Both the position numbers and the translations under genes were made by a program. This document shows, piece after piece, positions 1-64,000 of a stretch of DNA of 64,000 nt; the first letter of the stretch is position 1, and each line of letters opens with the position of its first letter. The notes beneath the pieces are model-generated. The model ran no database searches. It worked only from the letters and a program-made list of their open reading frames with translations, and was not told where the DNA came from. The DNA lies in the NCBI GenBank assembly GCA_025464975.1, contig JAODMT010000024.1, positions 434,001 to 498,000 on the forward strand, in the 5' to 3' direction. This stretch comes from Microbacteriaceae bacterium. Lineage in GTDB: Bacteria > Actinomycetota > Actinomycetes > Actinomycetales > Microbacteriaceae.

Positions 1-74
1 CGACAGCCAAGAAAACTGCGGCGAAGCCCGCGGCGACGAAGCCGGCGCCTGCCGAGCCGACCCTGGCGCAGTAA
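1..74 (+). CDS. topA: C-terminal tail of DNA topoisomerase I (partial)
   Basis: The window opens inside a gene whose last 23 codons read in frame from base 3 to a TAA at 72-74. The visible peptide is an Ala/Lys/Pro-rich tail (TAKKTAAKPAATKPAP...). Such basic low-complexity tails end actinobacterial TopA proteins, and topA is commonly followed at once by the thymidylate kinase gene, as here 17 bases later. The assignment rests on the tail composition and on that neighbour. No catalytic domain is in view, so any other protein with a lysine/alanine-rich tail remains possible. Confidence 0.6.
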   Translation, partial: TAKKTAAKPAATKPAPAEPTLAQ

Positions 75-91
75 CAGTTGCAGTCGCAATC

Positions 92-712
92 GTGACCGGG
101 CTGTTCATCACCTTCGAGGGCGGTGACGGATCGGGGAAGACAACCCAGGCCGAACTGCTCTCCCAGTGGCTCGCGGATGCGGGACACACCGTCGTGCGTT
201 CACGCGAGCCCGGGGGGACCGAACTCGGGCTCGAACTCCGGGAGATCGTTCTGCACAGGCGCGGTCACATCGCCCCGCGGGCCGAGGCGCTCATCTACGC
301 CGCCGACCGTGCGCACAACATCGCCACCAAGGTGCGACCAGCGGTCGAGCGCGGCGACATCGTGATTCAGGACCGGTACCTCGACTCCTCCGTCGCCTAC
401 CAGGGCGCCGGGCGGGTGCTCGATCCGATCGAGGTCCGGGACATCTCCCTGTGGGCGGCCGAGGGGTTCATGCCCGACCTCACGATCCTGCTCGATCTTG
501 ACGAATCGATCGGCCGCGAGCGACTGGATGAGGCGCGCAGCAAGTACGACAGGTTGGAGGCCGAGGAGTCGGACTTCCACTCCCGGGTGCGCGCCGCGTT
601 CCTGCGGCTCGCCGACGAGGAACCGCGGCGGTTCCTCGTATTGCCGGCCACCGACTCGATCGAGCGCATCGCCGAGGCCATCCGGTTCCGGGTCGGGTCG
701 CTGCTGGTCTAA
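92..712 (+). CDS. tmk: Thymidylate kinase
   Basis: Phosphorylates dTMP to dTDP with ATP in the cytoplasm for DNA precursor supply. The 206-residue length is usual for the family. The P-loop GGDGSGKT lies at residues 10-17, the DRYLDSSVAYQG segment (DR-Y/H motif that contacts the nucleotide) near residue 93, and the lid region carries RLDEARSKYDR. The start is GTG, directly before the TGLFITFEG strand that begins all Tmk proteins. It lies 17 bases after the probable topA stop and is probably co-transcribed with it. The gene ends convergently with the LysR gene 25 bases downstream. Confidence 0.96.
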   Translation: MTGLFITFEGGDGSGKTTQAELLSQWLADAGHTVVRSREPGGTELGLELREIVLHRRGHIAPRAEALIYAADRAHNIATKVRPAVERGDIVIQDRYLDSSVAYQGAGRVLDPIEVRDISLWAAEGFMPDLTILLDLDESIGRERLDEARSKYDRLEAEESDFHSRVRAAFLRLADEEPRRFLVLPATDSIERIAEAIRFRVGSLLV

Positions 713-721
713 CGATCGCTT

Positions 722-734
722 GACCGACGCGGTC
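722..734. terminator. Short hairpin between convergent tmk and lysR-type gene
   Basis: A perfect 5-bp stem GACCG/CGGTC with an ACG loop sits between the stops of two convergent genes. No T-tract follows on either side, so it is at best a weak or bidirectional termination element. Confidence 0.25.
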
Positions 735-737
735 GCT

Positions 738-1721
738 TCAGGACTTCATGGCATTGCGTTTTGTCGAGGCGCGCCGTGACAGGGTGCCGGGAGCTTTCGG
801 CAGGTTGACTCGCAGCGCAGCGTCGCCCAGGAGCGCAATCATTGAGGCGATGGACGGGACCCGGGCCAGGTCGGGCCAATACTCCATTTGCACGAGCCTG
901 CTCGGAAAATCCTCAACCAACCGGGGGACAACCCGCGGGTTTTGGTGGGCGGCAAGCCCCAGTCCCGGAATGACGGCTACTCCCAGTCGGCGGGCGACGA
1001 GCGCCTGCACGGTCACGTAGTCGTCGGGGGCGAGCGAGATGTGGGGCGTGGTCGATTGGGTCGCGGCCAGATTGCGCACGAAGGCGTCGAACCGCGGGCT
1101 CGCGAGATGCCAGGTTTCATCCTTCAGCTCCTCAAACCGCACCCGGGGATGTTTCGCGGCCGGGTGCCCGGACGGCAGTGCGACCCACAGGTCGTCCCGC
1201 AACAGGTGATCGTGATGCAGGGTGCCCTCGGCGGCCGAGGCCGCCTCCGGCTCCATGAACGGCGATGGATCAAACTTGTAGGTGACGGCGATATCGGCTT
1301 CGCCCCTTCGGACCAAGCGTCTCGCGTCGCTCGGCTCGGCCTGCACGTGAGTGATGGTGACGCTCGGCATCAGGGCGGTGGCCGCCGCGATGGCATCGGC
1401 CACGAGCGTGGCTGACGCCGACGGGAATGACGCGATTCTCACTTCGCCGACGTCGCGGCCGGCGAACAGTCCCATTTCCTCCTCGGCCGCACGAAGGGTG
1501 GCAAGCACCCGTTCCGCTTGGGCGACAAGAGCGACTCCCGCCGCGGTGAGGCTCATCAGCCGGCCTCGCCGAACGGCGAGCGCTGTGCCGACCTGTTGCT
1601 CAAGCCTTCGCATCTGGTAGCTGATTGCCGGTTGCGTCAGGCCAAGCTCTCGGCCGGCCGCCGAATACGATCCGGTCGACGCGACGGTCTGAATCAACAA
1701 CAGCTGTCGTGTCTCGATCAT
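738..1721 (-). CDS. LysR-family transcriptional regulator
   Basis: A 327-residue LTTR. The N-terminal winged helix-turn-helix (residues 1-60) carries the typical [24 protein letters not shown] recognition region (in part: [18 protein letters not shown]), followed by a periplasmic-binding-like effector domain from about residue 90. It is divergent from a polar amino-acid ABC transporter operon 81 bases away, so it most likely controls that operon in response to the amino acid or a derivative. ATG is preceded on its own strand by TATGCT and six bases, compatible with a leaderless start. The effector is not predictable from sequence. Confidence 0.9.
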
Positions 1722-1802
1722 GTTTCAAGCATAAAGAGAGTTGATGGATCTGAAACAAGGGTCTATTGGCTTTTCGAGTCCGGCATTTCTAGGCTTGCGT
1801 TC
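1722..1802. promoter_or_regulatory. Divergent LysR / ABC operon control region
   Basis: Rightward promoter: -35 TTGGCT (1766-1771), 18-bp spacer, -10 TAGGCT (1790-1795), seven bases, then the ATG of the ABC ATPase; transcription would begin at or next to the start codon (leaderless). Leftward: TATGCT on the minus strand (1733-1728) six bases before the lysR-type ATG. An inverted repeat GTTTCA (1722-1727)/TGAAAC (1751-1756) with a 23-bp spacer lies in between and is a candidate binding site for the LTTR, covering its own -10/start region. Motifs were read by eye; no start-site data. Confidence 0.55.
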
Positions 1803-2552
1803 ATGCCCCCAGTTGCAGTGCCATTGCTCCGCGTAGACCGCGTGACCAAATCGTTTGGGGCGGTAGTCGCGGTGTCTGACGTGTCGCTGGATGTCGCGGC
1901 CGGCGAAGTCGTCGTCATCGTCGGTGCTTCCGGATCCGGAAAGTCGACGCTGTGCCGGTGCATTAACCGCATGGAGAAGCACGAAGCGGGCACGATCACA
2001 ATCGACGGCGCCGAACTCCCGGAGGAGGGTCGGGCCCTGGCGAGCCTTCGCGCGGACGTCGGCATGGTTTTCCAGTCGTTCAACCTGTTCTCGCATCTCA
2101 CGGCCCTCGAGAACGTCATGCTCGCGCCGGTAATGGTGCGAAAGACTCCAAAACATGTCGCGGCCGAGGACGCGAAGAGATTGCTCGCACGGGTGGGCCT
2201 CGCCGACAAGGTCAACAGCCGCCCATCCGAACTGTCCGGCGGTCAGCAGCAGCGAGTAGCGATAGCACGAGCACTCGCGATGCGTCCGAAGGTCCTGCTC
2301 TTCGACGAACCGACGTCGGCCCTTGATCCCGAAATGGTCAGCGAGGTGCTGGATGTCATGGTGGAACTGGCGAAGGACGGCATGACGATGGTCGTCGTCA
2401 CCCACGAAATGGGATTCGCCCGTCGGGCGGCGGATCGCATCGTCTACATGGACGAAGGTCGCGTGGTCGAAATTGGAACGCCCGAGGAATTCTTCACCGC
2501 CCCCACGACCGAACGCGCCCGCAATTTTCTGTCCAAGATCCTCAATCACTAA
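1803..2552 (+). CDS. Polar amino-acid ABC transporter ATP-binding protein (GlnQ/GluA type)
   Basis: Cytoplasmic ATPase subunit of an amino-acid importer, 249 residues. Walker [11 protein letters not shown]-loop in VFQSFNLF, signature [15 protein letters not shown], Walker [13 protein letters not shown] and the switch histidine in VVTHEMGF are all present and in order. The same frame is open far upstream, but the ATG at 1803 is chosen because upstream codons overlap the divergent regulator gene and because a good promoter lies seven bases before it. First gene of a four-gene importer operon; substrate is probably glutamate/glutamine or a related polar amino acid. Confidence 0.94.
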
Positions 2553-2579
2553 TCCCCCATCACAGAGAGCACCCGCAGA

Positions 2580-3524
2580 ATGAGATTTGCCCGCACGAAG
2601 TCCACGCCAACCCGGTTGGCGGTGGCCGCACTGGCCGTCGCAACACTCACCATCGGCCTGTCCGCCTGCAGCAGCGGGTCGACCGGCGGCGCGAGCGCCA
2701 CCCCGACTGACCCCTACGACAAGGCCATTGCCGCTGCCCCCGTGGCGCCCGCGTCGCTCGTCAGCCAGAACGACTGGGCGAAAAAGATCAAGGCGGCTGG
2801 CGTGCTCCGAATCGGAGGAATCGACACCGGGCCGCTGTTCTCGCTCAAAGACCCGGTGACCGGAAAGACCACTGGGTTCGACGCCGGCCTCGCTCAGATG
2901 CTCGCGAAATACATCACGGGCAAGCCGAACACCGCGCTCACCACGACAACCGTCGATACCCGCGAAACGCTGATTCAAAACAACACCGTGGATGCCGTGT
3001 TCGCCACCTACAGCATCACCCCGGCTCGCGCCACCAAGGTGGCCTTCGCCGGCCCGTACTTCCAGTCCGGCGACGCGATCATGGTCGCCGCCGCCAACAA
3101 GAACATAAGGAGCGTCGCCGACCTTGCCGGCAAGACCGTGGCCACCGAAGCGAACTCCACCGCCGTCACCGCGCTCGAGTCCGCCGCCCCGACCGTGAAG
3201 CCATTGCTCTTCGCCCAGGACGCCGAGTGCGTCGCGGCCGTGCAGCAGGGTCGAGCGGACGCCTATGTCATCGACCAGTCGATCCTCATTTCGGACGCCG
3301 TCGCAAACAAGAAGGTCAAGGTTGTCGGCAAGCCTTTCACCACCGACCCCTACGGAATCGGCGTGACGAAGGCCGATCCGGCTGCCAAGCAGTTCGTTGA
3401 CGCGTGGTTGAAGAAGATCGAGGCTGACGGATCGTGGGCTCGCCTCTGGAAGTCAACGCTCGGCACGGTGGTCGCAGGAAACCCGCCGACACCACCCGCA
3501 ATCGGGTCCGTTCCCGGATCCTGA
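2580..3524 (+). CDS. Amino-acid ABC transporter substrate-binding lipoprotein
   Basis: Extracytoplasmic receptor of the importer, 314 residues. A lipoprotein signal peptide ends in the lipobox LSAC with Cys30 as the lipidated residue. The mature part has the SBP_bac_3 fold signatures: LRIGGIDTGPLFS, then a TGFDAGLAQMLAKYI helix, FAGPYFQSG, and ADAYVIDQSIL. It is 27 bases after the ATPase gene. Family members bind glutamate, glutamine or similar; the ligand here is inferred only from the permease type. Confidence 0.93.
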   Translation: MRFARTKSTPTRLAVAALAVATLTIGLSACSSGSTGGASATPTDPYDKAIAAAPVAPASLVSQNDWAKKIKAAGVLRIGGIDTGPLFSLKDPVTGKTTGFDAGLAQMLAKYITGKPNTALTTTTVDTRETLIQNNTVDAVFATYSITPARATKVAFAGPYFQSGDAIMVAAANKNIRSVADLAGKTVATEANSTAVTALESAAPTVKPLLFAQDAECVAAVQQGRADAYVIDQSILISDAVANKKVKVVGKPFTTDPYGIGVTKADPAAKQFVDAWLKKIEADGSWARLWKSTLGTVVAGNPPTPPAIGSVPGS

Positions 3525-3585
3525 CCTTCCCGACTGACGACAGAGACAGAGCGAACGAAATGAGCTTCAGCGCGAGGCGGCCGGC

Positions 3586-4230
3586 GTGTCGACGTTAGCG
3601 AGCTATTTCGGTCAAATCATGGTCGGGCTCGGCACCGCGCTGAGCCTGACCGTGATTGGCTTCGCCGGGGCGTTGGTGCTCGGAACGATCCTTGCGGTCT
3701 TTCGCATCGGTCCGATCACTCCGCTTCGCCTCGTCGGCACCGTGTACGTCGAGGTGCTGCGTAACATCCCGCTGTTGTGTCTGCTCATCCTGTTTGTCTT
3801 CGGGCTGCCCGACATCGGAATCGTCTTCGACCTCTACACGACCGTGGCAATCTGCCTGGCTCTCTTCAACGCCGCGTTCGTCTGCGAGGCGATCCGAACC
3901 GGGATCAACACCGTTCCGGTCGGGCAAGCCGAGGCGGCGCGGGCGCTCGGACTCACGTTCACTCAATCCCTGCGCACGGTCGTGCTGCCCCAAGCGTTCC
4001 AGTCGATGATCCAGCCGCTCGTGAATGTATTCATCGGTGTGCTGCTCGGCTCCTCCCTCGCCTCGGCGGTCGGAGTCATGGACTTGCTCGGTGTCGCGCA
4101 ATTCATCAATCTCCACCAGGCCTGGGGGATCGGATTGTTCGCTGCCGCGGCGGCCGTGTACGCCTCAATCGCCCTCGGCATGGGGTTCCTGGGCGGCCGG
4201 CTCGAGCGAAAGGTGGCGATCTCCCGATGA
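3586..4230 (+). CDS. Amino-acid ABC transporter permease (GluC type)
   Basis: Inner-membrane permease, 214 residues with about five hydrophobic segments. The EAA loop is visible as EAARALGLTFTQSLRTVVLPQAF, quoted in part: EAARALGL and VVLPQAF. An ATG at 3560 upstream is out of frame and runs into a stop, so the GTG at 3586 is used. Its stop overlaps the next permease gene start as ATGA, indicating translational coupling. Confidence 0.9.
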   Translation: MSTLASYFGQIMVGLGTALSLTVIGFAGALVLGTILAVFRIGPITPLRLVGTVYVEVLRNIPLLCLLILFVFGLPDIGIVFDLYTTVAICLALFNAAFVCEAIRTGINTVPVGQAEAARALGLTFTQSLRTVVLPQAFQSMIQPLVNVFIGVLLGSSLASAVGVMDLLGVAQFINLHQAWGIGLFAAAAAVYASIALGMGFLGGRLERKVAISR

Positions 4231-5111
4231 GTTCTGCCAACCGCGTGCTCTTTGATGCGCCCGGCCCGCGGGCCCGCCGCCGCATCGCGGTCATCTCCGT
4301 GGTGACCGTGATCCTCATTGTCGCCGCCATCGGCTGGGCGATCGAGCTTTTCGCGAGATCGGGACAGCTCGACCCGAACTCGTGGGTCGAGTTCACCGAG
4401 TGGCCGTACGTGAGGTTCTTGCTCAACGGTCTGTTGCAGACCCTGCTCTGTACCGTCGTGTCCGCGGCAGTGGCGATTCCGGCCGGCGTTCTCCTCGCCC
4501 TCGGCCGGCTCTCGAGGAACGGCCTCATCCGCCGGCTCAGTGGCGCGTATGTCGAATTCTTCCGATCGATTCCGCTCCTGCTGCTCGTCTACGTGTTCGT
4601 CGGCGGCCTGCCGGCGATCGGCATCAACGTGCCGGTCTTCTGGAAGCTGGTCATCCCCATCATCGCGTGCAGTTCCGCAGTGCTGGCCGAGATCTTCCGG
4701 GCGGGAATCCGGGCGTTGCCGCGCGGCCAGTTGGAAGCCGCCAGTGCACTCGGCCTCACACGCTCTCAGGCAATGCGCAAGGTCGTGCTCCCGCAGGCGA
4801 TTCGCCTCGTCATCCCCTCCCTCGTCACCCAGATCATCAGCCTGTTGAAGGACTCGACCCTCGGATACGCCGCGAGTTACCCGGAGCTCATGAAATCGGC
4901 GGAGAACCTCACGGCGTATACGCATGACCTCATTCAGACCTACCTCGTGGTGTCGCTCATCTACGTCGTCATCAACCTCGCACTGTCGCAACTCGCGCGG
5001 TATCTCGAGGAACGACAGGGACGAAACCGAAACGTACTCAGGGGCGCCGGATCCCGTCGGGTCCGCCGCGTTAACCGAGACGTGAACGACGTCGTGCTCA
5101 ACGCTCAGTGA
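4227..5111 (+). CDS. Amino-acid ABC transporter permease (GluD type)
   Basis: Second permease of the importer, 294 residues. It carries a first transmembrane helix near residues 20-42, an insertion with YVRFLLNGLLQTLL, then the conserved permease core with AYVEFFRSIPLLLLVYV and the EAA loop EAASALGLTRSQAMRKVVLP. The start codon overlaps the preceding stop (ATGA). The C-terminus is basic and probably cytoplasmic. The pair of unequal permeases is typical of GluABCD systems of actinomycetes. Confidence 0.92.
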   Translation: MSSANRVLFDAPGPRARRRIAVISVVTVILIVAAIGWAIELFARSGQLDPNSWVEFTEWPYVRFLLNGLLQTLLCTVVSAAVAIPAGVLLALGRLSRNGLIRRLSGAYVEFFRSIPLLLLVYVFVGGLPAIGINVPVFWKLVIPIIACSSAVLAEIFRAGIRALPRGQLEAASALGLTRSQAMRKVVLPQAIRLVIPSLVTQIISLLKDSTLGYAASYPELMKSAENLTAYTHDLIQTYLVVSLIYVVINLALSQLARYLEERQGRNRNVLRGAGSRRVRRVNRDVNDVVLNAQ

Positions 5112-5159
5112 GCGCGCCGACAAGCTCATCCAGAAATCGATCGAAAGCAGGGCAATTAC

Positions 5160-5933
5160 GTGTGTCGTCTCTTAGGTGTGGTCTCGTCCAGCAGCGGCTC
5201 GCTCCGCAACATGCTCGGCGATAACCTCGCACCGTTTTCCGCGCTCTCAGAGAGCCACTGCGACGGGTGGGGCGAGGCCTCATGGACCGATAGCGGCCGA
5301 TTGACCGTCGAAAAGGAGCCGGTGAGAGCGGCAACCAGTGACCGGTTCGCCTCAACTATGACAGGGACAGTGACGGATGCCGCGCTTCTGCATTTGCGTC
5401 GGGCATCGGCCGGCATGGTGAATCAGGTCGGCAATACCCATCCCTTCACGGACGGACAGATCGCGTTCGCTCACAATGGCTGGTGCGGCCCGATTGAGGA
5501 GCTCGACCGGCTCGTCGCCGAGGTCGGCGGCAGGCCATGCGATGGCGATACCGACAGCGAACGGTACTTCCGGCTCGTCTCCGCCGAACTCGCCGAGGCC
5601 GAGCCGGAGTTCGCCATTCCGCGTGCCGCGGCCCGGATTATGGCCAGTGCGCAATTCGAAGCATTGAACGCCCTCCTGCTCACGCCAACGGCGCTCTACG
5701 CCTACAGCTACTTCAACGAGGAGGCGATGCGGGCGCGGGGTGTGGCCGACGACGCCTACGACCTGCACTACTCGATTGAGGACTCTCAAGTCACGATCGC
5801 ATCGACCGGGTGGGATCGCGACCCGGAGCGGTGGACGGCTCTGCCGAAGGGTGCGGTGCTCGAGGTGATGCGGTCCGAGGATGGCCGTCAGCCCGAGGTG
5901 AGGGTACTGGAGCCGGCCAGCCTCAGGCCGTGA
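5160..5933 (+). CDS. Class II glutamine amidotransferase (YafJ/EgtC-like)
   Basis: An N-terminal-nucleophile amidohydrolase, 257 residues. The GTG start places Cys at residue 2 (M-C-R-L-L-G), the catalytic nucleophile after Met removal, followed by DGWGEASW, HLRRAS and THPFTDGQIAFAHNG, which are the glutaminase pocket motifs. It hydrolyses a gamma-glutamyl amide, but the acceptor or substrate is unknown. EgtC removes gamma-glutamate in ergothioneine synthesis, yet no egtB/egtD is nearby, so that role is not supported. It lies 48 bases after the amino-acid importer operon on the same strand and may be co-expressed with it. Confidence 0.85.
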   Translation: MCRLLGVVSSSSGSLRNMLGDNLAPFSALSESHCDGWGEASWTDSGRLTVEKEPVRAATSDRFASTMTGTVTDAALLHLRRASAGMVNQVGNTHPFTDGQIAFAHNGWCGPIEELDRLVAEVGGRPCDGDTDSERYFRLVSAELAEAEPEFAIPRAAARIMASAQFEALNALLLTPTALYAYSYFNEEAMRARGVADDAYDLHYSIEDSQVTIASTGWDRDPERWTALPKGAVLEVMRSEDGRQPEVRVLEPASLRP

Positions 5934-5968
5934 GGTCGCCGGTCAGTCGCGCCCTTTAGGCTTAGCGC

Positions 5969-7126
5969 ATGAGCGTGTGGGACGAGTTGACCGGGCAACC
6001 GGAGGCGATCGCGATCTTCCGCGCCGCTGCGGCCGACTCGACCCTCGGCGACTCGCCAATCGGCGACTCGGCGATGACCCATTCCTGGCTGATTACCGGT
6101 CCGCCCGGGTCCGGTCGGTCCAACCTCGCCTACGCCTTCGCTACTGCGCTGCTCAGCCCGGGCACTCCGGAGGGTGACGAGGCGACTCGCCGACAGGTCG
6201 CCGCGCGCACCCACCCCGACCTTGGAGTTCTCACCACCGAGGGCGTCATCATCAAGATGGAGTCCGTGCGACAGGTCGTCGCCACCTCCAATTTCTCCCC
6301 GTCGGTATCCCGTTACCGGGTCATGGTGATCGAAGACGCCGACCGGATGCAGGAGCGAACCTCCAACGTGTTGCTCAAGGCCCTCGAGGAACCACCGCCG
6401 CGCACGGTGTGGATTCTCTGCGCGCCGAGTGAGGCCGACCTCCTTCCGACCATCCGGTCGCGGGTGCGCACCGTGCGATTGAGGATTCCGGATGTCGCGG
6501 AGGTTGCCGATCTCATCTCCCGCCGGGACAGCGTAGACATCGCAACGGCGACCAGGGCGGCACGGGAGGCGCAGAGCCACATCGGCATGGCGCACCGCCT
6601 CGCGACCAACGAGGATGCTCGGCGCCGGCGCGAGCAGACCATCGAAACTGCCCTCGGCATCCGTTCGGTCTCCGGCGCGGTCGTCGCCGCGGCACGTCTC
6701 CTCGAGATCGCCGGTGAGGACGCCAAGGCCATCACCGAGGAACGGGACGCCGAGGAGAGGGAGCACGCCCTTCGTTCTCTCGGCATCGAACCGGGTGGCA
6801 CGATCCCGCCCGCCCTGCGCGCCCAACTGCGGAACATGGAGGAGGACCAGAAGCGCCGGGCGACCCGAAGTCTGCGCGACGGCATCGACCGCATCATGGT
6901 TGACCTGCTCTCGTTGTACCGCGATGTGTTGCTTCTGCAGCTCGGGGTGAACACCGAGCCGATCAACCTCGCCATCCACTCGAAGCTCATCGCGGCGAGC
7001 CAGGCATCAACCGCCGCCCAGACACTCGCCACCATGGACGCCATCGCGACCGCGCGCACACGCATCGAGGGAAACGTCACTCCGGCGCTCGCCCTCGAGG
7101 CGATGCTCATCGCGGCCGCCCGGTAG
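5969..7126 (+). CDS. holB: DNA polymerase III subunit delta'
   Basis: Clamp-loader subunit, 385 residues. An AAA+ N-terminal part shows GPPGSGRSNLA, with Arg in place of the P-loop Lys as expected for a subunit that does not hydrolyse ATP. Further motifs are VMVIEDADRMQERTSNVLLKALEEPP (in part: IEDADRM, LLKALEEPP) and IRSRVRTV in the SRC-motif position. The C-terminal collar helices follow. Start ATG is preceded by TAGGCT and six bases, suggesting a leaderless promoter at 5957-5962. The tmk-holB association is normal in bacteria, here interrupted by the LysR/importer block. Confidence 0.9.
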   Translation: MSVWDELTGQPEAIAIFRAAAADSTLGDSPIGDSAMTHSWLITGPPGSGRSNLAYAFATALLSPGTPEGDEATRRQVAARTHPDLGVLTTEGVIIKMESVRQVVATSNFSPSVSRYRVMVIEDADRMQERTSNVLLKALEEPPPRTVWILCAPSEADLLPTIRSRVRTVRLRIPDVAEVADLISRRDSVDIATATRAAREAQSHIGMAHRLATNEDARRRREQTIETALGIRSVSGAVVAAARLLEIAGEDAKAITEERDAEEREHALRSLGIEPGGTIPPALRAQLRNMEEDQKRRATRSLRDGIDRIMVDLLSLYRDVLLLQLGVNTEPINLAIHSKLIAASQASTAAQTLATMDAIATARTRIEGNVTPALALEAMLIAAAR

Positions 7127-7135
7127 GAGACAGCA

Positions 7136-8695
7136 GTGAATTTACGTCGCCGCACTCCGCGGATCGCGGTGGTCGCTGCTGCTCTCGCGATTGTGCTTCC
7201 CCTGAGTCTGTTGACACTGAGCGGTTGTGTCGGCTCGTTCCTGCCGAAGACACCGAGCACGACCTCCACGCCAACCAACGAGAGAGTTGCCGCCGACCTC
7301 CAACCGTTTTACAGCCAGGTGCTCAAGTGGACGTCGTGTGAAAGCGGGCAGTTCCAGTGCACGACGGCGAAGGCGCCGTTGGACTGGACGAACCCCGCGT
7401 CGGGTTCAATTGATCTCGCGCTGATTCGCAAGACCGCATCCGGCACCGCACTCGGCTCACTTCTGGTGAACCCGGGCGGCCCCGGCGGCTCGGGCTTCAA
7501 CTTCATTAAGGACAGCCTCGACTATGCCGTGGATGCGAAATTGCGCCAGAGTTACGACATCGTCGGCTTCGACCCGAGGGGGGTCAATAAGTCCTCCGCG
7601 GTGAAGTGCTACGACAACCCCGCGCAGATGGACAGTTTCCTGTTCGGCGTCTCGACGAACCCCTACGGGTCGGATGCCTGGATCAATGATCAGCGCGCCA
7701 ACAGCGCACGTTTTGCCGCGTCGTGCCAGAAGTTCACCGGGAACCTCCTCGGCTTCGTCGACACGAACAGCGCCGCGCGCGACCTCGACCTTCTGCGCGC
7801 GGCACTCGGGGACAAGAAGCTCAACTACCTCGGCTACTCCTACGGCACCCTACTCGGGGCAACCTACGCCGAGCTGTACCCGCACAAGACGGGGCATCTG
7901 GTTCTCGACGGAGCGCTCGACCCCAAGACAACCAGCCTCGAGGTGAGCGAAACGCAGGCGAAGGGCTTCGAGAGCGCATTGCGCGCCTACCTCGCCGATT
8001 GCAAGACCGGAAAGGACTGCCCGTTCACCGGAAGCGTTGACGCCTCGATGAGCGACGTTCGAGCGCTGCTCGACGGCCTCAACGCGAGTCCACTGCGCAA
8101 CTCCGACGGGCGCGAACTCACGAGCAGCGTCATGTTCAACGCGATCATTTTCCCGCTGTACAACCCGTCGAACTGGCCATACCTCAACCAGCTGTTCACG
8201 AGCGTGAGTAAGGGTGACCCGAGCGTCGCGTTCCAACTCGCGGACGCCTACTACAGCCGCAACGCAAACGGCACCTACAAAGACAATTCGACCGAGGCAT
8301 TCATCGCGATCAACTGCCTCGACTACGCGAGCGGATCGACCACCGACGCCACGCTGCAGGCCGAGGCGGCGCAGCTCGTTAAGGTCGCGCCGGTGTTCGG
8401 CGCGCAACTCGCCTACGACACATCGTGCGCGTCCTGGCCATTCCCGCCGACCCGGGTTCGCGAGGCGATCACCGCCGCGGGATCGGCCCCGATCATCGTC
8501 GTCGGCACCACCAATGACCCAGCGACCCCGTACGTGTGGGCGCAGGCGCTCTCTAAGGAACTACAAAATGGTCACCTCGTGACCTATCAGGGCCAGGGGC
8601 ACACCGCCTACAACAAGTCGAATTCGTGTGTAAACGACGCAGTGGACAACTTCTTCATTGATGGCACGGTTCCCCAGAAGGATCCCCACTGCTAA
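7136..8695 (+). CDS. Secreted alpha/beta-hydrolase lipoprotein with TAP-like C-terminal domain
   Basis: A 519-residue exported hydrolase. The signal peptide ends in lipobox LSGC (Cys31). The alpha/beta-hydrolase core has LLVNPGGPGGSG (oxyanion region), GFDPRGVNKS, the nucleophile elbow GYSYGT (Ser235), and the catalytic His in GQGHTAY near the C-terminus. The TAP-like C-terminal domain and this order match tripeptidyl-aminopeptidase/proline-iminopeptidase-like enzymes such as SlpD/SlpE or CaeA. The GTG start has GGAGA five bases upstream, inside the end of holB. A paralogue follows with coupled start. The natural substrate (peptide or ester) is undetermined. Confidence 0.88.
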   Translation: MNLRRRTPRIAVVAAALAIVLPLSLLTLSGCVGSFLPKTPSTTSTPTNERVAADLQPFYSQVLKWTSCESGQFQCTTAKAPLDWTNPASGSIDLALIRKTASGTALGSLLVNPGGPGGSGFNFIKDSLDYAVDAKLRQSYDIVGFDPRGVNKSSAVKCYDNPAQMDSFLFGVSTNPYGSDAWINDQRANSARFAASCQKFTGNLLGFVDTNSAARDLDLLRAALGDKKLNYLGYSYGTLLGATYAELYPHKTGHLVLDGALDPKTTSLEVSETQAKGFESALRAYLADCKTGKDCPFTGSVDASMSDVRALLDGLNASPLRNSDGRELTSSVMFNAIIFPLYNPSNWPYLNQLFTSVSKGDPSVAFQLADAYYSRNANGTYKDNSTEAFIAINCLDYASGSTTDATLQAEAAQLVKVAPVFGAQLAYDTSCASWPFPPTRVREAITAAGSAPIIVVGTTNDPATPYVWAQALSKELQNGHLVTYQGQGHTAYNKSNSCVNDAVDNFFIDGTVPQKDPHC

Positions 8696-10230
8696 ACGCC
8701 CGTCGGTTTTCTGTCCTCTCTATCGCCGCTGCCGCGGTTCTGCTGCTGAGCGCTTGCGTGCCGTCGACCGTCGGCGCCTCGACCTCATCGAGCCAATCGA
8801 AGCCGACCGGGGAGAGCGTGCCCGCCGCGTTGGCCCCGTACTACCATCAGACCCTCACCTGGAAGGACTGCGGCAAGTCGCAGCAGTGCGCAACCGCCGT
8901 CGTTCCGATGGATTGGAATCATCCCTCGCGCGCCACCGACATCTCGCTCGCCCTCACCCGGGCATCCGCGACAGGCAAGCGGCTCGGCTCGCTCTTCGTT
9001 AACCCGGGCGGGCCAGGCGCATCCGGTTACGACCTCGTGCACGACGACCTCAACTTCGCCGTGAGCAAGACCCTGCAGGCAAGCTATGACGTGATCGGCT
9101 GGGACCCCCGGGGGGTTGGACGCTCGACGCCGGTGAAGTGTTACGACAACAAGGGACTGGACAACTTCATCTACGGGGTAGCCAAGAACCCGGTGAACAG
9201 CCCGGCCTGGGTGATAGAGGTGACCGACCAGGCCAAGGACTTCGCCGCGGCCTGCCTGACAAATACCGGTCCGGTGCTGCAGTATGTCGATACCCAGAGC
9301 ACGGTGCGCGACCTCGACATGCTGCGTGCGGTAGTCGGCGACAAGAAGCTCAACTACCTCGGCTACTCCTACGGCAGCGACATCGGCATGTACTACGACG
9401 CGCTCTTCCCGAGCAAGGTCGGCCACCTTGTGCTCGACGGCGCGACGGATTCCACGCTGTCGATCTTCGATGTCGATCTCGCCCAGTCGAGGGCCTTCGA
9501 AGACGAGCTGAAGGCCTACCTCGCCGCCTGCCCGAAGAGCAAGGGCTGCCCGTTCACGGGGTCCGTCGACGATAGCCTTGCGACGATTTCGGCGCTCTAC
9601 GACCGGTTGACGGTATCGCCGATCGTGTCGCCGACCGGCCGCATCCTCGACAACAACGTGCTCGACACCGCCATCAACTCCGCTCTCTACGACCAGTCGT
9701 CTTGGCCGTACCTCAGCGACATGTTCACGGAAATCAACCGGGGTGACACCGACACGGCCTTCGTGCTCGCCGACTCCTACAACGGGCGCAATCCGGATGG
9801 CACCTACAAGGACAACTCGACGGTCGCCTTCCTCGCCATCAGTTGCCTCGACTATCCCGTGGTCACCGATCCCGCAGAGCTGGCCCGGGAGAATGCGCTG
9901 CTGGTCGCTGCGGCACCGACACTCACGCGACCATCCGTAATCGGCGACGTCACCTGCGAAAACTGGCCGTTCCCCAATCGCACACCACCGCCGGTGGTGA
10001 CAGGCAAGGGCAAGGCGCCGATTCTCGTGCTCGCGTCGACCGGCGACCCGGCCACCCCATACCAGTGGGGTGTCGCGCTGTCCAAGGAGCTCGTTGGGGC
10101 GCATCTGGTCACGCGGCAGGGTGAGGGCCACACCGCCTTCAACCGCGGAATTCCGTGTATCGACAACACGGTCAACCGGTACTTCGTCACGGGCGCCGTT
10201 CCGTCGAAGGACCCAAACTGCACGGGCTAA
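8689..10230 (+). CDS. Second alpha/beta-hydrolase lipoprotein (TAP-like), probable CTG start
   Basis: Paralogue of the preceding gene: LFVNPGGPGASG, GWDPRGVGRS, nucleophile elbow GYSYGS, CPFTGSVDDSL, and GEGHTAF. The first ATG/GTG in frame is GTG 8758, which would remove the signal peptide. Reading upstream in frame gives a full lipoprotein signal (N-A-R-R, hydrophobic stretch, LLSAC with Cys23) back to CTG 8689. That CTG overlaps the previous stop and has an excellent Shine-Dalgarno AGAAGGA (8676-8682) six bases before it. No ATG, GTG or TTG exists between the upstream in-frame stop (8659) and 8758. With CTG the protein is 513 residues, matching its 519-residue neighbour. Confidence 0.85.
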   Translation: MLNARRFSVLSIAAAAVLLLSACVPSTVGASTSSSQSKPTGESVPAALAPYYHQTLTWKDCGKSQQCATAVVPMDWNHPSRATDISLALTRASATGKRLGSLFVNPGGPGASGYDLVHDDLNFAVSKTLQASYDVIGWDPRGVGRSTPVKCYDNKGLDNFIYGVAKNPVNSPAWVIEVTDQAKDFAAACLTNTGPVLQYVDTQSTVRDLDMLRAVVGDKKLNYLGYSYGSDIGMYYDALFPSKVGHLVLDGATDSTLSIFDVDLAQSRAFEDELKAYLAACPKSKGCPFTGSVDDSLATISALYDRLTVSPIVSPTGRILDNNVLDTAINSALYDQSSWPYLSDMFTEINRGDTDTAFVLADSYNGRNPDGTYKDNSTVAFLAISCLDYPVVTDPAELARENALLVAAAPTLTRPSVIGDVTCENWPFPNRTPPPVVTGKGKAPILVLASTGDPATPYQWGVALSKELVGAHLVTRQGEGHTAFNRGIPCIDNTVNRYFVTGAVPSKDPNCTG

Positions 10231-10240
10231 TCGCAACGGT

Positions 10241-10275
10241 TTGTGCAAACTTGCAGCGAGTGCAAGAATGTAGGT
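10241..10275 (+). promoter_or_regulatory. TetR gene promoter with palindromic operator
   Basis: A perfect inverted repeat CTTGCA-GCGAG-TGCAAG occupies 10250-10266. It overlaps a promoter with -35 TTGTGC (10241-10246), 17-bp spacer and -10 AAGAAT (10264-10269), six bases before the TetR ATG. A second half-site pair TGCAA/TTGCA (10244-10255) shares bases with it. Placement over the spacer and -10 supports autorepression by the TetR product. Confidence 0.6.
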
Positions 10276-10914
10276 ATGACGATCGAGCATGCGGGACTGC
10301 GTGAGCGAAAGCGAATTGCCACCCGGCGAGCTATCGAGCTTGCGGCACTGCGGCTCGTGGCCGAGAAGGGCCTCGACAAGGTGACGGTGGACGAGATCAG
10401 CGGCGTGGCCGACGTCTCCCCGCGTACCTTCTTTAACTACTTTCCGTCCAAGGAATTGGCGCTCGTCGGCGACGCTCCCGAGTTGCCGGATGACGCCGTG
10501 CTCGACAGCTACGTCAACGGGCGCTCCGGGTCGAGCATCTTCGACGGACTCGGCGTGGTGCTCGCGGACGCGACCGACGGCGCGTCAGCCGATCAGGACA
10601 TCCTCCTACTGCGACGGGGCCTGTTTAAGGAATACCCGCAGCTGTTCGCCCTTCGGCTGACGGCAATGCGCGCGTTCGAAGAGCAGATGCGTGAGTTGGT
10701 CGCCCGGCGCCTCGTGGTCGAGGAACCCAGTTTGGTTGACAATCCCGAGGCGCTTCTGAGCAAGTCGCGGCTTGTCACCCACGTCGCGTTCGGCGCCATG
10801 AAGCACGCGTGGTCGTGCTGGTCGGAGAACGAGGCCGGGGCGACGCTCAGCGAACGGCTCAAGGACTCCTTCGTGCAGCTCGCGAACATCCTGGCGCCAG
10901 CGAAGGTCTCGTGA
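10276..10914 (+). CDS. TetR/AcrR-family transcriptional regulator
   Basis: DNA-binding repressor of 212 residues. The N-terminal helix-turn-helix reads VTVDEISGVADVSPRTFFNYFPSKE (core SPRTFFNYFPSKE, residues 40-52); the C-terminal half is a helical ligand domain of the type found in MftR/AcrR-like regulators. An in-frame GTG/ATG exists 11 codons earlier, but ATG 10276 is preferred because it sits six bases after the -10 and clears the operator. No transporter is adjacent, so its targets beyond its own promoter are unknown; the hydrolase genes upstream are candidates only by position. Confidence 0.88.
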   Translation: MTIEHAGLRERKRIATRRAIELAALRLVAEKGLDKVTVDEISGVADVSPRTFFNYFPSKELALVGDAPELPDDAVLDSYVNGRSGSSIFDGLGVVLADATDGASADQDILLLRRGLFKEYPQLFALRLTAMRAFEEQMRELVARRLVVEEPSLVDNPEALLSKSRLVTHVAFGAMKHAWSCWSENEAGATLSERLKDSFVQLANILAPAKVS

Positions 10915-10957
10915 TCGGCTAAGCTTTCATGCGTTGCCTACGGGAATCCGTTCGCAC

Positions 10958-11033
10958 GCCGCCTTAGCTCAGTCGGTAGAGCATCTCACTCGTAATGAGA
11001 AGGTCATCAGTTCGATTCTGATAGGCGGCTCCA
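10958..11033 (+). tRNA. tRNA-Thr (anticodon CGT)
   Basis: A 76-base cloverleaf. Acceptor stem GCCGCCT (10958-10964) pairs with AGGCGGC (11023-11029), discriminator T, encoded CCA at 11031-11033. The D-arm includes TAGCTCAGTCGGTAGAGC, the anticodon stem TCTCA/TGAGA encloses CTCGTAA with anticodon CGT, and the T-arm contains GTTCGATTC. The 3' half from the anticodon stem on (10987-11032) is repeated exactly 12 kb downstream, so this gene is the attachment site of the island that follows. Confidence 0.97.
10987..11032 (+). repeat. attL-like 46-bp direct repeat (3' half of tRNA-Thr)
   Basis: The 46 bases from the anticodon stem to the second C of CCA are identical to 22992-23037. Flanking bases differ on both sides. 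This is the pattern left by site-specific integration into a tRNA 3' end, where the intact gene is rebuilt at one junction. Confidence 0.85.
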
Positions 11034-11233
11034 TAAAATGCCCGTGTTCAGGCGGTGAATTTAAACCCAAGCGCTTGAATGCTCGGGTGGTCCTGCCGAG
11101 CGCTACGCCGTCCGCGTTGCAGACGTACAGGGCGCTGACACCGTTTCGAGGCTGTCGCAGGTCGGCCGTGGAACTGCCGTTTAGAAGCCATTTCCCGCGC
11201 CGGCATGATCCTCGACGTCCGCGATTCGGCGCA

Positions 11234-11878
11234 TCAAGTGTCGCGTGAGGTGCCCAGGCGGGCCAAGAGAGAAAGACGCTTGATCTGACCCGGGTCGGAG
11301 AACGCGGATCCCACCGCGACGGCGGCTGCTCCTGCCGCGATGAACTCCGGCGCGTTATCAGCGTCGATTCCTCCTGTCGCCACAAATTCGACTTCGGGGT
11401 AGGGCCCGTGCTGCGCAGCGATCCACGATGCCCCAAGTTGCGCTGCAGGGAACATCTTCAGCCACCGAAGTCCGAGACGGAGAGCGGTCCCGATCTCGGT
11501 GGAGGTGGCCACCCCGGGAAGATGAGGCAGCCCCAGGCGATGGGATTCCGTGATCACGTCGACGTCCAGACCAGGGGCGACGGTGAACGAGGCGCCGGCC
11601 ACCGCTGCTGCCTGCGCACGGGCGAGAGTGGTGATGGTACCTGCACCCACCGGCTTGCCGATGGCTTCACCCGCCGCGACTGCAGCCTGCAGACATTCGA
11701 GGCTCGAATGCGATTGCAGAGGGATCTCGATTAGCTGCACGCCGCTCTCCCAGGCTTTCTGACACAGCTCGAGAGTGGTTCTCTGATCGAGTCCGCGGAA
11801 GATTCCCATGACGAGGCTCGGTGAAAGGTGATTGGCGAAGAAATCGGCCGAATCCATGTGTTCCCTACTGGTTGTCAT
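11234..11878 (-). CDS. KDPG/KDPGal-type 2-keto-3-deoxy-6-phospho-aldonate aldolase
   Basis: Class I aldolase of 214 residues, usual for the Eda/DgoA family; cleaves a 2-keto-3-deoxy-6-phosphohexonate to pyruvate and glyceraldehyde 3-phosphate. Family landmarks: LIEIPLQSHSS (catalytic Glu position), VGAGTITT, the Schiff-base lysine in WLKMFPAAQ, and VATGGIDADN as phosphate-binding loop. Start ATG 11878 is inside the last 14 bases of the kinase gene, indicating coupling; an extended frame upstream lacks family homology. It is the last gene of a leftward four-gene operon. Whether it prefers the gluco or galacto isomer cannot be told. Confidence 0.9.
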   Translation of the reverse strand: MTTSREHMDSADFFANHLSPSLVMGIFRGLDQRTTLELCQKAWESGVQLIEIPLQSHSSLECLQAAVAAGEAIGKPVGAGTITTLARAQAAAVAGASFTVAPGLDVDVITESHRLGLPHLPGVATSTEIGTALRLGLRWLKMFPAAQLGASWIAAQHGPYPEVEFVATGGIDADNAPEFIAAGAAAVAVGSAFSDPGQIKRLSLLARLGTSRDT

Positions 11879-12821
11879 GATCGAGCCTCGCGGGCCCGTT
11901 CGCTGTCGTGATGACTTCTGGTGAGCCTGGATCCGCGTAGTCGGTTGTCGACCTGAGCACACGTGCGGCGACGTTATGGCCCGATGCGAGTCTCTGCTCG
12001 GCCGGCTGGTGCTTCAAATATGCGCTCAGCCATCCAGCGGCGAACGCGTCTCCTGCTCCGACCGCGTCGACGACAGTGACCCGCGGTGACGGGACCCTAA
12101 CAATCTCAGAGCCGAAGAAGTCGACGGCTTCGACGTCGGCATCTTTGACGATGAGGCGTTCGGGCTTGTCGAGCAACGCGCGCACAGACTCGGCCGTCGG
12201 TGTGCCCCAGAGGCCCTCTGCCTCATCCCGGCCGACGAAGACGATGTCGCTGTTTTGCGCCAGCTCGAGAAGAATGTCGGGAGTGTCCTCGCTTGCGAGC
12301 CTCGGTCGTTGATTGACGTCGAAGCTGACTTTCGCTTCCATCGGGCGGTCGTGGATGAGGTACCTCATGAGGTCGAGGCACTGGGCGCTAAGAGCTGCCG
12401 TGATTCCGGTGAGGTGCACTATATCGGCGGGCGCCGCAAACCAACCAGCGACCATCGTGCGAGACATCCGGGCGGCCGCAGAGCCGGAGCGGTAGTAGTA
12501 GACAGACGTCCCTTCGGGGGCGGGATCCTTGAAGAACACTCCGGTAGGAGCGTCGTCATTCAGGCGCACGAGCGACGTGTCCACGTTTCTCGCGCGCAAC
12601 TCGTCCAAGATGAGCTCGGCGAACGGGTCTTGTCCCAGCTGCCCTGCCCACGCAGCCCGGTGTCCAAGGGCTGCCAGATGCACCGCAACGTTCGATTCGG
12701 CACCTCCCGGGCGAAGTACCATCGGAGTCCTTGCGCCCAGCCGACCGGGCTCGGCGGGGGTAACCAGGACCATGGTCTCGCCGATGCACAGGACTTCAAA
12801 TCCAGGAGGCACAACGCTCAC
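11865..12821 (-). CDS. PfkB-family 2-keto-3-deoxygluconate kinase-like sugar kinase
   Basis: Ribokinase-fold kinase of 318 residues. Motifs: LCIGETMV at the N-terminus, RPGGAESNVAVHLAALG (substrate site), and DAVGAGDAFAAGWL with the catalytic Asp and anion hole near residue 255. It would phosphorylate the 2-keto-3-deoxy sugar acid made by the dehydratases before cleavage by the adjacent aldolase. GTG 12821 is chosen because GGAGG (12828-12832) lies six bases upstream and the start overlaps the preceding stop (GTGA); a GTG at 12848 is also in frame but has no such site. Confidence 0.88.
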   Translation of the reverse strand: MSVVPPGFEVLCIGETMVLVTPAEPGRLGARTPMVLRPGGAESNVAVHLAALGHRAAWAGQLGQDPFAELILDELRARNVDTSLVRLNDDAPTGVFFKDPAPEGTSVYYYRSGSAAARMSRTMVAGWFAAPADIVHLTGITAALSAQCLDLMRYLIHDRPMEAKVSFDVNQRPRLASEDTPDILLELAQNSDIVFVGRDEAEGLWGTPTAESVRALLDKPERLIVKDADVEAVDFFGSEIVRVPSPRVTVVDAVGAGDAFAAGWLSAYLKHQPAEQRLASGHNVAARVLRSTTDYADPGSPEVITTANGPARLDHDNQ

Positions 12822-14335
12822 TGTTCGCCTCCAAACCGCTTTCCCCACTGGGACGACTCGCCGCGGCGAGCGACCTTCTGCGGCACCGACCAGGGGTTCG
12901 CGTCTTGAAGGGGCTCGGGCAGTAACTTCTGCGGTGCGTCTTGGTATGCGACGGGGCGGAGGAAGCGGGAGATGGACGCCGTGCCCACCGACGTGCTCGA
13001 GTCGTTCGTCGTGGCGGGATAGGGGCCGCCGTGCTGCATCGCGGGGGTGACGGCGACACCGGTCGGCCAGCCGCCGAAGATGACGCGGCCGGTGCTCGTC
13101 GAGAGTTGCGCGGCGAGGCCATGCACCCTCAACGGGTCCTCGCTCGGGCCGAGGTGGATAGTTCCTGTCAGGTTGCCGCTGAAGAGCTCCCTGGACAGCG
13201 CCGCGAGGTCCTCACCACTGTCGTAGCCGACCAGGATGGAGAGCGGTCCGAACGCCTCGTCGGTCAGCCGGCCACGGTAGCTCCTCAGCACATCGGCGGT
13301 CACGGAGACGATAGTCGGGGCGGCCCAGACCTGGTCGTCTTCGTCGACGGTCACGCTGCCCTCGGCGATGACGGTGACTCCGGGGGTTGCCAGGATTTCA
13401 TGGCGCCGGTGCGCGTAACCGTGTCCGAGCCCGGGGTAGAGCATCCGCTCGCGCGGCCGTTTTTCGGCATGCAGCCGTAGCTCGGCCTCGAATCCAGTGT
13501 CCGCTGGCGCGAAGAGGAAGCCGGGCTTTGTGCAGAGCTGGCCGGCGGACCCAGAGATGCTGACGATGAACGCCTCGGCGAGACGGCTGCGGTCGGCGTC
13601 GATCGCGTCTCGGGTGACGAACACCGGGTTAACGCTGCCCAGCTCACCATAAAACGGTATCGGCATCGGCCGCTGTGCGGCGATGTCTGCCAGCGTTCGG
13701 CCAGCGCGTACCGAACCGGTGAACGCGGCTGCGCGCAGGCGATCATCGCGCAGGAGCTCGACCCCGGTTACCTGACCGAACACGATCGCGAAGCTGTCGG
13801 TGGGAAACGACGAGGAGCGCAGGGCCTGTTTCACGAGGTCGGCCGTCAGGGCACTCAGCATGGGGTGTCCTGGATGAGCCTTCACGATAACCGGACACCC
13901 CGCGGCCAGTGCTGATGCGGTGTCGCCGCCCGCGACGGAGAAGGCGAACGGGAAGTTGCTCGCCGCGAAGTTCGCGACGGGGCCGACCGGGATGAGCATC
14001 CGCCTGAGGTCGGGGCGTGGGCCCAAGACGAATTCCGGGTCCGCTTCATCGATCCGTGCGTCGAGATACTCTCCGGCGATCACGACATCGGCGAAGAGCT
14101 TGAGTTGAACTATGGTCCGCTTGAGCTCTCCATCGAGACGGCTTTCGGCGAGTCCCGTTTCGCGGACCGCCAGCTGGACGAGTTCCGGCCGTGACTGCTC
14201 GAGCGCGGTGGCAACGGCCAGCAGGCCCGCCGAACGAGTCCGGGGTGGCATCGCCGCCAGCTCCGGCGCAGAAGCGGCTGCTGCATCCATGATGCGGTCC
14301 AGTTCTGCTCTGGTGGTTTCGTCCGGACGGATCAC
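12818..14335 (-). CDS. Alpha-ketoglutarate semialdehyde (2,5-dioxovalerate) dehydrogenase
   Basis: Aldehyde dehydrogenase of 505 residues of the subgroup that oxidises alpha-ketoglutarate semialdehyde with NAD(P)+. Visible motifs: VGPVANFAASNFPFAF, IVKAHPGHP, FTGSVRAGRTLADIAAQRP, the general-base glutamate in ELGSVNPVF, and the catalytic cysteine in GQLCTKPGF. The PIPFYGELGSVNP segment and TKPG after the cysteine are characteristic of KGSADH rather than SSADH. GTG start overlaps the stop of the upstream hydratase gene. Together with that gene it points to an oxidative route ending in alpha-ketoglutarate. Confidence 0.88.
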   Translation of the reverse strand: MIRPDETTRAELDRIMDAAAASAPELAAMPPRTRSAGLLAVATALEQSRPELVQLAVRETGLAESRLDGELKRTIVQLKLFADVVIAGEYLDARIDEADPEFVLGPRPDLRRMLIPVGPVANFAASNFPFAFSVAGGDTASALAAGCPVIVKAHPGHPMLSALTADLVKQALRSSSFPTDSFAIVFGQVTGVELLRDDRLRAAAFTGSVRAGRTLADIAAQRPMPIPFYGELGSVNPVFVTRDAIDADRSRLAEAFIVSISGSAGQLCTKPGFLFAPADTGFEAELRLHAEKRPRERMLYPGLGHGYAHRRHEILATPGVTVIAEGSVTVDEDDQVWAAPTIVSVTADVLRSYRGRLTDEAFGPLSILVGYDSGEDLAALSRELFSGNLTGTIHLGPSEDPLRVHGLAAQLSTSTGRVIFGGWPTGVAVTPAMQHGGPYPATTNDSSTSVGTASISRFLRPVAYQDAPQKLLPEPLQDANPWSVPQKVARRGESSQWGKRFGGEQ

Positions 14336-15117
14336 GTGGTGGTTCCTTTCAAATGAAGTCGGCCGAGATGGCCGAACTCGATGTACACGTCCTCGGCCGG
14401 CTCGACGGGCAAAGGCTCGCCGAAGCTGCCGCTCATGACGATCTGTCCGGCTTCAAGCCGGTGCCCGTGGCGGCCGAGCTCCGACGCCAACCAGGCCACT
14501 GCGGCGGCGGGGTGGCCCATGACCGCGGAGCTCGTCCCAAGCGACTCGCGACCATCGGCTCGGACCACGGCCGGGACTTCCGCGAACAGTGCATCGGTGA
14601 CCTTTACCTGGGGCCCGAGGACGACGGCGGCGTTGCTGACGTCGTCGGCCACCAGCGCGCCGAGACTGGAGGCACCCCGCCAGCGCGTGTCGACGATTTC
14701 GGCCGCGAGGCGCAGGTGCCGCGTTCCTTCGATCACCTCATTCGCCGAGAGTTGTCGCCCCGGAAAGTCGCGCGCGAGGACGAATGCGAATTCCGCCTCG
14801 ATCCGGCGGGCACGGAGATAGGGAAGCCGCGGATGCTCCGGCTCTACCAAAACGGCGCTCGTCAGCAGGAAACCCCATGTCGGCGTCGCGGCGCCGTACG
14901 AGGCACGGGCGCCAACTGAGGTCAGACCGATCTTGTAACCGGCGAGGGTGTCATCAGCCGCCAGATGGAGGTCGAGCAAGGCGGCCTGCGTTCGATAGCC
15001 GTCCGCTTCGGTTAAGTTCGGCGGTACTGCGACTCCGGCCTCATCCGAAGCTCGGCCCATACGAGCGTCGAAGAGTTGTTGGGCCAATTCGGCCACGGCC
15101 TTGTCAGTCAGCTGCAC
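14332..15117 (-). CDS. MhpD/FAH-family 2-keto acid hydratase (candidate 2-keto-3-deoxy-pentonate dehydratase)
   Basis: A 261-residue protein of the 2-keto-4-pentenoate hydratase/2-oxohept-3-enedioate hydratase family. The metal-binding acidic residues appear in RRIEAEFAFVL (E-x-E) and AAEIVDTRW (Glu/Asp), with VMGHPAAAVAWLA and GQIVMSGSFG further on. Related FAH-fold enzymes dehydrate 2-keto-3-deoxy-arabinonate or -xylonate to alpha-ketoglutarate semialdehyde; the coupled KGSADH gene makes that role likely here (inference). First gene of the leftward operon, GTG start. A classical hydratase in aromatic degradation is less likely because no ring-cleavage gene is near. Confidence 0.75.
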   Translation of the reverse strand: MQLTDKAVAELAQQLFDARMGRASDEAGVAVPPNLTEADGYRTQAALLDLHLAADDTLAGYKIGLTSVGARASYGAATPTWGFLLTSAVLVEPEHPRLPYLRARRIEAEFAFVLARDFPGRQLSANEVIEGTRHLRLAAEIVDTRWRGASSLGALVADDVSNAAVVLGPQVKVTDALFAEVPAVVRADGRESLGTSSAVMGHPAAAVAWLASELGRHGHRLEAGQIVMSGSFGEPLPVEPAEDVYIEFGHLGRLHLKGTTT

Positions 15118-15143
15118 TACGTCCCCTTCGCTCGTAGGGCCGT

Positions 15144-15215
15144 TTGACAGGCCCGGCGCTGCGTGTAAGTATAGTGCACACTACGCAGCACCCCCTGCAT
15201 ATAGTGCAGTGTGCA
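15144..15215. promoter_or_regulatory. Divergent promoter region with twin operator-like boxes
   Basis: Between the leftward and rightward operons of the island lie two related boxes, TATAGTGCACACTA (15170-15183, containing the 5-2-5 palindrome TAGTG-CA-CACTA) and TATAGTGCAGTGTGCA (15200-15215). A perfect TTGACA (15144-15149) precedes the first box; TATACT is present on the minus strand (15174-15169). The 30-bp offset puts the boxes about three helical turns apart. The IclR regulator at the end of the island is the obvious candidate to bind them. Spacing of TTGACA to TATAGT (20 bp) is long, so the exact -10 is uncertain. Confidence 0.55.
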
Positions 15216-15245
15216 AACAGCGCCCTACCTAACGAAAGCCGATCA

Positions 15246-16379
15246 ATGAGGATCACCGCCGTCGAGACGTTCCACGTCGAACCGCGTTGGCTCATCGTCA
15301 AGATGACGACCGATGCCGGAATCGTCGGATATGGCGAGCCTGTCGTGGAAGGCAGGGCAAGGACCGTCGAGACGACCGTCCGCGAGATGTCCGAATACCT
15401 CATTGGCAAGGACCCGCGCCGCATTGAGCACCACTGGCAGGCGATCTATCGCGGCGGGTTTTACCGCGGAGGCCCTATCCTCACCAGCGCGCTGAGTGGG
15501 TTGGAGCAGGCTATGTGGGACATCAAGGGCAAGGCCTTGGGCGTGCCAGTCTACGAGCTCCTGGGCGGCCATGTCCGAGACAGTGTGCGCATGTATGCCC
15601 ACTGCCATGGCGACACCCCTGAGGCGCTCGCCGCCACGGCGCACAAGCGAATGGCCGATGGCTTCCGCGCGGTGAAACTGGCGGTCGACGGACCCGCATG
15701 GCCGATCGAGACGCCCCAGTGGGTGGATGACCAGGTGGCGCGGGTCGCGCTCGTGCGGGATATTGTTGGTTCGTCGGTGAACATCGCCGTCGACTTCCAT
15801 GGCCGGGTCGGCCCGGCGGTGGCGAACACTCTGATCTCCGAACTGGCCTACCTGCGGCTGATGTTCGTAGAGGAGCCCTGTCTTCCTGACAACGCGAGTG
15901 CGATGGCGGACATCGCGGCTCGCTCTTCCATTCCGATCGCTACCGGTGAGCGCTTGTTCACCCGGTGGCAGTATCGAGAGCTGCTCGAGAGCAAGGCTGT
16001 CGCCGTTGTTCAGCCCGACCTGTGCCACGTCGGCGGCATCTTCGAAGCGCGGAAGATCGCCGCGATGGCCGAGACCTATTACGTCTCGGTGGCTCCCCAC
16101 AATCCTTTGGGGCCAATCTCTTTGGCGGCCTGTCTGCAGCTGGACGCCTGCACACCGAACTTCCTCATTCAGGAGCACCCGACGCTCGAAGACGGCAGCG
16201 ACCTTGGCAACGGCATCCTCGTCGAGCCCTTCGAGATCGTCGGCGGTTCCATTGCGATCCCCACCGGGCCAGGGCTGGGAATCGAGATCGACGAGGACGC
16301 CCTGGCGCGCATAAAGACAAACGGGGACTGGGAATCGCCCAGGTTCTGGCACGAGGACGGCTCGGTCGCAGAGTGGTGA
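15246..16379 (+). CDS. dgoD: D-galactonate dehydratase-like enzyme (enolase superfamily)
   Basis: Mandelate-racemase subgroup dehydratase, 377 residues; removes water from an aldonate to give a 2-keto-3-deoxy sugar acid. It is close to DgoD from memory of the family: PRWLIVKMTTD start, GEPVVEGRARTVE, YRGGFYRGGPIL, and the C-terminal WHEDGSVAEW. Metal and catalytic residues are all visible: Asp and His in AVDFHGRV, Glu in FVEEPCL, Glu in ATGERLF, and the general acid/base His in APHNPLGP. ATG 15246 follows GAAAGCCGATCA with a weak ribosome site. First gene of the rightward operon. Confidence 0.88.
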   Translation: MRITAVETFHVEPRWLIVKMTTDAGIVGYGEPVVEGRARTVETTVREMSEYLIGKDPRRIEHHWQAIYRGGFYRGGPILTSALSGLEQAMWDIKGKALGVPVYELLGGHVRDSVRMYAHCHGDTPEALAATAHKRMADGFRAVKLAVDGPAWPIETPQWVDDQVARVALVRDIVGSSVNIAVDFHGRVGPAVANTLISELAYLRLMFVEEPCLPDNASAMADIAARSSIPIATGERLFTRWQYRELLESKAVAVVQPDLCHVGGIFEARKIAAMAETYYVSVAPHNPLGPISLAACLQLDACTPNFLIQEHPTLEDGSDLGNGILVEPFEIVGGSIAIPTGPGLGIEIDEDALARIKTNGDWESPRFWHEDGSVAEW

Positions 16380-16404
16380 CCGGGCGCATATCAAAAGGAG
16401 CAAG

Positions 16405-17721
16405 ATGAAACTCACCAAGCCACTGGCGGCGCTGTTGGGACTCGGTCTGGCCGGTGCGGTGCTTACTGGTTGCAGTTCTCAGGCCGGTGCACAGAGTACC
16501 TCCGCCCCCGCCAATGCGAAGGTCACGCTGACGGTCCTCTCACCACTGGTGGTGGAGACTCCGTCGGGCGATGTGGAGAAGGCGTACGCCGCGGAATACC
16601 AGAAGCTGCACCCGAACGTGACGATCGAGTTCATCGGAGTTCCGATGAATGACGCCTACGCGAAGATCAGCACGCTCGCCACCGGTGGCCAGATGCCGGA
16701 CATCTTCATCAACTCGCCGGAGTTCTCCGCGAAGGCGAAGCAGCTCGGAATCGTCGCAGACATGGACAAGCTTCTGGGCGCTGACTACCTCAAGGGTTTC
16801 GCTAAGGCGCCATTGGATCAAGCGAAGCTGGGCGGCAAGACGCAGTTCGCTCCGTACTTCACGATCCCAACCGGTCTGCTGTACCGCAGCGACCTCTTCA
16901 AGCAGGCCGGGATCACCCCGCCCACCACGTGGAGCGCGTTCGAAGCCGACGCCAAGAAACTCACGGTGGACACCAACAATGACGGGCAGACCGACCGGTG
17001 GGGCTTCGCAATGGTGGGAACGAACGACGGGTCCGGTGGATCCCGCTTCATCCCAGTGATGCGGACGTTCGGCGCGAAGGAGCTGGTGAAGTCTGGCAGC
17101 AGCTGGACGACCCAGTTCGACTCCGCCGGCGCTATCAAGGCGTTCAAGCTCTATGGCGATCTGGTTAACAAAGATCATGCGGTGCCGCCAGGGCCGCTGC
17201 AGACGGGCTACGCTCAAGCGAACGCGCTGCTTGCGACGGACAAGGCTGCGATGATGATCACGGGCCCGCACACCATCGGTGCGATCCTCACGCAGAATCC
17301 TGCGCTCAAGGGGAAGCTGGCCGGCGCCCCGCTCCCGCACGCTCCCGGTGAGAAGTCCGTCTCAGTGCTCGGCATGCTGGGATGGTCCGTTTCGCAGGAC
17401 AGCAAGCATCAGCAGGCAGCCGCAGACTACATCAAGTTCGTACTGGACAAGAAGAACCAGCTCGCCTTCAACGCTGCCACTGGGCGGTTCCCCACCCGGA
17501 ACGACGCCTTGGCAGACCCGCAGGTGAACCGGCCCGAACTGAAGGGCTTCATCGCCGCGCAGGACAACGCCTTCATTCTTCCGGCCGTACCGTACTACGC
17601 GAACCTGCAGGTCATTGCGGGTGGCGACTATCAGCAGGTGATCTTGAACAAAATGACGCCCGAGCAGGCGGCCAAGGACGCGGCCGAGCAGACCAAGAAG
17701 AGCATCTCCGACAACGGATGA
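16405..17721 (+). CDS. Sugar-type ABC transporter substrate-binding lipoprotein
   Basis: Receptor of the island's importer, 438 residues. Signal peptide with lipobox LTGC (Cys23). The mature protein shows SBP_bac_1 features: EYQKLHPNVTIEFIGVP, GQMPDIFINSPEF, PYFTIPTGLLYRSDLFKQAGI (in part: GLLYRSDLFKQAGI) and TPPTTWSAFEADAKKL. A strong ribosome site AAAAGGAGC precedes the ATG. Its position between a galactonate-type dehydratase and permeases suggests it binds a sugar acid or its glycoside. Most abundant product of the operon is expected, as a hairpin follows the gene. Confidence 0.9.
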   Translation: MKLTKPLAALLGLGLAGAVLTGCSSQAGAQSTSAPANAKVTLTVLSPLVVETPSGDVEKAYAAEYQKLHPNVTIEFIGVPMNDAYAKISTLATGGQMPDIFINSPEFSAKAKQLGIVADMDKLLGADYLKGFAKAPLDQAKLGGKTQFAPYFTIPTGLLYRSDLFKQAGITPPTTWSAFEADAKKLTVDTNNDGQTDRWGFAMVGTNDGSGGSRFIPVMRTFGAKELVKSGSSWTTQFDSAGAIKAFKLYGDLVNKDHAVPPGPLQTGYAQANALLATDKAAMMITGPHTIGAILTQNPALKGKLAGAPLPHAPGEKSVSVLGMLGWSVSQDSKHQQAAADYIKFVLDKKNQLAFNAATGRFPTRNDALADPQVNRPELKGFIAAQDNAFILPAVPYYANLQVIAGGDYQQVILNKMTPEQAAKDAAEQTKKSISDNG

Positions 17722-17735
17722 CGTTGCACTCGCCA

Positions 17736-17762
17736 GCGGGGGCCCTCGAGGAGAGCCCCCGC
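17736..17762 (+). terminator. Intra-operon hairpin after the substrate-binding protein gene
   Basis: Perfect 8-bp stem GCGGGGGC/GCCCCCGC with an 11-base loop containing CCTCGAGG. No T-tract follows. Such stems between receptor and permease genes often stabilise the upstream mRNA or attenuate read-through, giving more receptor than permease. Confidence 0.55.
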
Positions 17763-17782
17763 CCAGGCAGAAAGAAGAGCAC

Positions 17783-18748
17783 ATGGCACTCCAGACACAG
17801 GCCCGGCCCAGCAGCCAGGCCGGCCCAGGCCCGATGCCGCAAGGTGGCAAGAGCCCGCGGGCCGCCAGACTTACGCCTCACGCGATCCGAGATCAGCGAG
17901 CGGGCCTTTCCTTCATCTCGCCGTCCCTGCTGGTAATGGTCGCCTTGATCATCTACCCGTTGGGCTACGGCCTCTACATCAGCTTCTTCCGCACGAATCT
18001 CCGCAACCAGTGGGACTTCGTTGGTTTCAAGTTCTTTATCCAGACGCTCACCGACCCCGCCTTCATCCATTCGATCGGCGTCACCCTGCTGTTCGCGGTC
18101 CTGGTCGTGCTAGGCAACCTCGTCATCGGGACGGCTCTCGCGCTGATCCTGAACACCGAGATGCGGTTCCGCACGCTGTTCCGCGCGATCCTCATCCTTC
18201 CGTGGCTATTCCCAGACGTTGTCGTCGCGCTGATCTTCAAGTGGATATACAACCCGCTCTACGGTCTGCTGAACTACGGGCTTATGACGGTGCACCTCAT
18301 AGACAAACCCATCGCCTGGCTCGACGATCCGAACCTCGCCTTCGTTGCCGTGGTCATCTCGTGCATCTGGAAGGGCTACCCGCTCGTGATGATCCTCATC
18401 CTGGCAGGACTCCAGTCCATCCCCAAGGAGCGCTATGAAGCGGCCTCGCTTGACGGTGCCGGGCCGATCGGCTCGTTTCGCCATATCACGTTGCCGGGGC
18501 TCCTGCCGGTGCTCATCGTGAGCATCATCCTCGACACGGTGTGGTGGTTCAAACACTTCACAATCGTGTGGCTGATGACCGCCGGCGGCCCGATTGACGC
18601 GACGAAAGTCGTAAGCATCGACATCTATCGCGTGGCGTTCCAAAACTTCGACTTCGGGCGCGCCTCCGCGATGGCTGTGATCGTCTTCGTAATCTGCCTT
18701 GCCATCAGCATCGTCTACCGGAAGTTGGTACGTGACAATGAAAGCTAG
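17783..18748 (+). CDS. Sugar ABC transporter permease (MalF/UgpA type)
   Basis: Membrane permease, 321 residues with six predicted hydrophobic segments after a 35-residue Gln/Ala/Pro-rich cytoplasmic tail. FISPSLLVMVALIIYPLGYG is the first helix region; the EAA loop reads YEAASLDGAGPIGSFRHITLPGL (in part: EAASLDGAG). ATG 17783 is preceded by AGAAAGAAGAG. It overlaps the next permease gene by 11 bases. Confidence 0.9.
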   Translation: MALQTQARPSSQAGPGPMPQGGKSPRAARLTPHAIRDQRAGLSFISPSLLVMVALIIYPLGYGLYISFFRTNLRNQWDFVGFKFFIQTLTDPAFIHSIGVTLLFAVLVVLGNLVIGTALALILNTEMRFRTLFRAILILPWLFPDVVVALIFKWIYNPLYGLLNYGLMTVHLIDKPIAWLDDPNLAFVAVVISCIWKGYPLVMILILAGLQSIPKERYEAASLDGAGPIGSFRHITLPGLLPVLIVSIILDTVWWFKHFTIVWLMTAGGPIDATKVVSIDIYRVAFQNFDFGRASAMAVIVFVICLAISIVYRKLVRDNES

Positions 18749-19577
18749 AACCATGCGGTCAGGCGCGAACCCGGCCTACTACGTGCTGCTCAGCGTCGCG
18801 GCGCTGTTCGTCCTGATGCCAGTGTTCTGGATGGTGTCCACGTCTCTGAAGCCTGAAACTGAGCTCTTCTTGGCCCCGCCACGCTTGTGGGCCTCGAGTC
18901 CCGACGTGAGCGCGTTCATCCGGGTCTTCACCGACTATCCATTCGTGGACTACTTCCGCAACAGCCTGGTCGTCGTATCGGCTTCCACGGTTATCTCCCT
19001 AGCCTTCTCGACTCTGTCGGCCTACGGCTTATCGCGGTTCGAATTCCGCGGGAGGGCCTCCTTCCTCACCTTCTTGCTGATCTCGCAGATGTTCCCGTCG
19101 ATCATGCTGCTAATCCCGTACTACAAGATCATGGAGACCTTCGGTCTGGTGAACACTCAGGTCGCTCTGATCCTGACGTACGTGTCTTTCACGATCCCGT
19201 TCTGCTCGTGGATGATGTATGGCTACTTCAAGAGCATCCCGCGCGAGCTTGACGAAGCCGCATCCATCGACGGAGCCGGTCGGTTCGCCACGTTCGCCCG
19301 GATCGTTCTGCCGCTGACGCTCCCCGGGGTGGTGGCAACAGCGATCTACTCGTTCGTCACCGGCTGGAACGAATACATGTTTGCCCTCATCCTCACAAGT
19401 TCCGAGGACATGAAGACAGTCCCGGTGGGAATCGGGCAGCTCATCGGCCAATACAAAATTCAGTGGAACGATCTGATGGCGTCGTCGCTCTACGCGATCA
19501 TCCCTCTCATGATCATCTTCATCTTCCTTCAGCGGTATCTGATAAGCGGCCTCACCGCAGGCGGCGTTAAGAGTTGA
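18738..19577 (+). CDS. Sugar ABC transporter permease (MalG/UgpE type)
   Basis: Second permease, 279 residues, six hydrophobic segments. LMPVFWMVSTSLKPETELF at the N-terminus and the EAA loop DEAASIDGAGRFATFARIVLPL (in part: DEAASIDGAG) are diagnostic. ATG 18738 lies within the end of the first permease. No ATP-binding gene is present anywhere in the island, so the complex must use a shared MsiK/UgpC-type ATPase encoded elsewhere, as known for many actinobacterial sugar importers. Confidence 0.9.
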   Translation: MKARTMRSGANPAYYVLLSVAALFVLMPVFWMVSTSLKPETELFLAPPRLWASSPDVSAFIRVFTDYPFVDYFRNSLVVVSASTVISLAFSTLSAYGLSRFEFRGRASFLTFLLISQMFPSIMLLIPYYKIMETFGLVNTQVALILTYVSFTIPFCSWMMYGYFKSIPRELDEAASIDGAGRFATFARIVLPLTLPGVVATAIYSFVTGWNEYMFALILTSSEDMKTVPVGIGQLIGQYKIQWNDLMASSLYAIIPLMIIFIFLQRYLISGLTAGGVKS

Positions 19578-19582
19578 GCAAC

Positions 19583-20740
19583 ATGTCAAAAATTACAAAA
19601 CTCGAGGTGCTGCATGTGCGCCCTCGGTTCTCGTTCCTTCTCCTGCACACCGACGAGGGTCTCGTAGGGCTCGGGGAGGCCGCTCTCGAAGGCCGCGACA
19701 AGGTCGTCGAGTCGGCGATCCACGAACTCGAGTACCTGCTGATCGGGCAGGATTCGCGTCGGATCGAGTACCTCTGGCTGCTCATGTACCGGGCGACTTT
19801 CTATCCTGCCGGCTCCGTGATCGGGAGCGCCATCAGCGCCATTGACCAGGCGCTGTGGGACTTGCAGGGAAAGCGCCTAGGGGTCCCGGTGCACGAGCTC
19901 CTCGGAGGAACCGTCCGTGATCGAGCACGCGTGTACAAGCACGTGAACACTCGCGACGACGTCCCCGCCGATCCGGGCATCCACGCTGAAGACTTGAACG
20001 AGTTCCTCGGGCTCGCGCGAGCAGCGGTCGCCGAGGGCTACACCATGATCAAGACCGCTCTTCCGGGGCCGGCGCGTTTCGTCGAGTCCCGCAGGTTCAT
20101 CGACCGCGAGGTTGAGCGTTTCGCGCTTCTTCGCGACGCGATCGGGCCGGACGTAGACTTCGGGATTGACTTCCACGGCCGGGTGAGTTCGGCACTGGCG
20201 ATCCAGCTGATCCAGGCGATCGAACCGCTGCACCCCCTCTTTGTCGAGGAGCCGGTCACTCCTGAGGACGTCGACGCCATGGCGCACCTTGCACGAAGGA
20301 CCAATGTGCCGATCGCTGCGGGCGAGCGCCTGTTCACCCGGTGGGGTTTCCAGCGATTGCTAGAGCAACGCGCCGTGTCGATCGTGCAGCCCGATCTCTC
20401 GCACTGCGGTGGAATCTCTGAAGGGCGCAAGATCGCGGCCATGTCGGAGACCTACGGGGTCGGCTTCGCTCCGCACAACCCTCTCGGCCCGGTGAACCTC
20501 GCAGCCAGCCTGCACCTGAGCTTCACTATCGAGAACTTTGTTGCCCAAGAGCAGATCACTTTGGGCGATGGCCTCATCACACGACCGTTCGAGCTCGTCG
20601 ACGGTTATGTCGCTGCCCCCGAGGGGCCGGGCCTGGGTGTAGAGCTCGACAGGGACGCCATCGAGCCACTGCTCTATGACGGCGGCTGGAAGCTTCCCTA
20701 CTGGTTCGACGCTCACGATTCGGGAGTTGCAAAATGGTAG
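19583..20740 (+). CDS. Second galactonate-dehydratase-like enolase-superfamily enzyme
   Basis: Paralogue of the first dehydratase, 385 residues. It keeps GIDFHGRV, FVEEPVT, AAGERLF and APHNPLGP, so metal ligands and catalytic histidines are intact; it has a longer loop around VNTRDDVPADPGIH and ends in GVAKW instead of SVAEW. The divergent capping region suggests a different sugar-acid substrate. ATG 19583 is used; a TTG at 19574 overlapping the permease stop would add three residues. The gene overlaps the next start by seven bases. Confidence 0.85.
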   Translation: MSKITKLEVLHVRPRFSFLLLHTDEGLVGLGEAALEGRDKVVESAIHELEYLLIGQDSRRIEYLWLLMYRATFYPAGSVIGSAISAIDQALWDLQGKRLGVPVHELLGGTVRDRARVYKHVNTRDDVPADPGIHAEDLNEFLGLARAAVAEGYTMIKTALPGPARFVESRRFIDREVERFALLRDAIGPDVDFGIDFHGRVSSALAIQLIQAIEPLHPLFVEEPVTPEDVDAMAHLARRTNVPIAAGERLFTRWGFQRLLEQRAVSIVQPDLSHCGGISEGRKIAAMSETYGVGFAPHNPLGPVNLAASLHLSFTIENFVAQEQITLGDGLITRPFELVDGYVAAPEGPGLGVELDRDAIEPLLYDGGWKLPYWFDAHDSGVAKW

Positions 20741-21714
20741 GCGCATCGCGGCTGGAGCCGTATCGCAGGCTTCTCCGCGAGGCCGGTTCTCCCGGCGCGG
20801 ACGAGGTCAGTCCTTCGGCGAAAGTGTTCCCGGACGGAGCTCATTATCGCGTCGAGATCCCGAGCACCGAAGGGGTTGAGGGAGTGCGCGCGGTCTTCCA
20901 GGCAGCCGACGAGTTCGGCGTCCCCGTGCACCGCGTCTCGCAGGGGAGCGGCGCAATGCTGCTCGCGAACGACGAGATACGCGAGATGGTTGCGTTGTGC
21001 CACGAACGCAACGTTGAACTCAGTCTCTTCGTCGGACCGCGCCCCGCGTGGGACGTGTCCGGACAGCGCTCCTTCGGCGGAAACCGCCTCGAGGGCGCTG
21101 ATCAGCTCGTGTACTCCATGGACGACCTCGCTCGGGCCGCCGAGCTCGGCGTTCGTGGCGCGCTGGTGTCCGATGAGGGGGTGCTGCTCGCGGCGGCGTT
21201 GATGCGTCAGCGCGGGATGCTGCCCGCCGATTTCGTCATCAAGGGTTCCGTGCAGCTCATGGCGAGCAATCCATTGTCCGTTCGGATGCTTCAGGGCGCG
21301 GGCATGGACACAATCAACCTCGCGCCGGGAATGAGCCTCGCCCGGCTCTCGTCGGTGCGCGGTGCCGTCGACATCCCCATCGACTTTTACGTCGAGTCGC
21401 CGGACAACCTAGGGGGCTTCGTTCGCCACTACGAGATCCACGACATCATCCGGACCCTCAGCCCGGTGTACGTAAAGTTCGGCCTGCGCAACCATCCTGA
21501 CGTCTACCCCAGCGGCAGCCACCTGCAGCCGCTGACGACTGTCCTCTCGCGCGAGCGAGTGCGACGTGCGAGGATCGGCCTGGACCTGCTCGAGCGCCTG
21601 GGCAACGACTTCTTGATGACGGACCTTGGAGCGCCGGCACGGCTGACCGGCCTCGGAGTGCCCCAGCCTTCGGCCGCAACCGCCCCGATGGTGGCCGATG
21701 TGACACTCAGGTGA
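20734..21714 (+). CDS. U32-like TIM-barrel protein of unknown function
   Basis: A 326-residue soluble protein. Its pattern of short strands followed by helices (YRVEIPSTEGVEGV, ELSLFVGPR, GALVSDEGVLL, FVIKGSVQLMASNP, INLAPGMSLARLSSVRGAVDIPID) resembles the barrel of the peptidase U32/UbiU-UbiV group, but the cysteine cluster and the E-F-HGA-C motif of those proteins are not seen. It is translationally linked to the second dehydratase (ATGGTAG overlap), so a role in sugar-acid metabolism, such as an isomerase, lyase or epimerase step, is more likely than proteolysis. I do not recognise a characterised relative. Confidence 0.7.
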   Translation: MVGASRLEPYRRLLREAGSPGADEVSPSAKVFPDGAHYRVEIPSTEGVEGVRAVFQAADEFGVPVHRVSQGSGAMLLANDEIREMVALCHERNVELSLFVGPRPAWDVSGQRSFGGNRLEGADQLVYSMDDLARAAELGVRGALVSDEGVLLAAALMRQRGMLPADFVIKGSVQLMASNPLSVRMLQGAGMDTINLAPGMSLARLSSVRGAVDIPIDFYVESPDNLGGFVRHYEIHDIIRTLSPVYVKFGLRNHPDVYPSGSHLQPLTTVLSRERVRRARIGLDLLERLGNDFLMTDLGAPARLTGLGVPQPSAATAPMVADVTLR

Positions 21715-21781
21715 GGAACAATCGTGCGCACCAGAATGTTCTACATGCTGGACCTTGGCTCGTAGGCGCTACGGTGCATGA

Positions 21782-21804
21782 TGTGCAGCACAGCTAGCTG
21801 CGCA
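21782..21804. promoter_or_regulatory. Inverted repeat upstream of the island iclR gene
   Basis: Arms TGTGCAGC and GCTGCGCA (7 of 8 complementary) around ACAGCTA, about 100 bases before the regulator gene, in the 193-bp gap after the barrel-protein gene. The TGTGCAGC arm recalls the TAGTGCA boxes at 15.2 kb. Candidate autoregulatory site or mRNA hairpin. Confidence 0.35.
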
Positions 21805-21869
21805 CCGTCGTGTCGACGGTGACCGCCGAGCTCGCGGCTCGGCGAGCGGAAAGTGAACAAGGGGTTCCC

Positions 21870-21911
21870 GTGAGTAAGCAACTGGATGCACCGCCGGCAG
21901 GTATCGGATGA
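21870..21911 (+). CDS. 13-residue leader ORF overlapping iclR start
   Basis: GTG 21870 opens a frame of 13 codons (MSKQLDAPPAGIG) ending in a TGA that overlaps the ATG of the IclR gene as ATGA. AAGGGG lies six bases upstream. It may be a translational coupling peptide, or the original N-terminus of the regulator separated by a one-base change, since IclR proteins often begin with a short tail before SQSLERAL. Confidence 0.35.
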   Translation: MSKQLDAPPAGIG

Positions 21912-22675
21912 GTCAGTCACTGGAGAGGGCCCTGACGATCTTAAAGCTCGTCGGAGACGGGCCCAAGACGATCACGCAGCTTGGGCAGCACCTGGAGGTG
22001 CACGCAACCACCGCGCTGCGGCTGGTCCGCACCCTGAAAGATAACCGGTTCCTCGAGCCCGTCGGCGATGGTACGTATCGTCTGGGCTCGACACTGATCG
22101 ATCTTGGGCAGCGCGCTCTGGATGAGAACGATCTGCGCACGGTCGGTCACTCTCATCTCGTTAGGCTGAATGAGATCACGAACGAGACCGTGCACTCCGC
22201 CGCGCTGGACGGAAGCGTCATCACCTATGTGGACAAGGTGGAGAGTCGGCATCCCGTGAGGATTGAATCGTTCGTCGGCCGGGAAGTACTGAAGCACTGC
22301 ACGGGTGTGGGGAAGGCGATCCTGTCGTTCCTGCCGGAGGAGGAGCTGGAGCGCCACTTGGCAGGCATGGATTTCGAGTACTTCACGCCTACCACGATCA
22401 CGGACCGGGAAGCCTTCCGCCGCGAATTGCAACTCACTAGGGAGCGCGGCTACGCCATGGACGATGAGGAGCACGAGCCCGGCATCTGTTGTGTGGCCGT
22501 GCCGATCTTCTCCGCTTCCGGACGGGTGACGCATTCTCTCAGCGTGTCTGCACCATCGAGTCGAATGACTTTAATCCAGCTGCTCGAGTTCCTGCCGGAC
22601 ATCAATAGCGCGGGCGAAAAGATTTCGGAAGCGCTGGGCTATCGAAGCCAGGCGCACGACGCGCAGCCCACCTGA
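21908..22675 (+). CDS. IclR-family transcriptional regulator of the sugar-acid island
   Basis: A 255-residue regulator. The N-terminal winged HTH (SQSLERALTILKLV, then TTALRLVRTLKDNRFLEPVG) is followed by the IclR effector domain with VHSAALDGSVITYVDKVES, HCTGVGKAIL and GICCVAVPIFSASG. It is the last gene of the island and the only regulator in it, so it likely controls the divergent operons at 15.1-15.2 kb in response to a sugar acid or 2-keto-3-deoxy intermediate. Start ATG 21908 gives the full HTH; an upstream GTG is in another frame. Confidence 0.9.
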   Translation: MSQSLERALTILKLVGDGPKTITQLGQHLEVHATTALRLVRTLKDNRFLEPVGDGTYRLGSTLIDLGQRALDENDLRTVGHSHLVRLNEITNETVHSAALDGSVITYVDKVESRHPVRIESFVGREVLKHCTGVGKAILSFLPEEELERHLAGMDFEYFTPTTITDREAFRRELQLTRERGYAMDDEEHEPGICCVAVPIFSASGRVTHSLSVSAPSSRMTLIQLLEFLPDINSAGEKISEALGYRSQAHDAQPT

Positions 22676-22868
22676 TCCTGAGCAGACCGGGGCGGACGGT
22701 TTACGACCAGATCGGATGGTCGTGAACGAACCGAGGGATCGCGGGTCCATATAGTCGCGACTGATCAAAGCGGCCAGGTGCGAGCGCGGCTAGCGATGGC
22801 GGACTCAACCTTCCCGCCTGCACATCACACGGCATTGCTGCGCCAGTTGCTGTGATGTCAACCGCACG

Positions 22869-22889
22869 TGCCCACATCCTGCCCACATC
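22869..22889 (+). repeat. Direct repeats TGCCCACATC, possible integrase arm sites
   Basis: Two perfect 10-bp copies (22869-22878 and 22880-22889) with an 11-bp period, about 100 bases inside the right junction. Short direct repeats at this distance from a core are typical arm-type binding sites of tyrosine integrases. No integrase reading frame adjoins them. Confidence 0.4.
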
Positions 22890-22991
22890 TCATGCCATTC
22901 ACCGCAGTTCTGATTATCAACGCTGGCCGAAAAACGCCGGAAATTCGGGGCGATTGCGGCGTTGCGCGATGTCTACGGGCATCAGCTCTAA

Positions 22992-23037
22992 CACTCGTAA
23001 TGAGAAGGTCATCAGTTCGATTCTGATAGGCGGCTCC
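22992..23037 (+). repeat. attR-like 46-bp direct repeat of tRNA-Thr 3' half
   Basis: Exact copy of 10987-11032 without the 5' half of the tRNA and without the final A of CCA. It cannot form a tRNA. It marks the displaced 3' end left at the far junction after integration. Confidence 0.85.
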
Positions 23038-23160
23038 GCTCATTCCCGCGTCAGCGTGCGCGTCAGACCGCTAGCGTTGGCAGATGCAATTGCGGTCCTG
23101 CGAGCGACCCGCCGCCTCCGTCCTTGGTGGTCCTTCAAATAGGTCAGCTATTCGGTCACA

Positions 23161-23745
23161 GTGGGACACATGCTGTTGCCCGGAATGGCGTCCTATGCAC
23201 GAGTACTGAATCCCGCGGGAAAGCGCGACGCCGACATTGTATGGAACGAGATCGGTACGACGCACGCCGATGGAAGAACCCAGTGGACAGACCTCGCAGC
23301 CGAGGACCACTTTGATGCGAACGATCAACGGGAACCCGAAACGGGCACGATTGACCCGACGGTCGCAAACAGACTCGCTCAACTACTGACGACTCGCACC
23401 GCAACGCCGGACGAGTACTTTTTCCTCGTATGGGAGGGCTATGCCGGTCTGCGTCCCGAGGTGCGGACCGCCGCCATGTTCGACCTCGCATCGCTCTCGC
23501 GACGGATGCGCATCCTCACCGGTCGAGTAACGGATGCGACCGAATCGGTCGTGGCTGAGCCGTTCCGACGGCTGCCAATCTGGTGGATTCCGCGGGACGG
23601 TGCCTGGTGTGTGGGAAACGATATTTATGGGCGGAGCGTGTTCGTCGGCGGGTCCGCGGAGACCATCTCCGCCATTGTCACCGATCCCCGGCTTGAGGCC
23701 TATGCCGCTGGCGAGAACCAGAGAGTCGTCAACGAGGATTTCTAG
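23161..23745 (+). CDS. Conserved hypothetical protein next to attR
   Basis: A 194-residue soluble protein of unknown function. Notable segments are GHMLLPGMASYARVLNPA, a WNEIG motif, YFFLVWEGYAGL and WWIPRDGAWCVGNDIYGRS. I associate this pattern with an uncharacterised actinobacterial protein whose N-terminus usually extends about 20-30 residues before the VGH segment; here an in-frame TAG at 23140-23142 stops that extension, so the gene may have lost its 5' end. GTG 23161 or ATG 23170 are possible starts. First gene outside the island. Confidence 0.6.
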   Translation: MGHMLLPGMASYARVLNPAGKRDADIVWNEIGTTHADGRTQWTDLAAEDHFDANDQREPETGTIDPTVANRLAQLLTTRTATPDEYFFLVWEGYAGLRPEVRTAAMFDLASLSRRMRILTGRVTDATESVVAEPFRRLPIWWIPRDGAWCVGNDIYGRSVFVGGSAETISAIVTDPRLEAYAAGENQRVVNEDF

Positions 23746-23831
23746 TCGAGTGAGGCTCTCGGCGACGACCCGGTGGCCAATCGGCCGGGATACTTCTTGA
23801 TCTCCGGCCCCCCGTGACGGAGAATGCGGGC

Positions 23832-24659
23832 ATGAGCAACGTGGCTCCGCTCAATCCTCCCGACCTAACTCGGGTCAACTTTTCGTCGCGTACCGATGGC
23901 GTGGCGACGGTGCAGAAGACGCTTTCGATCCTCGAGATCGTTGCGGAACGCGGCGGAGCGACCGCCCGCGAAGTCTCGGACGCCCTGAGCGTGCCGATCC
24001 CAACCGTCTACCGGCTGCTCCAAGAACTCGTGCACGCGGAGTATCTCGTGCATCTCAAGGGCGCGAAGCGCTTCGAGTTGGGGTACAAGCTGCACGGTCT
24101 CGGCGTCTCCCTGCACCGCCAGCTCGGCGTGCCGGTCCCGGTGCGCGCCGCGATCGACGCGCTGCACGAGGACGCCGGCGCCGCCGCATACTTCGCGGTG
24201 TACCGCGGAGCGGATGTCGTGATCGCGTACGTGGCCGATTGCCCGAAGCATCCGCGGGTCACGCCCCTCAAGTTCGGCTTCCACGAGGCGGCGCATGCAA
24301 CGGCGTTCGGCAAGATCATGCTCGCCGGAATGAGCATCGAACAACGGGAGCAGTACCTCCAGGTGCACGGCATTTCCCCGCTCACCGCGTCGACGATCAC
24401 CGACCCGGGGGAGCTTGACCGGCACCTCGCGGATGTCGCGACCCTCGGGATCGCCTGGGAACGCGAAGAATTCGTGCCGGGGAAGGTCTGCGCGGCCGTC
24501 GGTGTGCGCAACGCCGCCGGGATGGTCGTCGGCTCGGTCGCGATCAGCACTGATGCCGCCGACATGCCAGACCGTGAACACGAGGTGGAGAATCTCCTGC
24601 GTGAGGGTTCGGCCAAGGTCAGCCGCTATTTGCGGTCCGGATCGACACAGCGGCGCTGA
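23832..24659 (+). CDS. IclR-family transcriptional regulator
   Basis: A 275-residue regulator with a longer N-terminal tail. HTH region GVATVQKTLSILEIV to IPTVYRLLQELVHAEYLVHLKG, then the effector domain with YFAVYRGADVVIAYVAD, EAAHATAFGKIMLAGM and KVCAAVGVRNAAG. ATG 23832 lies six bases after GAGAAT, compatible with a leaderless start; GTG 23814 would add six residues. It faces the convergent PEBP/GMC/alcohol dehydrogenase genes and may control them. Confidence 0.85.
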   Translation: MSNVAPLNPPDLTRVNFSSRTDGVATVQKTLSILEIVAERGGATAREVSDALSVPIPTVYRLLQELVHAEYLVHLKGAKRFELGYKLHGLGVSLHRQLGVPVPVRAAIDALHEDAGAAAYFAVYRGADVVIAYVADCPKHPRVTPLKFGFHEAAHATAFGKIMLAGMSIEQREQYLQVHGISPLTASTITDPGELDRHLADVATLGIAWEREEFVPGKVCAAVGVRNAAGMVVGSVAISTDAADMPDREHEVENLLREGSAKVSRYLRSGSTQRR

Positions 24660-24737
24660 CTGCGGGCTGCGGCCCACGAATCGAGGCTGCACGCGGGATG
24701 CGGCCCCGACGGGCCGAGGCCGCATCCAATCGCTCGG

Positions 24738-25265
24738 CTACTTGGCCTCCCACCACGGCGCGACGACGGCGCGCGCGAGGGTGTGCCCCGAGAGGTTGAA
24801 ACCCAGAAACGCCGGCGTTGACCCATGGTCAATGCCGAGGGACTCAACATCCACCGCGTGAACCGCGATGTAATAGCTGTGCTTGCCGTGCCCGGCGGGG
24901 GGAGCGGCGCCGAGGAACCTCCGCAGGCTCGCATCGTTCGCAAGCTGGAACGCACTGGCGGGCAGTGCCGAGCCGCTGTCATCACCCGCACCGGAAGGCA
25001 GTTCGGTCGTCGACACGGGGATGTCCGCGACGGCCCAGTGCCAGAATCCGCTGCCGGTCGGGGCGGATGGGTCGTAGACCGTGATGGCGAAACTCTTCGT
25101 GTCTTCGGGGAATCCCGACCAGGAAAGCTGCGGCGAAGTATCCGAGCCGCCTGCGCCGAAGATTCCGCTCACCTGGGCGGTGGGCAGTTCCTGGCCATCG
25201 GCAACGTCGGTGCTTGTCAGTGTGAAGGTCGGAACCTCCGCGATGGCGTCATATGGGCTTGTCAT
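24738..25265 (-). CDS. PEBP/YbhB-YbcL family protein
   Basis: A 175-residue phosphatidylethanolamine-binding-like protein. The anion-binding pocket motifs are clear: [14 protein letters not shown] and [18 protein letters not shown]. Bacterial members have no firm function. ATG 25265 has GGAAGGAA upstream on its strand; a longer frame upstream is unrelated. It is the last gene after the GMC oxidoreductase, 11 bases apart, so it belongs to the same leftward operon. Confidence 0.9.
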
Positions 25266-25276
25266 TCTGTTCCTTC

Positions 25277-26842
25277 CTAGAGGTCGCCGGTAGCGAGTTG
25301 TGTGGCGATGTAGTCCGCCTGTCGAATTGCGAGAGCGACGATCGTCAGGGTCGGATTGGCTGCCGCGCCAGTCGTGAAGACCGAACCGTCGCTGATGAAC
25401 AGGTTCGGTACGTCGTGTGCCCGTCCCCACTCGTCGACGACACCGTCTTCCGACCTGGCGCTCATCCGGCTCGTGCCGAGATTGTGCGTCGATGGGTAGG
25501 GAGGAGTGCTGTAATGCCGGGTGGCGCCAACCGACTCATAGAGGGCGGCCGTGTGGGCGAAGGCGTAGTCCCGCATGGCCTTGTCATTCGGATGGTCGTC
25601 GTAGTGCACGTGGGCGACCGGAAGGCCGTGCTGGTCCTTCACCGCCGCGTTAAGCGTGACGCGATTGGTCTCCTGCGGCAGGTCCTCGCCCACGATCCAC
25701 AGGCCGGCGGTCCGCGCGTACCCCTCCATGAAGGAGGTGAAGCCGCGCCCCCAGGCGCCGGGGTCGAGGAACTTGCCGAGGAACGCGGGGCCGAGCGAGA
25801 TGGTCTCCATGTAGTACCCGCCCGCAAAGCCGCGCGAGGTGTCGTATTTCGACTCGTCGGCGATCACGCCGGCCATCGTCTCGCCGCGGAACATGTTCAC
25901 CGGTTCGTCGAATTGCGCGAACGTCGATCCCGTGAGGTGGCGCATGTAATTGCGGCCGACGTGCCCGGATGAGTTCGCGAGTCCGTCGGGGAACATCGCG
26001 CTTGCGCTCAGCAGGAGCAGGCGCGGCGTCTCGATCGAGTTGGCGGCGACTGCGACGAGCTTCGCGCGCTGCCTGTGCATCGCGCCATTCTCATCGATGT
26101 ACAGGACGGCATCCGCTCGTCCGCGCGCGTCGTGGGTGATCTGTGCGGCGTGGCTGTTCGGCCGAAGGTCGAGCAGGCCCGTCGCCTCGGCCCGCGGGAT
26201 CTCGCGCACGAGGGTGCTCCACTTCGACTTGTTCTTGTCGCCCTGGAAGTTGAAACCGTCCTGGATAGACGCGGGCCTCCCGTCGTACTCCTCGGCGTTC
26301 GTTGCGTACGGCCCGGTCGCGTAGTACTTGTAGCCCACTCTCTTCGCACCCTCGGCGAGCACTTTGTAGTTGTTGTTCGCTGGGAGGGGCTTGCGCCCGT
26401 GCCGGTGGGTCGAGCCCATTGCAATTTCGGCCTTGTCGTACCACCGCGCCATCTCCGGCAGGTCGATTGGCCAGTCCAGCAGGGTTGCGCCATCCACGTG
26501 TCCGTAGGCTGTGCGTGCCTTGAACTCGTGCGGCTTGAAGCGTGGAGTTGCACCCGACCAGTGTGACGTCGACCCTCCGACTGCTTTCACGGTCCAGGCC
26601 GGAAGGTTCGGGAAGTCCCGTGCGATCCGCCATGACCCGGAGTTCGTGCGGTTATCGGTCCAGGCCATCCGGGTGAAGGCCTCCCACTCGTCGTTCGTGT
26701 AGTCCTCGTTCTTGATGTAGGGCCCGGCTTCGAGCACTACCACCGGGATGCCCTTGCTTGTGAGTTCGTAGGCGAGGGTGCCGCCGCCGGCCCCGGAGCC
26801 GACGATGACGACCGCGTCCTCGTCGTGGGAAATGGCGCTCAT
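25277..26842 (-). CDS. GMC-family FAD-dependent oxidoreductase (sugar/alcohol dehydrogenase large subunit)
   Basis: A 521-residue flavoprotein. The FAD-binding N-terminus is [32 protein letters not shown] is the flavin-contact loop, and the C-terminal part has [29 protein letters not shown]. It matches gluconate/2-ketogluconate or cellobiose-type dehydrogenase large subunits and is coupled (ATGA) to a subunit-3 gene upstream. It probably oxidises a sugar or polyol and passes electrons to the respiratory chain or an unknown acceptor. ATG 26842 fixes the Rossmann start; the longer frame overlaps the partner gene. Confidence 0.88.
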
Positions 26843-27381
26843 ATCGTTGCCACCTTCTTGGTGTTGTCGAAGCTGACCTGGAGGCCGGGGACCGGAGGAA
26901 CGTAGCCGACGAGTTCGTCGTCGCCCTCGTACTCGGTGATGCGCGGTTCCGGCAACCAGTGCAGGTCGTCGAATCCGCGATCTATGTAGCCGCCCTTGTC
27001 CGATGAGTAGCCCTCGTAGCCCAGGAAGTCCCACACTTCTGGGTCGCTGTAGAGCGTGACGACTGCGCTGGTGAGCATGATCTGAAAGAACTCCGTCTGC
27101 TGGAGGTGGCGGAGGATGCCCGAGAGGTCGTCGATTGTGATGGCCGTGAGGTCGCCGCCGACGAGCGCCTCGAGGCTGCGGATGCCCTCAACGACGACGC
27201 CAAGCTGGTGGGGGGAGTCCGACACATTGGCGGCAATCGCCTCGGCCGAGCGCAAGTACGGTCCTTCGGCGAGGGCGTCGTGCGGGAAGATCGCCCGAAG
27301 TGTGCGGGCCAGCTTCGCCGTGGCATCCGCATCGAGCGAGTTCAGATAGTCACCGGAAGGCACTGTGTTGTCGAAGGTCAT
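26839..27381 (-). CDS. Gluconate 2-dehydrogenase subunit 3 family protein
   Basis: A 180-residue partner subunit. The region from LARTLRAIFPHDALAEG through HLQQTEFFQIMLTSAVVTLYSDPEVWDFLGYEG (in part: LYSDPEVWDFLGYEG) is the conserved core. Related subunits carry a Tat signal and export the flavoprotein; here the N-terminus MTFDNTVPSGDYLNSL has no twin arginine, so the complex is predicted to be cytoplasmic. ATG 27381 has AAGGAGA upstream on its strand. Confidence 0.82.
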   Translation of the reverse strand: MTFDNTVPSGDYLNSLDADATAKLARTLRAIFPHDALAEGPYLRSAEAIAANVSDSPHQLGVVVEGIRSLEALVGGDLTAITIDDLSGILRHLQQTEFFQIMLTSAVVTLYSDPEVWDFLGYEGYSSDKGGYIDRGFDDLHWLPEPRITEYEGDDELVGYVPPVPGLQVSFDNTKKVATI

Positions 27382-27412
27382 CGCTGGTCTCCTTGCTTGA
27401 GTGGGGGTGGGG

Positions 27413-28441
27413 TTATGGGATGAGGATGCCTCTGCCGAGCAATCGGCCATGGTCGAGGTCGTCGATCGCATCGAGTGCCGCGTCGAGCGGGTAGGCGCGC
27501 GTGTGCAGTTTCACTCGTCCCTGCGCGGTGAGGGTCATGAGTTCGACGAGGTCGTTGTAGGTCCCGACGAGGTTGCCGATCACATTGATCTCCCGCGAGA
27601 TGATCTCGATGGTCGGGATGCTTACGGTGCCGCCGTAACCGATCACATACTGCGAGCCCCGGTTGCGTAATAGGCGCGGAGAGAGCAGCTCGGTGCCGTG
27701 CTCGCCGACGTAATCGAAAACGACATGTGCGCCTCCGCCCGTGATGTCCTGCACCTGGGACGCGACAGTGTCATCATCGACGGCGAGCACCGTGTGGTGG
27801 GCGCCAAGGGATTTCGCAAGCTCGAGCGCTTCCTCCGACCGGTCGATGACGGTGATCTCGGCGGAGGTGATCGCCACGAGGGCCTGGATGCCGATGTGAC
27901 CGAGCCCCCCAGCACCGATAACAACCGCCTGCGCGCCGGGGAACAGCTGATCGGCCGCCTTTCGCACGGCGTGATATGCCGTGAGCCCGGCGTCCGCGAG
28001 GGCCGCGATATCGCGTGGTTGCAGCGACGGGTCGAGCTTCACGACGGCCCGTGCGTTCGTGAGCAATTGCTGCGCCATCCCCCCGTCGGCGTTGATGCCG
28101 GGGAAGGTCGAGCTTTCACAGTGCGAATCCTGACCGATTCGGCAAGCCGGGCACAGTCCGCAGCTTGTGATCGGGTGCATGATGACGGTGTCTCCGACCG
28201 AGACGGTGCTCACCGCGTGGCCGACCTCCCGGACCCATCCCGCGTTCTCGTGGCCGAGTGTGTAGGGAAGGTGAGGATGTTGAATCGGCTCCCACTGTCC
28301 CTCGATGATGTGGAGGTCGGTGCGGCAGAGGCCCGCGGCTCCCACGTCGACGATGACATCCCATGGCCCGGTGACCTTCGGCTCCGTGATGTCCTCGATT
28401 GTCGGGGCTTGCCCGTACGCGTGGAGTCGTAGCGCTTTCAT
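27413..28441 (-). CDS. Zinc-dependent alcohol dehydrogenase (NAD+ type)
   Basis: A 342-residue medium-chain dehydrogenase. Catalytic zinc ligands Cys in GLCRTDLH and His-Glu in LGHENAGWV; structural zinc cysteines in CGLCPACRIGQDSHC; NAD site GAGGLGHIGIQ followed by an acidic residue in ITVIDRS, favouring NAD+. It heads the leftward run of four genes. With the GMC complex it suggests oxidation of alcohols, polyols or sugars under the facing IclR regulator. Confidence 0.92.
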   Translation of the reverse strand: MKALRLHAYGQAPTIEDITEPKVTGPWDVIVDVGAAGLCRTDLHIIEGQWEPIQHPHLPYTLGHENAGWVREVGHAVSTVSVGDTVIMHPITSCGLCPACRIGQDSHCESSTFPGINADGGMAQQLLTNARAVVKLDPSLQPRDIAALADAGLTAYHAVRKAADQLFPGAQAVVIGAGGLGHIGIQALVAITSAEITVIDRSEEALELAKSLGAHHTVLAVDDDTVASQVQDITGGGAHVVFDYVGEHGTELLSPRLLRNRGSQYVIGYGGTVSIPTIEIISREINVIGNLVGTYNDLVELMTLTAQGRVKLHTRAYPLDAALDAIDDLDHGRLLGRGILIP

Positions 28442-28653
28442 GATCGGGTTTCTCCTCGGGTGGTTGGGTCAGGGCGCGAGAGGTGTGGTCTCGGTCCCTC
28501 GCGCATGGGCGATCTCGATGTTTACGAGTGAGAGTATCCCTCTGGCTCCCGAGCGGAAATAGCGTCGTTCTTGCCTGTTGAGAAGGCGCCGCATTCGGGG
28601 ACGGACCGCGCCGGTACTGGCATTCGTGCGCCATTCACTGGCACGATGTCCCG

Positions 28654-29064
28654 GTGAGCTATCAAGTTGATGATGACCTCGGCCGCATCGATCGGGATGC
28701 CGTCTGGCGATTCCTGTCGACAGACGCCTACTGGGAGAAGTGGCGCACTCGCGAGGAGGTGGAGCGCCAAATCGATGGCGCCTGGCGGGTGGTCGGTGCC
28801 TACGCGGAGCGCTCCGGCGAGTTGGTCGGGTTCGCCCGGGCTGTTTCGGACGGAGTTGCATTCGCCTATCTCGCAGACGTGTTCGTGCTTGCCGAGCACC
28901 GGGGCCACGGGGTCGGCAAGATGCTCGTCAAGACGATGATCGACGATGGGCCCGGTGCAGGGTTCAGGTGGACCCTCGACACTCGCGATGCCCACGGTCT
29001 TTACCGCCAGTTCGGGTTTGCCGAACCGGACTCGAGAGCCTTGGTCCGCCACCGCCGCCCATAG
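28654..29064 (+). CDS. GNAT-family N-acetyltransferase
   Basis: A 136-residue acetyl-CoA-dependent acetyltransferase. The acetyl-CoA loop is EHRGHGVGKMLVKTMI (Q/R-x-x-G-x-G/A), followed by DAHGLYRQFGF of motif B. GTG start lies six bases after CACGAT, probably leaderless. Substrate unknown; close in pattern to small-molecule detoxifying acetyltransferases. Isolated gene, divergent from the alcohol dehydrogenase with a 212-bp gap. Confidence 0.88.
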   Translation: MSYQVDDDLGRIDRDAVWRFLSTDAYWEKWRTREEVERQIDGAWRVVGAYAERSGELVGFARAVSDGVAFAYLADVFVLAEHRGHGVGKMLVKTMIDDGPGAGFRWTLDTRDAHGLYRQFGFAEPDSRALVRHRRP

Positions 29065-29162
29065 GCGCGTTCCTCCTCCCTTATAGCGCTGGCGCGCCCA
29101 TTTCGCCGCCCGTACGCTGACGCAAAATGTCCGCCGTCGCACACGTCACGAAGGGGAAACGC

Positions 29163-29952
29163 ATGCCAAAACCCACGATCGTCCTCGTCCATGGAAGCTG
29201 GGCCGACGCATCCAGCTGGAACGCCGTTGCAACGGAGCTGCGGGGTCCGGGCTTCACCGTCCTGGCGCCGCCGAACCTGCTGCGCGGGCTCCCGGCGGAT
29301 GCGGCCTATGTGGCGTCGTTCGTTGCCCAGCGCACAACCGGGCCCGTGGTGCTGGTCGGCCATTCTTACGGCGGCGCGGTGATTACCAACGCGGCTACGG
29401 AGGGCGGAGAGGTGCGTGCGCTGGTCTACGTCGACGCCTTCATCCCGGACGAGGGAGAGACGGTGTTTCAAATCCTCGGAGGGTCCGGGTCGGCACTTGA
29501 CGTGCCGGACCCCACCACGGTGCTCGATATCGTCGGCTACCCGGGCGCACCGGAGGGCGATGCCGAGGCGTTCCTCAAGCCCTCCACGGTGCATGACGCG
29601 TTCGCCCAGGATCTGCCGGAGGCCGATCGCTGGCTGATCGATCGTGGCGGGTCAACGCCCCGGCACGCTGAGCGCCAACACCACGCCATCCGGGGCCGCG
29701 GCCTGGAAGACGCTGCCGAGCTGGGCGGTCGTCGGAACGGAGGACCGAGTGATCCCGCCGGACACGCAGCGTCGGATGGCCGAACGGGCGGGTGCCACCA
29801 TCAGCGAGGTGGGCGGATCCCACGTGTCTATGGTGTCGCAGCCGCCGGCCGCGATCGACGCCATCCTTTGCGGCGGTCGCGAGCATCGCGGAATAGCCGG
29901 CGCGGCCGACGTGCTCTCCGGGTCACCATTTCCGGGCCGATTGCCCGGGTAG
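29163..29952 (+). pseudogene. Frameshifted alpha/beta-hydrolase (EstC-like esterase)
   Basis: The first frame gives MPKPTIVLVHGSWADAS and the nucleophile elbow GHSYGG, then loses similarity after EADRWLIDR near 29640. The rest of the family sequence continues in the +1 frame from about 29644: GQRPGTL, AWKTLPSWAVVGTEDRVIPP (catalytic Asp) and GGSHVSMVS (catalytic His) to the TAG at 29952. The break falls at a GATCGATCG tandem. A single indel therefore separates the nucleophile from Asp and His. Either a real inactivated gene or a sequencing error; the SD AAGGGG and start are otherwise good. Confidence 0.75.
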
Positions 29953-30036
29953 CGACCCGGACTGCGCGTGTCAACCCCCAGCGCAAAATGCTGTAATTCG
30001 CGGCCTGTCAATACACTGGCAACGAGAGTGGGTTTT

Positions 30037-31431
30037 ATGTCAGTGCCAACAGCACAAGACGAGACCGAACGGATTCTAGGCGGCCGGTACCGGCTGGAAG
30101 TTCCGATCGGTCAGGGGGGAACGGCGACCGTTTACCGGGCGTACGACGAGTCCCTCGGTCGCACCGTCGCGGTCAAGCTGTTCCACGCCGGTTCCGTCGA
30201 CCCCGGGCGACAGGAGACAGAGCTCTCCGTTCTGGCCGGTCTCGATCATCACGCGCTGGTCAGTCTGTTTGACGCGGGCATCGACCAGGACGAGAGCGGG
30301 CGGGCGCGCCGCTTCCTTGTCATGGCACTGGTCAAGGGAATGGATATGCGGGCTCGCCTCGCCGGTCCGCCGATCGCTGCGCGTCACATCGCCGAGGTCG
30401 GTTACGACATGGCGGAGGCGCTGGATTACATTCACGCGCACAGCGTGATTCATCGCGACATCAAGCCGTCCAACCTGCTCCTTGTCGACTATGGGGCTAC
30501 GTCTTCGCGTGCCCGAGCCAAGCTCACAGACTTTGGCATCGCCCTCTCGGAAGACATCGAGCGGATGACCGCCGAGGGTACCACCACAGGCACGGCGGCT
30601 TATCTGAGTCCGGAGCAGGCTTCCGGGGCAAAGGTCGGCGCGGCGACCGATGTGTACTCCCTTGGCCTGGTGTTGCTCGAATGCTTCACAAGGCGGGTGG
30701 AGTTTCCCGGTTCCGTGGTCGAGTCGGCTGTCGCCCGCCTGTCGCGGGACCCGGCGGTCCCCAAGCACCTGCCCGATCACTGGCGGCAGCTGCTCCTGGC
30801 GATGACCGCGCGGGATCCTGCGGATCGGCCCACCCGCGGCGAACTGGTGGCTACCCTCAAGCAAGTGGTGATCGCCGAAAGCGGGCGCCACAAGGATGTC
30901 GAGGGCGAGGCCTTCTCACCGAACGCGGCCGACCCATATCAGGCCACTCCGCAGGGAATCCTTGATACCCTCCCGGACGAGGCGCTCCATCGGGTCACGG
31001 CGATGGCAGCTCGGCTGTTTTCCGCTCCGATATCCATCGTCAGCGTCGTCGATCACGACCGCACCTGGTTCAAGTCCTACTACGGCGCGGAGGTCGAGAA
31101 GGTCGCACGCGCTGTCGACCTATCGAAGACGGCGATCCCCCAGGAGGAGCCGGTGGTCGTCGAGGATGCGTCAACCGATCCGCGAACCGAGTCCAGCTCG
31201 CTCGTCACCGGGCCGCTCGGCCTGCGGTTCTATGTCGGAGTGCCGCTCAAGCGGCACGACGGGCGCACGATTGGCACCCTCTCGGTGCTCGACTTCAAGC
31301 CGGGCAGCGCCTCTGAGGCCGAAGTCGCGAACCTGCAGGACCTCGCCGCGCTCGTCGTGGCGCAGCTCGAATTGCGTCAGCAGGGCATCCGAACGGGTGA
31401 AGTGGATTCGTCCATAACGCAGACCCTCTGA
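30037..31431 (+). CDS. Serine/threonine protein kinase with C-terminal GAF domain
   Basis: A 464-residue cytoplasmic Hanks-type kinase. Kinase domain, residues 15-270: glycine loop GQGGTATVYRA, catalytic-lysine AVKLF, HRDIKPSN loop, DFG in TDFGIAL, activation segment ending SPEQASG, and VYSLGLVLLE. From about residue 305 a GAF domain follows (ILDTLPDEALHRVTAMAARLF, ISIVSVVDHDRTWFKS, FYVGVPLKRHDGRTIGTLSVLD). No transmembrane helix or PASTA repeats, unlike PknB. The GAF part may sense a small molecule or redox state and tune the kinase. ATG 30037 is taken because the upstream extension is not kinase-like. Confidence 0.9.
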   Translation: MSVPTAQDETERILGGRYRLEVPIGQGGTATVYRAYDESLGRTVAVKLFHAGSVDPGRQETELSVLAGLDHHALVSLFDAGIDQDESGRARRFLVMALVKGMDMRARLAGPPIAARHIAEVGYDMAEALDYIHAHSVIHRDIKPSNLLLVDYGATSSRARAKLTDFGIALSEDIERMTAEGTTTGTAAYLSPEQASGAKVGAATDVYSLGLVLLECFTRRVEFPGSVVESAVARLSRDPAVPKHLPDHWRQLLLAMTARDPADRPTRGELVATLKQVVIAESGRHKDVEGEAFSPNAADPYQATPQGILDTLPDEALHRVTAMAARLFSAPISIVSVVDHDRTWFKSYYGAEVEKVARAVDLSKTAIPQEEPVVVEDASTDPRTESSSLVTGPLGLRFYVGVPLKRHDGRTIGTLSVLDFKPGSASEAEVANLQDLAALVVAQLELRQQGIRTGEVDSSITQTL

Positions 31432-31462
31432 CAAGGACTCTGCTAGTCCAGTACGGACTTGG

Positions 31463-31744
31463 CTACGCGGCGAACTGACGGTCGGCCGAGCCATCCCTTA
31501 TCTGCGCGGACAGAACCTGAATGGCCGCGTGGAAGCTGTGGACGTAGGTGCGAACGAGCGGGCGATGCATTTCCGTGACCTCGAACGCGTCCTCGACGCG
31601 CTGCACAAAGCCGAGGAGCGAGAGACCGTCGTGTTCCACCTTCGAGGGATCACTGATCCGCCATTCGTCCCGGGAAATCGCGATCACCTCGACTTCGCCG
31701 GACGGTATGGCGCGGCTCGTGCGAATAGTGTGCTGCTGCCTCAT
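31463..31744 (-). CDS. Small conserved hypothetical protein
   Basis: 93 residues from ATG 31744 (a GTG at 31771 would add nine). The region AIPSGEVEVIAISRDEWRISDP, then DGLSLLGFVQRVEDAFEVTEM (in part: LLGFVQRVEDAFEV), recalls a small soluble protein that is common in Microbacteriaceae and has no known function. Convergent with the kinase gene and divergent from the DUF7882 gene. Confidence rests on recognisable, non-shadow protein composition. Confidence 0.6.
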   Translation of the reverse strand: MRQQHTIRTSRAIPSGEVEVIAISRDEWRISDPSKVEHDGLSLLGFVQRVEDAFEVTEMHRPLVRTYVHSFHAAIQVLSAQIRDGSADRQFAA

Positions 31745-31949
31745 TGGGACTATTTGACTCGCGAAATGCACTTTGTGACAGGGATTGCGCGTGGCGGTAA
31801 CGCTTCATATGATGCCGGTCGCTTTTCGTTTTGGCGATCCTGCGCGATCCTGCCGCAACGGAAGCGGCGCGCGTACGATTGGCAGCACCGAATCGCCTGG
31901 AGCACATATCGCCGGATGTTGTTCAACCAGCCAGTTACGGAGGATCCCC

Positions 31950-32342
31950 GTGGGAACACTGACGTACGATTCCACGCTTACGGCGGACTTCGACGATCGC
32001 GTGCTGGCTCACCTGCAGATCGTGATCAACGGCAAACTTCGCCGCAACGAAGCCTTCGCGTTTTCCTGGAAAGACGACCAGCGCATCGGCAACGGTCGCA
32101 CCTCCATCTGGCTCAATTCCGCGATTCCGATTAGTTACAAATACCTCGGAGGGCGGATGCCGCTGATCAATCCGCGCTGGATCGAGGCCCTCGTCGTCGC
32201 CGCGAACTCCCCGGGAGGACTCCATCTCGTGCCGGAGCCGCCGGAAAACGACCACTTTGAGGGGCATCGCGGTGAGGGGCATCGGGTCGAGGGGCATCGG
32301 ACCGAGGGGCATCGGACCGAGGGGCATCGGGTCGAGGAGTGA
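31950..32342 (+). CDS. DUF7882-type small protein with C-terminal pentapeptide repeats
   Basis: 130 residues from GTG 31950, preceded by GGAGG six bases upstream. The core, GTLTYDSTLTADFDDRVLAHLQIVINGKLRR to WIEALVVAANSPGGLHLVPEPPE (in part: LAHLQIVINGKLRR, SWKDD, GRTSIWLN), matches a family found widely in Microbacteriaceae and usually about 100 residues long, sometimes mislabelled as DNA ligase. Here an extra tail of five EGHR-x repeats follows. Its stop overlaps the start of the next small gene (GTGA), an association I know from other members. Function unknown. Confidence 0.78.
   Translation: MGTLTYDSTLTADFDDRVLAHLQIVINGKLRRNEAFAFSWKDDQRIGNGRTSIWLNSAIPISYKYLGGRMPLINPRWIEALVVAANSPGGLHLVPEPPENDHFEGHRGEGHRVEGHRTEGHRTEGHRVEE
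32259..32333 (+). repeat. In-frame 15-bp tandem repeat, five units
   Basis: Five copies of GAGGGGCATCG plus four variable bases (units begin 32259, 32274, 32289, 32304, 32319), then a partial GAGGAG before the stop. Units 3 and 4 are identical, as are 2 and 5. Each encodes E-G-H-R-G/V/T. Likely length-variable by slippage. Confidence 0.9.
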
Positions 32343-32563
32343 GACGTATCGTCGTGCACTACGGAAACAACGAATACAGCCTCTCCGGACGGGATCTCGA
32401 GGAGGTAAAGGCGGAAATCGAGGACGCCGTCGGAGCGGGGCGCCCGCTCTGGTTGCGAGTCAACCACGGTGAGGGAACCTATAGGGCGGCCGACATTCTT
32501 ATCACCGCTGCGACGCCGATCGCCCTGCTTCCGGGAGATTCGATCGAGCCGGAGTCGCCGTAA
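32339..32563 (+). CDS. Small conserved protein coupled to the DUF7882 gene
   Basis: 74 residues. RRIVVHYGNNEYSLSGRDLEEVKAEIEDAV and WLRVNHGEGTYRAADILITAATPIALL form an alternating strand/helix pattern. The GTG start overlaps the previous stop. The same pair order occurs in related actinobacteria in my recollection, which supports it as real. Function unknown. Confidence 0.68.
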   Translation: MRRIVVHYGNNEYSLSGRDLEEVKAEIEDAVGAGRPLWLRVNHGEGTYRAADILITAATPIALLPGDSIEPESP

Positions 32564-32952
32564 TCCGGCGCCCATCCGTCGCCTTACCGTGCCTGCCGCC
32601 GGAACGGGCGCGGTGCGCGACGGGAGGCGGCCTGGGAAATCGTTCCGGACCGGGAATTCCGCCGCCGCGAACGGACGGAAACGGAGTGGGGCCCGACACA
32701 GTAACCACACGATGTCGGACCCCGGCCATACCCGCCGGATCAGGGACGGGACAACCTGCCCCTGAGACTACGCCGAGGAGTCCTTCGGACAAAGGCCCGT
32801 GTCGCACTAGTTGCCGCCCCAGTTTCGAGGGCGTCGCCCGCAAAAACCGGGATCGAGCACCTCGGCTCGCGCCGCGGTGCCAACCCGAAGCCCCGAGTCG
32901 CCGCTGCTAGATTTCTTGTGGTGCGTGCAGATCCGCGCATCGAGAGGAAGAC
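32564..32952. other. 389-bp intergenic region
   Basis: No supported gene; the open frames here are GC-driven. It contains the hairpin listed separately and, near its right end, GAGAGGAAG as ribosome site for the next gene with TAGATT at about 32910 as a possible -10. Confidence 0.6.
32688..32723 (+). terminator. GC-rich hairpin downstream of the small-gene pair
   Basis: Arms GGGGCCCGACA (32688-32698) and TGTCGGACCCC (32713-32723) pair at 10 of 11 positions around a 14-base loop. No T-tract follows. Probable transcription end or mRNA-stabilising structure. Confidence 0.4.
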
Positions 32953-33948
32953 ATGCCCCAGGACACCGCCCCCGAAGCTATTCGCTGGGGAATCCTCGGC
33001 ACGGGCTACATTGCGCGCGCTCAGACCGCCGACCTGCTCGCCAACGGGTTCACCGTGACCGCGGTGGGATCCCGAACCCAGGAATCGGCAGACGCCTTTG
33101 CGGCCGAATTCGGCATCGCGAACGCGCACTCGAGCTATGAGGCGCTCGCGGCCGACCCGGAAGTCGACGTCATTTACGTGTCGACCCCGCACCCGTTCCA
33201 CGCGAAGAATGCCCTGACTGCCCTTAACGGCGGCAAACACGTGCTTGTTGAGAAGTCGTTCACGGTGAACGCGGCCGAGGCTCGCGAGGTCGTGGACACC
33301 GCAGCCGCACTCGGACTTCAGGTGATGGAGGCGATGTGGTCGAGGTTCCTTCCGCACATGCTGCGAATTCGGGAGATCATCGCGGCAGGCACGCTCGGGG
33401 ATGTGCGCACGCTCATCGCCGACCACAATCAGAACCTGCCAAAGGATCCCGACCACCGCATCAACAACCCGGCACTCGGCGGCGGGGCGCTGCTTGACCT
33501 CGGCATCTACCCGGTGTCATTCGCGTTCGACCTCTTTGGTCCCCCGACAACGGTGTATGCAGCCGCCGCCAACACCACGACGGGGGTCGACCGGCAGACG
33601 GCCATCGTGCTGACCTACGGCGACGGCCAGCAAGCGCTTCTGCACAGCGCGCTCGACACCCTCGGGCCCAACCGCGCCTCGATTATCGGCACCCTCGGCC
33701 GCATCGAGATCGATGCGGTCTGGTACAGCCCGACAACGTTCACGGTATTCGATAACAAGGGTGTCGAACTCGAACGATACGAAAGCCAGGTAACCAACCG
33801 GGGTATGCAATATCAGGCGTGGGAGTTGGAACGCCGCATCCGGACCGGCGACGCAGGCGAAGTGCTGACGGCCAAGGAGAGCGTTCAGATCATGGAGGCC
33901 CTTGACGCGATTCGCGAGCAGATCGGCCTGAGCTACCCCGGCGAGTAG
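32953..33948 (+). CDS. Gfo/Idh/MocA-family oxidoreductase
   Basis: A 331-residue NAD(P)-dependent dehydrogenase. Rossmann motif WGILGTGYIARAQ, the EKP-like motif appears as VEKSFTVNAAEA, and LGGGALLDLGIYPVSFAFDLFG is typical of the trans-1,2-dihydrobenzene-1,2-diol/aldose-type dehydrogenase branch. Substrate is probably a sugar or cyclitol. Good ribosome site GAGAGGAAG. Monocistronic by spacing. Confidence 0.9.
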   Translation: MPQDTAPEAIRWGILGTGYIARAQTADLLANGFTVTAVGSRTQESADAFAAEFGIANAHSSYEALAADPEVDVIYVSTPHPFHAKNALTALNGGKHVLVEKSFTVNAAEAREVVDTAAALGLQVMEAMWSRFLPHMLRIREIIAAGTLGDVRTLIADHNQNLPKDPDHRINNPALGGGALLDLGIYPVSFAFDLFGPPTTVYAAAANTTTGVDRQTAIVLTYGDGQQALLHSALDTLGPNRASIIGTLGRIEIDAVWYSPTTFTVFDNKGVELERYESQVTNRGMQYQAWELERRIRTGDAGEVLTAKESVQIMEALDAIREQIGLSYPGE

Positions 33949-34017
33949 GCGAAGCAGGTGCCCGTTGGCCCGGGTGGGCCCTGCCAGCCGGGCCGGCGGC
34001 GTCGTTATCATTAGGTG

Positions 34018-35616
34018 GTGAGTGACCCGCTGGAGCCGCAGTCGCCCGAGGCGCAACCGTCCGAGGGCCAACCGCCGCTGAGTCAACCGTCGCTGAGTCA
34101 ATCGCCGCTGACGCGACGCCAGGCCCGCGCTGCGGCGGATGCTACTGAGCTTTTCGACAGTCCGGGCGCTGAACGAGCGGATGCCGCGGCGCCGGCGACC
34201 GGAATCGCCGCAACCCGGTTGGCGCATCCGAAGGTTTGGCTGTATTCGGCCATCGGTGTCGGGTTCGCGCTGCTGGTGACCGGTTCCGTCCTCGCCGGGG
34301 CCGCCGTCGGATCGGCCAAGGAGGCTTCAGCGCCGGTGGCCTCCGGCAGCGTAAAGCCGAGTCCGTCGCCAACGCCAACCGCGCGCCCGGTGCCCGCGAC
34401 GCTTGCCGATCCCACTCGCCTCCGCACCTGTTCGATCGCCGGCCCGGCAGCCGACCCCAACCTGTTGAGCTTCGAGGGAAGCGTGATCAATGCGACGACG
34501 GGGGAGGTGCTGTTCGACCGGTCCGCGACGACACCCGCTCGCACCGCGAGCGTGCTGAAGACCCTCACGGCCGCGGCCGCTCTCTCCGTGCTGTCGCCCG
34601 GCTATCAGATTCCGACCAGGGTGTACGAGGGGGCGACGCCGGGAACCGTCGTGCTTGTCGGCGGCGGCGATCCCACCCTCAGCGCCCTCGGTGCGGGGCA
34701 GGAGAGCGTCTACCGTGGGGCGCCGAAACTCACCGATCTCGCCGCCCAGGTGTCGGCGAAGTGGGCCGAGCTGCACCCCGGCACCCCGATCACCGACGTT
34801 GTGCTCGACTCCACCCTGTGGGACCCGGCGGACAACTGGGATCCGAGCTGGGAGCGCAGCGAGCAGACCCAGGGTTACCAGCCGGAGGTGACCGCGCTCA
34901 TGGTGGACGGCGGGCGGGCGAACCCGCGTTCGCAAGACAGTCCGCGCAGCAGCAACCCGATCGGCGACGCCGGGAAGGCCTTCGCCGCCGATCTGGGGCT
35001 GAGCGACCCGAGCCACCTCAGCACGGGTGCCGCGCCGGCCGGAACGCAACTGCTCGGCCAAGTGGTGTCGCAGCCCGTGCGGGTGCTCGTCGGCCAGATG
35101 CTCCCGGCCTCGGACAACGCCCTCGGCGAGATGCTCGCAAGGGTCACGTCGAAGGCCGCGGGCAGCACCGGCTCCTCGGCCTCGCTCGCCACCGTGATTC
35201 CCGCGGCGCTGAAGCGCTATGGACTCGTGCCGACCGGCGTGACGATCCGGGATGGCTCGGGGTTGAGCAACAACAACGCCGTTCCGGCGACTTTCGTCGC
35301 CCAGCTCATGGCCAAGATCGCCGGCGGCCAACAGAACCTCGACATCATCTCCAACGCGCTTCCGATCGCGGGCAAGACCGGAACGCTCGCCGGTCGGTTC
35401 ACCGGGGCGAATGCCGTCGCCCGCGGAGCCGTCATCGCTAAGACCGGGTGGATCAAGACGGAGTACGCCCTCGCAGGCATCATCCATGCGGCGGACGGCT
35501 CGACACTGTCCTTTGCCTTCTACGCGCTCGGCGCGATCAACAGCCGCACCCAGCCGGCCCTCGACACCATCACGACCGCGGCATTCAGGTGCGGCGACAA
35601 CCTCTCCAACAACTGA
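34018..35616 (+). CDS. dacB: D-alanyl-D-alanine carboxypeptidase/endopeptidase (PBP4, peptidase S13)
   Basis: A 532-residue cell-wall enzyme that trims or cleaves peptidoglycan peptides. A cytoplasmic Ser/Pro/Gln-rich head of about 70 residues, one transmembrane anchor (WLYSAIGVGFALLVTGSVLAG), then the S13 domain. Active-site motifs: ASVLK (S-x-x-K), ASDN (S-x-N) and GKTGT (K-T-G). GTG 34018 lies six bases after TATCAT, so translation is probably leaderless; GTG 34015 is the alternative. It precedes pncA by eight bases and may share its transcript. Confidence 0.92.
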   Translation: MSDPLEPQSPEAQPSEGQPPLSQPSLSQSPLTRRQARAAADATELFDSPGAERADAAAPATGIAATRLAHPKVWLYSAIGVGFALLVTGSVLAGAAVGSAKEASAPVASGSVKPSPSPTPTARPVPATLADPTRLRTCSIAGPAADPNLLSFEGSVINATTGEVLFDRSATTPARTASVLKTLTAAAALSVLSPGYQIPTRVYEGATPGTVVLVGGGDPTLSALGAGQESVYRGAPKLTDLAAQVSAKWAELHPGTPITDVVLDSTLWDPADNWDPSWERSEQTQGYQPEVTALMVDGGRANPRSQDSPRSSNPIGDAGKAFAADLGLSDPSHLSTGAAPAGTQLLGQVVSQPVRVLVGQMLPASDNALGEMLARVTSKAAGSTGSSASLATVIPAALKRYGLVPTGVTIRDGSGLSNNNAVPATFVAQLMAKIAGGQQNLDIISNALPIAGKTGTLAGRFTGANAVARGAVIAKTGWIKTEYALAGIIHAADGSTLSFAFYALGAINSRTQPALDTITTAAFRCGDNLSNN

Positions 35617-35624
35617 GGGCGAAC

Positions 35625-36203
35625 ATGACCAAGGCGCTATTCATCATCGATGTGCAGAACGATTTCACCGAGGGCGGCGCGCTCGGGGTGGAGGGCGGGG
35701 CAGCGGTCGCCGCCGGCATCACCCGCTACCTGGCCGAACATCCGGATCGCTACGCGCAGGTCTTCGCCTCTCGGGATTGGCACGACGGCGACAACGACAA
35801 CGGCGGGCACTTTGCCGTGGACAAGGCTCCGGACTTTGTGAACAGCTGGCCGGTTCACTGCGTGAGCGGGACGACCGGCGCCGAGTACCACCCGAGCCTC
35901 GACGTCTCCCGAATCACCGTTCCCGTACTCAAGGGACAGGGAAAGCCGGCGTACTCCATCTTCGAGGGAGAGACCGCCGATGGGAAGACCGTTCCCGAGA
36001 AACTGGATGAGCTCGACATCGACGAGATCGATGTCGTGGGAATCGCCACCGACTACTGCGTGCTGAGGTCCGCGCTCGACGCCGTTCGCAGCGGACGCGC
36101 GGTTCGGGTGTTGGACGACCTCGTGGCCGGTGTGGCACCGGACTCGAGCGCGGCGGCCCTCGACGAGCTCGCCGAGGCCGGAGTGCGCATCGAGCGTTCC
36201 TGA
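35625..36203 (+). CDS. pncA: Nicotinamidase / isochorismatase-family amidase
   Basis: A 192-residue cytoplasmic amidase converting nicotinamide to nicotinate for NAD salvage. Catalytic triad positions are visible: Asp in IIDVQNDF, Lys in VLKGQGKPAYS, Cys in GIATDYCVLRSALDA. Metal ligands Asp/His lie in SRDWHDGDN and the His further on. ATG 35625; the longer frame overlaps dacB. NadE lies elsewhere in the same window (59.2 kb). Confidence 0.9.
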   Translation: MTKALFIIDVQNDFTEGGALGVEGGAAVAAGITRYLAEHPDRYAQVFASRDWHDGDNDNGGHFAVDKAPDFVNSWPVHCVSGTTGAEYHPSLDVSRITVPVLKGQGKPAYSIFEGETADGKTVPEKLDELDIDEIDVVGIATDYCVLRSALDAVRSGRAVRVLDDLVAGVAPDSSAAALDELAEAGVRIERS

Positions 36204-36229
36204 CGGTTGGCAAAACTAGACTCGTTCGC

Positions 36230-37702
36230 ATGAGTACGATTTCTGAATCCGAACTGCTGGCACAGGTGCCCGACCGAATGTTCATCGGTGGGGACTGGGT
36301 CGAATCGACGTCCGGGCGGGCAATCGAGGTGCAGGATCCGGCCACCGGGCTCGTGATCAAGACGATCGCGGACGCCTCAGTTGCCGACGGAACGCGAGCG
36401 ATGGATGCGGCGGCCGCCGCGCAGGCCGACTGGGCCGCCACCCCGCCGCGGGTTCGGGCCGAGATTCTGCGCCGGGCATTCGATCTGCTTCAGGAGCGCG
36501 CCGACGAATTCGCGTTGCTCATGACTCTCGAGATGGGTAAGCCGCTCGCCGAGGCCCGCGGCGAGGTGACGTACGGCGGCGAGTTCCTCCGCTGGTTCAG
36601 CGAGGAGGCGGTGCGGATCGGCGGACAGTACGGGGTAAACCCGGAGGGCACCGGCCGCATGCTCGTCACCCACCTCCCGGTCGGACCGTGCTTCCTCATC
36701 ACGCCCTGGAACTTCCCGCTTGCGATGGCGACCCGCAAGGTGGCCCCGGCGCTCGCCGCCGGATGCACGGTTGTGCTGAAGCCGGCGGAACTGACCCCTC
36801 TCACCACCCTGTATTTTGCGAAGCTGCTCGAGGATGCCGGTCTGCCGAAGGGCGTGCTCAACGTGATCACGACGTCCACCTCCGGTGAGGTGTCTGGTCC
36901 GATCATCGCCGACCCGCGGCTGCGCAAACTCAGTTTCACCGGTTCGACGCCCGTCGGAATCCGCCTGCTCAAGCAAGCCGCCGACAACGTCCTGCGCACG
37001 TCGATGGAGCTGGGCGGCAACGCGCCGTTCCTCGTCTTCGAAGACGCCGACCTCGACAAGGCCGTTGACGGGGCAATGCTCGCCAAGTTCCGCAACATCG
37101 GACAGGCCTGCACGGCGGCGAACCGGTTCATTGTGCACGCCTCGGTTGCGGAGGACTTCGCCGCCCGGGTGACCGCCCGGGTGAGGGAACTCAAGGTCGG
37201 TCGGGGGACGGAAGACGGAGTCACGATCGGCCCTCTCATCAACGAGGGAGCGGTGTCGAAGGCGGACTCCCTCGTTCGCGACGCGGTGTCCCGCGGGGCG
37301 ACGGTGCTGACCGGCGGCTCGGCGGTCGACGGGGCCGGAACTTTCTTCGAGCCGACCGTCGTGACCGGGGTTGTTCCGGGAAGCGACATCCTGCGGGAGG
37401 AGATCTTCGGGCCGGTGCTGTCGATAGTCACCTTCACCGACGAGGCAGACGCCGTGACGAAGGCCAACGACACCCAATACGGGCTCGTGAGCTACGCCTT
37501 CACCCAGGATCTCGCGCGCGCGCAGCGGCTGATCGAGAGCGTCCAGACCGGCATGATCGGCATCAACGTCGGGGTGGTTTCCAACGCCGCCGCGCCGTTC
37601 GGCGGGGTGAAGCAGTCCGGTCTCGGTCGTGAGGGCGGCGCCGAGGGCATCATGGAGTATCTCGAGACGAAGTACGCGCTCACCCCGAGCCCCGGTGCAT
37701 AG
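36230..37702 (+). CDS. gabD: Succinate-semialdehyde dehydrogenase (NAD(P)+)
   Basis: Aldehyde dehydrogenase of 490 residues. PVGPCFLITPWNFPLAMATRK (in part: ITPWNFPLAMATRK), VLKPAELTPL, FTGSTPVG, the base Glu in MELGGNAPF and the nucleophile Cys in NIGQACTAANR mark the SSADH subgroup; FGGVKQSGLGREGG ends it. Converts succinate semialdehyde to succinate, closing a GABA or alternative TCA route. TAGACT lies seven bases before ATG 36230, a clear leaderless promoter pattern. Confidence 0.9.
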   Translation: MSTISESELLAQVPDRMFIGGDWVESTSGRAIEVQDPATGLVIKTIADASVADGTRAMDAAAAAQADWAATPPRVRAEILRRAFDLLQERADEFALLMTLEMGKPLAEARGEVTYGGEFLRWFSEEAVRIGGQYGVNPEGTGRMLVTHLPVGPCFLITPWNFPLAMATRKVAPALAAGCTVVLKPAELTPLTTLYFAKLLEDAGLPKGVLNVITTSTSGEVSGPIIADPRLRKLSFTGSTPVGIRLLKQAADNVLRTSMELGGNAPFLVFEDADLDKAVDGAMLAKFRNIGQACTAANRFIVHASVAEDFAARVTARVRELKVGRGTEDGVTIGPLINEGAVSKADSLVRDAVSRGATVLTGGSAVDGAGTFFEPTVVTGVVPGSDILREEIFGPVLSIVTFTDEADAVTKANDTQYGLVSYAFTQDLARAQRLIESVQTGMIGINVGVVSNAAAPFGGVKQSGLGREGGAEGIMEYLETKYALTPSPGA

Positions 37703-37741
37703 CGGTGTGAGGTCGACCCGGTTCGGCGGGGGGACGGCCCG

Positions 37742-38533
37742 GTGACCGTGATCGAGATCACCGATCTGCAGGATCCGCGCCTGGCCGACTTTTCGCACCG
37801 CACGGACGTCGCGCTCAAGAAGGCGAGCGGCACCGAGCACGGTCTCTACATCGCCGAGTCGGCCCTCGTGCTCGAGCGCGCGCTGCGGGCCGGCCACGAG
37901 CCGCGATCGGTACTCGCCCTCGGCGGCTCAGTCGACGAGGCGCTCGAACTGCTCGACGGCCGGGATATTCCGGTGTTCTCCGGCCCGTCGGAACTGCTCG
38001 AGGAGTTGACCGGCTACCTCCTTCACCGCGGTCTCATCGCCGCGATGCACCGGCCGCCGTTGCCCACCCCGGAGTCGCTCCTCGCCGGGGCGAGCCGGGT
38101 GATCATCCTCGAGAACGTTGCCGACCCGACGAACGTCGGCGCGATCTTCCGGTCGGTCGGCGCGATCGGCGCGGACGCAGTGCTCGTCACTCCGCGGTGC
38201 TCCGACCCGTTCTACCGCCGGGCGATCCGCGTCTCGATGGGGACGGTGCTGCAGGTGCCGTGGACCCGACTGGGGGACTGGGCCTCGACCCGGCGGCTGC
38301 TCACGGCATCCGGGTTCCAGATCGCCGCCCTCGCCCTCAGCCCGGATGCGGTGAGCCTGCGTGACTTCGAGGCGCCGCAGAAGCTCGCCCTCGTGCTCGG
38401 CGCCGAGGGGGACGGACTCACCACGGAGGCGCTCGACGCCGCCGACACGATCGTGCAGATCCCGATGGCGCACGGAATCGACTCGCTCAACGTCGCCGCG
38501 ACGGCCGCGGTGGCGATGTGGGCGCTCGCCTGA
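37742..38533 (+). CDS. SpoU-family rRNA/tRNA 2'-O-methyltransferase
   Basis: A 263-residue SPOUT methyltransferase. An L30e-like substrate-binding N-terminus is followed by the three SpoU motifs: ENVADPTNVGAIFRS, LALVLGAEGDGL and IPMAHGIDSLNVAATAAVAMW, which form the knotted SAM site. Target nucleotide is not predictable. GTG start, 39 bases after the SSADH gene. It ends convergently toward the next gene, with the 77-bp palindromic element in the gap. Confidence 0.92.
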   Translation: MTVIEITDLQDPRLADFSHRTDVALKKASGTEHGLYIAESALVLERALRAGHEPRSVLALGGSVDEALELLDGRDIPVFSGPSELLEELTGYLLHRGLIAAMHRPPLPTPESLLAGASRVIILENVADPTNVGAIFRSVGAIGADAVLVTPRCSDPFYRRAIRVSMGTVLQVPWTRLGDWASTRRLLTASGFQIAALALSPDAVSLRDFEAPQKLALVLGAEGDGLTTEALDAADTIVQIPMAHGIDSLNVAATAAVAMWALA

Positions 38534-38586
38534 TTGCGCGCGTCACCTCCCCCCGCCCGTGACGTTTGACCGCAGGCCGCGCACCG

Positions 38587-38663
38587 AAAACGCAGGAGAA
38601 TCACCACCTCGACACCGTTTTGCACCGGAATGGCGACGCTAACTGGTGAATCTCCTGCGTTTT
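38587..38663. repeat. 77-bp palindromic element, copy 1
   Basis: Left arm AAAACGCAGGAGAATCACCA (38587-38606) and right arm TGGTGAATCTCCTGCGTTTT (38644-38663) complement at 19 of 20 positions; 37-bp centre. Same length and arms as the copies at 57289 and 59014. Lies between two convergent genes; as RNA it gives a long stem ending in TTTT on either strand. Confidence 0.88.
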
Positions 38664-38681
38664 GAGTAAGTACTGAGCTGG

Positions 38682-39083
38682 CTAGCGGGCGCGCATCCGG
38701 TTATTGCGGGCGTCGTGGGTGAGTTCCGCGAGACCCAGCTGCTCGAGCAGCGGCGGAAGGTACATGCCGAATCGACCGCGATAGCCCTTTCGCAGGCCAT
38801 ACCAGCCGCCAACGGGGTTGTCGGGGGAGCGGCCCCAGTTCTCGACGGTTCCCTCGGCCGCGGGCTTCAGCTCGTCGGCCGCGCCGAGCGGCACCCAGTC
38901 GGTCCGTTCAACGAGCCAGGCGTGCAGGTCGTTGATGGCCGAGAGATGATATTTGAGCGTCGTCGAGCCGACCTGGCAGACCAGAGTCGGCGGGTCGGCC
39001 GAGTCATCCGACCACATGACATATTCGGACGTTCCCGGCGGCGTGGTCAGCCGCCACGGGTCGTCCTTCGTTCCAGCGGACAT
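38682..39083 (-). CDS. Conserved hypothetical protein (DUF6855-like)
   Basis: A 133-residue soluble protein. GTKDDPWRLTTPPGTSEY, LVCQVGSTTLKYHL and the C-terminal NPVGGWYGLRKGYRGRFGMYLPPLLE (in part: GWYGLRKGYRGRFGMYLPP) are strikingly conserved-looking. I recall this pattern as an uncharacterised domain family, probably DUF6855; the number is from memory. No function known. Downstream of the exporter gene on the same strand. Confidence 0.75.
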   Translation of the reverse strand: MSAGTKDDPWRLTTPPGTSEYVMWSDDSADPPTLVCQVGSTTLKYHLSAINDLHAWLVERTDWVPLGAADELKPAAEGTVENWGRSPDNPVGGWYGLRKGYRGRFGMYLPPLLEQLGLAELTHDARNNRMRAR

Positions 39084-39137
39084 GGTTGGCCCTTCGTCAG
39101 TCTCGACGCTAGCGCCGCGCGGGACGCAAGTCGAGGA

Positions 39138-40973
39138 TCAGACCAGCAGTTGGTGTTTGGCGAGTTCCCTATAGAGGGGCGTGCTCTTCACCAGTTCGGA
39201 GTGGGTGCCGCTGCCGACGACGCGACCGTGTTCGAGAACGACGATCTGGTCCGAGTCCACGACCGTGGAGAGCCGGTGGGCGATCACAATGAGGGTCCGA
39301 TTCTCCGCAACCGCGTCGATCGCCTCACGCAGGAGCTGCTCGTTGAGGCCGTCGAGCGAGGAGGTCGATTCGTCCAGCAGCAGGATGGGCGGGGCGGCCA
39401 GCAGGGTGCGGGCGATCGCGAGGCGCTGCCGTTCGCCACCGGAGAGCATGACACCCTCCTCGCCCACCGGCGCGTCCAGACCCTTCTCGTTGCGCTCGAG
39501 CACCTGGGTGAGGTTCACGTCATGCAGCACCTGAATGCACTGCTCATCCGTCGCATCCGGGGCGCCGAGGGTGAGGTTGTCCCGCAGTGAGCCGGCGAGC
39601 ACGGGTGCATCCTGCTCCACGTAGCCGATCTGCGCGCGGAGCGCCTCCCGGTCGAGGCCGCGGATGTCGAGGCCGCCGAGTCTGACGACGCCATCCGTCG
39701 GGTCGTAGAAGCGCTCGATGAGCGCGAGGATGGTGCTCTTGCCCGCGCCGGACGGGCCGACGAGCGCCGTGCGCTGACCGCGGGGAGCTGCGAAGGAGAC
39801 CCCGTGAAGCACCGTGAGGTCCTTGCGTTCGGTATCGGTGTCGGTATCGTCGCCGGGCTTTCGCGCGGCCTCCGGGTAGGTGAACACGACGTTCTCGAAG
39901 GCGATCGCCGAGTCGGTGAGGATGGGCGCGGCCGGTTCGATTGCGCCGTCCAATTCGTTCTCGCTCGGCAGCGAGACGATCTCCTGGATGCGGCCGAGTG
40001 CGCCGAGCGCCTGGTTCACCGAGGTGATTGCGCCGAAGGCCTGACCGAGCGGCATGATCAGCATGAACAGGAAGAAGATGAAGGCGACGAGATTCGCGAT
40101 GGTGATGGCTCCGCTTGCCACGCGGTACCCGCCGACGCCGAGCACGACGAGCAGGGACACCTGAAGCGCGATCCCGGCGATCGGCACGACGAGCGAGGAA
40201 ATCTTCGCCACGCTGATTCCCATCTCCCACGCGCCGTGGGCATCCTTCTCGATCGCGGCGGTCTCGCGGTCGGTGGCGTTCGAGGCGCGAACGGTGCGGA
40301 TGGCGCCGAGCGCTCGTTCCACGGACGCGGCGAGGTCACCGACCCGCTCCTGCTGCTTGCGACTGGCCACCCGAATGCGGCCGGACAATCCGACGACGGT
40401 CACGACCGAGACGGCGATCACGAGAACGGTGAGGCCGAGCAGCACGGGGTCGATGACGAGCATGGCGATGAGCGCGCCGATGAAGATCAGGGCCCCGCCG
40501 ACGGCATCCACGAGCCCCTGGGTGAGCACGGCGTACAGCAGCGTGGTGTCAGAGCCGACGCGGGAGACGAGGTCGCCGGTGCGACGGGTATCGAATTCGC
40601 TGATCGGCAGCCGAAGCATCCGACGAACCAGTTGCCGACGCGCGGAGAGCACGACGCTCGTGCCGGTGCGCTGAAGGAGGTAGTGCTGCACCCCGCTCAA
40701 CACGGCCGAGAGCACGACCAGACCGACGAGCAGCCAGACGAGGGAGCCGAGAATTTCGCCCTTCTGCACCTTCGTGATCACCTGGCTCACCAGGAGAGGC
40801 TGGGCGAGGGAGGCCGCGGCACCGAGCACGCTCAACGCGATGACTACGCCGAGAACCCGTTTGTGTTCGAGCAGGTATGGCAGCAGCTGGGCGAAGCTCG
40901 CGCGCGGCCCGTCGTCCTTCTTCAATCGGTTGAACGGCGAACGGGCACGTGGTGCTTGAGTGGGGGTGCTCAT
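39138..40973 (-). CDS. ABC transporter, fused membrane and ATPase domains (MsbA/LmrA-like)
   Basis: A 611-residue half-transporter that would work as a dimeric exporter of lipids, peptides or drugs. Six transmembrane helices in residues 30-330; ATPase domain from about 350 with Walker A GPSGAGKST, signature LSGGERQRLAIAR, Walker B PILLLDESTSSLD and switch His in IVIAHRLST. ATG 40973 with AAGGAA upstream. The adjacent short HTH gene on the same strand upstream may regulate it, but the substrate is unknown. Confidence 0.92.
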   Translation of the reverse strand: MSTPTQAPRARSPFNRLKKDDGPRASFAQLLPYLLEHKRVLGVVIALSVLGAAASLAQPLLVSQVITKVQKGEILGSLVWLLVGLVVLSAVLSGVQHYLLQRTGTSVVLSARRQLVRRMLRLPISEFDTRRTGDLVSRVGSDTTLLYAVLTQGLVDAVGGALIFIGALIAMLVIDPVLLGLTVLVIAVSVVTVVGLSGRIRVASRKQQERVGDLAASVERALGAIRTVRASNATDRETAAIEKDAHGAWEMGISVAKISSLVVPIAGIALQVSLLVVLGVGGYRVASGAITIANLVAFIFFLFMLIMPLGQAFGAITSVNQALGALGRIQEIVSLPSENELDGAIEPAAPILTDSAIAFENVVFTYPEAARKPGDDTDTDTERKDLTVLHGVSFAAPRGQRTALVGPSGAGKSTILALIERFYDPTDGVVRLGGLDIRGLDREALRAQIGYVEQDAPVLAGSLRDNLTLGAPDATDEQCIQVLHDVNLTQVLERNEKGLDAPVGEEGVMLSGGERQRLAIARTLLAAPPILLLDESTSSLDGLNEQLLREAIDAVAENRTLIVIAHRLSTVVDSDQIVVLEHGRVVGSGTHSELVKSTPLYRELAKHQLLV

Positions 40974-41031
40974 GATTCCTTCAGTCTTTCGTGCCGAGGC
41001 TGGGAGCCAGTACTCCCCGCGACGTAGCTGG

Positions 41032-41244
41032 CTACCGACGCCCGTACTTCTTATGGACGGCTTGCCGGGAAACTCCGAGGGCGGTGGCGATCATCTGCCA
41101 TCCCATGCCTAGATTCCGAGCTCTCCGAACGAGCGTAGCTTCGTAACGATCGAGCTCCGTGCGCATTTCGCTGACGGCATGAAGCGCCGTGAGCGGATTG
41201 TCATCTCCCGCCTGTGCGGTGAGGGAGTGGAGGGCGTCTGACAT
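41032..41244 (-). CDS. Small helix-turn-helix protein
   Basis: 70 residues from ATG 41244 (ATG 41274 would add ten). An N-terminal helix pair with LTALHAVSEMRTELDRYEATLVRRAR is followed by a clear HTH, WQMIATALGVSRQAVHKKYG, ending in RR. Such tiny proteins are frequent in actinomycetes. The shorter start is preferred because it places a -10 (TACGGT) seven bases upstream and an 18-bp spacer to TTGACG, both buried in the two palindromes described next. Confidence 0.75.
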   Translation of the reverse strand: MSDALHSLTAQAGDDNPLTALHAVSEMRTELDRYEATLVRRARNLGMGWQMIATALGVSRQAVHKKYGRR

Positions 41245-41246
41245 GG

Positions 41247-41292
41247 TGTCAACCGTAGTTGACAGTGTTTCCATCCGTCAACGTGGGTTGAC
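41247..41292 (-). promoter_or_regulatory. Twin palindromic operators over the HTH gene promoter
   Basis: Two perfect inverted repeats: TGTCAAC-CGTA-GTTGACA (41247-41264) and GTCAAC-GTGG-GTTGAC (41277-41292), centres 29 bp apart. On the minus strand the second supplies the -35 TTGACG and the first contains the -10 TACGGT before ATG 41244. Binding would block the promoter, suggesting autorepression by the small HTH protein, and could also affect the divergent ABC operon. Confidence 0.65.
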
Positions 41293-41343
41293 TTTTGTCG
41301 GGACACTCGCGCGTGTCGGGGGTAGTGGCTAGGGTAAGTTCCC

Positions 41344-42270
41344 GTGTCCTCCCCTGTCATTGCGGCCAGGCTTCTGACCAAGAAGTACAAGGAGCTTGCC
41401 GCCGTCGACGGCATCTCCTTCGAAGTCGAGCCGGGTGAATCGTTCGGCCTGCTCGGTCCGAACGGGGCAGGCAAGTCGACGACGATGCGGATGGTCGGCG
41501 CGGTCTCGACGCGAACCAGCGGCGACCTCGACATCCTGGGTCTCGATCCCAACGAGCACGGTCCGGAAATTCGTTCGCAACTCGGGGTCGTCCCGCAGCA
41601 GGACAACCTCGACCAGGAACTTCGAGTGCGCGACAACCTCATCGTCTACGGTCGCTATTTCGGCATGAGCCTCGCCGATTGTGGTCGCAAGGCCGACGAA
41701 CTTCTCGAGTTCGCTCAATTGTCCGATCGCAAGAAGTCCAAGGTCGACGATCTCTCCGGCGGGATGAAGCGGCGCCTGACCATCGCGCGGTCGCTCATGA
41801 ACGACCCCCGCATCCTGCTGCTCGACGAGCCGACCACCGGCTTGGACCCTCAGGCTCGGCACATCCTGTGGGACCGGCTGTTCCGGCTCAAGGAGCAGGG
41901 CACGACGCTCGTGCTGACCACCCACTACATGGATGAGGCCGAGCAGCTGTGCGACCGACTCGTCGTCGTGGACAAGGGCGCCATCATGGCCGAGGGCTCA
42001 CCGGCCCAGCTGATCCGCGCCTACTCCACGAGGGAAGTGGCCGAGGTGAGGTTTGGATCGGAACGCAACGCCGAAGTCGCTCTCCTCATCGAGGGCATCG
42101 GCGAGCGCCTCGAGGTCTTGCCCGACCGCATCCTCATCTACAGCGATGATGGCGATGCCGTGCTGGCGGAGATTGCCCGGCGCGGGCTGCACCCGATCAC
42201 GAGCCTCGTGCGGCGATCCAGCCTTGAAGACGTCTTCCTTCGACTCACCGGAAGGAGCCTGATCGAATGA
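41344..42270 (+). CDS. ABC-2 exporter ATP-binding protein (DrrA/NodI-like)
   Basis: A 308-residue cytoplasmic ATPase. Walker A GPNGAGKST, Q-loop VVPQQDNLD, signature LSGGMKRRLTIARSL, Walker B ILLLDEPTTGLD, switch His in LTTHYMDEAEQLCD, and a C-terminal extension typical of DrrA/NodI proteins. GTG 41344 lies eight bases after TAGGGT. Heads a three-gene operon with two membrane proteins; likely exports a lipid, polyketide-like compound or drug. Confidence 0.92.
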   Translation: MSSPVIAARLLTKKYKELAAVDGISFEVEPGESFGLLGPNGAGKSTTMRMVGAVSTRTSGDLDILGLDPNEHGPEIRSQLGVVPQQDNLDQELRVRDNLIVYGRYFGMSLADCGRKADELLEFAQLSDRKKSKVDDLSGGMKRRLTIARSLMNDPRILLLDEPTTGLDPQARHILWDRLFRLKEQGTTLVLTTHYMDEAEQLCDRLVVVDKGAIMAEGSPAQLIRAYSTREVAEVRFGSERNAEVALLIEGIGERLEVLPDRILIYSDDGDAVLAEIARRGLHPITSLVRRSSLEDVFLRLTGRSLIE

Positions 42271-43118
42271 GCACCGAGTCACGGATCGATGCGTTCTCCG
42301 TGCGGGATCGGGCGCTCGCCGGAGGCATCAAGCCGCGCAAGTACGGCTCCTGGTACGTCGCCGAGCACCGCATCCGCGGCATGCGCGCCTACCTGCAGAC
42401 GCTCGTCGTCACCTCGATCGGCAACCCGTTCGTCTATCTCTTCGCCCTCGGCGTCGGACTCGCCGCCCTCGTCGACAAGAATCTCGGGCCGGGCGCGGTC
42501 AACGGGGTCGGCTACCTCGCCTTCGTCGCGCCGGCCCTGCTGGCCACCGCGGCGGTCACCGTCGCCGCCGAGGAGAGCACCTATCCGATCATGATGGGGT
42601 TCAAATGGAATCCCATCTTCTTCGGCATGAACGCCGCACCGATCACGGGCAACCAGATCGTCAACGGCATGTTCATCGCGGTCATCGCCCGCATCGTCCC
42701 CACCTGCGTCGTGTACTACCTCGTCATACTGCTGTTCGGCGCGGTGCCGTCGCCGCTCGGGGCATTCGACATCCTCGTCGCCACGCTCACCGGCCTCGCG
42801 GTTGGCCTCGTGATCAGCTCCTATACCTCGCGAATCGAGGAGGACAAGGGACAGATGGCGATGATCATGCGCTTCGGAATAACGCCGATGTTCCTGTTCT
42901 CGGGCACCTTCTTCCCGCTGGCCCAGTTGCCGATCTACCTGCAGGGGATCGGATGGATCTCGCCGCTGTGGCACGGAACGGAGCTCGGCCGGGTGCTCAG
43001 CTATGGCGCGGTGGAGCCGTTCTGGCTGACGGTGCTTCACGTGCTCTACCTGCTCGCGCTCTGCATTTACGGGTGGAAGGCGACCCAACGAATCGTCACT
43101 CGGAGGTTGAACAAGTGA
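42267..43118 (+). CDS. ABC-2 type exporter permease (first)
   Basis: A 283-residue membrane protein with about six helices. RIRGMRAYLQTLVVTSIGNPFVYLFALGVGLA, then LLATAAVTVAAEESTYPIMMGFKW and a conserved MFLFSGTFFPLAQLP segment, characterise the NodJ/DrrB-like ABC-2 family. Start overlaps the ATPase stop (ATGA). Confidence 0.88.
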   Translation: MSTESRIDAFSVRDRALAGGIKPRKYGSWYVAEHRIRGMRAYLQTLVVTSIGNPFVYLFALGVGLAALVDKNLGPGAVNGVGYLAFVAPALLATAAVTVAAEESTYPIMMGFKWNPIFFGMNAAPITGNQIVNGMFIAVIARIVPTCVVYYLVILLFGAVPSPLGAFDILVATLTGLAVGLVISSYTSRIEEDKGQMAMIMRFGITPMFLFSGTFFPLAQLPIYLQGIGWISPLWHGTELGRVLSYGAVEPFWLTVLHVLYLLALCIYGWKATQRIVTRRLNK

Positions 43119-43954
43119 CCTCATCGCCCACCTTCGCTCCCACCCGACCGCAGTCCAAGCCGCGGTCCGGCACCATCGGCGCGCTCTACGCCGGCAACGC
43201 CCGTTCGGTGGTGGCTCGGGGCCTACTCGCGACCCGGAGCACCAACTACTGGGTGGTGCTGAGCGGATTCTTCGAGCCGGTCTTCTATCTACTGTCGATG
43301 GGACTCGGGCTCGGAACCCTCGTCGGCACGGTCGGGGCGAGCACCGGCCAACAGGTGCCGTATGCCGCGTTCATTGCGCCGGCTCTACTCGCCGTCTCTG
43401 CGATGAACGGGGCGATCTACGACTCAACCTGGAACGTCTTCTTCAAAATGCAGTACGCCAAGCTGTACGAGGGAATGCTCACGACTTCCCTCGGTCCGCT
43501 CGACGTGGCAATCGGAGAGATTTCCCTCGCGCTCTTGCGCGGTGGCCTGTATGCCGGCGCATTCATGATCGTGATGCAAGTGCTCGGACTCAACCTGGCG
43601 TGGACTGCCATCCTCGCCCTGCCTGCCGTGCTGCTCATCGCGTTCGGGTTCGCGAGCCTCGGGATGGCGGTCACGAGCTACATGAAGTCGTTCCAACAGA
43701 TGGACTGGATCGCGTTCGTCATGCTGCCGATGTTCCTGTTCTCCGCGACCTTCTACCCGCTGAGCGTTTACCCGCCGGTGCTGCAGTGGATCATTCAGGC
43801 GCTGCCGCTCTGGCACGGGGTCGAACTCGTGCGCGGGCTGACCACCGGGGCGCTCAGCCTTGCGATGCTCGGGCACGTGGTCTATTACCTGGTGATGATC
43901 GCGGTAGGCATGGTCTTCACGACGCGGCGGCTGCGGGCGCTGTTCCTCGACTGA
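43115..43954 (+). CDS. ABC-2 type exporter permease (second)
   Basis: A 279-residue paralogue of the preceding permease: NYWVVLSGFFEPVFYLLSMGLGLG, LLAVSAMNGAIYDSTWNVFFKMQ and LPMFLFSATFYPLSVYP. GTG 43115 overlaps the previous stop (GTGA) with GGAGG eight bases upstream. The two permeases probably form a heterodimer with a dimer of the ATPase. Confidence 0.88.
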   Translation: MTSSPTFAPTRPQSKPRSGTIGALYAGNARSVVARGLLATRSTNYWVVLSGFFEPVFYLLSMGLGLGTLVGTVGASTGQQVPYAAFIAPALLAVSAMNGAIYDSTWNVFFKMQYAKLYEGMLTTSLGPLDVAIGEISLALLRGGLYAGAFMIVMQVLGLNLAWTAILALPAVLLIAFGFASLGMAVTSYMKSFQQMDWIAFVMLPMFLFSATFYPLSVYPPVLQWIIQALPLWHGVELVRGLTTGALSLAMLGHVVYYLVMIAVGMVFTTRRLRALFLD

Positions 43955-43986
43955 GAGCCGGGTCACTTCGCGGTGCGGTCACGCTG

Positions 43987-44037
43987 GGGGACAACTTCGG
44001 CTGGAAATCCCGTCTGCGACGGTGCGAAGTTGTCCCC
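43987..44037. repeat. 51-bp palindrome between convergent genes
   Basis: Perfect 13-bp arms GGGGACAACTTCG (43987-43999) and CGAAGTTGTCCCC (44025-44037) around a 25-bp centre. It occupies the gap between the exporter operon and the convergent MFS gene, like copy 1 of the 77-bp family, but the arms differ. Only one copy is in this window. Confidence 0.75.
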
Positions 44038-44101
44038 TGGGGCGCATGCGGCGGATCGAACCTCACCGGCAGACCGTGGTCACCCGCAGCGAACCGGGCC
44101 G

Positions 44102-45499
44102 CTACTCCACGATCGTCGTGAAGTCGCTGTCCCGGGTCTCCTTGCTGAGCCGCAGCGCGATGAGCGTGATCGCCGCGGCCGCTGCGAGATACACGCCAAC
44201 CCAGAACGTGCTTCCGTGCGCGGCCGTCCACAGGGCGATTGCGATGTACGGGGCGACCGACGCGCCGAGGATGCTCGACAGGTTGTAGCTGATGCCGGAT
44301 CCGGTGTACCGCACGTTCGTCGCGAACAGCTCGGGCAACTCCGCGCCCATTGGGCCGAAGGTGAGTCCCATGAGCGAGAAGCCGAGGATGAGCCAGGCCA
44401 TCACGCCCACGATTCCACCGCCGGAGAGCGGCACGAACAGCAGACCGAAGACGATGATTCCGATCGTCACGATGCTCAGCGTCCGACGGCGACCGTACCG
44501 TTCGGCGAGCGGTCCGGCCACGAGCGTGAACACCCCGAAGAACACGACACCGATGATGAGCATGATGAGGAACTCATTGCGTGAGTAGCCGAGACCCGGC
44601 ACGAAGCTGGCCGCGTTGAATGGCTTGCCGGCCGCTGCGGCAGCGGCAGCGGCATCCTTCGCGGTCTTCGGCGCCGTGCCGAAACTGAGCGTGAAGGTGG
44701 TCATCAGGTAGAAGAGCACGTAGGTGGCGAGCATGATGAACGTGCCGAGGATGAGTTGGCGCCAGCTGGTGCGGAACACTCGTCCGAGGGGAACGCGCGC
44801 GATGGCTCCGCTCTCGACCACGCGGGTGAAGGTGGGCGCCTCGACCAGTCGGAATCGCACGTACAGGCCGACGATGACGAGCACCGCACTGGCAAGGAAC
44901 GGGATCCGCCAGCCCCATGCGGCGAATGCGGCGGGGGAGAGCGACAGGTTGAGCACCAGGAAGAGGAGGTTCGCGATGATGAACCCGATCGGGGCGCCGA
45001 GCTGCGGGAAGGTGCCGTAGACGGCTCGCTTGCCGGCCGGCGCGTTCTCGGTGGCGAGCAGGGCCGCGCCGCTCCACTCTCCGCCGAGGCCGACGCCCTG
45101 GGCGAAGCGGAAGATCACCAGCAGGGTCGGGGCGAGCACCGTCCAGCCCGGCGTGGACGCAGTTGGCAGGCATCCGATCAGGAAGGTCGCAATCCCCATG
45201 GTGAGGAGCGAGGCGATGAGGGTGCCCTTTCGCCCAATCCGGTCACCGAAGTGGCCGAACAGGATCGATCCGAGCGGCCGCCCGATGAAGGCCGCCCCGA
45301 AGATGGCGAACGAGCTGAGGAGCGCGCTGGCCGGCGACTGCAGCGGAAAGAACAGGGCCGGGAAAACGAGCACTGCCGCGGTGGCGTACACGTAGAAGTC
45401 GTAGAACTCGATTGAGGTGCCGATGAGGCTGGCGAGGATGACCCGAGAACGGGGATTGGCCGGCTGGAGGGACGCCACGGAGGTGTTGACAGTTGACAT
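44102..45499 (-). CDS. MHS-type major facilitator transporter
   Basis: A 465-residue 12-helix proton symporter of the metabolite:H+ symporter group. The loop 2-3 motif is GHFGDRIGRKGTL and the second half has GPLAERYGRRRTL; EFYDFYVYATAAVLVFPALFF and GEWSGAALLATENAPAGKR are family hallmarks (shikimate, alpha-ketoglutarate, proline/betaine carriers). A Lys/Ala-rich insertion between helices 7 and 8 is usual. ATG 45499; upstream codons in the same frame are not transporter-like. Substrate probably an organic acid. Confidence 0.9.
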   Translation of the reverse strand: MSTVNTSVASLQPANPRSRVILASLIGTSIEFYDFYVYATAAVLVFPALFFPLQSPASALLSSFAIFGAAFIGRPLGSILFGHFGDRIGRKGTLIASLLTMGIATFLIGCLPTASTPGWTVLAPTLLVIFRFAQGVGLGGEWSGAALLATENAPAGKRAVYGTFPQLGAPIGFIIANLLFLVLNLSLSPAAFAAWGWRIPFLASAVLVIVGLYVRFRLVEAPTFTRVVESGAIARVPLGRVFRTSWRQLILGTFIMLATYVLFYLMTTFTLSFGTAPKTAKDAAAAAAAAGKPFNAASFVPGLGYSRNEFLIMLIIGVVFFGVFTLVAGPLAERYGRRRTLSIVTIGIIVFGLLFVPLSGGGIVGVMAWLILGFSLMGLTFGPMGAELPELFATNVRYTGSGISYNLSSILGASVAPYIAIALWTAAHGSTFWVGVYLAAAAAITLIALRLSKETRDSDFTTIVE

Positions 45500-45653
45500 G
45501 AAGGTGCTTTCGAGGTGCAGGGGCATACATCGTTCGGCTGGCGGGCTGGTGACCTCTGGTGGCGGTAGACCCGCGGGACGATGCTCAATGAACTGCCGTT
45601 CGTGGCGGCATTCGACTCTATCGCGGACTCTGAGGTGAGTCCGCACGGCGCGG

Positions 45654-46076
45654 CTACCGCCCCTGCGCGCTCCACGAGGTGAACAGGGCCGTGGCGTCGC
45701 TCACGAATGTGCCGCGAGGAACGGTGCGGCCGCAGTCGTAGATGCTCAGCCTGTCCACGGTGTGATCGGTCAGGGTGACCGCGATGTTGGTGGCGAGGCC
45801 GCCGGTGCACTCGTCGTTGAGGGTCGAGTCGAAGTGGCCGACGTCGATCGAGTACTTCTTCACGATGGCCGAGAAGGCGGCGACCCGCGTCCGGTCAGTC
45901 ACCGTGTGAGTCGAGTCATCGAAACCCGGCTCGGTCTTCGTCTGGTTGTAGCGGATGCTTTCGATCGGCGCCGTCCGAACCGGCGGGGTCAACACGTTGA
46001 CGAGAATCACGACGGCGACCGTCGCGACGATGATGATCGCCGCAAACAGGCCGACTGCCCGCGCTCGGCTCGTCAC
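45654..46076 (-). CDS. Hypothetical membrane-anchored protein
   Basis: 140 residues: one N-terminal transmembrane helix (VGLFAAIIIVATVAVVILVNVL) and an external domain of about 105 residues with two cysteines (DECTGG, YDCGR) that could form a disulfide. I do not recognise the domain. GTG start one base after the stop of the small membrane protein, so the two are co-translated. Confidence 0.7.
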   Translation of the reverse strand: MTSRARAVGLFAAIIIVATVAVVILVNVLTPPVRTAPIESIRYNQTKTEPGFDDSTHTVTDRTRVAAFSAIVKKYSIDVGHFDSTLNDECTGGLATNIAVTLTDHTVDRLSIYDCGRTVPRGTFVSDATALFTSWSAQGR

Positions 46077-46077
46077 C

Positions 46078-46224
46078 TCACGCCGATTCGACGAGTGCGT
46101 GCTGTCCGAGGCTCTTGGCTGAAGGGTGTGCCGGGTTCACGAAGACGAAGTAGACGAAGCCAACGGAGAGTGCGATTGCCACGACGACCGCCAGGACGAT
46201 CAGGACTCGAAAGGGGTTGGTCAC
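46078..46224 (-). CDS. 48-residue single-helix membrane protein
   Basis: GTG 46224 reads TNPFRVLIVLAVVVAIALSVGFVYFVF, one transmembrane segment, then a short polar tail NPAHPSAKSLGQH. TAGAGT lies seven bases before the start, an independent leaderless promoter. Too short for usual gene callers but consistent in start, promoter and membrane topology. It follows ribH by 23 bases. Function unknown. Confidence 0.65.
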   Translation of the reverse strand: MTNPFRVLIVLAVVVAIALSVGFVYFVFVNPAHPSAKSLGQHALVESA

Positions 46225-46247
46225 ACCCTCAACTCTACCGGGGCGAC

Positions 46248-46718
46248 TCAGCGGGCCAGGTCGCGCACGATCACCGCGGTCGCGAGCGCCGCCTCCGCGG
46301 CCTCCGCTCCCTTGTCCTCCTTCGAGCCGGGCAGGCCGGCGCGATCGAGGCCCTGCTGTTCGTCGTCGAGGGTGAGCAGACCGAATCCGATCGGCTTGCC
46401 GGTGAGCACCGAAACCTGCGTGAGGCCGCTCGTCGCGGCATCCGACACGTACTCGAAGTGTGGGGTGCCGCCGCGGATGATCACGCCGAGCGCGACTACC
46501 GCATCCGCGCCATTCTCCAGCGCGGCACGGCTCACCACCGGCAGCTCGAAGCTGCCGGGTACCCGCACCTCGGTCACCTCGGCCCCGGACGCGGCGAGCA
46601 CGCGGCGCGCTCCGGCCAGCAGGCCATTCGAAATCTGCTCGTGCCAGCTGCCGGCCACGATCGTGATCTTGAGCCCGGTGCCGTCGGTGGTGATTTCTGG
46701 TGCGCCTTCGCCGCTCAT
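46248..46718 (-). CDS. ribH: 6,7-dimethyl-8-ribityllumazine synthase
   Basis: Condenses 5-amino-6-ribitylaminouracil with dihydroxybutanone phosphate, the penultimate riboflavin step. 156 residues, forming icosahedral or pentameric shells. Motifs: VAGSWHEQISNGLLAGA, RVPGSFELPVVSRAAL, VALGVIIRGGTPHFEYV (catalytic His nearby), and IGFGLLTLDDEQQGLDRAG. Start overlaps the ribBA stop. Confidence 0.97.
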   Translation of the reverse strand: MSGEGAPEITTDGTGLKITIVAGSWHEQISNGLLAGARRVLAASGAEVTEVRVPGSFELPVVSRAALENGADAVVALGVIIRGGTPHFEYVSDAATSGLTQVSVLTGKPIGFGLLTLDDEQQGLDRAGLPGSKEDKGAEAAEAALATAVIVRDLAR

Positions 46719-48019
46719 GCCAGGTGTCCTTTCGGGGTTTGGAGGATCCGCTTCTGCGCACGCGCGGCGTTCTCCAGTTCGGTGTTGTTGGGAAGGATGT
46801 GGCCCATGCGGTCACGCTTGGCCTCGAGGTAGCCCTCGTTCGAGCTGCCGACGCCGACGATGAGCGGAACCTGCTCGGTCACCGTGATGCCGCGCTCGCG
46901 CAACTGCCGGATCTTCTCGGGGTTGTTCGTGATGGCGCGAACCTCGCTAAGACCGAGGTCTTCGAGAATGGCGACCGCCGCTCCGTAGTCCCGTCCGTCG
47001 GCGGCGAAGCCGAGGGCGATGTTCGCGTCGAGGGTGTCGAGTCCATCCTCCTGAAGACGGTAGGCGCGCAGCTTGTTGATCAGCCCGATGCCCCGGCCCT
47101 CGTGACCGCGCATGTAGATCACCACCCCACCATCGCTCTTGATCTGGTCGAGCGCCGCATCGAGTTGCGGCCCGCACTCGCACTTCTCGGATCCAAACAC
47201 CTCTCCGGTGAGGCACTCGGAGTGCACCCGGATGAGGGATCCGTTGGTTGGGGTGCCGGAGATGATGGCGATGTGGTCGGCTCCGGTCATCCGGTCGCGG
47301 TAGGCGCGGAAGCGGAACGTGCCGTGACTGGTCGGAATGGTCGTCTCGACCTCGAAGGTGACCCGCGGGGATTCCGGGATGGCGACGGCTTGCGGAACCT
47401 CGTCGTCGGAGTGTGCGGCCGTGAGGAACTCGATGAGCGACTCGATGGTGATCACCGCGATTCCCTCGCGCTCGCCGAGTTGGATGAGGCCGGGAAGCCG
47501 CATCATTTCGCCGTCATCGGCAACGATCTCGGAGATCGCGCCGACCGGAACGAGGCCGGCGAGCTTGAGCAGATCGACCGCCGCCTCGGTGTGGCCGCCG
47601 CGTTCGCGCACGCCGCCGTCGTTTGCGCGCAACGGCAGGATGTGTCCCGGACGGTGCAGGGATGACGGCGTCGAGTCGAGGTCCGCGAGCACCCGGAGGG
47701 TGTGTGACCGGTCCGCGGCGCTGATCCCGGTGCTCAGTCGATCCGCGGCATCCACGGTGACCGTGTAGTTGGTGCCGCGCGAGTCCTCGTTGTTCATGAC
47801 CATGACCGGCAGTTCGAGGCGATCGGCGATCTCGTTGGTCATCGGGGCGCAGATGAACCCGGACGTGTTGCGCACCATCCAGGCGATCCACTCCTGGCTG
47901 GCCAATTCGGCGGCGATGATCACGTCGCCCTCGTTTTCCCGGCTTTCATCGTCCGCGACGATGATTGGCCGGCCGGCGCGCAGCTCGTCGAGGGCGGTTG
48001 GGATATCAGCGAGACTCAT
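46715..48019 (-). CDS. ribBA: Bifunctional DHBP synthase / GTP cyclohydrolase II
   Basis: 434 residues. The N-terminal half makes 3,4-dihydroxy-2-butanone 4-phosphate (VADDESRENEGD, RPGHILPLRANDGGV, HTEAAVDLLKLAG). The C-terminal half opens GTP; zinc cysteines lie in SECLTGEVFGSEKCECG, then MRGHEGRGIGLINKLRAY (in part) and TNNPEKIRQL. Second entry point of the riboflavin pathway. Overlaps ribE upstream and ribH downstream. Confidence 0.97.
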   Translation of the reverse strand: MSLADIPTALDELRAGRPIIVADDESRENEGDVIIAAELASQEWIAWMVRNTSGFICAPMTNEIADRLELPVMVMNNEDSRGTNYTVTVDAADRLSTGISAADRSHTLRVLADLDSTPSSLHRPGHILPLRANDGGVRERGGHTEAAVDLLKLAGLVPVGAISEIVADDGEMMRLPGLIQLGEREGIAVITIESLIEFLTAAHSDDEVPQAVAIPESPRVTFEVETTIPTSHGTFRFRAYRDRMTGADHIAIISGTPTNGSLIRVHSECLTGEVFGSEKCECGPQLDAALDQIKSDGGVVIYMRGHEGRGIGLINKLRAYRLQEDGLDTLDANIALGFAADGRDYGAAVAILEDLGLSEVRAITNNPEKIRQLRERGITVTEQVPLIVGVGSSNEGYLEAKRDRMGHILPNNTELENAARAQKRILQTPKGHLA

Positions 48020-48660
48020 GACTCGCTCCTTTCATACGATCTTGGTACCGGGAGTGCCGGACTGGCCATCGAGCCGGTCGAGATGAGGCGGGCGACGTGA
48101 CGGGCAAGAATGTCGGTCTCCACATTGACCGCGTCGCCGACGGACTTGCGGCCGAGGGTCGTCACGGCGAGGGTCTCAGGAATGAGGGAAACCTCGAACC
48201 AGTCGTCGCCGACGGCGCTGACCGTGAGCGAGACCCCGTCAACGGCGATCGAACCCTTGCCCGCAACGAGGCCGGCGAGTTGCGGGGCGAGGGAGAAACG
48301 CAATACCCGCCAGGCGATGCCCTCGGTGATGCCGAGCAGCGTGCTTGTGCCATCGATGTGTCCCTGCACGATGTGGCCACCGAGCCGATCACCGACCTGA
48401 GCGGCACGCTCGAGGTTCACCGGGGAGCCGGCGGACACCGCCCGGAGGGTGCTCATGGCGATGGTCTCGGCCATGACGTCCGCGGTGAACCAGTCGTCGC
48501 CCTGGTCGACGACCGTGAGGCACACCCCGCTCACCGAGATCGAGTCGCCGTGCTTGGCATCCGACACCGCGATCGGGGCGCGAACCCTCAGCCGAGCGGC
48601 ATCCGCACTCGGCTGCCAGTTGAGCACCTCGCCAAGCTCTTCAATGATTCCGGTGAACAT
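48016..48660 (-). CDS. ribE: Riboflavin synthase alpha chain
   Basis: 214 residues with two lumazine-binding barrels in tandem: first from MFTGIIEELGEV with DSISVSGVCLTVV, second from GGHIVQGHIDGTST with GSIAVDGVSLTV. Dismutates two lumazines into riboflavin and the ribityl diamine. Adjacent to ribD without gap and overlapping ribBA. Confidence 0.96.
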   Translation of the reverse strand: MFTGIIEELGEVLNWQPSADAARLRVRAPIAVSDAKHGDSISVSGVCLTVVDQGDDWFTADVMAETIAMSTLRAVSAGSPVNLERAAQVGDRLGGHIVQGHIDGTSTLLGITEGIAWRVLRFSLAPQLAGLVAGKGSIAVDGVSLTVSAVGDDWFEVSLIPETLAVTTLGRKSVGDAVNVETDILARHVARLISTGSMASPALPVPRSYERSES

Positions 48661-49746
48661 CTACTTCTCCCTATGAACTGAGTCGGCGTGGACCGGGTCG
48701 GCCGATACGGTGTGGCTCGAAACGGGGCGGGCTATGACCAGGAGGTCTTCGCCGAGTGACTCGACGCGGTCGATTGTGAGCCGAACCGCGTCGCCGATTG
48801 TGGTTACGCCGATGTCGCCGACCGCGACTCTTCCGCCGCCGAGCAGCGCTGGGGCGAGGTAGACCAGATACTCGTCAACGAGTCCGGCGGCGATGAACGC
48901 GCTCGCGAGGGTCGGTCCGCCCTCAACGAAGACGTGGCGGATGCCGCGTTCGAACAGCACCCGGAGGATGGCCGGCAGATCACGGCTGCCGGTGAGAATC
49001 GGCGGCTGCGGGTGAGCAAAGATCCGGGCGGCAGCCGAAATCTCGCGCTCACCCACCACGACCGGGATGGGTTGATGGGGCATGAATTCGCCGGCGTCGC
49101 CACGGGCGGTGAGGGACGGATCATCCGCGATCACGGTTCCGGTTCCGACGATGATCGCATCGGACTGCTCGCGCTGCTCGTGCACTCGCTGGCGTGCGGC
49201 GGCGCCGGTGATCCACTTGCTCGAGCCATCGGCCGCTGCGGCGCGACCGTCGAGGCTCGACGCCCACTTCACCGAGACGAACGGGCGACGCTCTCGGGTG
49301 GCGGTGAGCCAGACTCGCATGGCCTCGGATGCCTCGTCGGCGAGCACGCCGGCCACGACCGCAACACCGGCCGCTCGAAGCCGCTCGGACCCGCCCCCGG
49401 AGTGCTCGCCCGGGTCGTCGACGGCGTAGACGACGCGGGAAACTCCGCTGTCGACGAGCGCGACGGAACATGGGCCGGTGTGGCCGGTGTGATTGCAGGG
49501 CTCGAGGCTCACCACAGCCGTCAGCCCGCGGGCGTCCGGCGATCCGGTGACCGGGTTGAGCGGCAGTTTCGACAAGGCATCCACCTCCGCGTGAGGTGTG
49601 CCGACGCCCCGGTGCCATCCCTCGGCGACAACTGATCCGTCGTCGCCGACCAGAACTGCCCCTACCTGCGGGTTCACTCCGACCGAAGGTCCATTGGCCG
49701 CAAGGGAGAGCGCGTGTCGCATCAGCGGCTCAAAGTCGACGGTCAT
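48661..49746 (-). CDS. ribD: Bifunctional deaminase/reductase RibD
   Basis: 361 residues. Cytidine-deaminase-like N-terminal domain with zinc site HAEVDAL and EPCNHTGHTGPC; C-terminal reductase domain with FVSVKWASSLDGR, SKWITG, VGTGTVIADDPSLTAR and FVEGGPTLASAFI. Catalyses steps two and three of riboflavin synthesis from GTP. ATG 49746; first gene behind the FMN riboswitch. Confidence 0.96.
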   Translation of the reverse strand: MTVDFEPLMRHALSLAANGPSVGVNPQVGAVLVGDDGSVVAEGWHRGVGTPHAEVDALSKLPLNPVTGSPDARGLTAVVSLEPCNHTGHTGPCSVALVDSGVSRVVYAVDDPGEHSGGGSERLRAAGVAVVAGVLADEASEAMRVWLTATRERRPFVSVKWASSLDGRAAAADGSSKWITGAAARQRVHEQREQSDAIIVGTGTVIADDPSLTARGDAGEFMPHQPIPVVVGEREISAAARIFAHPQPPILTGSRDLPAILRVLFERGIRHVFVEGGPTLASAFIAAGLVDEYLVYLAPALLGGGRVAVGDIGVTTIGDAVRLTIDRVESLGEDLLVIARPVSSHTVSADPVHADSVHREK

Positions 49747-49849
49747 CCGGTGTTCTTCAATCTTCTGGTCTGAAGACGCGACATCCGGGATGCGGCTCCG
49801 GCATTCGCCGAAACCGACCGCGCCAACCCGAGGGATGGCGCGCGCGCTT

Positions 49850-50010
49850 CCTCTCATCCGGACTGAGAAACCTTGCGATCTCATTACCGTCGGTCTCGGA
49901 ATTTCACCGAGTCAACCGCCGCCTGTCGCCTCGGGATTGAGACTCACAGACAACGGGTCGCGGACTATCACCGCCGGTTCGGACTTTCACCGACCCCGGA
50001 GCACGTTCTT
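49850..50010 (-). promoter_or_regulatory. FMN riboswitch (RFN element) upstream of ribD
   Basis: Read on the minus strand: CGTGCTCCGGGGTCGGTGA, AAGTCCGAACCGGCGGTGA, AGTCCGCGACCC, then a variable arm, CTCGGTGAAATTCCGAGACC, GACGGTAATGAGATCG and AGTCCGGATGAGAGGAAGCG. These are the conserved RFN blocks in the right order, and CGTGCUCC can pair with GGAAGCGCG as P1. About 100 bases remain to the ribD ATG for the expression platform. FMN binding is expected to repress the rib operon. The stretch 49747-50071 contains no gene. Confidence 0.93.
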
Positions 50011-50071
50011 ACTTCCTACGAGTCTAGTCAACGCGTTCCTGAAGCAGGTATTCCCGACGACTCGCAACGAA

Positions 50072-50806
50072 TCACCGCGAGTCGGCGAGCAGCGCGGGAA
50101 GCGCCTCGAGCGAGTCGATAACCAGGACCGCGGATGCCGCGGCCAGCTCACGTTGAGCGGCGGTGGCCGCGTGAGGGCGGTCGAGCCACACTCCGGTGAG
50201 GCCGGCCTCGGCGGCGCCGATGGCGTCGGTCGTCAGTCGGTCGCCGACGTACACGGCCTCGGCGGGGGCCACCCCGAACATCTGGCAGGCGTGCTCGAAG
50301 ATTCGCCGGTCGGGCTTTGCGACGCCCAGGTCCCCGGACGCGATCACGAGCTCGACGAGCGGCGCCAACCCCACTCGCTTGACCTTGGACTGTTGAAAGG
50401 CGAGGTCGCCGTTGGTGATGATGCCGATTCTTCGCCCCTCGGCGCGCAACCGCTCGAGGCAGGGGATCGCGTCGTCGTGCAACGCCCAGGAGCGTTCGTA
50501 CTCGATGCGATATTCGTCGAACCAGCGGTCGGCGTGCGCGTCGTCGGCGAGATCGAGATCGAACGGGGCCACGAAGTCCCGTGCCCGAGCGCGCCGCTGA
50601 GCCAAATAGTCCACTTCGCCGGCGAGGTAGCGGTGATAGTGCAGCTCCTCCAGGAGGCGCCAACGTTCAACCTCGGCCGTGTCATCCGCGTCGGCGAGCG
50701 TTCCGCCGAGATTGTGGCGATGCGCCGTCACGCCGATGGCCACCGCCGCCCGGTGGGCGAACAGCGTGTCATCCAGATCAAAGAGCACAACGCTCGCACC
50801 GGTCAT
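50072..50806 (-). CDS. HAD-superfamily hydrolase
   Basis: 244 residues. HAD motif I LFDLDDTLF, motif II IITNGDL, motif III Lys in VAKPDRRIF, and motif IV VYVGDRLTTDAIGAAEAG. Helical cap type C1. Possible phosphoglycolate-type, nucleotide or sugar phosphatase; substrate unknown. ATG 50806 overlaps the upstream acetyltransferase stop (ATGA). Confidence 0.9.
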   Translation of the reverse strand: MTGASVVLFDLDDTLFAHRAAVAIGVTAHRHNLGGTLADADDTAEVERWRLLEELHYHRYLAGEVDYLAQRRARARDFVAPFDLDLADDAHADRWFDEYRIEYERSWALHDDAIPCLERLRAEGRRIGIITNGDLAFQQSKVKRVGLAPLVELVIASGDLGVAKPDRRIFEHACQMFGVAPAEAVYVGDRLTTDAIGAAEAGLTGVWLDRPHAATAAQRELAAASAVLVIDSLEALPALLADSR

Positions 50807-51357
50807 GTCGGCCACCCGGGTTTCGGTGAGTGATCGTCGTTGGCGCCCAACACGCCGTGCCAGGACAACGGGTGGGATCCGTCGCGGAACGCCAATCGGG
50901 TCGGCGCTTCGCCGGTGTAGGCGAATCCGGCCTTGCGGGCGACCGACGCCGACGCGGAATTGCCGGCCACACATTCCCACGCCACCTCGCCGAGGTCGAG
51001 CTCACGAATGAGCCGATCGGTGACCGCGATGGTCGCCTCGGTCATGTATCCGTAGCCGCGGTGCGGCGACCCGAGCCAGAAGCCGAGATCACCGTGATCC
51101 CGCCGCCAGCCGATGATGCCGAGCAGCGGGCCGCCGCTCTGCAGCCTGATCGCCCAGGTGAGTTCGTTTCCCCTCGCCCAGCCCTTCGGCACGAAGGTCT
51201 CCAGGAAAAAGTCGGCGTGGCGCGGTTCGTACGGCCACGGCAGGGTCAGGAAGCGTTCGAACAGCGGGTCGCGACAGTATTCGATCACCCGGTCCCGGTC
51301 GCTCGGGATCGGCAGATCGAGCACGAGGCGATCGGTCTCGATGACGAACGGCTCCAT
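50803..51357 (-). CDS. GNAT acetyltransferase (RimJ/RimL-like)
   Basis: 184 residues from ATG 51357. TDRLVLDLPIPSDRD, LGFWLGSPHRGYGYMTEATIAV (acetyl-CoA loop SPHRGYGYMTEA) and NSASASVARKAGFAYTGE are the GNAT_3 landmarks. ATG 51363 overlaps the trpS stop, but AGGAG directly abuts it, whereas the same AGGAG is six bases before ATG 51357, so the latter is preferred. Substrate unknown. Confidence 0.86.
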   Translation of the reverse strand: MEPFVIETDRLVLDLPIPSDRDRVIEYCRDPLFERFLTLPWPYEPRHADFFLETFVPKGWARGNELTWAIRLQSGGPLLGIIGWRRDHGDLGFWLGSPHRGYGYMTEATIAVTDRLIRELDLGEVAWECVAGNSASASVARKAGFAYTGEAPTRLAFRDGSHPLSWHGVLGANDDHSPKPGWPT

Positions 51358-51359
51358 GG

Positions 51360-52379
<1,020 letters not shown>

Positions 52380-52480
52380 TCAGTTTTGGCTCGGAACGCC
52401 CACGGCCGACCGCCGGCGAAATCCGGTGGGCGGCGGGACAGGCAGAATGCGGCGGGACAGGCAGATTGGGGGGGGGAGGC

Positions 52481-53326
52481 TCAGATGAGGTAGTCGACAA
52501 CGACCGGAGAGTGATCCGACCATCGGGTGTCCCACGCGGAGGCCCGGTCAACGGCGTAGTTCTTCACGGTTGCGGCGAGTGCCGGTGTGGCGACGTGGTA
52601 GTCGAGCCGCCAGCCGGTGTCGGTATCGAATGCCTTGCCGCGCTGCGACCACCAGGTGTACGGTCCGTCGACCTCGCCGGCCCAGGTGCGGCCGACATCA
52701 ATCCAGCCGAGGCCCGTGCCAGTCGACCCGTCGACACCCTCCACGGTCTCGCCGAGCGGGCCGAAGAACCGGTCGAAATAGGCTCGCTCTTCCGGCAGAA
52801 ATCCGGCGTTCTTGCGATTGCCCTTCCAGTTGCGAATGTCGATCTCGCGGTGGCTCACGTTGAGGTCACCGAGCACCAGGGCGAGCCCGGAGTGGGCCTG
52901 CAGCTCGGGCAGGCGGGCGGCCATCGCGTCGAGGAATCTGTACTTCTCGACCTGCTTCGGGGTGTCCGCGTCGCCGGAGTGAACATAGGTGCTCACCACG
53001 GTGATGATCTGGTCACCGACCCGGTAGTCGGCCTCGAGCCACCGGCCGGCGCTGTCGAAGCCGTCTTCGCCAAGGTCGACCCTGTGAATGTCCGCCTTGC
53101 CGCGGCTCGCGATGGCCACGCCGGCGCGACCCTTGGCGGTCGCCGCGTCGTGAAGGATGTTCCACTCCGCTCCGAGCAGATTCTCGAGGTCTTCCGTGCT
53201 TGCGCGGACTTCTTGTATGGCGAGAATGTCGACGTCTCGCTTCTCGAGCCACTCGCCCATGCCCTTGCGGAATGCGGCGCGCACCCCGTTGACATTCACG
53301 GTGGCAATTCGAAGCGGACTCGTCAT
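52481..53326 (-). CDS. xthA: Exodeoxyribonuclease III / AP endonuclease
   Basis: 281 residues. TVNVNGVRAAFRKG, the metal Glu in AIQEVRAS, GVAIASR, DLNVSHREIDIRNWKGN and the closing DWRLDYHV / WSDHSPV motifs identify the EEP nuclease family. Repairs abasic DNA. TAGGCT lies six bases before the ATG (53333-53338 on the minus strand), a leaderless promoter overlapping the end of the upstream gene. Confidence 0.95.
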   Translation of the reverse strand: MTSPLRIATVNVNGVRAAFRKGMGEWLEKRDVDILAIQEVRASTEDLENLLGAEWNILHDAATAKGRAGVAIASRGKADIHRVDLGEDGFDSAGRWLEADYRVGDQIITVVSTYVHSGDADTPKQVEKYRFLDAMAARLPELQAHSGLALVLGDLNVSHREIDIRNWKGNRKNAGFLPEERAYFDRFFGPLGETVEGVDGSTGTGLGWIDVGRTWAGEVDGPYTWWSQRGKAFDTDTGWRLDYHVATPALAATVKNYAVDRASAWDTRWSDHSPVVVDYLI

Positions 53327-53335
53327 GAAACGAGC

Positions 53336-54301
53336 CTAGCGAAGGCGGGTGACAGGCCTTACCCGGGGCCGCGGAAGCGAACCGCGGGGGCGGATGCCCG
53401 ATCCCCGTGCCGTTGCTTTCACCGATTGCCCGTGATCGGCGAGGTCGACGGCGATCCAGGTTGCCGAGAGCAGGATCACCTGGCAGACGAGTCCGAACCA
53501 GACAAGCAGACCGAGAATCACCGCGAAGGAGGCGAGCAGCGGGTTTCTGCTTACCGTGCCGACGATCGTGGCGCCGAGCACCTTGAGGATGCCAAGGGCG
53601 ATGGCGCCGAGCAGTGCGCCGGTGAACAGCCGATTGAGCGGAACGCGGGCGGCGAGCAGCACGCGAAAAAGGGCGGCAAGCACGGCGGTGTCGATGGCGA
53701 GCACCAGAAGGAGTCCGATGACACGGGCCACGACGCTGGCCAGAACCGAGTGCCGATCGATGCCCACGGCCCCAAACACGAGATCGAGGGCGCTCGTGCT
53801 GAGCACCGCGATGACGGCAGAGAAGATGGTGACCGCACCGAAGGCGACGACGAGACCGAGGTCACGCAGCTTGAGTAGCAGGAAGAATGTCGAGTCGCGG
53901 GGCTCACCGAAGACCGCGCGAACCGCTGACCGGGCCGAGTCGAACCAGCTGAGGGTCGTGAGAAGCAGTGCCGCAATGGCGATGATGCCGCCCCAGTTGA
54001 GCGTTGTCGGCTGGAACAGCTGATTGAGGTCAACCACCCCGCCATTGCCGGATTTGATGAGGCCCGGCACGGAGGAGGACACGGTCGACACGACGGCATC
54101 CTTGACGGCCCTGTCGGACTGGATGTAGGCGCCGAGAATCGTAAATCCCACGTACACGGCGGCGAACACGCTATAGAGCGCCGTGAGGCTCAAGCCTCCG
54201 GCGAGGATCGGACCGTTCCGCTCCGAGTAGCGGTTGAACACGCGCACCGCCCGCAGCGCGGTCACCCGTTCGATAAAGCCCTTCAGCACGTTTTTCATCA
54301 A
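53336..54301 (-). CDS. YihY/BrkB-family membrane protein
   Basis: 321 residues with about six helices. NGPILAGGLSLTALYSVFAAVYVG, SWFDSARSAVRAVFGEP and the C-terminal half with LLVLAIDTAVLAALFRVLL and LNRLFTGALLGAIALGILKVLG are typical. Once misnamed RNase BN; likely an inner-membrane transporter or envelope protein of unknown substrate. Confidence 0.88.
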   Translation of the reverse strand: MMKNVLKGFIERVTALRAVRVFNRYSERNGPILAGGLSLTALYSVFAAVYVGFTILGAYIQSDRAVKDAVVSTVSSSVPGLIKSGNGGVVDLNQLFQPTTLNWGGIIAIAALLLTTLSWFDSARSAVRAVFGEPRDSTFFLLLKLRDLGLVVAFGAVTIFSAVIAVLSTSALDLVFGAVGIDRHSVLASVVARVIGLLLVLAIDTAVLAALFRVLLAARVPLNRLFTGALLGAIALGILKVLGATIVGTVSRNPLLASFAVILGLLVWFGLVCQVILLSATWIAVDLADHGQSVKATARGSGIRPRGSLPRPRVRPVTRLR

Positions 54302-54316
54302 TCCCCTCCGCCGTTC

Positions 54317-54664
54317 TTAGAACCGAAACGTGCCGGCCGCGTCGAAGTGGGCCGGTCGAACCGCGGTCACCCACCGCGGGTCGATCGGGCCGTAGATGTG
54401 TGGATACAGCTGCCCGTTGCCTCCGTCTTCGAAGCGCAGGTCGGCGCCGGCGCTTCGAAGGTACGCGTCATCCATCACGAGCACGACCAGGTCGTCGCTC
54501 ACATCGCGAAACACCAGTTCGGCGACCGCCGGCAGCTGGCTCCGGGTGGAGGCGTGGATGAATCCGACCTGCTGCAACGTGCCCCCGAGGGTGGACAGCT
54601 CGTAGCTGCCAACGTCGATTGCGGCCTCCCAGTCGGAGCGGCGGGTCAGGTGAAGTATTTCCAT
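54317..54664 (-). CDS. DUF952-family protein
   Basis: 115 residues. ILHLTRRSDWEAA, GFIHASTRSQLPAVAELVFRD, LVVLVMDDAYL and LYPHIYGPIDPRWV are the hallmarks. DUF952 proteins resemble ADP-ribosyl-transferase-like folds, but the role is unknown. 15 bases upstream of the YihY gene on the same strand. Confidence 0.88.
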   Translation of the reverse strand: MEILHLTRRSDWEAAIDVGSYELSTLGGTLQQVGFIHASTRSQLPAVAELVFRDVSDDLVVLVMDDAYLRSAGADLRFEDGGNGQLYPHIYGPIDPRWVTAVRPAHFDAAGTFRF

Positions 54665-54781
54665 CCTTCGACCCTATTGGGGGTGGCGAGCCGAATGGGA
54701 CGGCGGTCGACGGTTGCCACATCGGGGCATCGTCTGGGAGACTGAACGCCGTTCCTGTTCCCCAGTGTTAGGTCGCCTCCG

Positions 54782-54820
54782 GTGAAGTTTCTCGACGGTT
54801 TCGCGCAGTCCGCGCGCTGA
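54782..54820 (+). CDS. Possible 12-residue leader peptide of the ABC-F gene
   Basis: GTG 54782 gives MKFLDGFAQSAR and TGA, 64 bases before the ABC-F start. TTAGGT (54768-54773) lies eight bases before the GTG. GACGG within it can pair with CCGTC (54824-54828), and GCCG-TTTTT-CGGC follows. Translational attenuation by such peptides is known for antibiotic-inducible ABC-F genes; here it is only suggested. Confidence 0.3.
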   Translation: MKFLDGFAQSAR

Positions 54821-54883
54821 CGTCCGTCGACTCGCCGTTTTTCGGCTCCGGCGCCAGTGCATCCACTGACACTCCGGAGACTC

Positions 54884-56491
54884 ATGGCCCCGCCCAAGAA
54901 CTCATGCATCACCCTGTCCGAAGTCGGGTTGAACTGGCCAGACGGGTCCAGCGCCCTTAGCGGCATCAGCGGCACGTTCGGCGCAGGGCGCACCGGCCTC
55001 GTCGGCACGAACGGCGCGGGCAAATCGACTCTGCTGCGCCTCATCGCCGGCGAGCTGACCCCGACGACCGGTCGCATCACCACGGTGGGCGATGTCGACT
55101 ATCTGCCACAGACGCTCACGCTCGGCGCCAAGGCGACGGTCGCCGACCTGCTCGGGATCACGCAGAAGGTCACCGCGCTGCGGGCGATCGAGGGTGGCGA
55201 CGCGGCCAAGCACTGGTTCGATGCACTCGGCGACGACTGGGACATCGAGACGCGAGCCGACGAGGCGCTTCGCCCGATCGGCCTGTCGGCGGCCGACCTT
55301 GATCGATTCGTGAGCGAGGTATCCGGGGGCGAAGCCATGCTCATCGCCATTGCCGGACTCAAACTGCGTCGGTCGTCCATTGTCCTGTTGGACGAACCGA
55401 CCAACAACCTCGATCGGGCCGCCCGTGCACGCCTCGGTGAGCTGTTGAGCTCGTGGCCAGGGACGCTCGTCGTCGTCAGCCACGACACCGCCATTCTGGA
55501 ACTCATGGATGACACGGCCGAGTTGCATTCCGGCCGGCTGACCGTATTCGGCGGTCCGTACAGCGAGTGGCGGGCGCACCTTGAGCAGGAGCAGTCCGCC
55601 GCGATCCAGGCCGAGCGATCCGCCGAGCAGGTGGTGAAAACCGAGAAGCGGCAGCGCATCGAGGCGGAGACCAAATTGGCGAGAAGTGCCCGAACCGCCA
55701 AGGCTGCCCGCGAAAACAGCGGCATTCCGAAGATCGTGCTGAACCAGCGGGCATCGGACGCCCAGGTGTCCGCGGGAAAGCTTCGCACTGACATCGACAA
55801 CCGGATTCGAACCGCGCAGTCGACTCTGGATGCCGCATCCGCTCGTGTGCGGGAGGACGTGCGCATCCGCGTCGACCTTCCCGACCCGGACGTGCCGCGC
55901 AGCCGGCGAATAGCCGAACTTCACACGGCCGAACGCTCGTTCGTGATTCAGGGCCCGGAACGCGTCGCGCTGACCGGACCGAACGGCGTCGGAAAGACCA
56001 CTCTCCTTGAGGCCCTCGTGACCGGCGGGGAAGCGGGGGCCGGCAGCATCCGCGCGGTGCTCCTGACCGACCGGGTCGGCTACCTGCCGCAACGCCTCGA
56101 CGGGCTCGACGACGACGCCACCGTGCTCGAAAATGTGCGGTCCGCCGCGCCTGCCGTGCCGCCGGGCGTGGTCCGCAATCGGCTCGCGCGCTTCCTGCTC
56201 CGCGGCGGCACCGTCGAACGTGCCGTCGGCACCCTCTCCGGTGGGGAACGGTTCCGGGTGGCCCTCGCCCGACTGCTGCTCGCGGATCCGCCGCCGCAGC
56301 TTCTTGTTCTCGACGAGCCAACCAACAACCTCGATCTTCAGAGCATCGACCAGCTTGTGGATGCCTTACGCAGTTTCCGGGGCGCCCTTCTCGTGGTCAG
56401 CCACGACGACGCATTCCTTGGCCGCTTGGACCTCACCGCCACACTGACCCTCGATCGGAAGGGGACGCTAACCGAGAGCGCCCCAACCTAG
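54884..56491 (+). CDS. ABC-F family ATP-binding protein
   Basis: 535 residues with two ATPase domains and no membrane segment. First: Walker [10 protein letters not shown], signature [13 protein letters not shown], Walker [14 protein letters not shown] charged linker of about 80 residues ([27 protein letters not shown] region) follows. Second: [36 protein letters not shown]. Ribosome-acting ABC-F proteins protect translation or rescue stalled ribosomes; antibiotic resistance is possible. ATG 54884 with GGAGA upstream; GTG 54857 would add nine residues. Confidence 0.9.
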
Positions 56492-56504
56492 GCGTGCCCG
56501 ACAC

Positions 56505-57101
56505 TCACCGCGCGCGCTTGGCCCGCAGGCGCTCCCGCCAGGTCATCGCGGCACGCGCCGCAGCGTCGCGTTCTCTCTCCTGCTCGAGCATCCGCCGCCG
56601 TGCCACTCGCCGCTCGCGCCACGCGACAAGCTCGGCCCCAACATCCCGCGGGGGAGTGACGACCGGCGGGCCGCCGCTCAGTTGTTTGCGAGCCTCGATG
56701 ACCCGGCGGTTGAAGTCGTCGAGGATCTCGCGAACCGCGGTCTCGGATGCCGCGCTGTCCAGCCGGGCGTCGAGCGCGGCATCCTCGGTGCGCAGCGTGA
56801 GGGCCGGCGGCCCGAGTCCGGTGATCTGTTCGCGTTCGATCTTCTGACGGATCCACCAGTCCGGATCGTGAATCTCCCGCAGATTGCTGATCGGCTTGCC
56901 GGCGCCGGGGAGGTCGTCGAAGTCGCCGCGCCGGATGGCCTGCTGAATGGCTATCTCCACGTACTGGGCGCGTTGGTCCATGGTCGGCTGGCCGGCGGTA
57001 TCCGGTTGCTCGCCAGCAGACTCGTCGGCGGGTGTCAACCGGTCGACCTGGTAGCGGGCCACGTTCAGCCGGGAGTCGCTGCGCTCCTTCTTGCCCGCCA
57101 T
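56505..57101 (-). CDS. DUF1992 / DnaJ-homologue-C28-like protein
   Basis: 198 residues. The DUF1992 core is VEIAIQQAIRRGDFDDLPGAGKPI with DPDWWIRQKIEREQI; the C-terminus is a long charged helix rich in Arg and Glu. Function unknown. TAGGAT six bases before the ATG (57108-57113, minus strand) supports a leaderless start. Confidence 0.88.
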   Translation of the reverse strand: MAGKKERSDSRLNVARYQVDRLTPADESAGEQPDTAGQPTMDQRAQYVEIAIQQAIRRGDFDDLPGAGKPISNLREIHDPDWWIRQKIEREQITGLGPPALTLRTEDAALDARLDSAASETAVREILDDFNRRVIEARKQLSGGPPVVTPPRDVGAELVAWRERRVARRRMLEQERERDAAARAAMTWRERLRAKRAR

Positions 57102-57435
57102 GCCTTAATCCTAGGTTTCACCGTTTTCCTCGTCGAGCTCAGGATTCGAAAACCGGCTACGTGGCCTCGAGAACGAGTTCGGTCAATGCGCGCAAGGAAG
57201 CCGCCGCCATCCCGTGGTTGGTGGCGCGGTACTACGGCAACGCAATCACTGCTTGAGACAGCGCCCAGCCGCGACCCCGCAGCTCCCCAAAACGCAGGAC
57301 ATTCACCACCAAACGGACAACAACCGCGGCGATAGCGGCGACAAGTGGTGAATCTCCTGCGTTTTCGGTCACGCCAGGAGACGAGGCACTCGCTATGGGC
57401 GGATGCCCGTGCGGCGGTTGAATCCGTGGAACCGC
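57102..57435. other. 334-bp intergenic region with palindromic element
   Basis: No supported gene. It holds the promoter of the DUF1992 gene and the 77-bp palindrome copy 2. A short frame ending RKEAAAIPWLVARYYGNAITA (57194-57256) has protein-like composition, perhaps a gene remnant, but no start or relative can be named. Confidence 0.5.
57289..57365. repeat. 77-bp palindromic element, copy 2
   Basis: Left arm AAAACGCAGGACATTCACCA (57289-57308), right arm TGGTGAATCTCCTGCGTTTT (57346-57365), 19 of 20 complementary. Centre CCAAACGG... resembles copy 3. Lies 3' of the leftward acetyltransferase gene. Confidence 0.88.
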
Positions 57436-57915
57436 CTAGCGAACCATCCGAATCTCGCGCACGTTGCCGAACTGTTCGTCGACCTTTTCCGCGCCGTCTG
57501 GGGTAAATCCGTTGCGCGTGTAGAACGAGCGAGCTCGAGGGTTATCGTCGAGGACCCAGAGCGAGGCATTCTGGGCGCCAAGGGCCGCGTCGAGTAGCGC
57601 TTGGCCAAGTCCCGATCCGTGATGCGCCGCCAGTAGGTAGATGCTGCCGAGTTCGAGTGCCCTCACCGGCGGATCGTCGCGGGACGGTCCGGTCGCCGCG
57701 AAACCGACAACCTGTTCGTCGACCGCCGCAACCCACAGGGCTCCGGAGTCACCCGCGATCATGCGTTCCCACATTTGAGCGCGCTGTTCGGCCGGGAAGG
57801 CCTGGATGACGCCATCCGGAAACGTGCCGGAGTACGTCTCGACGTGCGAGCGGTAGTGCACCCGGCCGACCTCGTTGGCGTCCGAGCGGTTAGCCCGTCG
57901 TATCGAAGCGCCCAT
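57436..57915 (-). CDS. GNAT-family N-acetyltransferase
   Basis: 159 residues. IRRANRSDANEVGRVHYRSHVETY, then LGSIYLLAAHHGSGLGQALLDAAL (acetyl-CoA loop HHGSGLGQAL) and ARSFYTRNGFTPDGAEKVDEQ. Substrate unknown. Four bases after the LD-carboxypeptidase gene in the same direction, so likely co-expressed. Confidence 0.9.
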   Translation of the reverse strand: MGASIRRANRSDANEVGRVHYRSHVETYSGTFPDGVIQAFPAEQRAQMWERMIAGDSGALWVAAVDEQVVGFAATGPSRDDPPVRALELGSIYLLAAHHGSGLGQALLDAALGAQNASLWVLDDNPRARSFYTRNGFTPDGAEKVDEQFGNVREIRMVR

Positions 57916-57919
57916 GACC

Positions 57920-58948
57920 TCAGACCAGACTCTGCTCGAGGAACTGCTCGTCGGCGTTGAAGACCACGCGACCGAGCGCCCCGTTCACAATCGGCAATTG
58001 GGGTGGCACGTGGCCGCACTCGACGTCGGCGATGATCGGGATGTTCAACGCGTCGAGAGCGTCGAGCACCGCCTCGTCCTGCGAGAGGGTCGGCGAGTCC
58101 GGCGCGCTCGTTCGCCCGACCAGGACGGCCGACGCGCCGTCGAAGAAGCCGGCCAGCCGCATGCCGTGGAGGTAGCGGCAAATGGAGAAAGCATTCTCTT
58201 CGGCGGCCTCGACATAGACGATCAGGGTTGGCGACCGGTCGTCGCGGAGCGATCCCGTTTGCCCGTAGCGAGTTCCGGCGAAGTGCGCGATCGTCTCGAG
58301 GCATCCGCCGATCAGTCGCCCGGAGACGTCGACGTTCCCGCCGCCCGCGTCGAGCCGCCGCCAGCCACCCGAACCGTTCCAGTGGCGGCTCGTGACGGTT
58401 GGATCGGCAGTCCAGTCGTCTCCGGAGTCGATCCGGTGCACGTTGGCCGTCGACTGGCGAATTGTTGAGCCCGGTGCGGCGGTGGCGATGTCGAGCCAGG
58501 ACAGGAGCGGCGCCGGAACGGCGTAGGGAGTCTCCATCAGGCCGGTGCCGTGAAGCGTAGCCCAGCCCGACATCAGGGTCACCGGGGTCAGGAGTGTCGA
58601 GAGATCCGAGTAGCCCACGAACCAGGTGGGTTCGGCGGCCGCAATGGCGTCGAAGTCGAGATGGGGCAAGAGGTCGATGGCCGTTTCGCCACCCCACGGG
58701 GGCAACACCACGCGGATGCCGGGATCGAGGAGCATCCGCATCAGTTCGGCGGCGCGCTGCTCAACCGGTGCGCTGATGTGGGTCGATCCGTCCATGCAGT
58801 AGCCGACCTCGACCACATAGCCGCGATCGCGAAGAAATCCCACCGCGAAGTCCAGGCGTCTGCGCAGCGGCTCGCCGACGCCACTGGACGGGGACGTCAC
58901 CCCAATCCGGTCGCCAACGACAAGCGGGCGGGGATAACGAAGTGTCAC
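57920..58948 (-). CDS. LD-carboxypeptidase / MccF-like peptidase S66
   Basis: 342 residues. VGDRIGVTSPSSGVGEPL, GYSDLSTLL containing the nucleophile Ser, GGCLETIAH, and the Glu/His region VYVEAAEENAF and DVECGHVPPQLPI. Members either trim the D-Ala from tetrapeptide murein stems or inactivate microcin C-type aminoacyl nucleotides (MccF). The WTADPTVTSRHWNGSGGWRRL insertion favours the MccF-like branch. Cytoplasmic; no signal peptide. Confidence 0.88.
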   Translation of the reverse strand: MTLRYPRPLVVGDRIGVTSPSSGVGEPLRRRLDFAVGFLRDRGYVVEVGYCMDGSTHISAPVEQRAAELMRMLLDPGIRVVLPPWGGETAIDLLPHLDFDAIAAAEPTWFVGYSDLSTLLTPVTLMSGWATLHGTGLMETPYAVPAPLLSWLDIATAAPGSTIRQSTANVHRIDSGDDWTADPTVTSRHWNGSGGWRRLDAGGGNVDVSGRLIGGCLETIAHFAGTRYGQTGSLRDDRSPTLIVYVEAAEENAFSICRYLHGMRLAGFFDGASAVLVGRTSAPDSPTLSQDEAVLDALDALNIPIIADVECGHVPPQLPIVNGALGRVVFNADEQFLEQSLV

Positions 58949-59013
58949 GCCCTCAGGTTGCCACAGGTCACCGCTTCTCGATACGGCGCGGTCGTTTCCC
59001 GCCCGTTCCTCTC

Positions 59014-59090
59014 AAAACGCAGGACATTCACCACCAAACGGGCGACAACTGCGGCAGGGGTGGCGTTGCGTGGTGAAACTCCTGCGTTTT
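59014..59090. repeat. 77-bp palindromic element, copy 3
   Basis: Left arm AAAACGCAGGACATTCACCA (59014-59033), identical to copy 2; right arm TGGTGAAACTCCTGCGTTTT (59071-59090), 18 of 20 complementary. Located in the 205-bp gap 3' of nadE and 5' of the LD-carboxypeptidase gene. No target duplication seen. Confidence 0.88.
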
Positions 59091-59153
59091 CGTCGGGACA
59101 GCGTCGCGTGCAAGCGTCGCGTGCAGGAGGCTGCCGGATGTTGCGGGGAGCAG

Positions 59154-59981
59154 TCAGCTCGGCATCCACCAGGTCTCGAACATCGACACCGGCGGCCGGC
59201 GCTTGTGCTCGGTCGCCAGATAGCGTTGCTCGATCTTCTCGGCGACGTCGGGAGCAACATCCTTCCCCTCGAGGAAGTCGTCGATCTCGTGATAGGTGAT
59301 GCCCAGGTTGGCCTCATCGGTCTGACCCGGGTCGTTGTCGAGCAGGTCGGCGGTCGGCGCCTTCAGCCAGAGCCGGTCCGGGGATCCGAGGTGCTCCAGC
59401 AGTGCGCGTCCCTGACGTTTGCTGAGTCCCGTGAGCGGGAGGACGTCCGTTCCCCCGTCTCCGTACTTCGTGAAGAAGCCCATCACCGCCTCCGCCGCGT
59501 GATCCGTGCCGACCACAAGAAGGCTGTGCTGGCCGGCGATCGCATACTGCCCGATCATGCGCGAGCGGGCCTTCACGTTGCCGCGGGTGAAGTCGAGCAG
59601 CGGCTCGCCCGTGGCGTCGCCGAATTCTGCGTCGAACCCCGCAACGGCCCGTTCGATGTTGAAGGTCAGCCGACGGTCGGGCTGGATGAACTCGAGCGCA
59701 AGCTGCGCGTCCTCCTCGTCGGCCTGAACTCGATGGGGCATGCGCACAGCGAAGAACACCGCTTCGTCGCCCTCTGCCCGTAGCTCCTTGACGGCAAGCT
59801 GCGTGAGCTTCCCGGCGAGGGACGAGTCCTGTCCTCCGCTGATGGCAAGCAGGTACCCGGCCGCTCCGGTGGCGCGGAGGTAGTCCTTCAAAAAGTCAAT
59901 TCTTTGACGCACCTGCTCGGCCGGGTCGATGGTGGCTTGCACGTGGAGGTCGTCGATGATCTGAGCTTGGAGTTGACGCAT
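59154..59981 (-). CDS. nadE: Ammonia-dependent NAD+ synthetase
   Basis: 275 residues. PP-loop [49 protein letters not shown] and [19 protein letters not shown]. Adenylates and amidates nicotinate adenine dinucleotide using free ammonia (no glutaminase domain). TACGGT six bases before ATG 59981 indicates a leaderless start, which excludes the longer upstream frame. Confidence 0.96.
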
Positions 59982-60040
59982 GATTCGACCGTAGCGCGCA
60001 TTGGGTTGGAGTAGGCCAACAGCTCCGGTAACGCCGCCCG

Positions 60041-60142
60041 TCATCGATGCCGAAAGGCGCGAACAATCGCGTACCCGGCGACGGAAACGCCCACGATTCC
60101 GATGAACCAGGCGATGGCCACCGACGCGAGCGAGACAAGCAA
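60041..60142 (-). CDS. Possible 33-residue membrane peptide
   Basis: TTG 60142 opens [26 protein letters not shown], a transmembrane helix, ending in RAFRHR and TGA. AGGGA lies five bases upstream. It follows the SDR gene by 25 bases. The hydrophobic pattern is unlikely by chance in this GC-rich context, but the start codon is uncertain (CTG 60157 is an alternative). Confidence 0.35.
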
Positions 60143-60167
60143 CCACTTCCCTCTCAGGATCGCACCG

Positions 60168-60863
60168 TTACCAGGGCACCATCCCGGCACGATCCTGGAA
60201 GGTGCCGGTCGGGGCATCCTCACCCAGCGCGGCCAACCGGATGATGGCGTCGGTTCCTTCCTCCACGGTTTGTGTACCCCGATGGCCGTTGAGGTCGGTG
60301 GCCGTGTAGCCGGGATCCACAACATTGATCCGGAACTCCGGAAACGCCTTGGCGTACTGCACCGTGAGCATCGACACCGCCGCCTTCGAGGAGCTGTAGG
60401 CCAGGAAACTTCGCTCGGATTCCATGCGACCCGGGTCGTTGACGACGCCGAAGGAGCCGAGACCGCTGCTGACGTTCACGATCGTCGGCGCCGACGATTC
60501 GCGCAGCAGGGGGAGAAACGCATGCGTAACGCGAACGATGCCGAAGACGTTGGTTTCAAACACGAGCCGAACGTCGTCCGCCGTGGTCTCCGCCGGAGCG
60601 GCTCCGCCGCCGATGATGCCGGCGTTGTTGATCAGCACGTCGACCCGGCCCTCGCGCTCGCCGACCTCGCTGGCGGCGGCATCCACAGATCGGTCGTCTG
60701 TGACGTCGAGTCGAACAAATTGCGCCCCGATCGCCTCGGCGGCCGCCTTTCCCCGGGACTCGTCTCGAGCGGCGAGGTAGACGCGGTGTCCGATTTCGCT
60801 CAGCCGTCGAGCCGCTTCGTAGCCGAGACCCTTGTTTCCACCGGTGATGAGAGTGATTGTCAT
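60168..60863 (-). CDS. Short-chain dehydrogenase/reductase
   Basis: 231 residues. NAD(P) motif TGGNKGLGYEAARRL (T-G-x3-G-x-G), NNAGI in VLINNAG, catalytic Ser in IVNVSSGLGS, and YSSSKAA as Y-x-x-x-K. The early basic residue AARDESRGK suggests NADP(H), as in carbonyl reductases. Substrate unknown. Confidence 0.92.
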   Translation of the reverse strand: MTITLITGGNKGLGYEAARRLSEIGHRVYLAARDESRGKAAAEAIGAQFVRLDVTDDRSVDAAASEVGEREGRVDVLINNAGIIGGGAAPAETTADDVRLVFETNVFGIVRVTHAFLPLLRESSAPTIVNVSSGLGSFGVVNDPGRMESERSFLAYSSSKAAVSMLTVQYAKAFPEFRINVVDPGYTATDLNGHRGTQTVEEGTDAIIRLAALGEDAPTGTFQDRAGMVPW

Positions 60864-60999
60864 AGGTTAAGTTTCTCCCACGGAAATGGGTGGGAGGTGA
60901 ACCCGTGATGCGGCATCCGATGCTGCGGAGTGCAGGCAGTGACGCGCGAGCGGATGGCTGTCATGATGGGGTACTAACGCTTCCGAAGGGGAACGCTGG

Positions 61000-62280
61000 A
61001 TGTCGAGACAATCGTTGCAACAGGGCACCCACCTCGCCGCGGCCCCCATGCGGCACGGGATGGGCAGGACGCACCGCGCGGGGGCGATGGTCGTCAAGTA
61101 TGTGGCGATCGCTCTCGCGGTCGTGCTTGTCAGCGCCGGTTTGGTAGTGGGCATTGCCGGTTGGCAGCTGTTGCAAAGCGGCGGTCCGGGCGTGCACTTG
61201 ACCGGACCGTCCAGCAAGCCCCCCGCGATCGGCCCGAGCGACGGCGAGGTCAATCTTCTGCTCACGGGCTCGGACACCCGCACCAATCAGGCGGGCTTTC
61301 AAGACAAGGCCAACCTCGCGGCGAGTTCCGGGACCGGCAACAACGACGTGAACATCCTGCTTCACATCTCCAACGATCACAAAGACGTCACCGTGGTGAG
61401 CTTTCCCCGGGACATGGAAGTTGCGGTTCCCGCCTGCACCACCCAGGCCGGCGCTCCCGTTGCCCCCTCGAGCCGGGCGATGTTGAACACCACACTCAGC
61501 CGCGGCGGCCTTTCCTGCGTGGTGTCGACTATTCAAAGCCTGACCGGACTGTCCGTCCCTTTCGCCGCGGTCATCTCTTTCGACGGGGTGATCGCGATGT
61601 CCGACGCCATCGGCGGAGTGACGGTGTGCCTGGCGACTCCGGTGAAAGACAAGTACACGACCCCTCCGCTTAACCTCACTGCCGGTACGCACTCCCTCGT
61701 CGGCCCGATTGCGCTGTCCTTTCTGCGCAGCCGGTACGGGGTGGGAAACGGAGGGGACCTGGGACGAATCAGCAACCAGCAGGTGTTCATGTCGGCGCTC
61801 GTTCGGAAGGTTCAGGATGGCGGTGTGCTTCGGGACCCGCTGAAGCTGTACAAACTGGCCACAGCGGCACGCAGCAACGTCACGCCGACGGACACGCTGA
61901 ACAATCCCATGACTCTCGTATCCATCGGCCTCGCACTGAAGAACGTTGGCGCGGCACACACGGTGTTCCTTCAGTACCCGACGCTGGCCGATCCGCGTGA
62001 TGCGAATCGCGTCATCCCCGACACGGCAGCGGCGAAGATTTTGAACGGAGCCCTGGTGTCCGATCGGCCGGTCAGCCTGACGGGGACCACCGGAGTGGGC
62101 GCGGAGTTGCCCCCGGGGACGTCGACACCGTCCCCTTCGGCACCGACGCCGTCCTCGCCGCCCTCGGGTACGGCGAGCCGCCCGGCGTCCGTTCCCCCAT
62201 CCGGCGCACCGGTGGAACTGCCGTCCACGGTGACCGGGCAGACGGCAGACCAGCAGACCTGCACCAAGGGCAACAACTAG
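61000..62280 (+). CDS. LytR-CpsA-Psr (LCP) family glycopolymer ligase
   Basis: 426 residues. Cytoplasmic basic head, one transmembrane helix (VVKYVAIALAVVLVSAGLVVGI), LCP domain with LLLTGSDTR, NNDVNILLHISND, VSFPRDMEV, ISFDGVIAMSDAIGGV and ALSFLRSRYGVGNGGDLGR; a Ser/Pro/Thr-rich C-terminal tail. Attaches teichoic-acid-like or arabinogalactan polymers to peptidoglycan from polyprenyl-phosphate. SD GAAGGGG before ATG 61000. Confidence 0.92.
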   Translation: MSRQSLQQGTHLAAAPMRHGMGRTHRAGAMVVKYVAIALAVVLVSAGLVVGIAGWQLLQSGGPGVHLTGPSSKPPAIGPSDGEVNLLLTGSDTRTNQAGFQDKANLAASSGTGNNDVNILLHISNDHKDVTVVSFPRDMEVAVPACTTQAGAPVAPSSRAMLNTTLSRGGLSCVVSTIQSLTGLSVPFAAVISFDGVIAMSDAIGGVTVCLATPVKDKYTTPPLNLTAGTHSLVGPIALSFLRSRYGVGNGGDLGRISNQQVFMSALVRKVQDGGVLRDPLKLYKLATAARSNVTPTDTLNNPMTLVSIGLALKNVGAAHTVFLQYPTLADPRDANRVIPDTAAAKILNGALVSDRPVSLTGTTGVGAELPPGTSTPSPSAPTPSSPPSGTASRPASVPPSGAPVELPSTVTGQTADQQTCTKGNN

Positions 62281-62362
62281 GGAAGTTCCCCTTGTGTGAC
62301 CGGTGCAAGTGGGGGAGCGGAGTTGCCGGACGCCGCCCCACTCCACCGCTAGTGTCGAGCCC

Positions 62363-63001
62363 ATGAGAACAGTCGTGGCGGTCCTCCGCATCGTCGTCGC
62401 GCTTGTCGCGGCAGTCGCCATCGTGGCCACCTTGCTGGACACCGCTTCACGAGCGTCCATCAATCCGTTCAACTTTTTCGGATTTTTCACCATTCAAGGC
62501 AACATCATCGCGCTGGCCGCGCTGCTTGCGACGGGTGCGGCCGGGTTATCGAGCCGGCGGCAATCGAAGAACCTCGTGCTCTTCCGCGCATGCGCGACGA
62601 CCTACATCGTGGTCGTTGGCGTGGTTTACAGCACTCTGCTGGCCGGCCTCGAAGGCGGTGTTTCGCTTCCGTGGGCCAACTTCGTGTTGCATGTGGCCCT
62701 TCCGATCTACGCCGCGCTCGACTGGATCCTGATCCCGGACCGCAAGAACGTGCCGTGGCACCGCTTCTGGATCGTTTTGGTGTACCCCGCGGTGTGGTTG
62801 GTCGTGGTGTTGGTTCGAGGAGCCACGGACGGCTGGGTTCCGTACCCGTTCCTCGACCCGGGCAATGGATACGGTGTCGTCGCTGGCTATGCGGTGGGTA
62901 TCGCCGTTGCGATTTCGGCTGCCGGCGCAGCTGTTTGGGGAGCCAGCCGGTGGCAGTTGCCGATGAGGAGTCACGCGGCTCTCGTGAACGAGCCGCACTG
63001 A
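62363..63001 (+). CDS. Pr6Pr-family six-helix membrane protein
   Basis: 212 residues, six hydrophobic helices. NPFNFFGFFTIQGNIIALAALL, LPWANFVLHVALPIYAALDWIL and WIVLVYPAVWLVVVLVRG with DGWVPYPFLDP are typical of the Pr6Pr group. Function unknown. TAGTGT seven bases before ATG 62363 suggests a leaderless transcript. Confidence 0.85.
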   Translation: MRTVVAVLRIVVALVAAVAIVATLLDTASRASINPFNFFGFFTIQGNIIALAALLATGAAGLSSRRQSKNLVLFRACATTYIVVVGVVYSTLLAGLEGGVSLPWANFVLHVALPIYAALDWILIPDRKNVPWHRFWIVLVYPAVWLVVVLVRGATDGWVPYPFLDPGNGYGVVAGYAVGIAVAISAAGAAVWGASRWQLPMRSHAALVNEPH

Positions 63002-63182
63002 GCATCCCTTTCGGTCCCGCGGGAGAGCGGGAATGGTAAGTGCGCTATGGGTCCGGATGCGAGAGGTCAAGGGGTCGCGCCACCCGAGATACCCGGTGAT
63101 AATAAATGGGAAACCACGCTCTGTGCGGGAAGCGAATTGACCGCCGCCGGGGGAGAGCCCGATACCCGAATCGGTGACCGGC

Positions 63183-64000
63183 ATGGAAGAACTGAAAGTC
63201 TCGAGCGCGACCGACTCGGACGAGTCGCTTATAAATCTGGCGCGCGCCGGGGACAAAGGCGCGTTTGCCGAACTGTGGCGGCGTCACGCGCGCTCGGGCA
63301 TCCGCGTGGCCAGTCAACTGACCTCGGCAATCGACGCGGATGACCTTGTCGCCGAGGCCTACGTGCGCATCTACCAGCGTGTGCTGGCAGGCGGCGGCCC
63401 CCGGGGCGCGTTCCGGCCCTACCTCTACACGACCATCCGAAACCTCGCGTGCACCTGGGGACGTTCTCGACGAGATGTCAACGTGCGGGACATGGCGGAA
63501 ATCGAAGATCCGGTAGTCGTGGATGACTTCGCGGCGGTCGCCCTCGATCGCAGCCTCACCGCCCGCGCGTTCCGCTCGCTTCCCGAACGGTGGCAATCGG
63601 TGCTCTGGTATACGGAAATCGAGGGAATGGACCCCCACGAGGTCGCGCCGATCCTCGGCCTCAGCGCCAACGGGGTCGCGGCATTGTCCTATCGGGCGAG
63701 GGAGGGACTGCGCACCGCTTGGTTGCAGGCCCATGTGTCCGATGTAAGCGCGTCAGGTGAGTGCCGGTGGGCCATAGGGCGCCTCGGCGAGTATGCGAGA
63801 CACGGGCTCACCTCGCGGGAGCGGGCACGGCTGAGCAATCATCTTGCCGGGTGCACCAAGTGCTCGATCATCAGCGAAGAAGTGGATGAGGTGGGCTCGC
63901 GGCTCGCCCTCGTAATACTTCCACTGGTGCTCGGTGGTTCCGCCGGCGGCGCGTTCCTGGCGTCGCTCGGTGCGCCGGCGACGGCAACGGCGGCATCGGC
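63183..64000 (+). CDS. ECF-type sigma factor with fused zinc-finger/TM segment (partial)
   Basis: 272 codons are in the window with no stop. Sigma region 2 spans about residues 12-90 (SLINLARAGDKGAFAELW, IDADDLVAEAYVRIYQ, FRPYLYTTIRNLA); region 4 about 130-180 (LPERWQSVLWYTEIEG, VAPILGLSANGVAALSYRAREGL). A C-terminal extension then carries a ZAS-type H-x3-C-x2-C motif (His220, Cys224, Cys227 in HLAGCTKC) and a hydrophobic stretch ALVILPLVLGGSAGGAFLASLG. Known sigma/anti-sigma fusions exist in actinomycetes; the rest of this protein lies beyond the window. Confidence 0.82.
   Translation, partial: MEELKVSSATDSDESLINLARAGDKGAFAELWRRHARSGIRVASQLTSAIDADDLVAEAYVRIYQRVLAGGGPRGAFRPYLYTTIRNLACTWGRSRRDVNVRDMAEIEDPVVVDDFAAVALDRSLTARAFRSLPERWQSVLWYTEIEGMDPHEVAPILGLSANGVAALSYRAREGLRTAWLQAHVSDVSASGECRWAIGRLGEYARHGLTSRERARLSNHLAGCTKCSIISEEVDEVGSRLALVILPLVLGGSAGGAFLASLGAPATATAAS

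Follow-up and report, generated by a model that had tools for sequence, protein, structure and literature searches.

A sugar-acid island with a phosphorylative module and a candidate oxidative outlet for 2-keto-3-deoxy acids

We lean towards reading a ten-gene island in the window (the whole 64 kb stretch of DNA analysed, bacterial and probably actinobacterial) as a single catabolic locus from which 2-keto-3-deoxy acids have two outlets: hexonates would leave through a kinase and an aldolase, and pentonates through alpha-ketoglutarate semialdehyde (KGSA). All the substrates in this reading, and the reactions of the hydratase and of a U32-like protein, are those that we infer. If the reading is right, it shows how two chemistries with neighbouring genes can drain one pool of dehydratase products that differ in chain length.

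Organization of the island

The genes named in the sequence-only reading were all found in place, each matching its family in sequence and profile comparisons (Table 1). A sugar ABC importer is also encoded in the island, and a tenth gene, which that reading had passed over, encodes the U32-like protein and has a 7-nt overlap with the end of DgoD2. In the minus-strand group the hydratase gene comes first, followed by those of the dehydrogenase (KGSADH) and PfkB, with the aldolase gene last (start at 11878 or 11857). There is a 4-nt overlap between the KGSADH start (14335) and the hydratase stop, and another of the same length between the PfkB start, a GTG at 12821 with GGAGG upstream, and the KGSADH stop. 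Such overlaps are not expected from chance open frames. The four genes look like one operon and are presumably co-transcribed. Among the Pfam matches of the island proteins, no aldose dehydrogenase or lactonase was found inside the interval.

Table 1. Features of the island and its borders
Feature	Coordinates	Strand	Supporting match
KDPG/KDPGal-type (Eda-like) aldolase	11234..11878	-	PF01081 113 bits; PDB 1wa3, 1vlw; KMFPA motif
PfkB kinase, 2-keto-3-deoxy-sugar-acid kinase-like	11865..12821	-	PF00294 161 bits; PDB 1v19
Type-III alpha-ketoglutarate semialdehyde dehydrogenase-like ALDH (KGSADH)	12818..14335	-	PDB 1eyy 1.7e-102, 3v4c 2.2e-94
MhpD/HpaH-like hydratase, proposed 2-keto-3-deoxypentonate dehydratase	14332..15117	-	TIGR02312 137 bits; PDB 2eb4 8.7e-30
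Divergent promoter region; TATAGTGCA occurs twice (15170, 15200), as no more than a candidate operator	15118..15245	.	
DgoD1, galactonate-dehydratase family (MR/MLE)	15246..16379	+	NF010624 526.3 bits; PDB 3rr1 1e-113
ABC sugar importer substrate-binding protein	16405..17721	+	PF01547 135 bits
ABC importer permease A	17783..18748	+	PF00528 77 bits
ABC importer permease B, start uncertain	18738..19577	+	PF00528 75 bits
DgoD2, second, divergent galactonate-dehydratase family protein	19583..20740	+	NF010624 409.5 bits
Short U32-like TIM-barrel protein	20734..21714	+	PF01136 21.3 bits; model pLDDT 88
IclR-family regulator, KdgR/BhcR-like	21908..22675	+	PF01614 166 bits

Phosphorylative module

The hexonate half of the sequence-only reading (two DgoD-like dehydratases, a PfkB kinase and a KDPG-type aldolase) finds good support. 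Both dehydratases exceed the galactonate dehydratase cut-off of NF010624 (311 bits) and keep the DFHG, EEP, GER and PHNP motifs, which we take to be catalytic. In the tree, DgoD1 falls in one clade with DgoDs of the bacterial family, the majority of them aldolase- or kinase-linked; DgoD2 is a flagged long branch of the same clade. As this is the clade of the family's galactonate-type DgoDs, neither protein is marked as a pentonate dehydratase.

We read 20 loci from 22 other genomes of the family with a DgoD1 match, leaving out G091, G197 and the second G107 locus. A KDPG-type aldolase gene accompanied the DgoD1 homolog in 12 of the 20 and a PfkB gene in 10. The module most like that of the window (L260) has 52% identity in DgoD and 46% in both PfkB and aldolase, and the window PfkB clusters with the PfkBs of the two most similar modules (support 99/97). 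Individually, kinase and aldolase stay below the functional models. The best NCBIfam match of PfkB is KDG/KDGal kinase (127 bits, cut-off 400) and its nearest PDB sequence is a KDG kinase, whereas the aldolase scored 134 bits against TIGR01182 (cut-off 156) and 118.5 bits against NF006600 (cut-off 207). From homology and synteny, which shows the linkage, it is well supported that DgoD, aldolase and kinase form a galactonate (De Ley-Doudoroff-like) module, with substrates as predicted for these families.

The De Ley-Doudoroff D-galactonate pathway, as described in the available text of PMC5507952, likewise consists of a dehydratase, a kinase and an aldolase. In the island, the kinase is of the PfkB type and the aldolase Eda-like, both scoring below equivalog cut-offs; it also differs in having two DgoDs and in a gene group that includes a candidate oxidative outlet as well. 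Neither an aldolase nor a PfkB gene occurred together with a type-III KGSADH in any of the 20 DgoD loci of the family; in L277, a DgoD is paired with a type-III KGSADH and a lactonase.

Candidate oxidative outlet

Of the Weimberg-like route in the sequence-only reading, the KGSADH end is supported, while the middle step is one that we only infer, which makes the hydratase the weak link of the pathway. The dehydrogenase scored 66 bits against the KGSADH equivalog NF042993 (cut-off 770); its nearest PDB sequences are nonetheless 1eyy and 3v4c. Hydroxyproline breakdown ends in KGSA, and around homologs of 59–63% identity we observed a DAO-type FAD oxidase gene in 13 of 16 loci, a proline-racemase/hydroxyproline-epimerase-family gene in eight and a DHDPS-family gene in six (gene content assigned by cluster, one member of each being scanned). 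Homology and this hydroxyproline-type context support its assignment as a probable KGSADH; in the KGSADH tree, 11 of 17 inner branches are open.

The same context would also suit a KGSADH and hydratase that serve another source of KGSA (hydroxyproline, aldarates) as mere neighbours of the sugar-acid genes, as would the finding that the window KGSADH is the only match at 1e-60 in its genome (7 of 21 candidates scored). This is made very unlikely by the overlap of KGSADH with PfkB, by the sugar-acid dehydratase gene diverging from the hydratase/KGSADH group, and by the absence of any hydroxyproline gene from the Pfam matches of the island proteins.

The hydratase had been called MhpD/FAH-type, and only the first half of that label stands. 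Its closest model is HpaH (TIGR02312, cut-off 351.5), and it had no Pfam match at 1e-3, hence none to PF01557 or PF00701; for these reasons we class it as MhpD/HpaH-like and not XylX-like. It carries the motifs E107-x-E109, E140 and K62. It is neither of the two KDP-dehydratase types (XylX/FAH, DHDPS/NAL) given in the available part of a review (PMC9795676). No close relative was found (best 37%), nor an ortholog that lends it context, and a DgoD, IlvD or U32-like gene was present in none of 109 loci with a hydratase relative (29 of them only 3.7 kb long).

Its closeness to HpaH could also mean that hydratase and ALDH are an HpaH/HpaE-like pair left from aromatic meta-cleavage, and some hydratase relatives (L060, L065, L088, L100) do have other hydratases around them and, roughly 9 kb off, a KGSADH-like gene. 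The ALDH, however, reached only 69 bits against HpaE (cut-off 638), being closest to 1eyy/3v4c, and the ten island proteins gave no Pfam match to a ring-cleavage family; on these two counts we reject such a pair as extremely improbable.

Proposed pathway

In the reading with two outlets, the importer would bring in sugar acids, or sugars that are then oxidised to them, and the DgoD dehydratases would convert aldonates to 2-keto-3-deoxy acids. The hexonate product (2-keto-3-deoxygalactonate type) would be phosphorylated by PfkB because its C6 hydroxyl is present, and the KDPG-type aldolase would cleave it to pyruvate and glyceraldehyde-3-phosphate. The pentonate product could not use this route. 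Either the MhpD/HpaH-like hydratase or the U32-like protein would instead dehydrate it to KGSA, which KGSADH would then oxidise to alpha-ketoglutarate. Our guess for this branch is L-arabinonate to 2-keto-3-deoxy-L-pentonate, L-arabinonate being picked for its galactonate-like configuration.

Alternatively, the whole set might handle one hexonate, with hydratase and KGSADH as a side branch for a by-product or damaged intermediate. The galactonate-type clade of both DgoDs, the single importer and the placing of all four downstream enzymes in one gene group would fit; KGSA, however, is a C5 compound, and we know of no way in which these genes could convert a C6 2-keto-3-deoxy monoacid to it. We therefore consider it quite unlikely.

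The dual C5/C6 range suggested from sequence fits known chemistry, as an L-arabinonate dehydratase also accepts D-fuconate and D-galactonate according to the available text of PMC9795676; the other option of the sequence-only reading, one unusual substrate, may still apply. The same text describes an L-arabinose/D-galactose 1-dehydrogenase and an L-arabinonate dehydratase of Rhizobium leguminosarum that accept C5 as well as C6 substrates sharing one configuration, which offers a precedent for a dual-range pathway; that dehydratase is IlvD/EDD, whereas the island's is MR/MLE. With the Weimberg pathway and Route II, as far as the available parts of PMC6336799 and PMC9795676 describe them, the island shares a sugar-acid dehydratase, a candidate KDP dehydratase, a probable KGSADH and a sugar ABC importer. 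It departs from them in that the candidate KDP dehydratase is HpaH/MhpD-like, not XylX-type FAH or DHDPS/NAL, the dehydratase is MR/MLE (in pentonate routes typical of archaea, according to PMC9795676) and not IlvD/EDD, and a kinase and an aldolase are added.

The U32-like protein

The U32-like gene is conserved and recurs close to genes for sugar-acid dehydratases. Of 46 other loci, 27 have a DgoD-type gene no more than 3 kb away from it and five an IlvD/EDD dehydratase gene no more than 4.3 kb away; a KDPG aldolase gene was found in none. A D-xylonate role is possible for the five IlvD/EDD neighbours; the two that were scanned matched the general subfamily PRK06131 best and scored 857 and 688 bits against the L-arabinonate dehydratase model NF009559 (cut-off 882). 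Two loci (L303, L310) among the 40 of at least 40% identity, and all six of 32–33% identity, have no DgoD, IlvD or either ALDH type.

Genes of this kind are annotated as 'U32 family peptidase' in two annotated records. The island protein resembles the U32 family (PF01136; PDB 5d88) in a weak profile match and, loosely, in a predicted TIM-barrel fold, and differs from it in scoring below the Pfam gathering cut-off (22.4 bits), in its dehydratase neighbours and in its cysteines. UbiU/UbiV/TrhP-type members carry an iron-sulfur cysteine set, whereas no invariant or nearly invariant cysteine was found in 33 aligned U32-like sequences; K170 and K248 are invariant there. Both alignments contain 32 of the 33 listed references (L223 left out), and the ORFs of L181, L192 and L194 were dropped for a stop in the automatic extension.

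The protein may be a hitherto unrecognized enzyme of sugar-acid metabolism. One real contender, which we still judge doubtful, is that it handles the 2-keto-3-deoxy acid in place of the MhpD-like hydratase, as a third-family KDP dehydratase or a non-phosphorylating aldolase; the hydratase would then do something else or take the other C4 stereoisomer. Consistent with this, L196 joins an IlvD/EDD dehydratase, the U32-like gene, a type-III KGSADH, a lactonase and an importer, and its 17 called genes (12 scanned by Pfam, five known by homology) yielded neither FAH nor DHDPS; L197 holds an SDR, the U32-like gene, KGSADH and a lactonase-cluster gene. Moreover, in 22 of the 27 loci with DgoD and the U32-like gene, not one of the downstream genes looked for (KDPG aldolase, PfkB, KGSADH-type ALDH, FAH, DHDPS) was seen. 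The two invariant lysines and the first seven Foldseek matches of the model, all class-II aldolases, point the same way, but these matches are loose (TM about 0.4–0.6) and many TIM barrels tie. 5d88 came eighth (E 1.8e-6; VIA Z 14.7, rmsd 2.8, 185 aligned residues, tied with other TIM barrels), and in VIA-align CutC, RuBisCO-like proteins, the U32 protein Mk0906 and aldolases all lay within about 1.5 Z. These near-ties single out no family.

L196 and L197 had suggested that the U32-like protein simply replaces the FAH-type KDP dehydratase. We rejected this as too simple, since 8 of 46 loci (L215, L216, L218, L219, L227, L229, L301, L305) have a FAH-type gene and an ALDH gene in one stretch with the U32-like gene, the FAH-type gene lying within 3 kb in three and at 7–9 kb in five, and since the genomes of L196, L197 and L227 carry 6, 2 and 7 FAH matches, respectively, and two DHDPS matches each. 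The same counts weigh against the contender above. Among 396 genomes of the phylum, a type-III KGSADH was present in 40, the U32-like gene in 39 and both in 12 (nine of these in family f5), and none of 15 f18 genomes with the U32-like gene had a type-III KGSADH at 1e-60 (at most three candidates scored a genome); these co-occurrence counts run against our reading. A query with the ALDH of L226 was dropped from the main claims as unspecific, as it also matches 27 of the 109 hydratase loci.

With some hesitation, and at somewhat short of even chances, we suggest that one dehydratase product has several alternative exits in the window: the MhpD-like hydratase with KGSADH, the kinase with the aldolase, and a further route. 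L277, L305 and L219 are partial precedents for an island with two outlets: one stretch in L305 (with IlvD) and one in L219 (with DgoD) each hold the dehydratase, the U32-like gene, a FAH-type gene, an ALDH and a PfkB. The PfkB of L305 has the KDG/KDGal kinase model as its nearest (180 bits, cut-off 400), and the ALDH of that locus, the only one scanned among the U32-like loci, scored 544 bits against NF042993 (cut-off 770).

In the open-licence PMC literature, 'U32' was not found together with 'galactonate dehydratase', and among the matches listed there was neither 'U32 family peptidase' with 'Weimberg' nor a U32-like enzyme in sugar-acid breakdown. If our reading is right, a gene family labelled 'U32 family peptidase' becomes testable for a metabolic role. 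The available part of PMC9795676 notes the interest of KDP dehydratases and aldolases in the bioconversion of sugars from hemicellulose, so a new family would have practical use.

Regulator and divergent promoter region

The sequence-only reading had put both gene sets under one regulator; an IclR gene adjoins the island, but a binding site was not established. The regulator scored below cut-off for both BhcR (NF045644, 164 bits, cut-off 350) and KdgR (NF011671, 161 bits, cut-off 275), and it may control the island; in one published D-galactonate locus, described in the available text of PMC5507952, an IclR-family regulator gene belongs to the same cluster as the kinase gene. A sigma-70 scan gave no sites (1.9 expected), and a search with TAGTGYRCACTA gave two matches (1.83 expected), not above chance. 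The divergent region shares a weak stretch with the one that precedes IclR, scoring 12 (shuffles: mean 9.1, 95th percentile 11, maximum 14). The word TATAGTGCA, picked after the region had been read, matches three times in the 64 kb where 0.04 matches would be expected; the third match falls within the PfkB gene.

Organization of the island

The interval 11234-21714 comprises ten genes in two divergent groups, followed by a regulator gene. The labels of these genes were backed by family scans, and the expected motifs were found in the proteins. One gene, encoding the U32-like protein (20734-21714), had gone unmentioned in the sequence-only reading.

Genes of the island and its regulator, as assigned by family scans
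Feature	Position	Strand	Basis
Hydratase, KGSADH, PfkB kinase, KDPG-type aldolase (in that order)	15117 down to 11234	-	family scans
DgoD1, ABC sugar importer (binding protein and two permeases), DgoD2, U32-like protein	15246 to 21714	+	family scans
IclR regulator, after the plus-strand group	21908		family scan

The hydratase stop and the KGSADH (alpha-ketoglutarate semialdehyde dehydrogenase) start overlap by 4 nt, as do the KGSADH stop and the PfkB GTG at 12821, which has GGAGG upstream; the overlap between the DgoD2 stop and the U32-like ATG at 20734 is 7 nt. Judged from these overlaps, the kinase/aldolase and hydratase/KGSADH chemistries look like one operon. This apparent operon is the strongest fact behind the earlier idea that the island combines a phosphorylative and an oxidative route.

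The 128-bp divergent region contains two copies of TATAGTGCA spaced 30 bp. The word, which was picked after reading the region, occurs three times in the 64 kb, where 0.04 occurrences would be expected; the third copy lies within PfkB. The pair is a candidate operator, no more.

The phosphorylative module

DgoD1 has a match at 1e-75 in 23 of the 199 genomes of the same family, the window's own counted, and we analyzed one locus per genome from 20 of the 22 others. Near DgoD, a KDPG-type aldolase occurs in 12 of these 20 loci, PfkB in 10, type-III KGSADH in one and the U32-like gene in none. The module closest to the window's is that of locus L260 (DgoD 52%, PfkB 46%, aldolase 46%), followed by L275 (47%, 45% and 48%, respectively), and the PfkBs of both group with the window PfkB in the tree (support 99/97). 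DgoD1 and DgoD2 of the window share a clade (100/97) with 17 of the family-locus DgoDs, DgoD2 forming a long branch. The window kinase and aldolase score under the functional-model cut-offs. By synteny, the DgoD/PfkB/aldolase set is a putative galactonate-type module, consistent with the phosphorylative hexonate route proposed earlier.

The oxidative module

The window dehydrogenase is similar to the ALDHs 1eyy and 3v4c (PDB), and matches at 1e-60 are present in 102 of the 199 family genomes. In the 16 loci around the best family matches (L199-L214; identity 59-63%), we observed a DAO-type FAD oxidase (13 loci), a proline-racemase/hydroxyproline-epimerase-family gene (8 loci) and a DHDPS-family gene (6 loci), the neighbours being called by sequence cluster with one member per cluster scanned. 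This gene context points to hydroxyproline breakdown, the end product of which is alpha-ketoglutarate semialdehyde. Because its homologs sit in such a context, and from its resemblance to 1eyy/3v4c, the KGSADH assignment made from sequence appears to be a sound call.

The hydratase retains the E-x-E, E and K motifs. Its best match is 35% in the 199 family genomes and 37% in a collection of 84,980 species, which yielded 119 relatives, 80 of them retained; the latter scan requires exact 8-residue peptides and can miss distant orthologs. At 1e-40, no other genome among 396 of the phylum gave a match. We compared 109 hydratase-relative loci. Of these, 29 stretches of 3.7 kb came from the 69 family genomes in which a match was present, and the other 80, ranging from 3.6 to 20.8 kb (at least 15 kb in 52), came from the species scan. 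None of the 109 showed a DgoD, IlvD or U32-like gene, so the placement of the hydratase in a sugar-acid operon looks unusual, and we infer its reaction from the partner genes. In four of these loci a KGSADH-like gene lies ∼9 kb from the hydratase relative, amid several further hydratases.

Partners and possible role of the U32-like protein

The U32-like protein matches Pfam U32 (PF01136) with a score under the cut-off, and no NCBIfam model matched it at 1e-3. An AlphaFold model built from 29 input sequences predicts a TIM barrel (pLDDT 88). Class-II aldolases headed the Foldseek ranking and the U32 protein 5d88 came eighth, the TM scores being loose, and VIA-align left several TIM families inseparable. 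Invariant residues in a 33-sequence alignment include E41, D147, K170, S172, N179, R209, D217, R231, K248 and R277, of which E41, K170, D217 and K248 are placed in predicted strands.

We collected 46 other U32-like loci (4 plasmid records, 4 family genomes and 38 phylum genomes; 4.5 to 19.9 kb long), which are all other genomes or records above the set thresholds, with at most five candidates scored per phylum genome. They are not independent, as 15 come from one family of the phylum (f18) and 9 from another (f5). In 27 of the 46, the U32-like gene has a DgoD-type dehydratase no more than 3 kb away, and five have an IlvD/EDD dehydratase nearby (at 60 bp or less in three and at 4.2 kb in two). 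Type-III KGSADH is nearby in four, at most 350 bp away in three of them; an FAH-type gene occurs in eight, PfkB in two and KDPG aldolase in none. DgoD or IlvD is found in 32 of the 40 loci of at least 40% identity; the remaining eight have type-III KGSADH (L195, L197 and L227), neither ALDH kind (two loci), or general ALDH (L047, L229 and L301), a weak match since the query also hits 27 of the 109 hydratase loci.

The U32-like gene precedes DgoD in f18 and follows it in f5, in a Thermomicrobium plasmid and in the window; this difference in gene order speaks for an association that arose repeatedly. Scans of two of the five IlvD partners put both closest to a general subfamily and, second, to L-arabinonate dehydratase, for which they score under the cut-off. 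A review describes one characterised L-arabinonate dehydratase as accepting D-fuconate, L-arabinonate and D-galactonate (PMC9795676). The substrates of the DgoD and IlvD partners may therefore have one configuration in common, a suggestive reading only. That two unrelated dehydratase families have the U32-like protein as partner suggests that it acts on a common kind of product.

The same review names two families of 2-keto-3-deoxypentonate (KDP) dehydratase, FAH and DHDPS/NAL (PMC9795676). Locus L196 holds an IlvD/EDD dehydratase, the U32-like gene, KGSADH, a lactonase and an importer together, and no FAH or DHDPS gene was found in it; this gene set suggests that the U32-like protein is a KDP dehydratase. 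An aldolase function would fit equally well, because an FAH-type gene and ALDH are both present in eight U32-like loci and 22 of the 27 loci with DgoD have none of the tested downstream genes.

Other contexts were also observed. In L195 (5180-17412), the U32-like gene is near genes for IclR, a purine/cytosine-type permease, CN hydrolase, amidohydrolase, Asp/Glu/hydantoin racemase, a D-serine-dehydratase-domain protein and a 60% KGSADH homolog, with no match to a sugar-acid dehydratase. An Enterobacter plasmid carries a divergent U32-like gene (32%; L048:7971-8909) clustered with genes for an aminotransferase, an iron-containing redox enzyme, an MFS protein and an M14 metallopeptidase, and this cluster is perhaps biosynthetic. 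Locus L226, with ABC importer, ALDH, DgoD, U32-like and MBL genes, has two adjoining family-4-glycosidase-like genes (91-2761; one sequence cluster, one Pfam-scanned), a possible hint of a glycoside source of the acids.

Two modules in one locus

KDPG aldolase and the U32-like gene occur together in none of the 46 U32-like loci and none of the 20 family DgoD loci; the window holds both. Therefore, the window unites two modules found separate in the other loci surveyed. Partial parallels exist in L277 (DgoD, KGSADH and lactonase) and in L219 and L305, each of which has a dehydratase, a U32-like gene, an FAH-type gene, an ALDH and a PfkB, so the window is not alone in mixing kinase and oxidative genes.

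A two-outlet pathway makes chemical sense, because the kinase/aldolase route would require the C6 hydroxyl of a hexonate product, and a pentonate product, having none, would be barred from it. Our best guess for the substrates is L-arabinonate and D-galactonate, which can both be derived from arabinogalactans. The dual substrate range of such dehydratases is already described in the review (PMC9795676) and the concept is not new; novelty lies in the set of genes, in the hydratase and in the U32-like partner.

Surrounding genes

Adjoining the island, 23814-28441 carries a second IclR gene together with genes for a GMC oxidoreductase and a zinc alcohol dehydrogenase. Upstream of the GMC gene lies a 210-aa gene that matched no Pfam family. 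This set could oxidise sugars to the acids degraded by the island. A Gfo/Idh/MocA oxidoreductase is encoded at 32953-33948, and the review lists aldose 1-dehydrogenases among the members of this family (PMC9795676). The genome (G000; 3.2 Mb) has thirteen matches to the MR/MLE C-terminal domain, probably representing many sugar-acid or related enolase-superfamily enzymes. At 7136-10230, two tandem TAP-like alpha/beta hydrolases, which look like a gene duplication, are followed by a TetR regulator.
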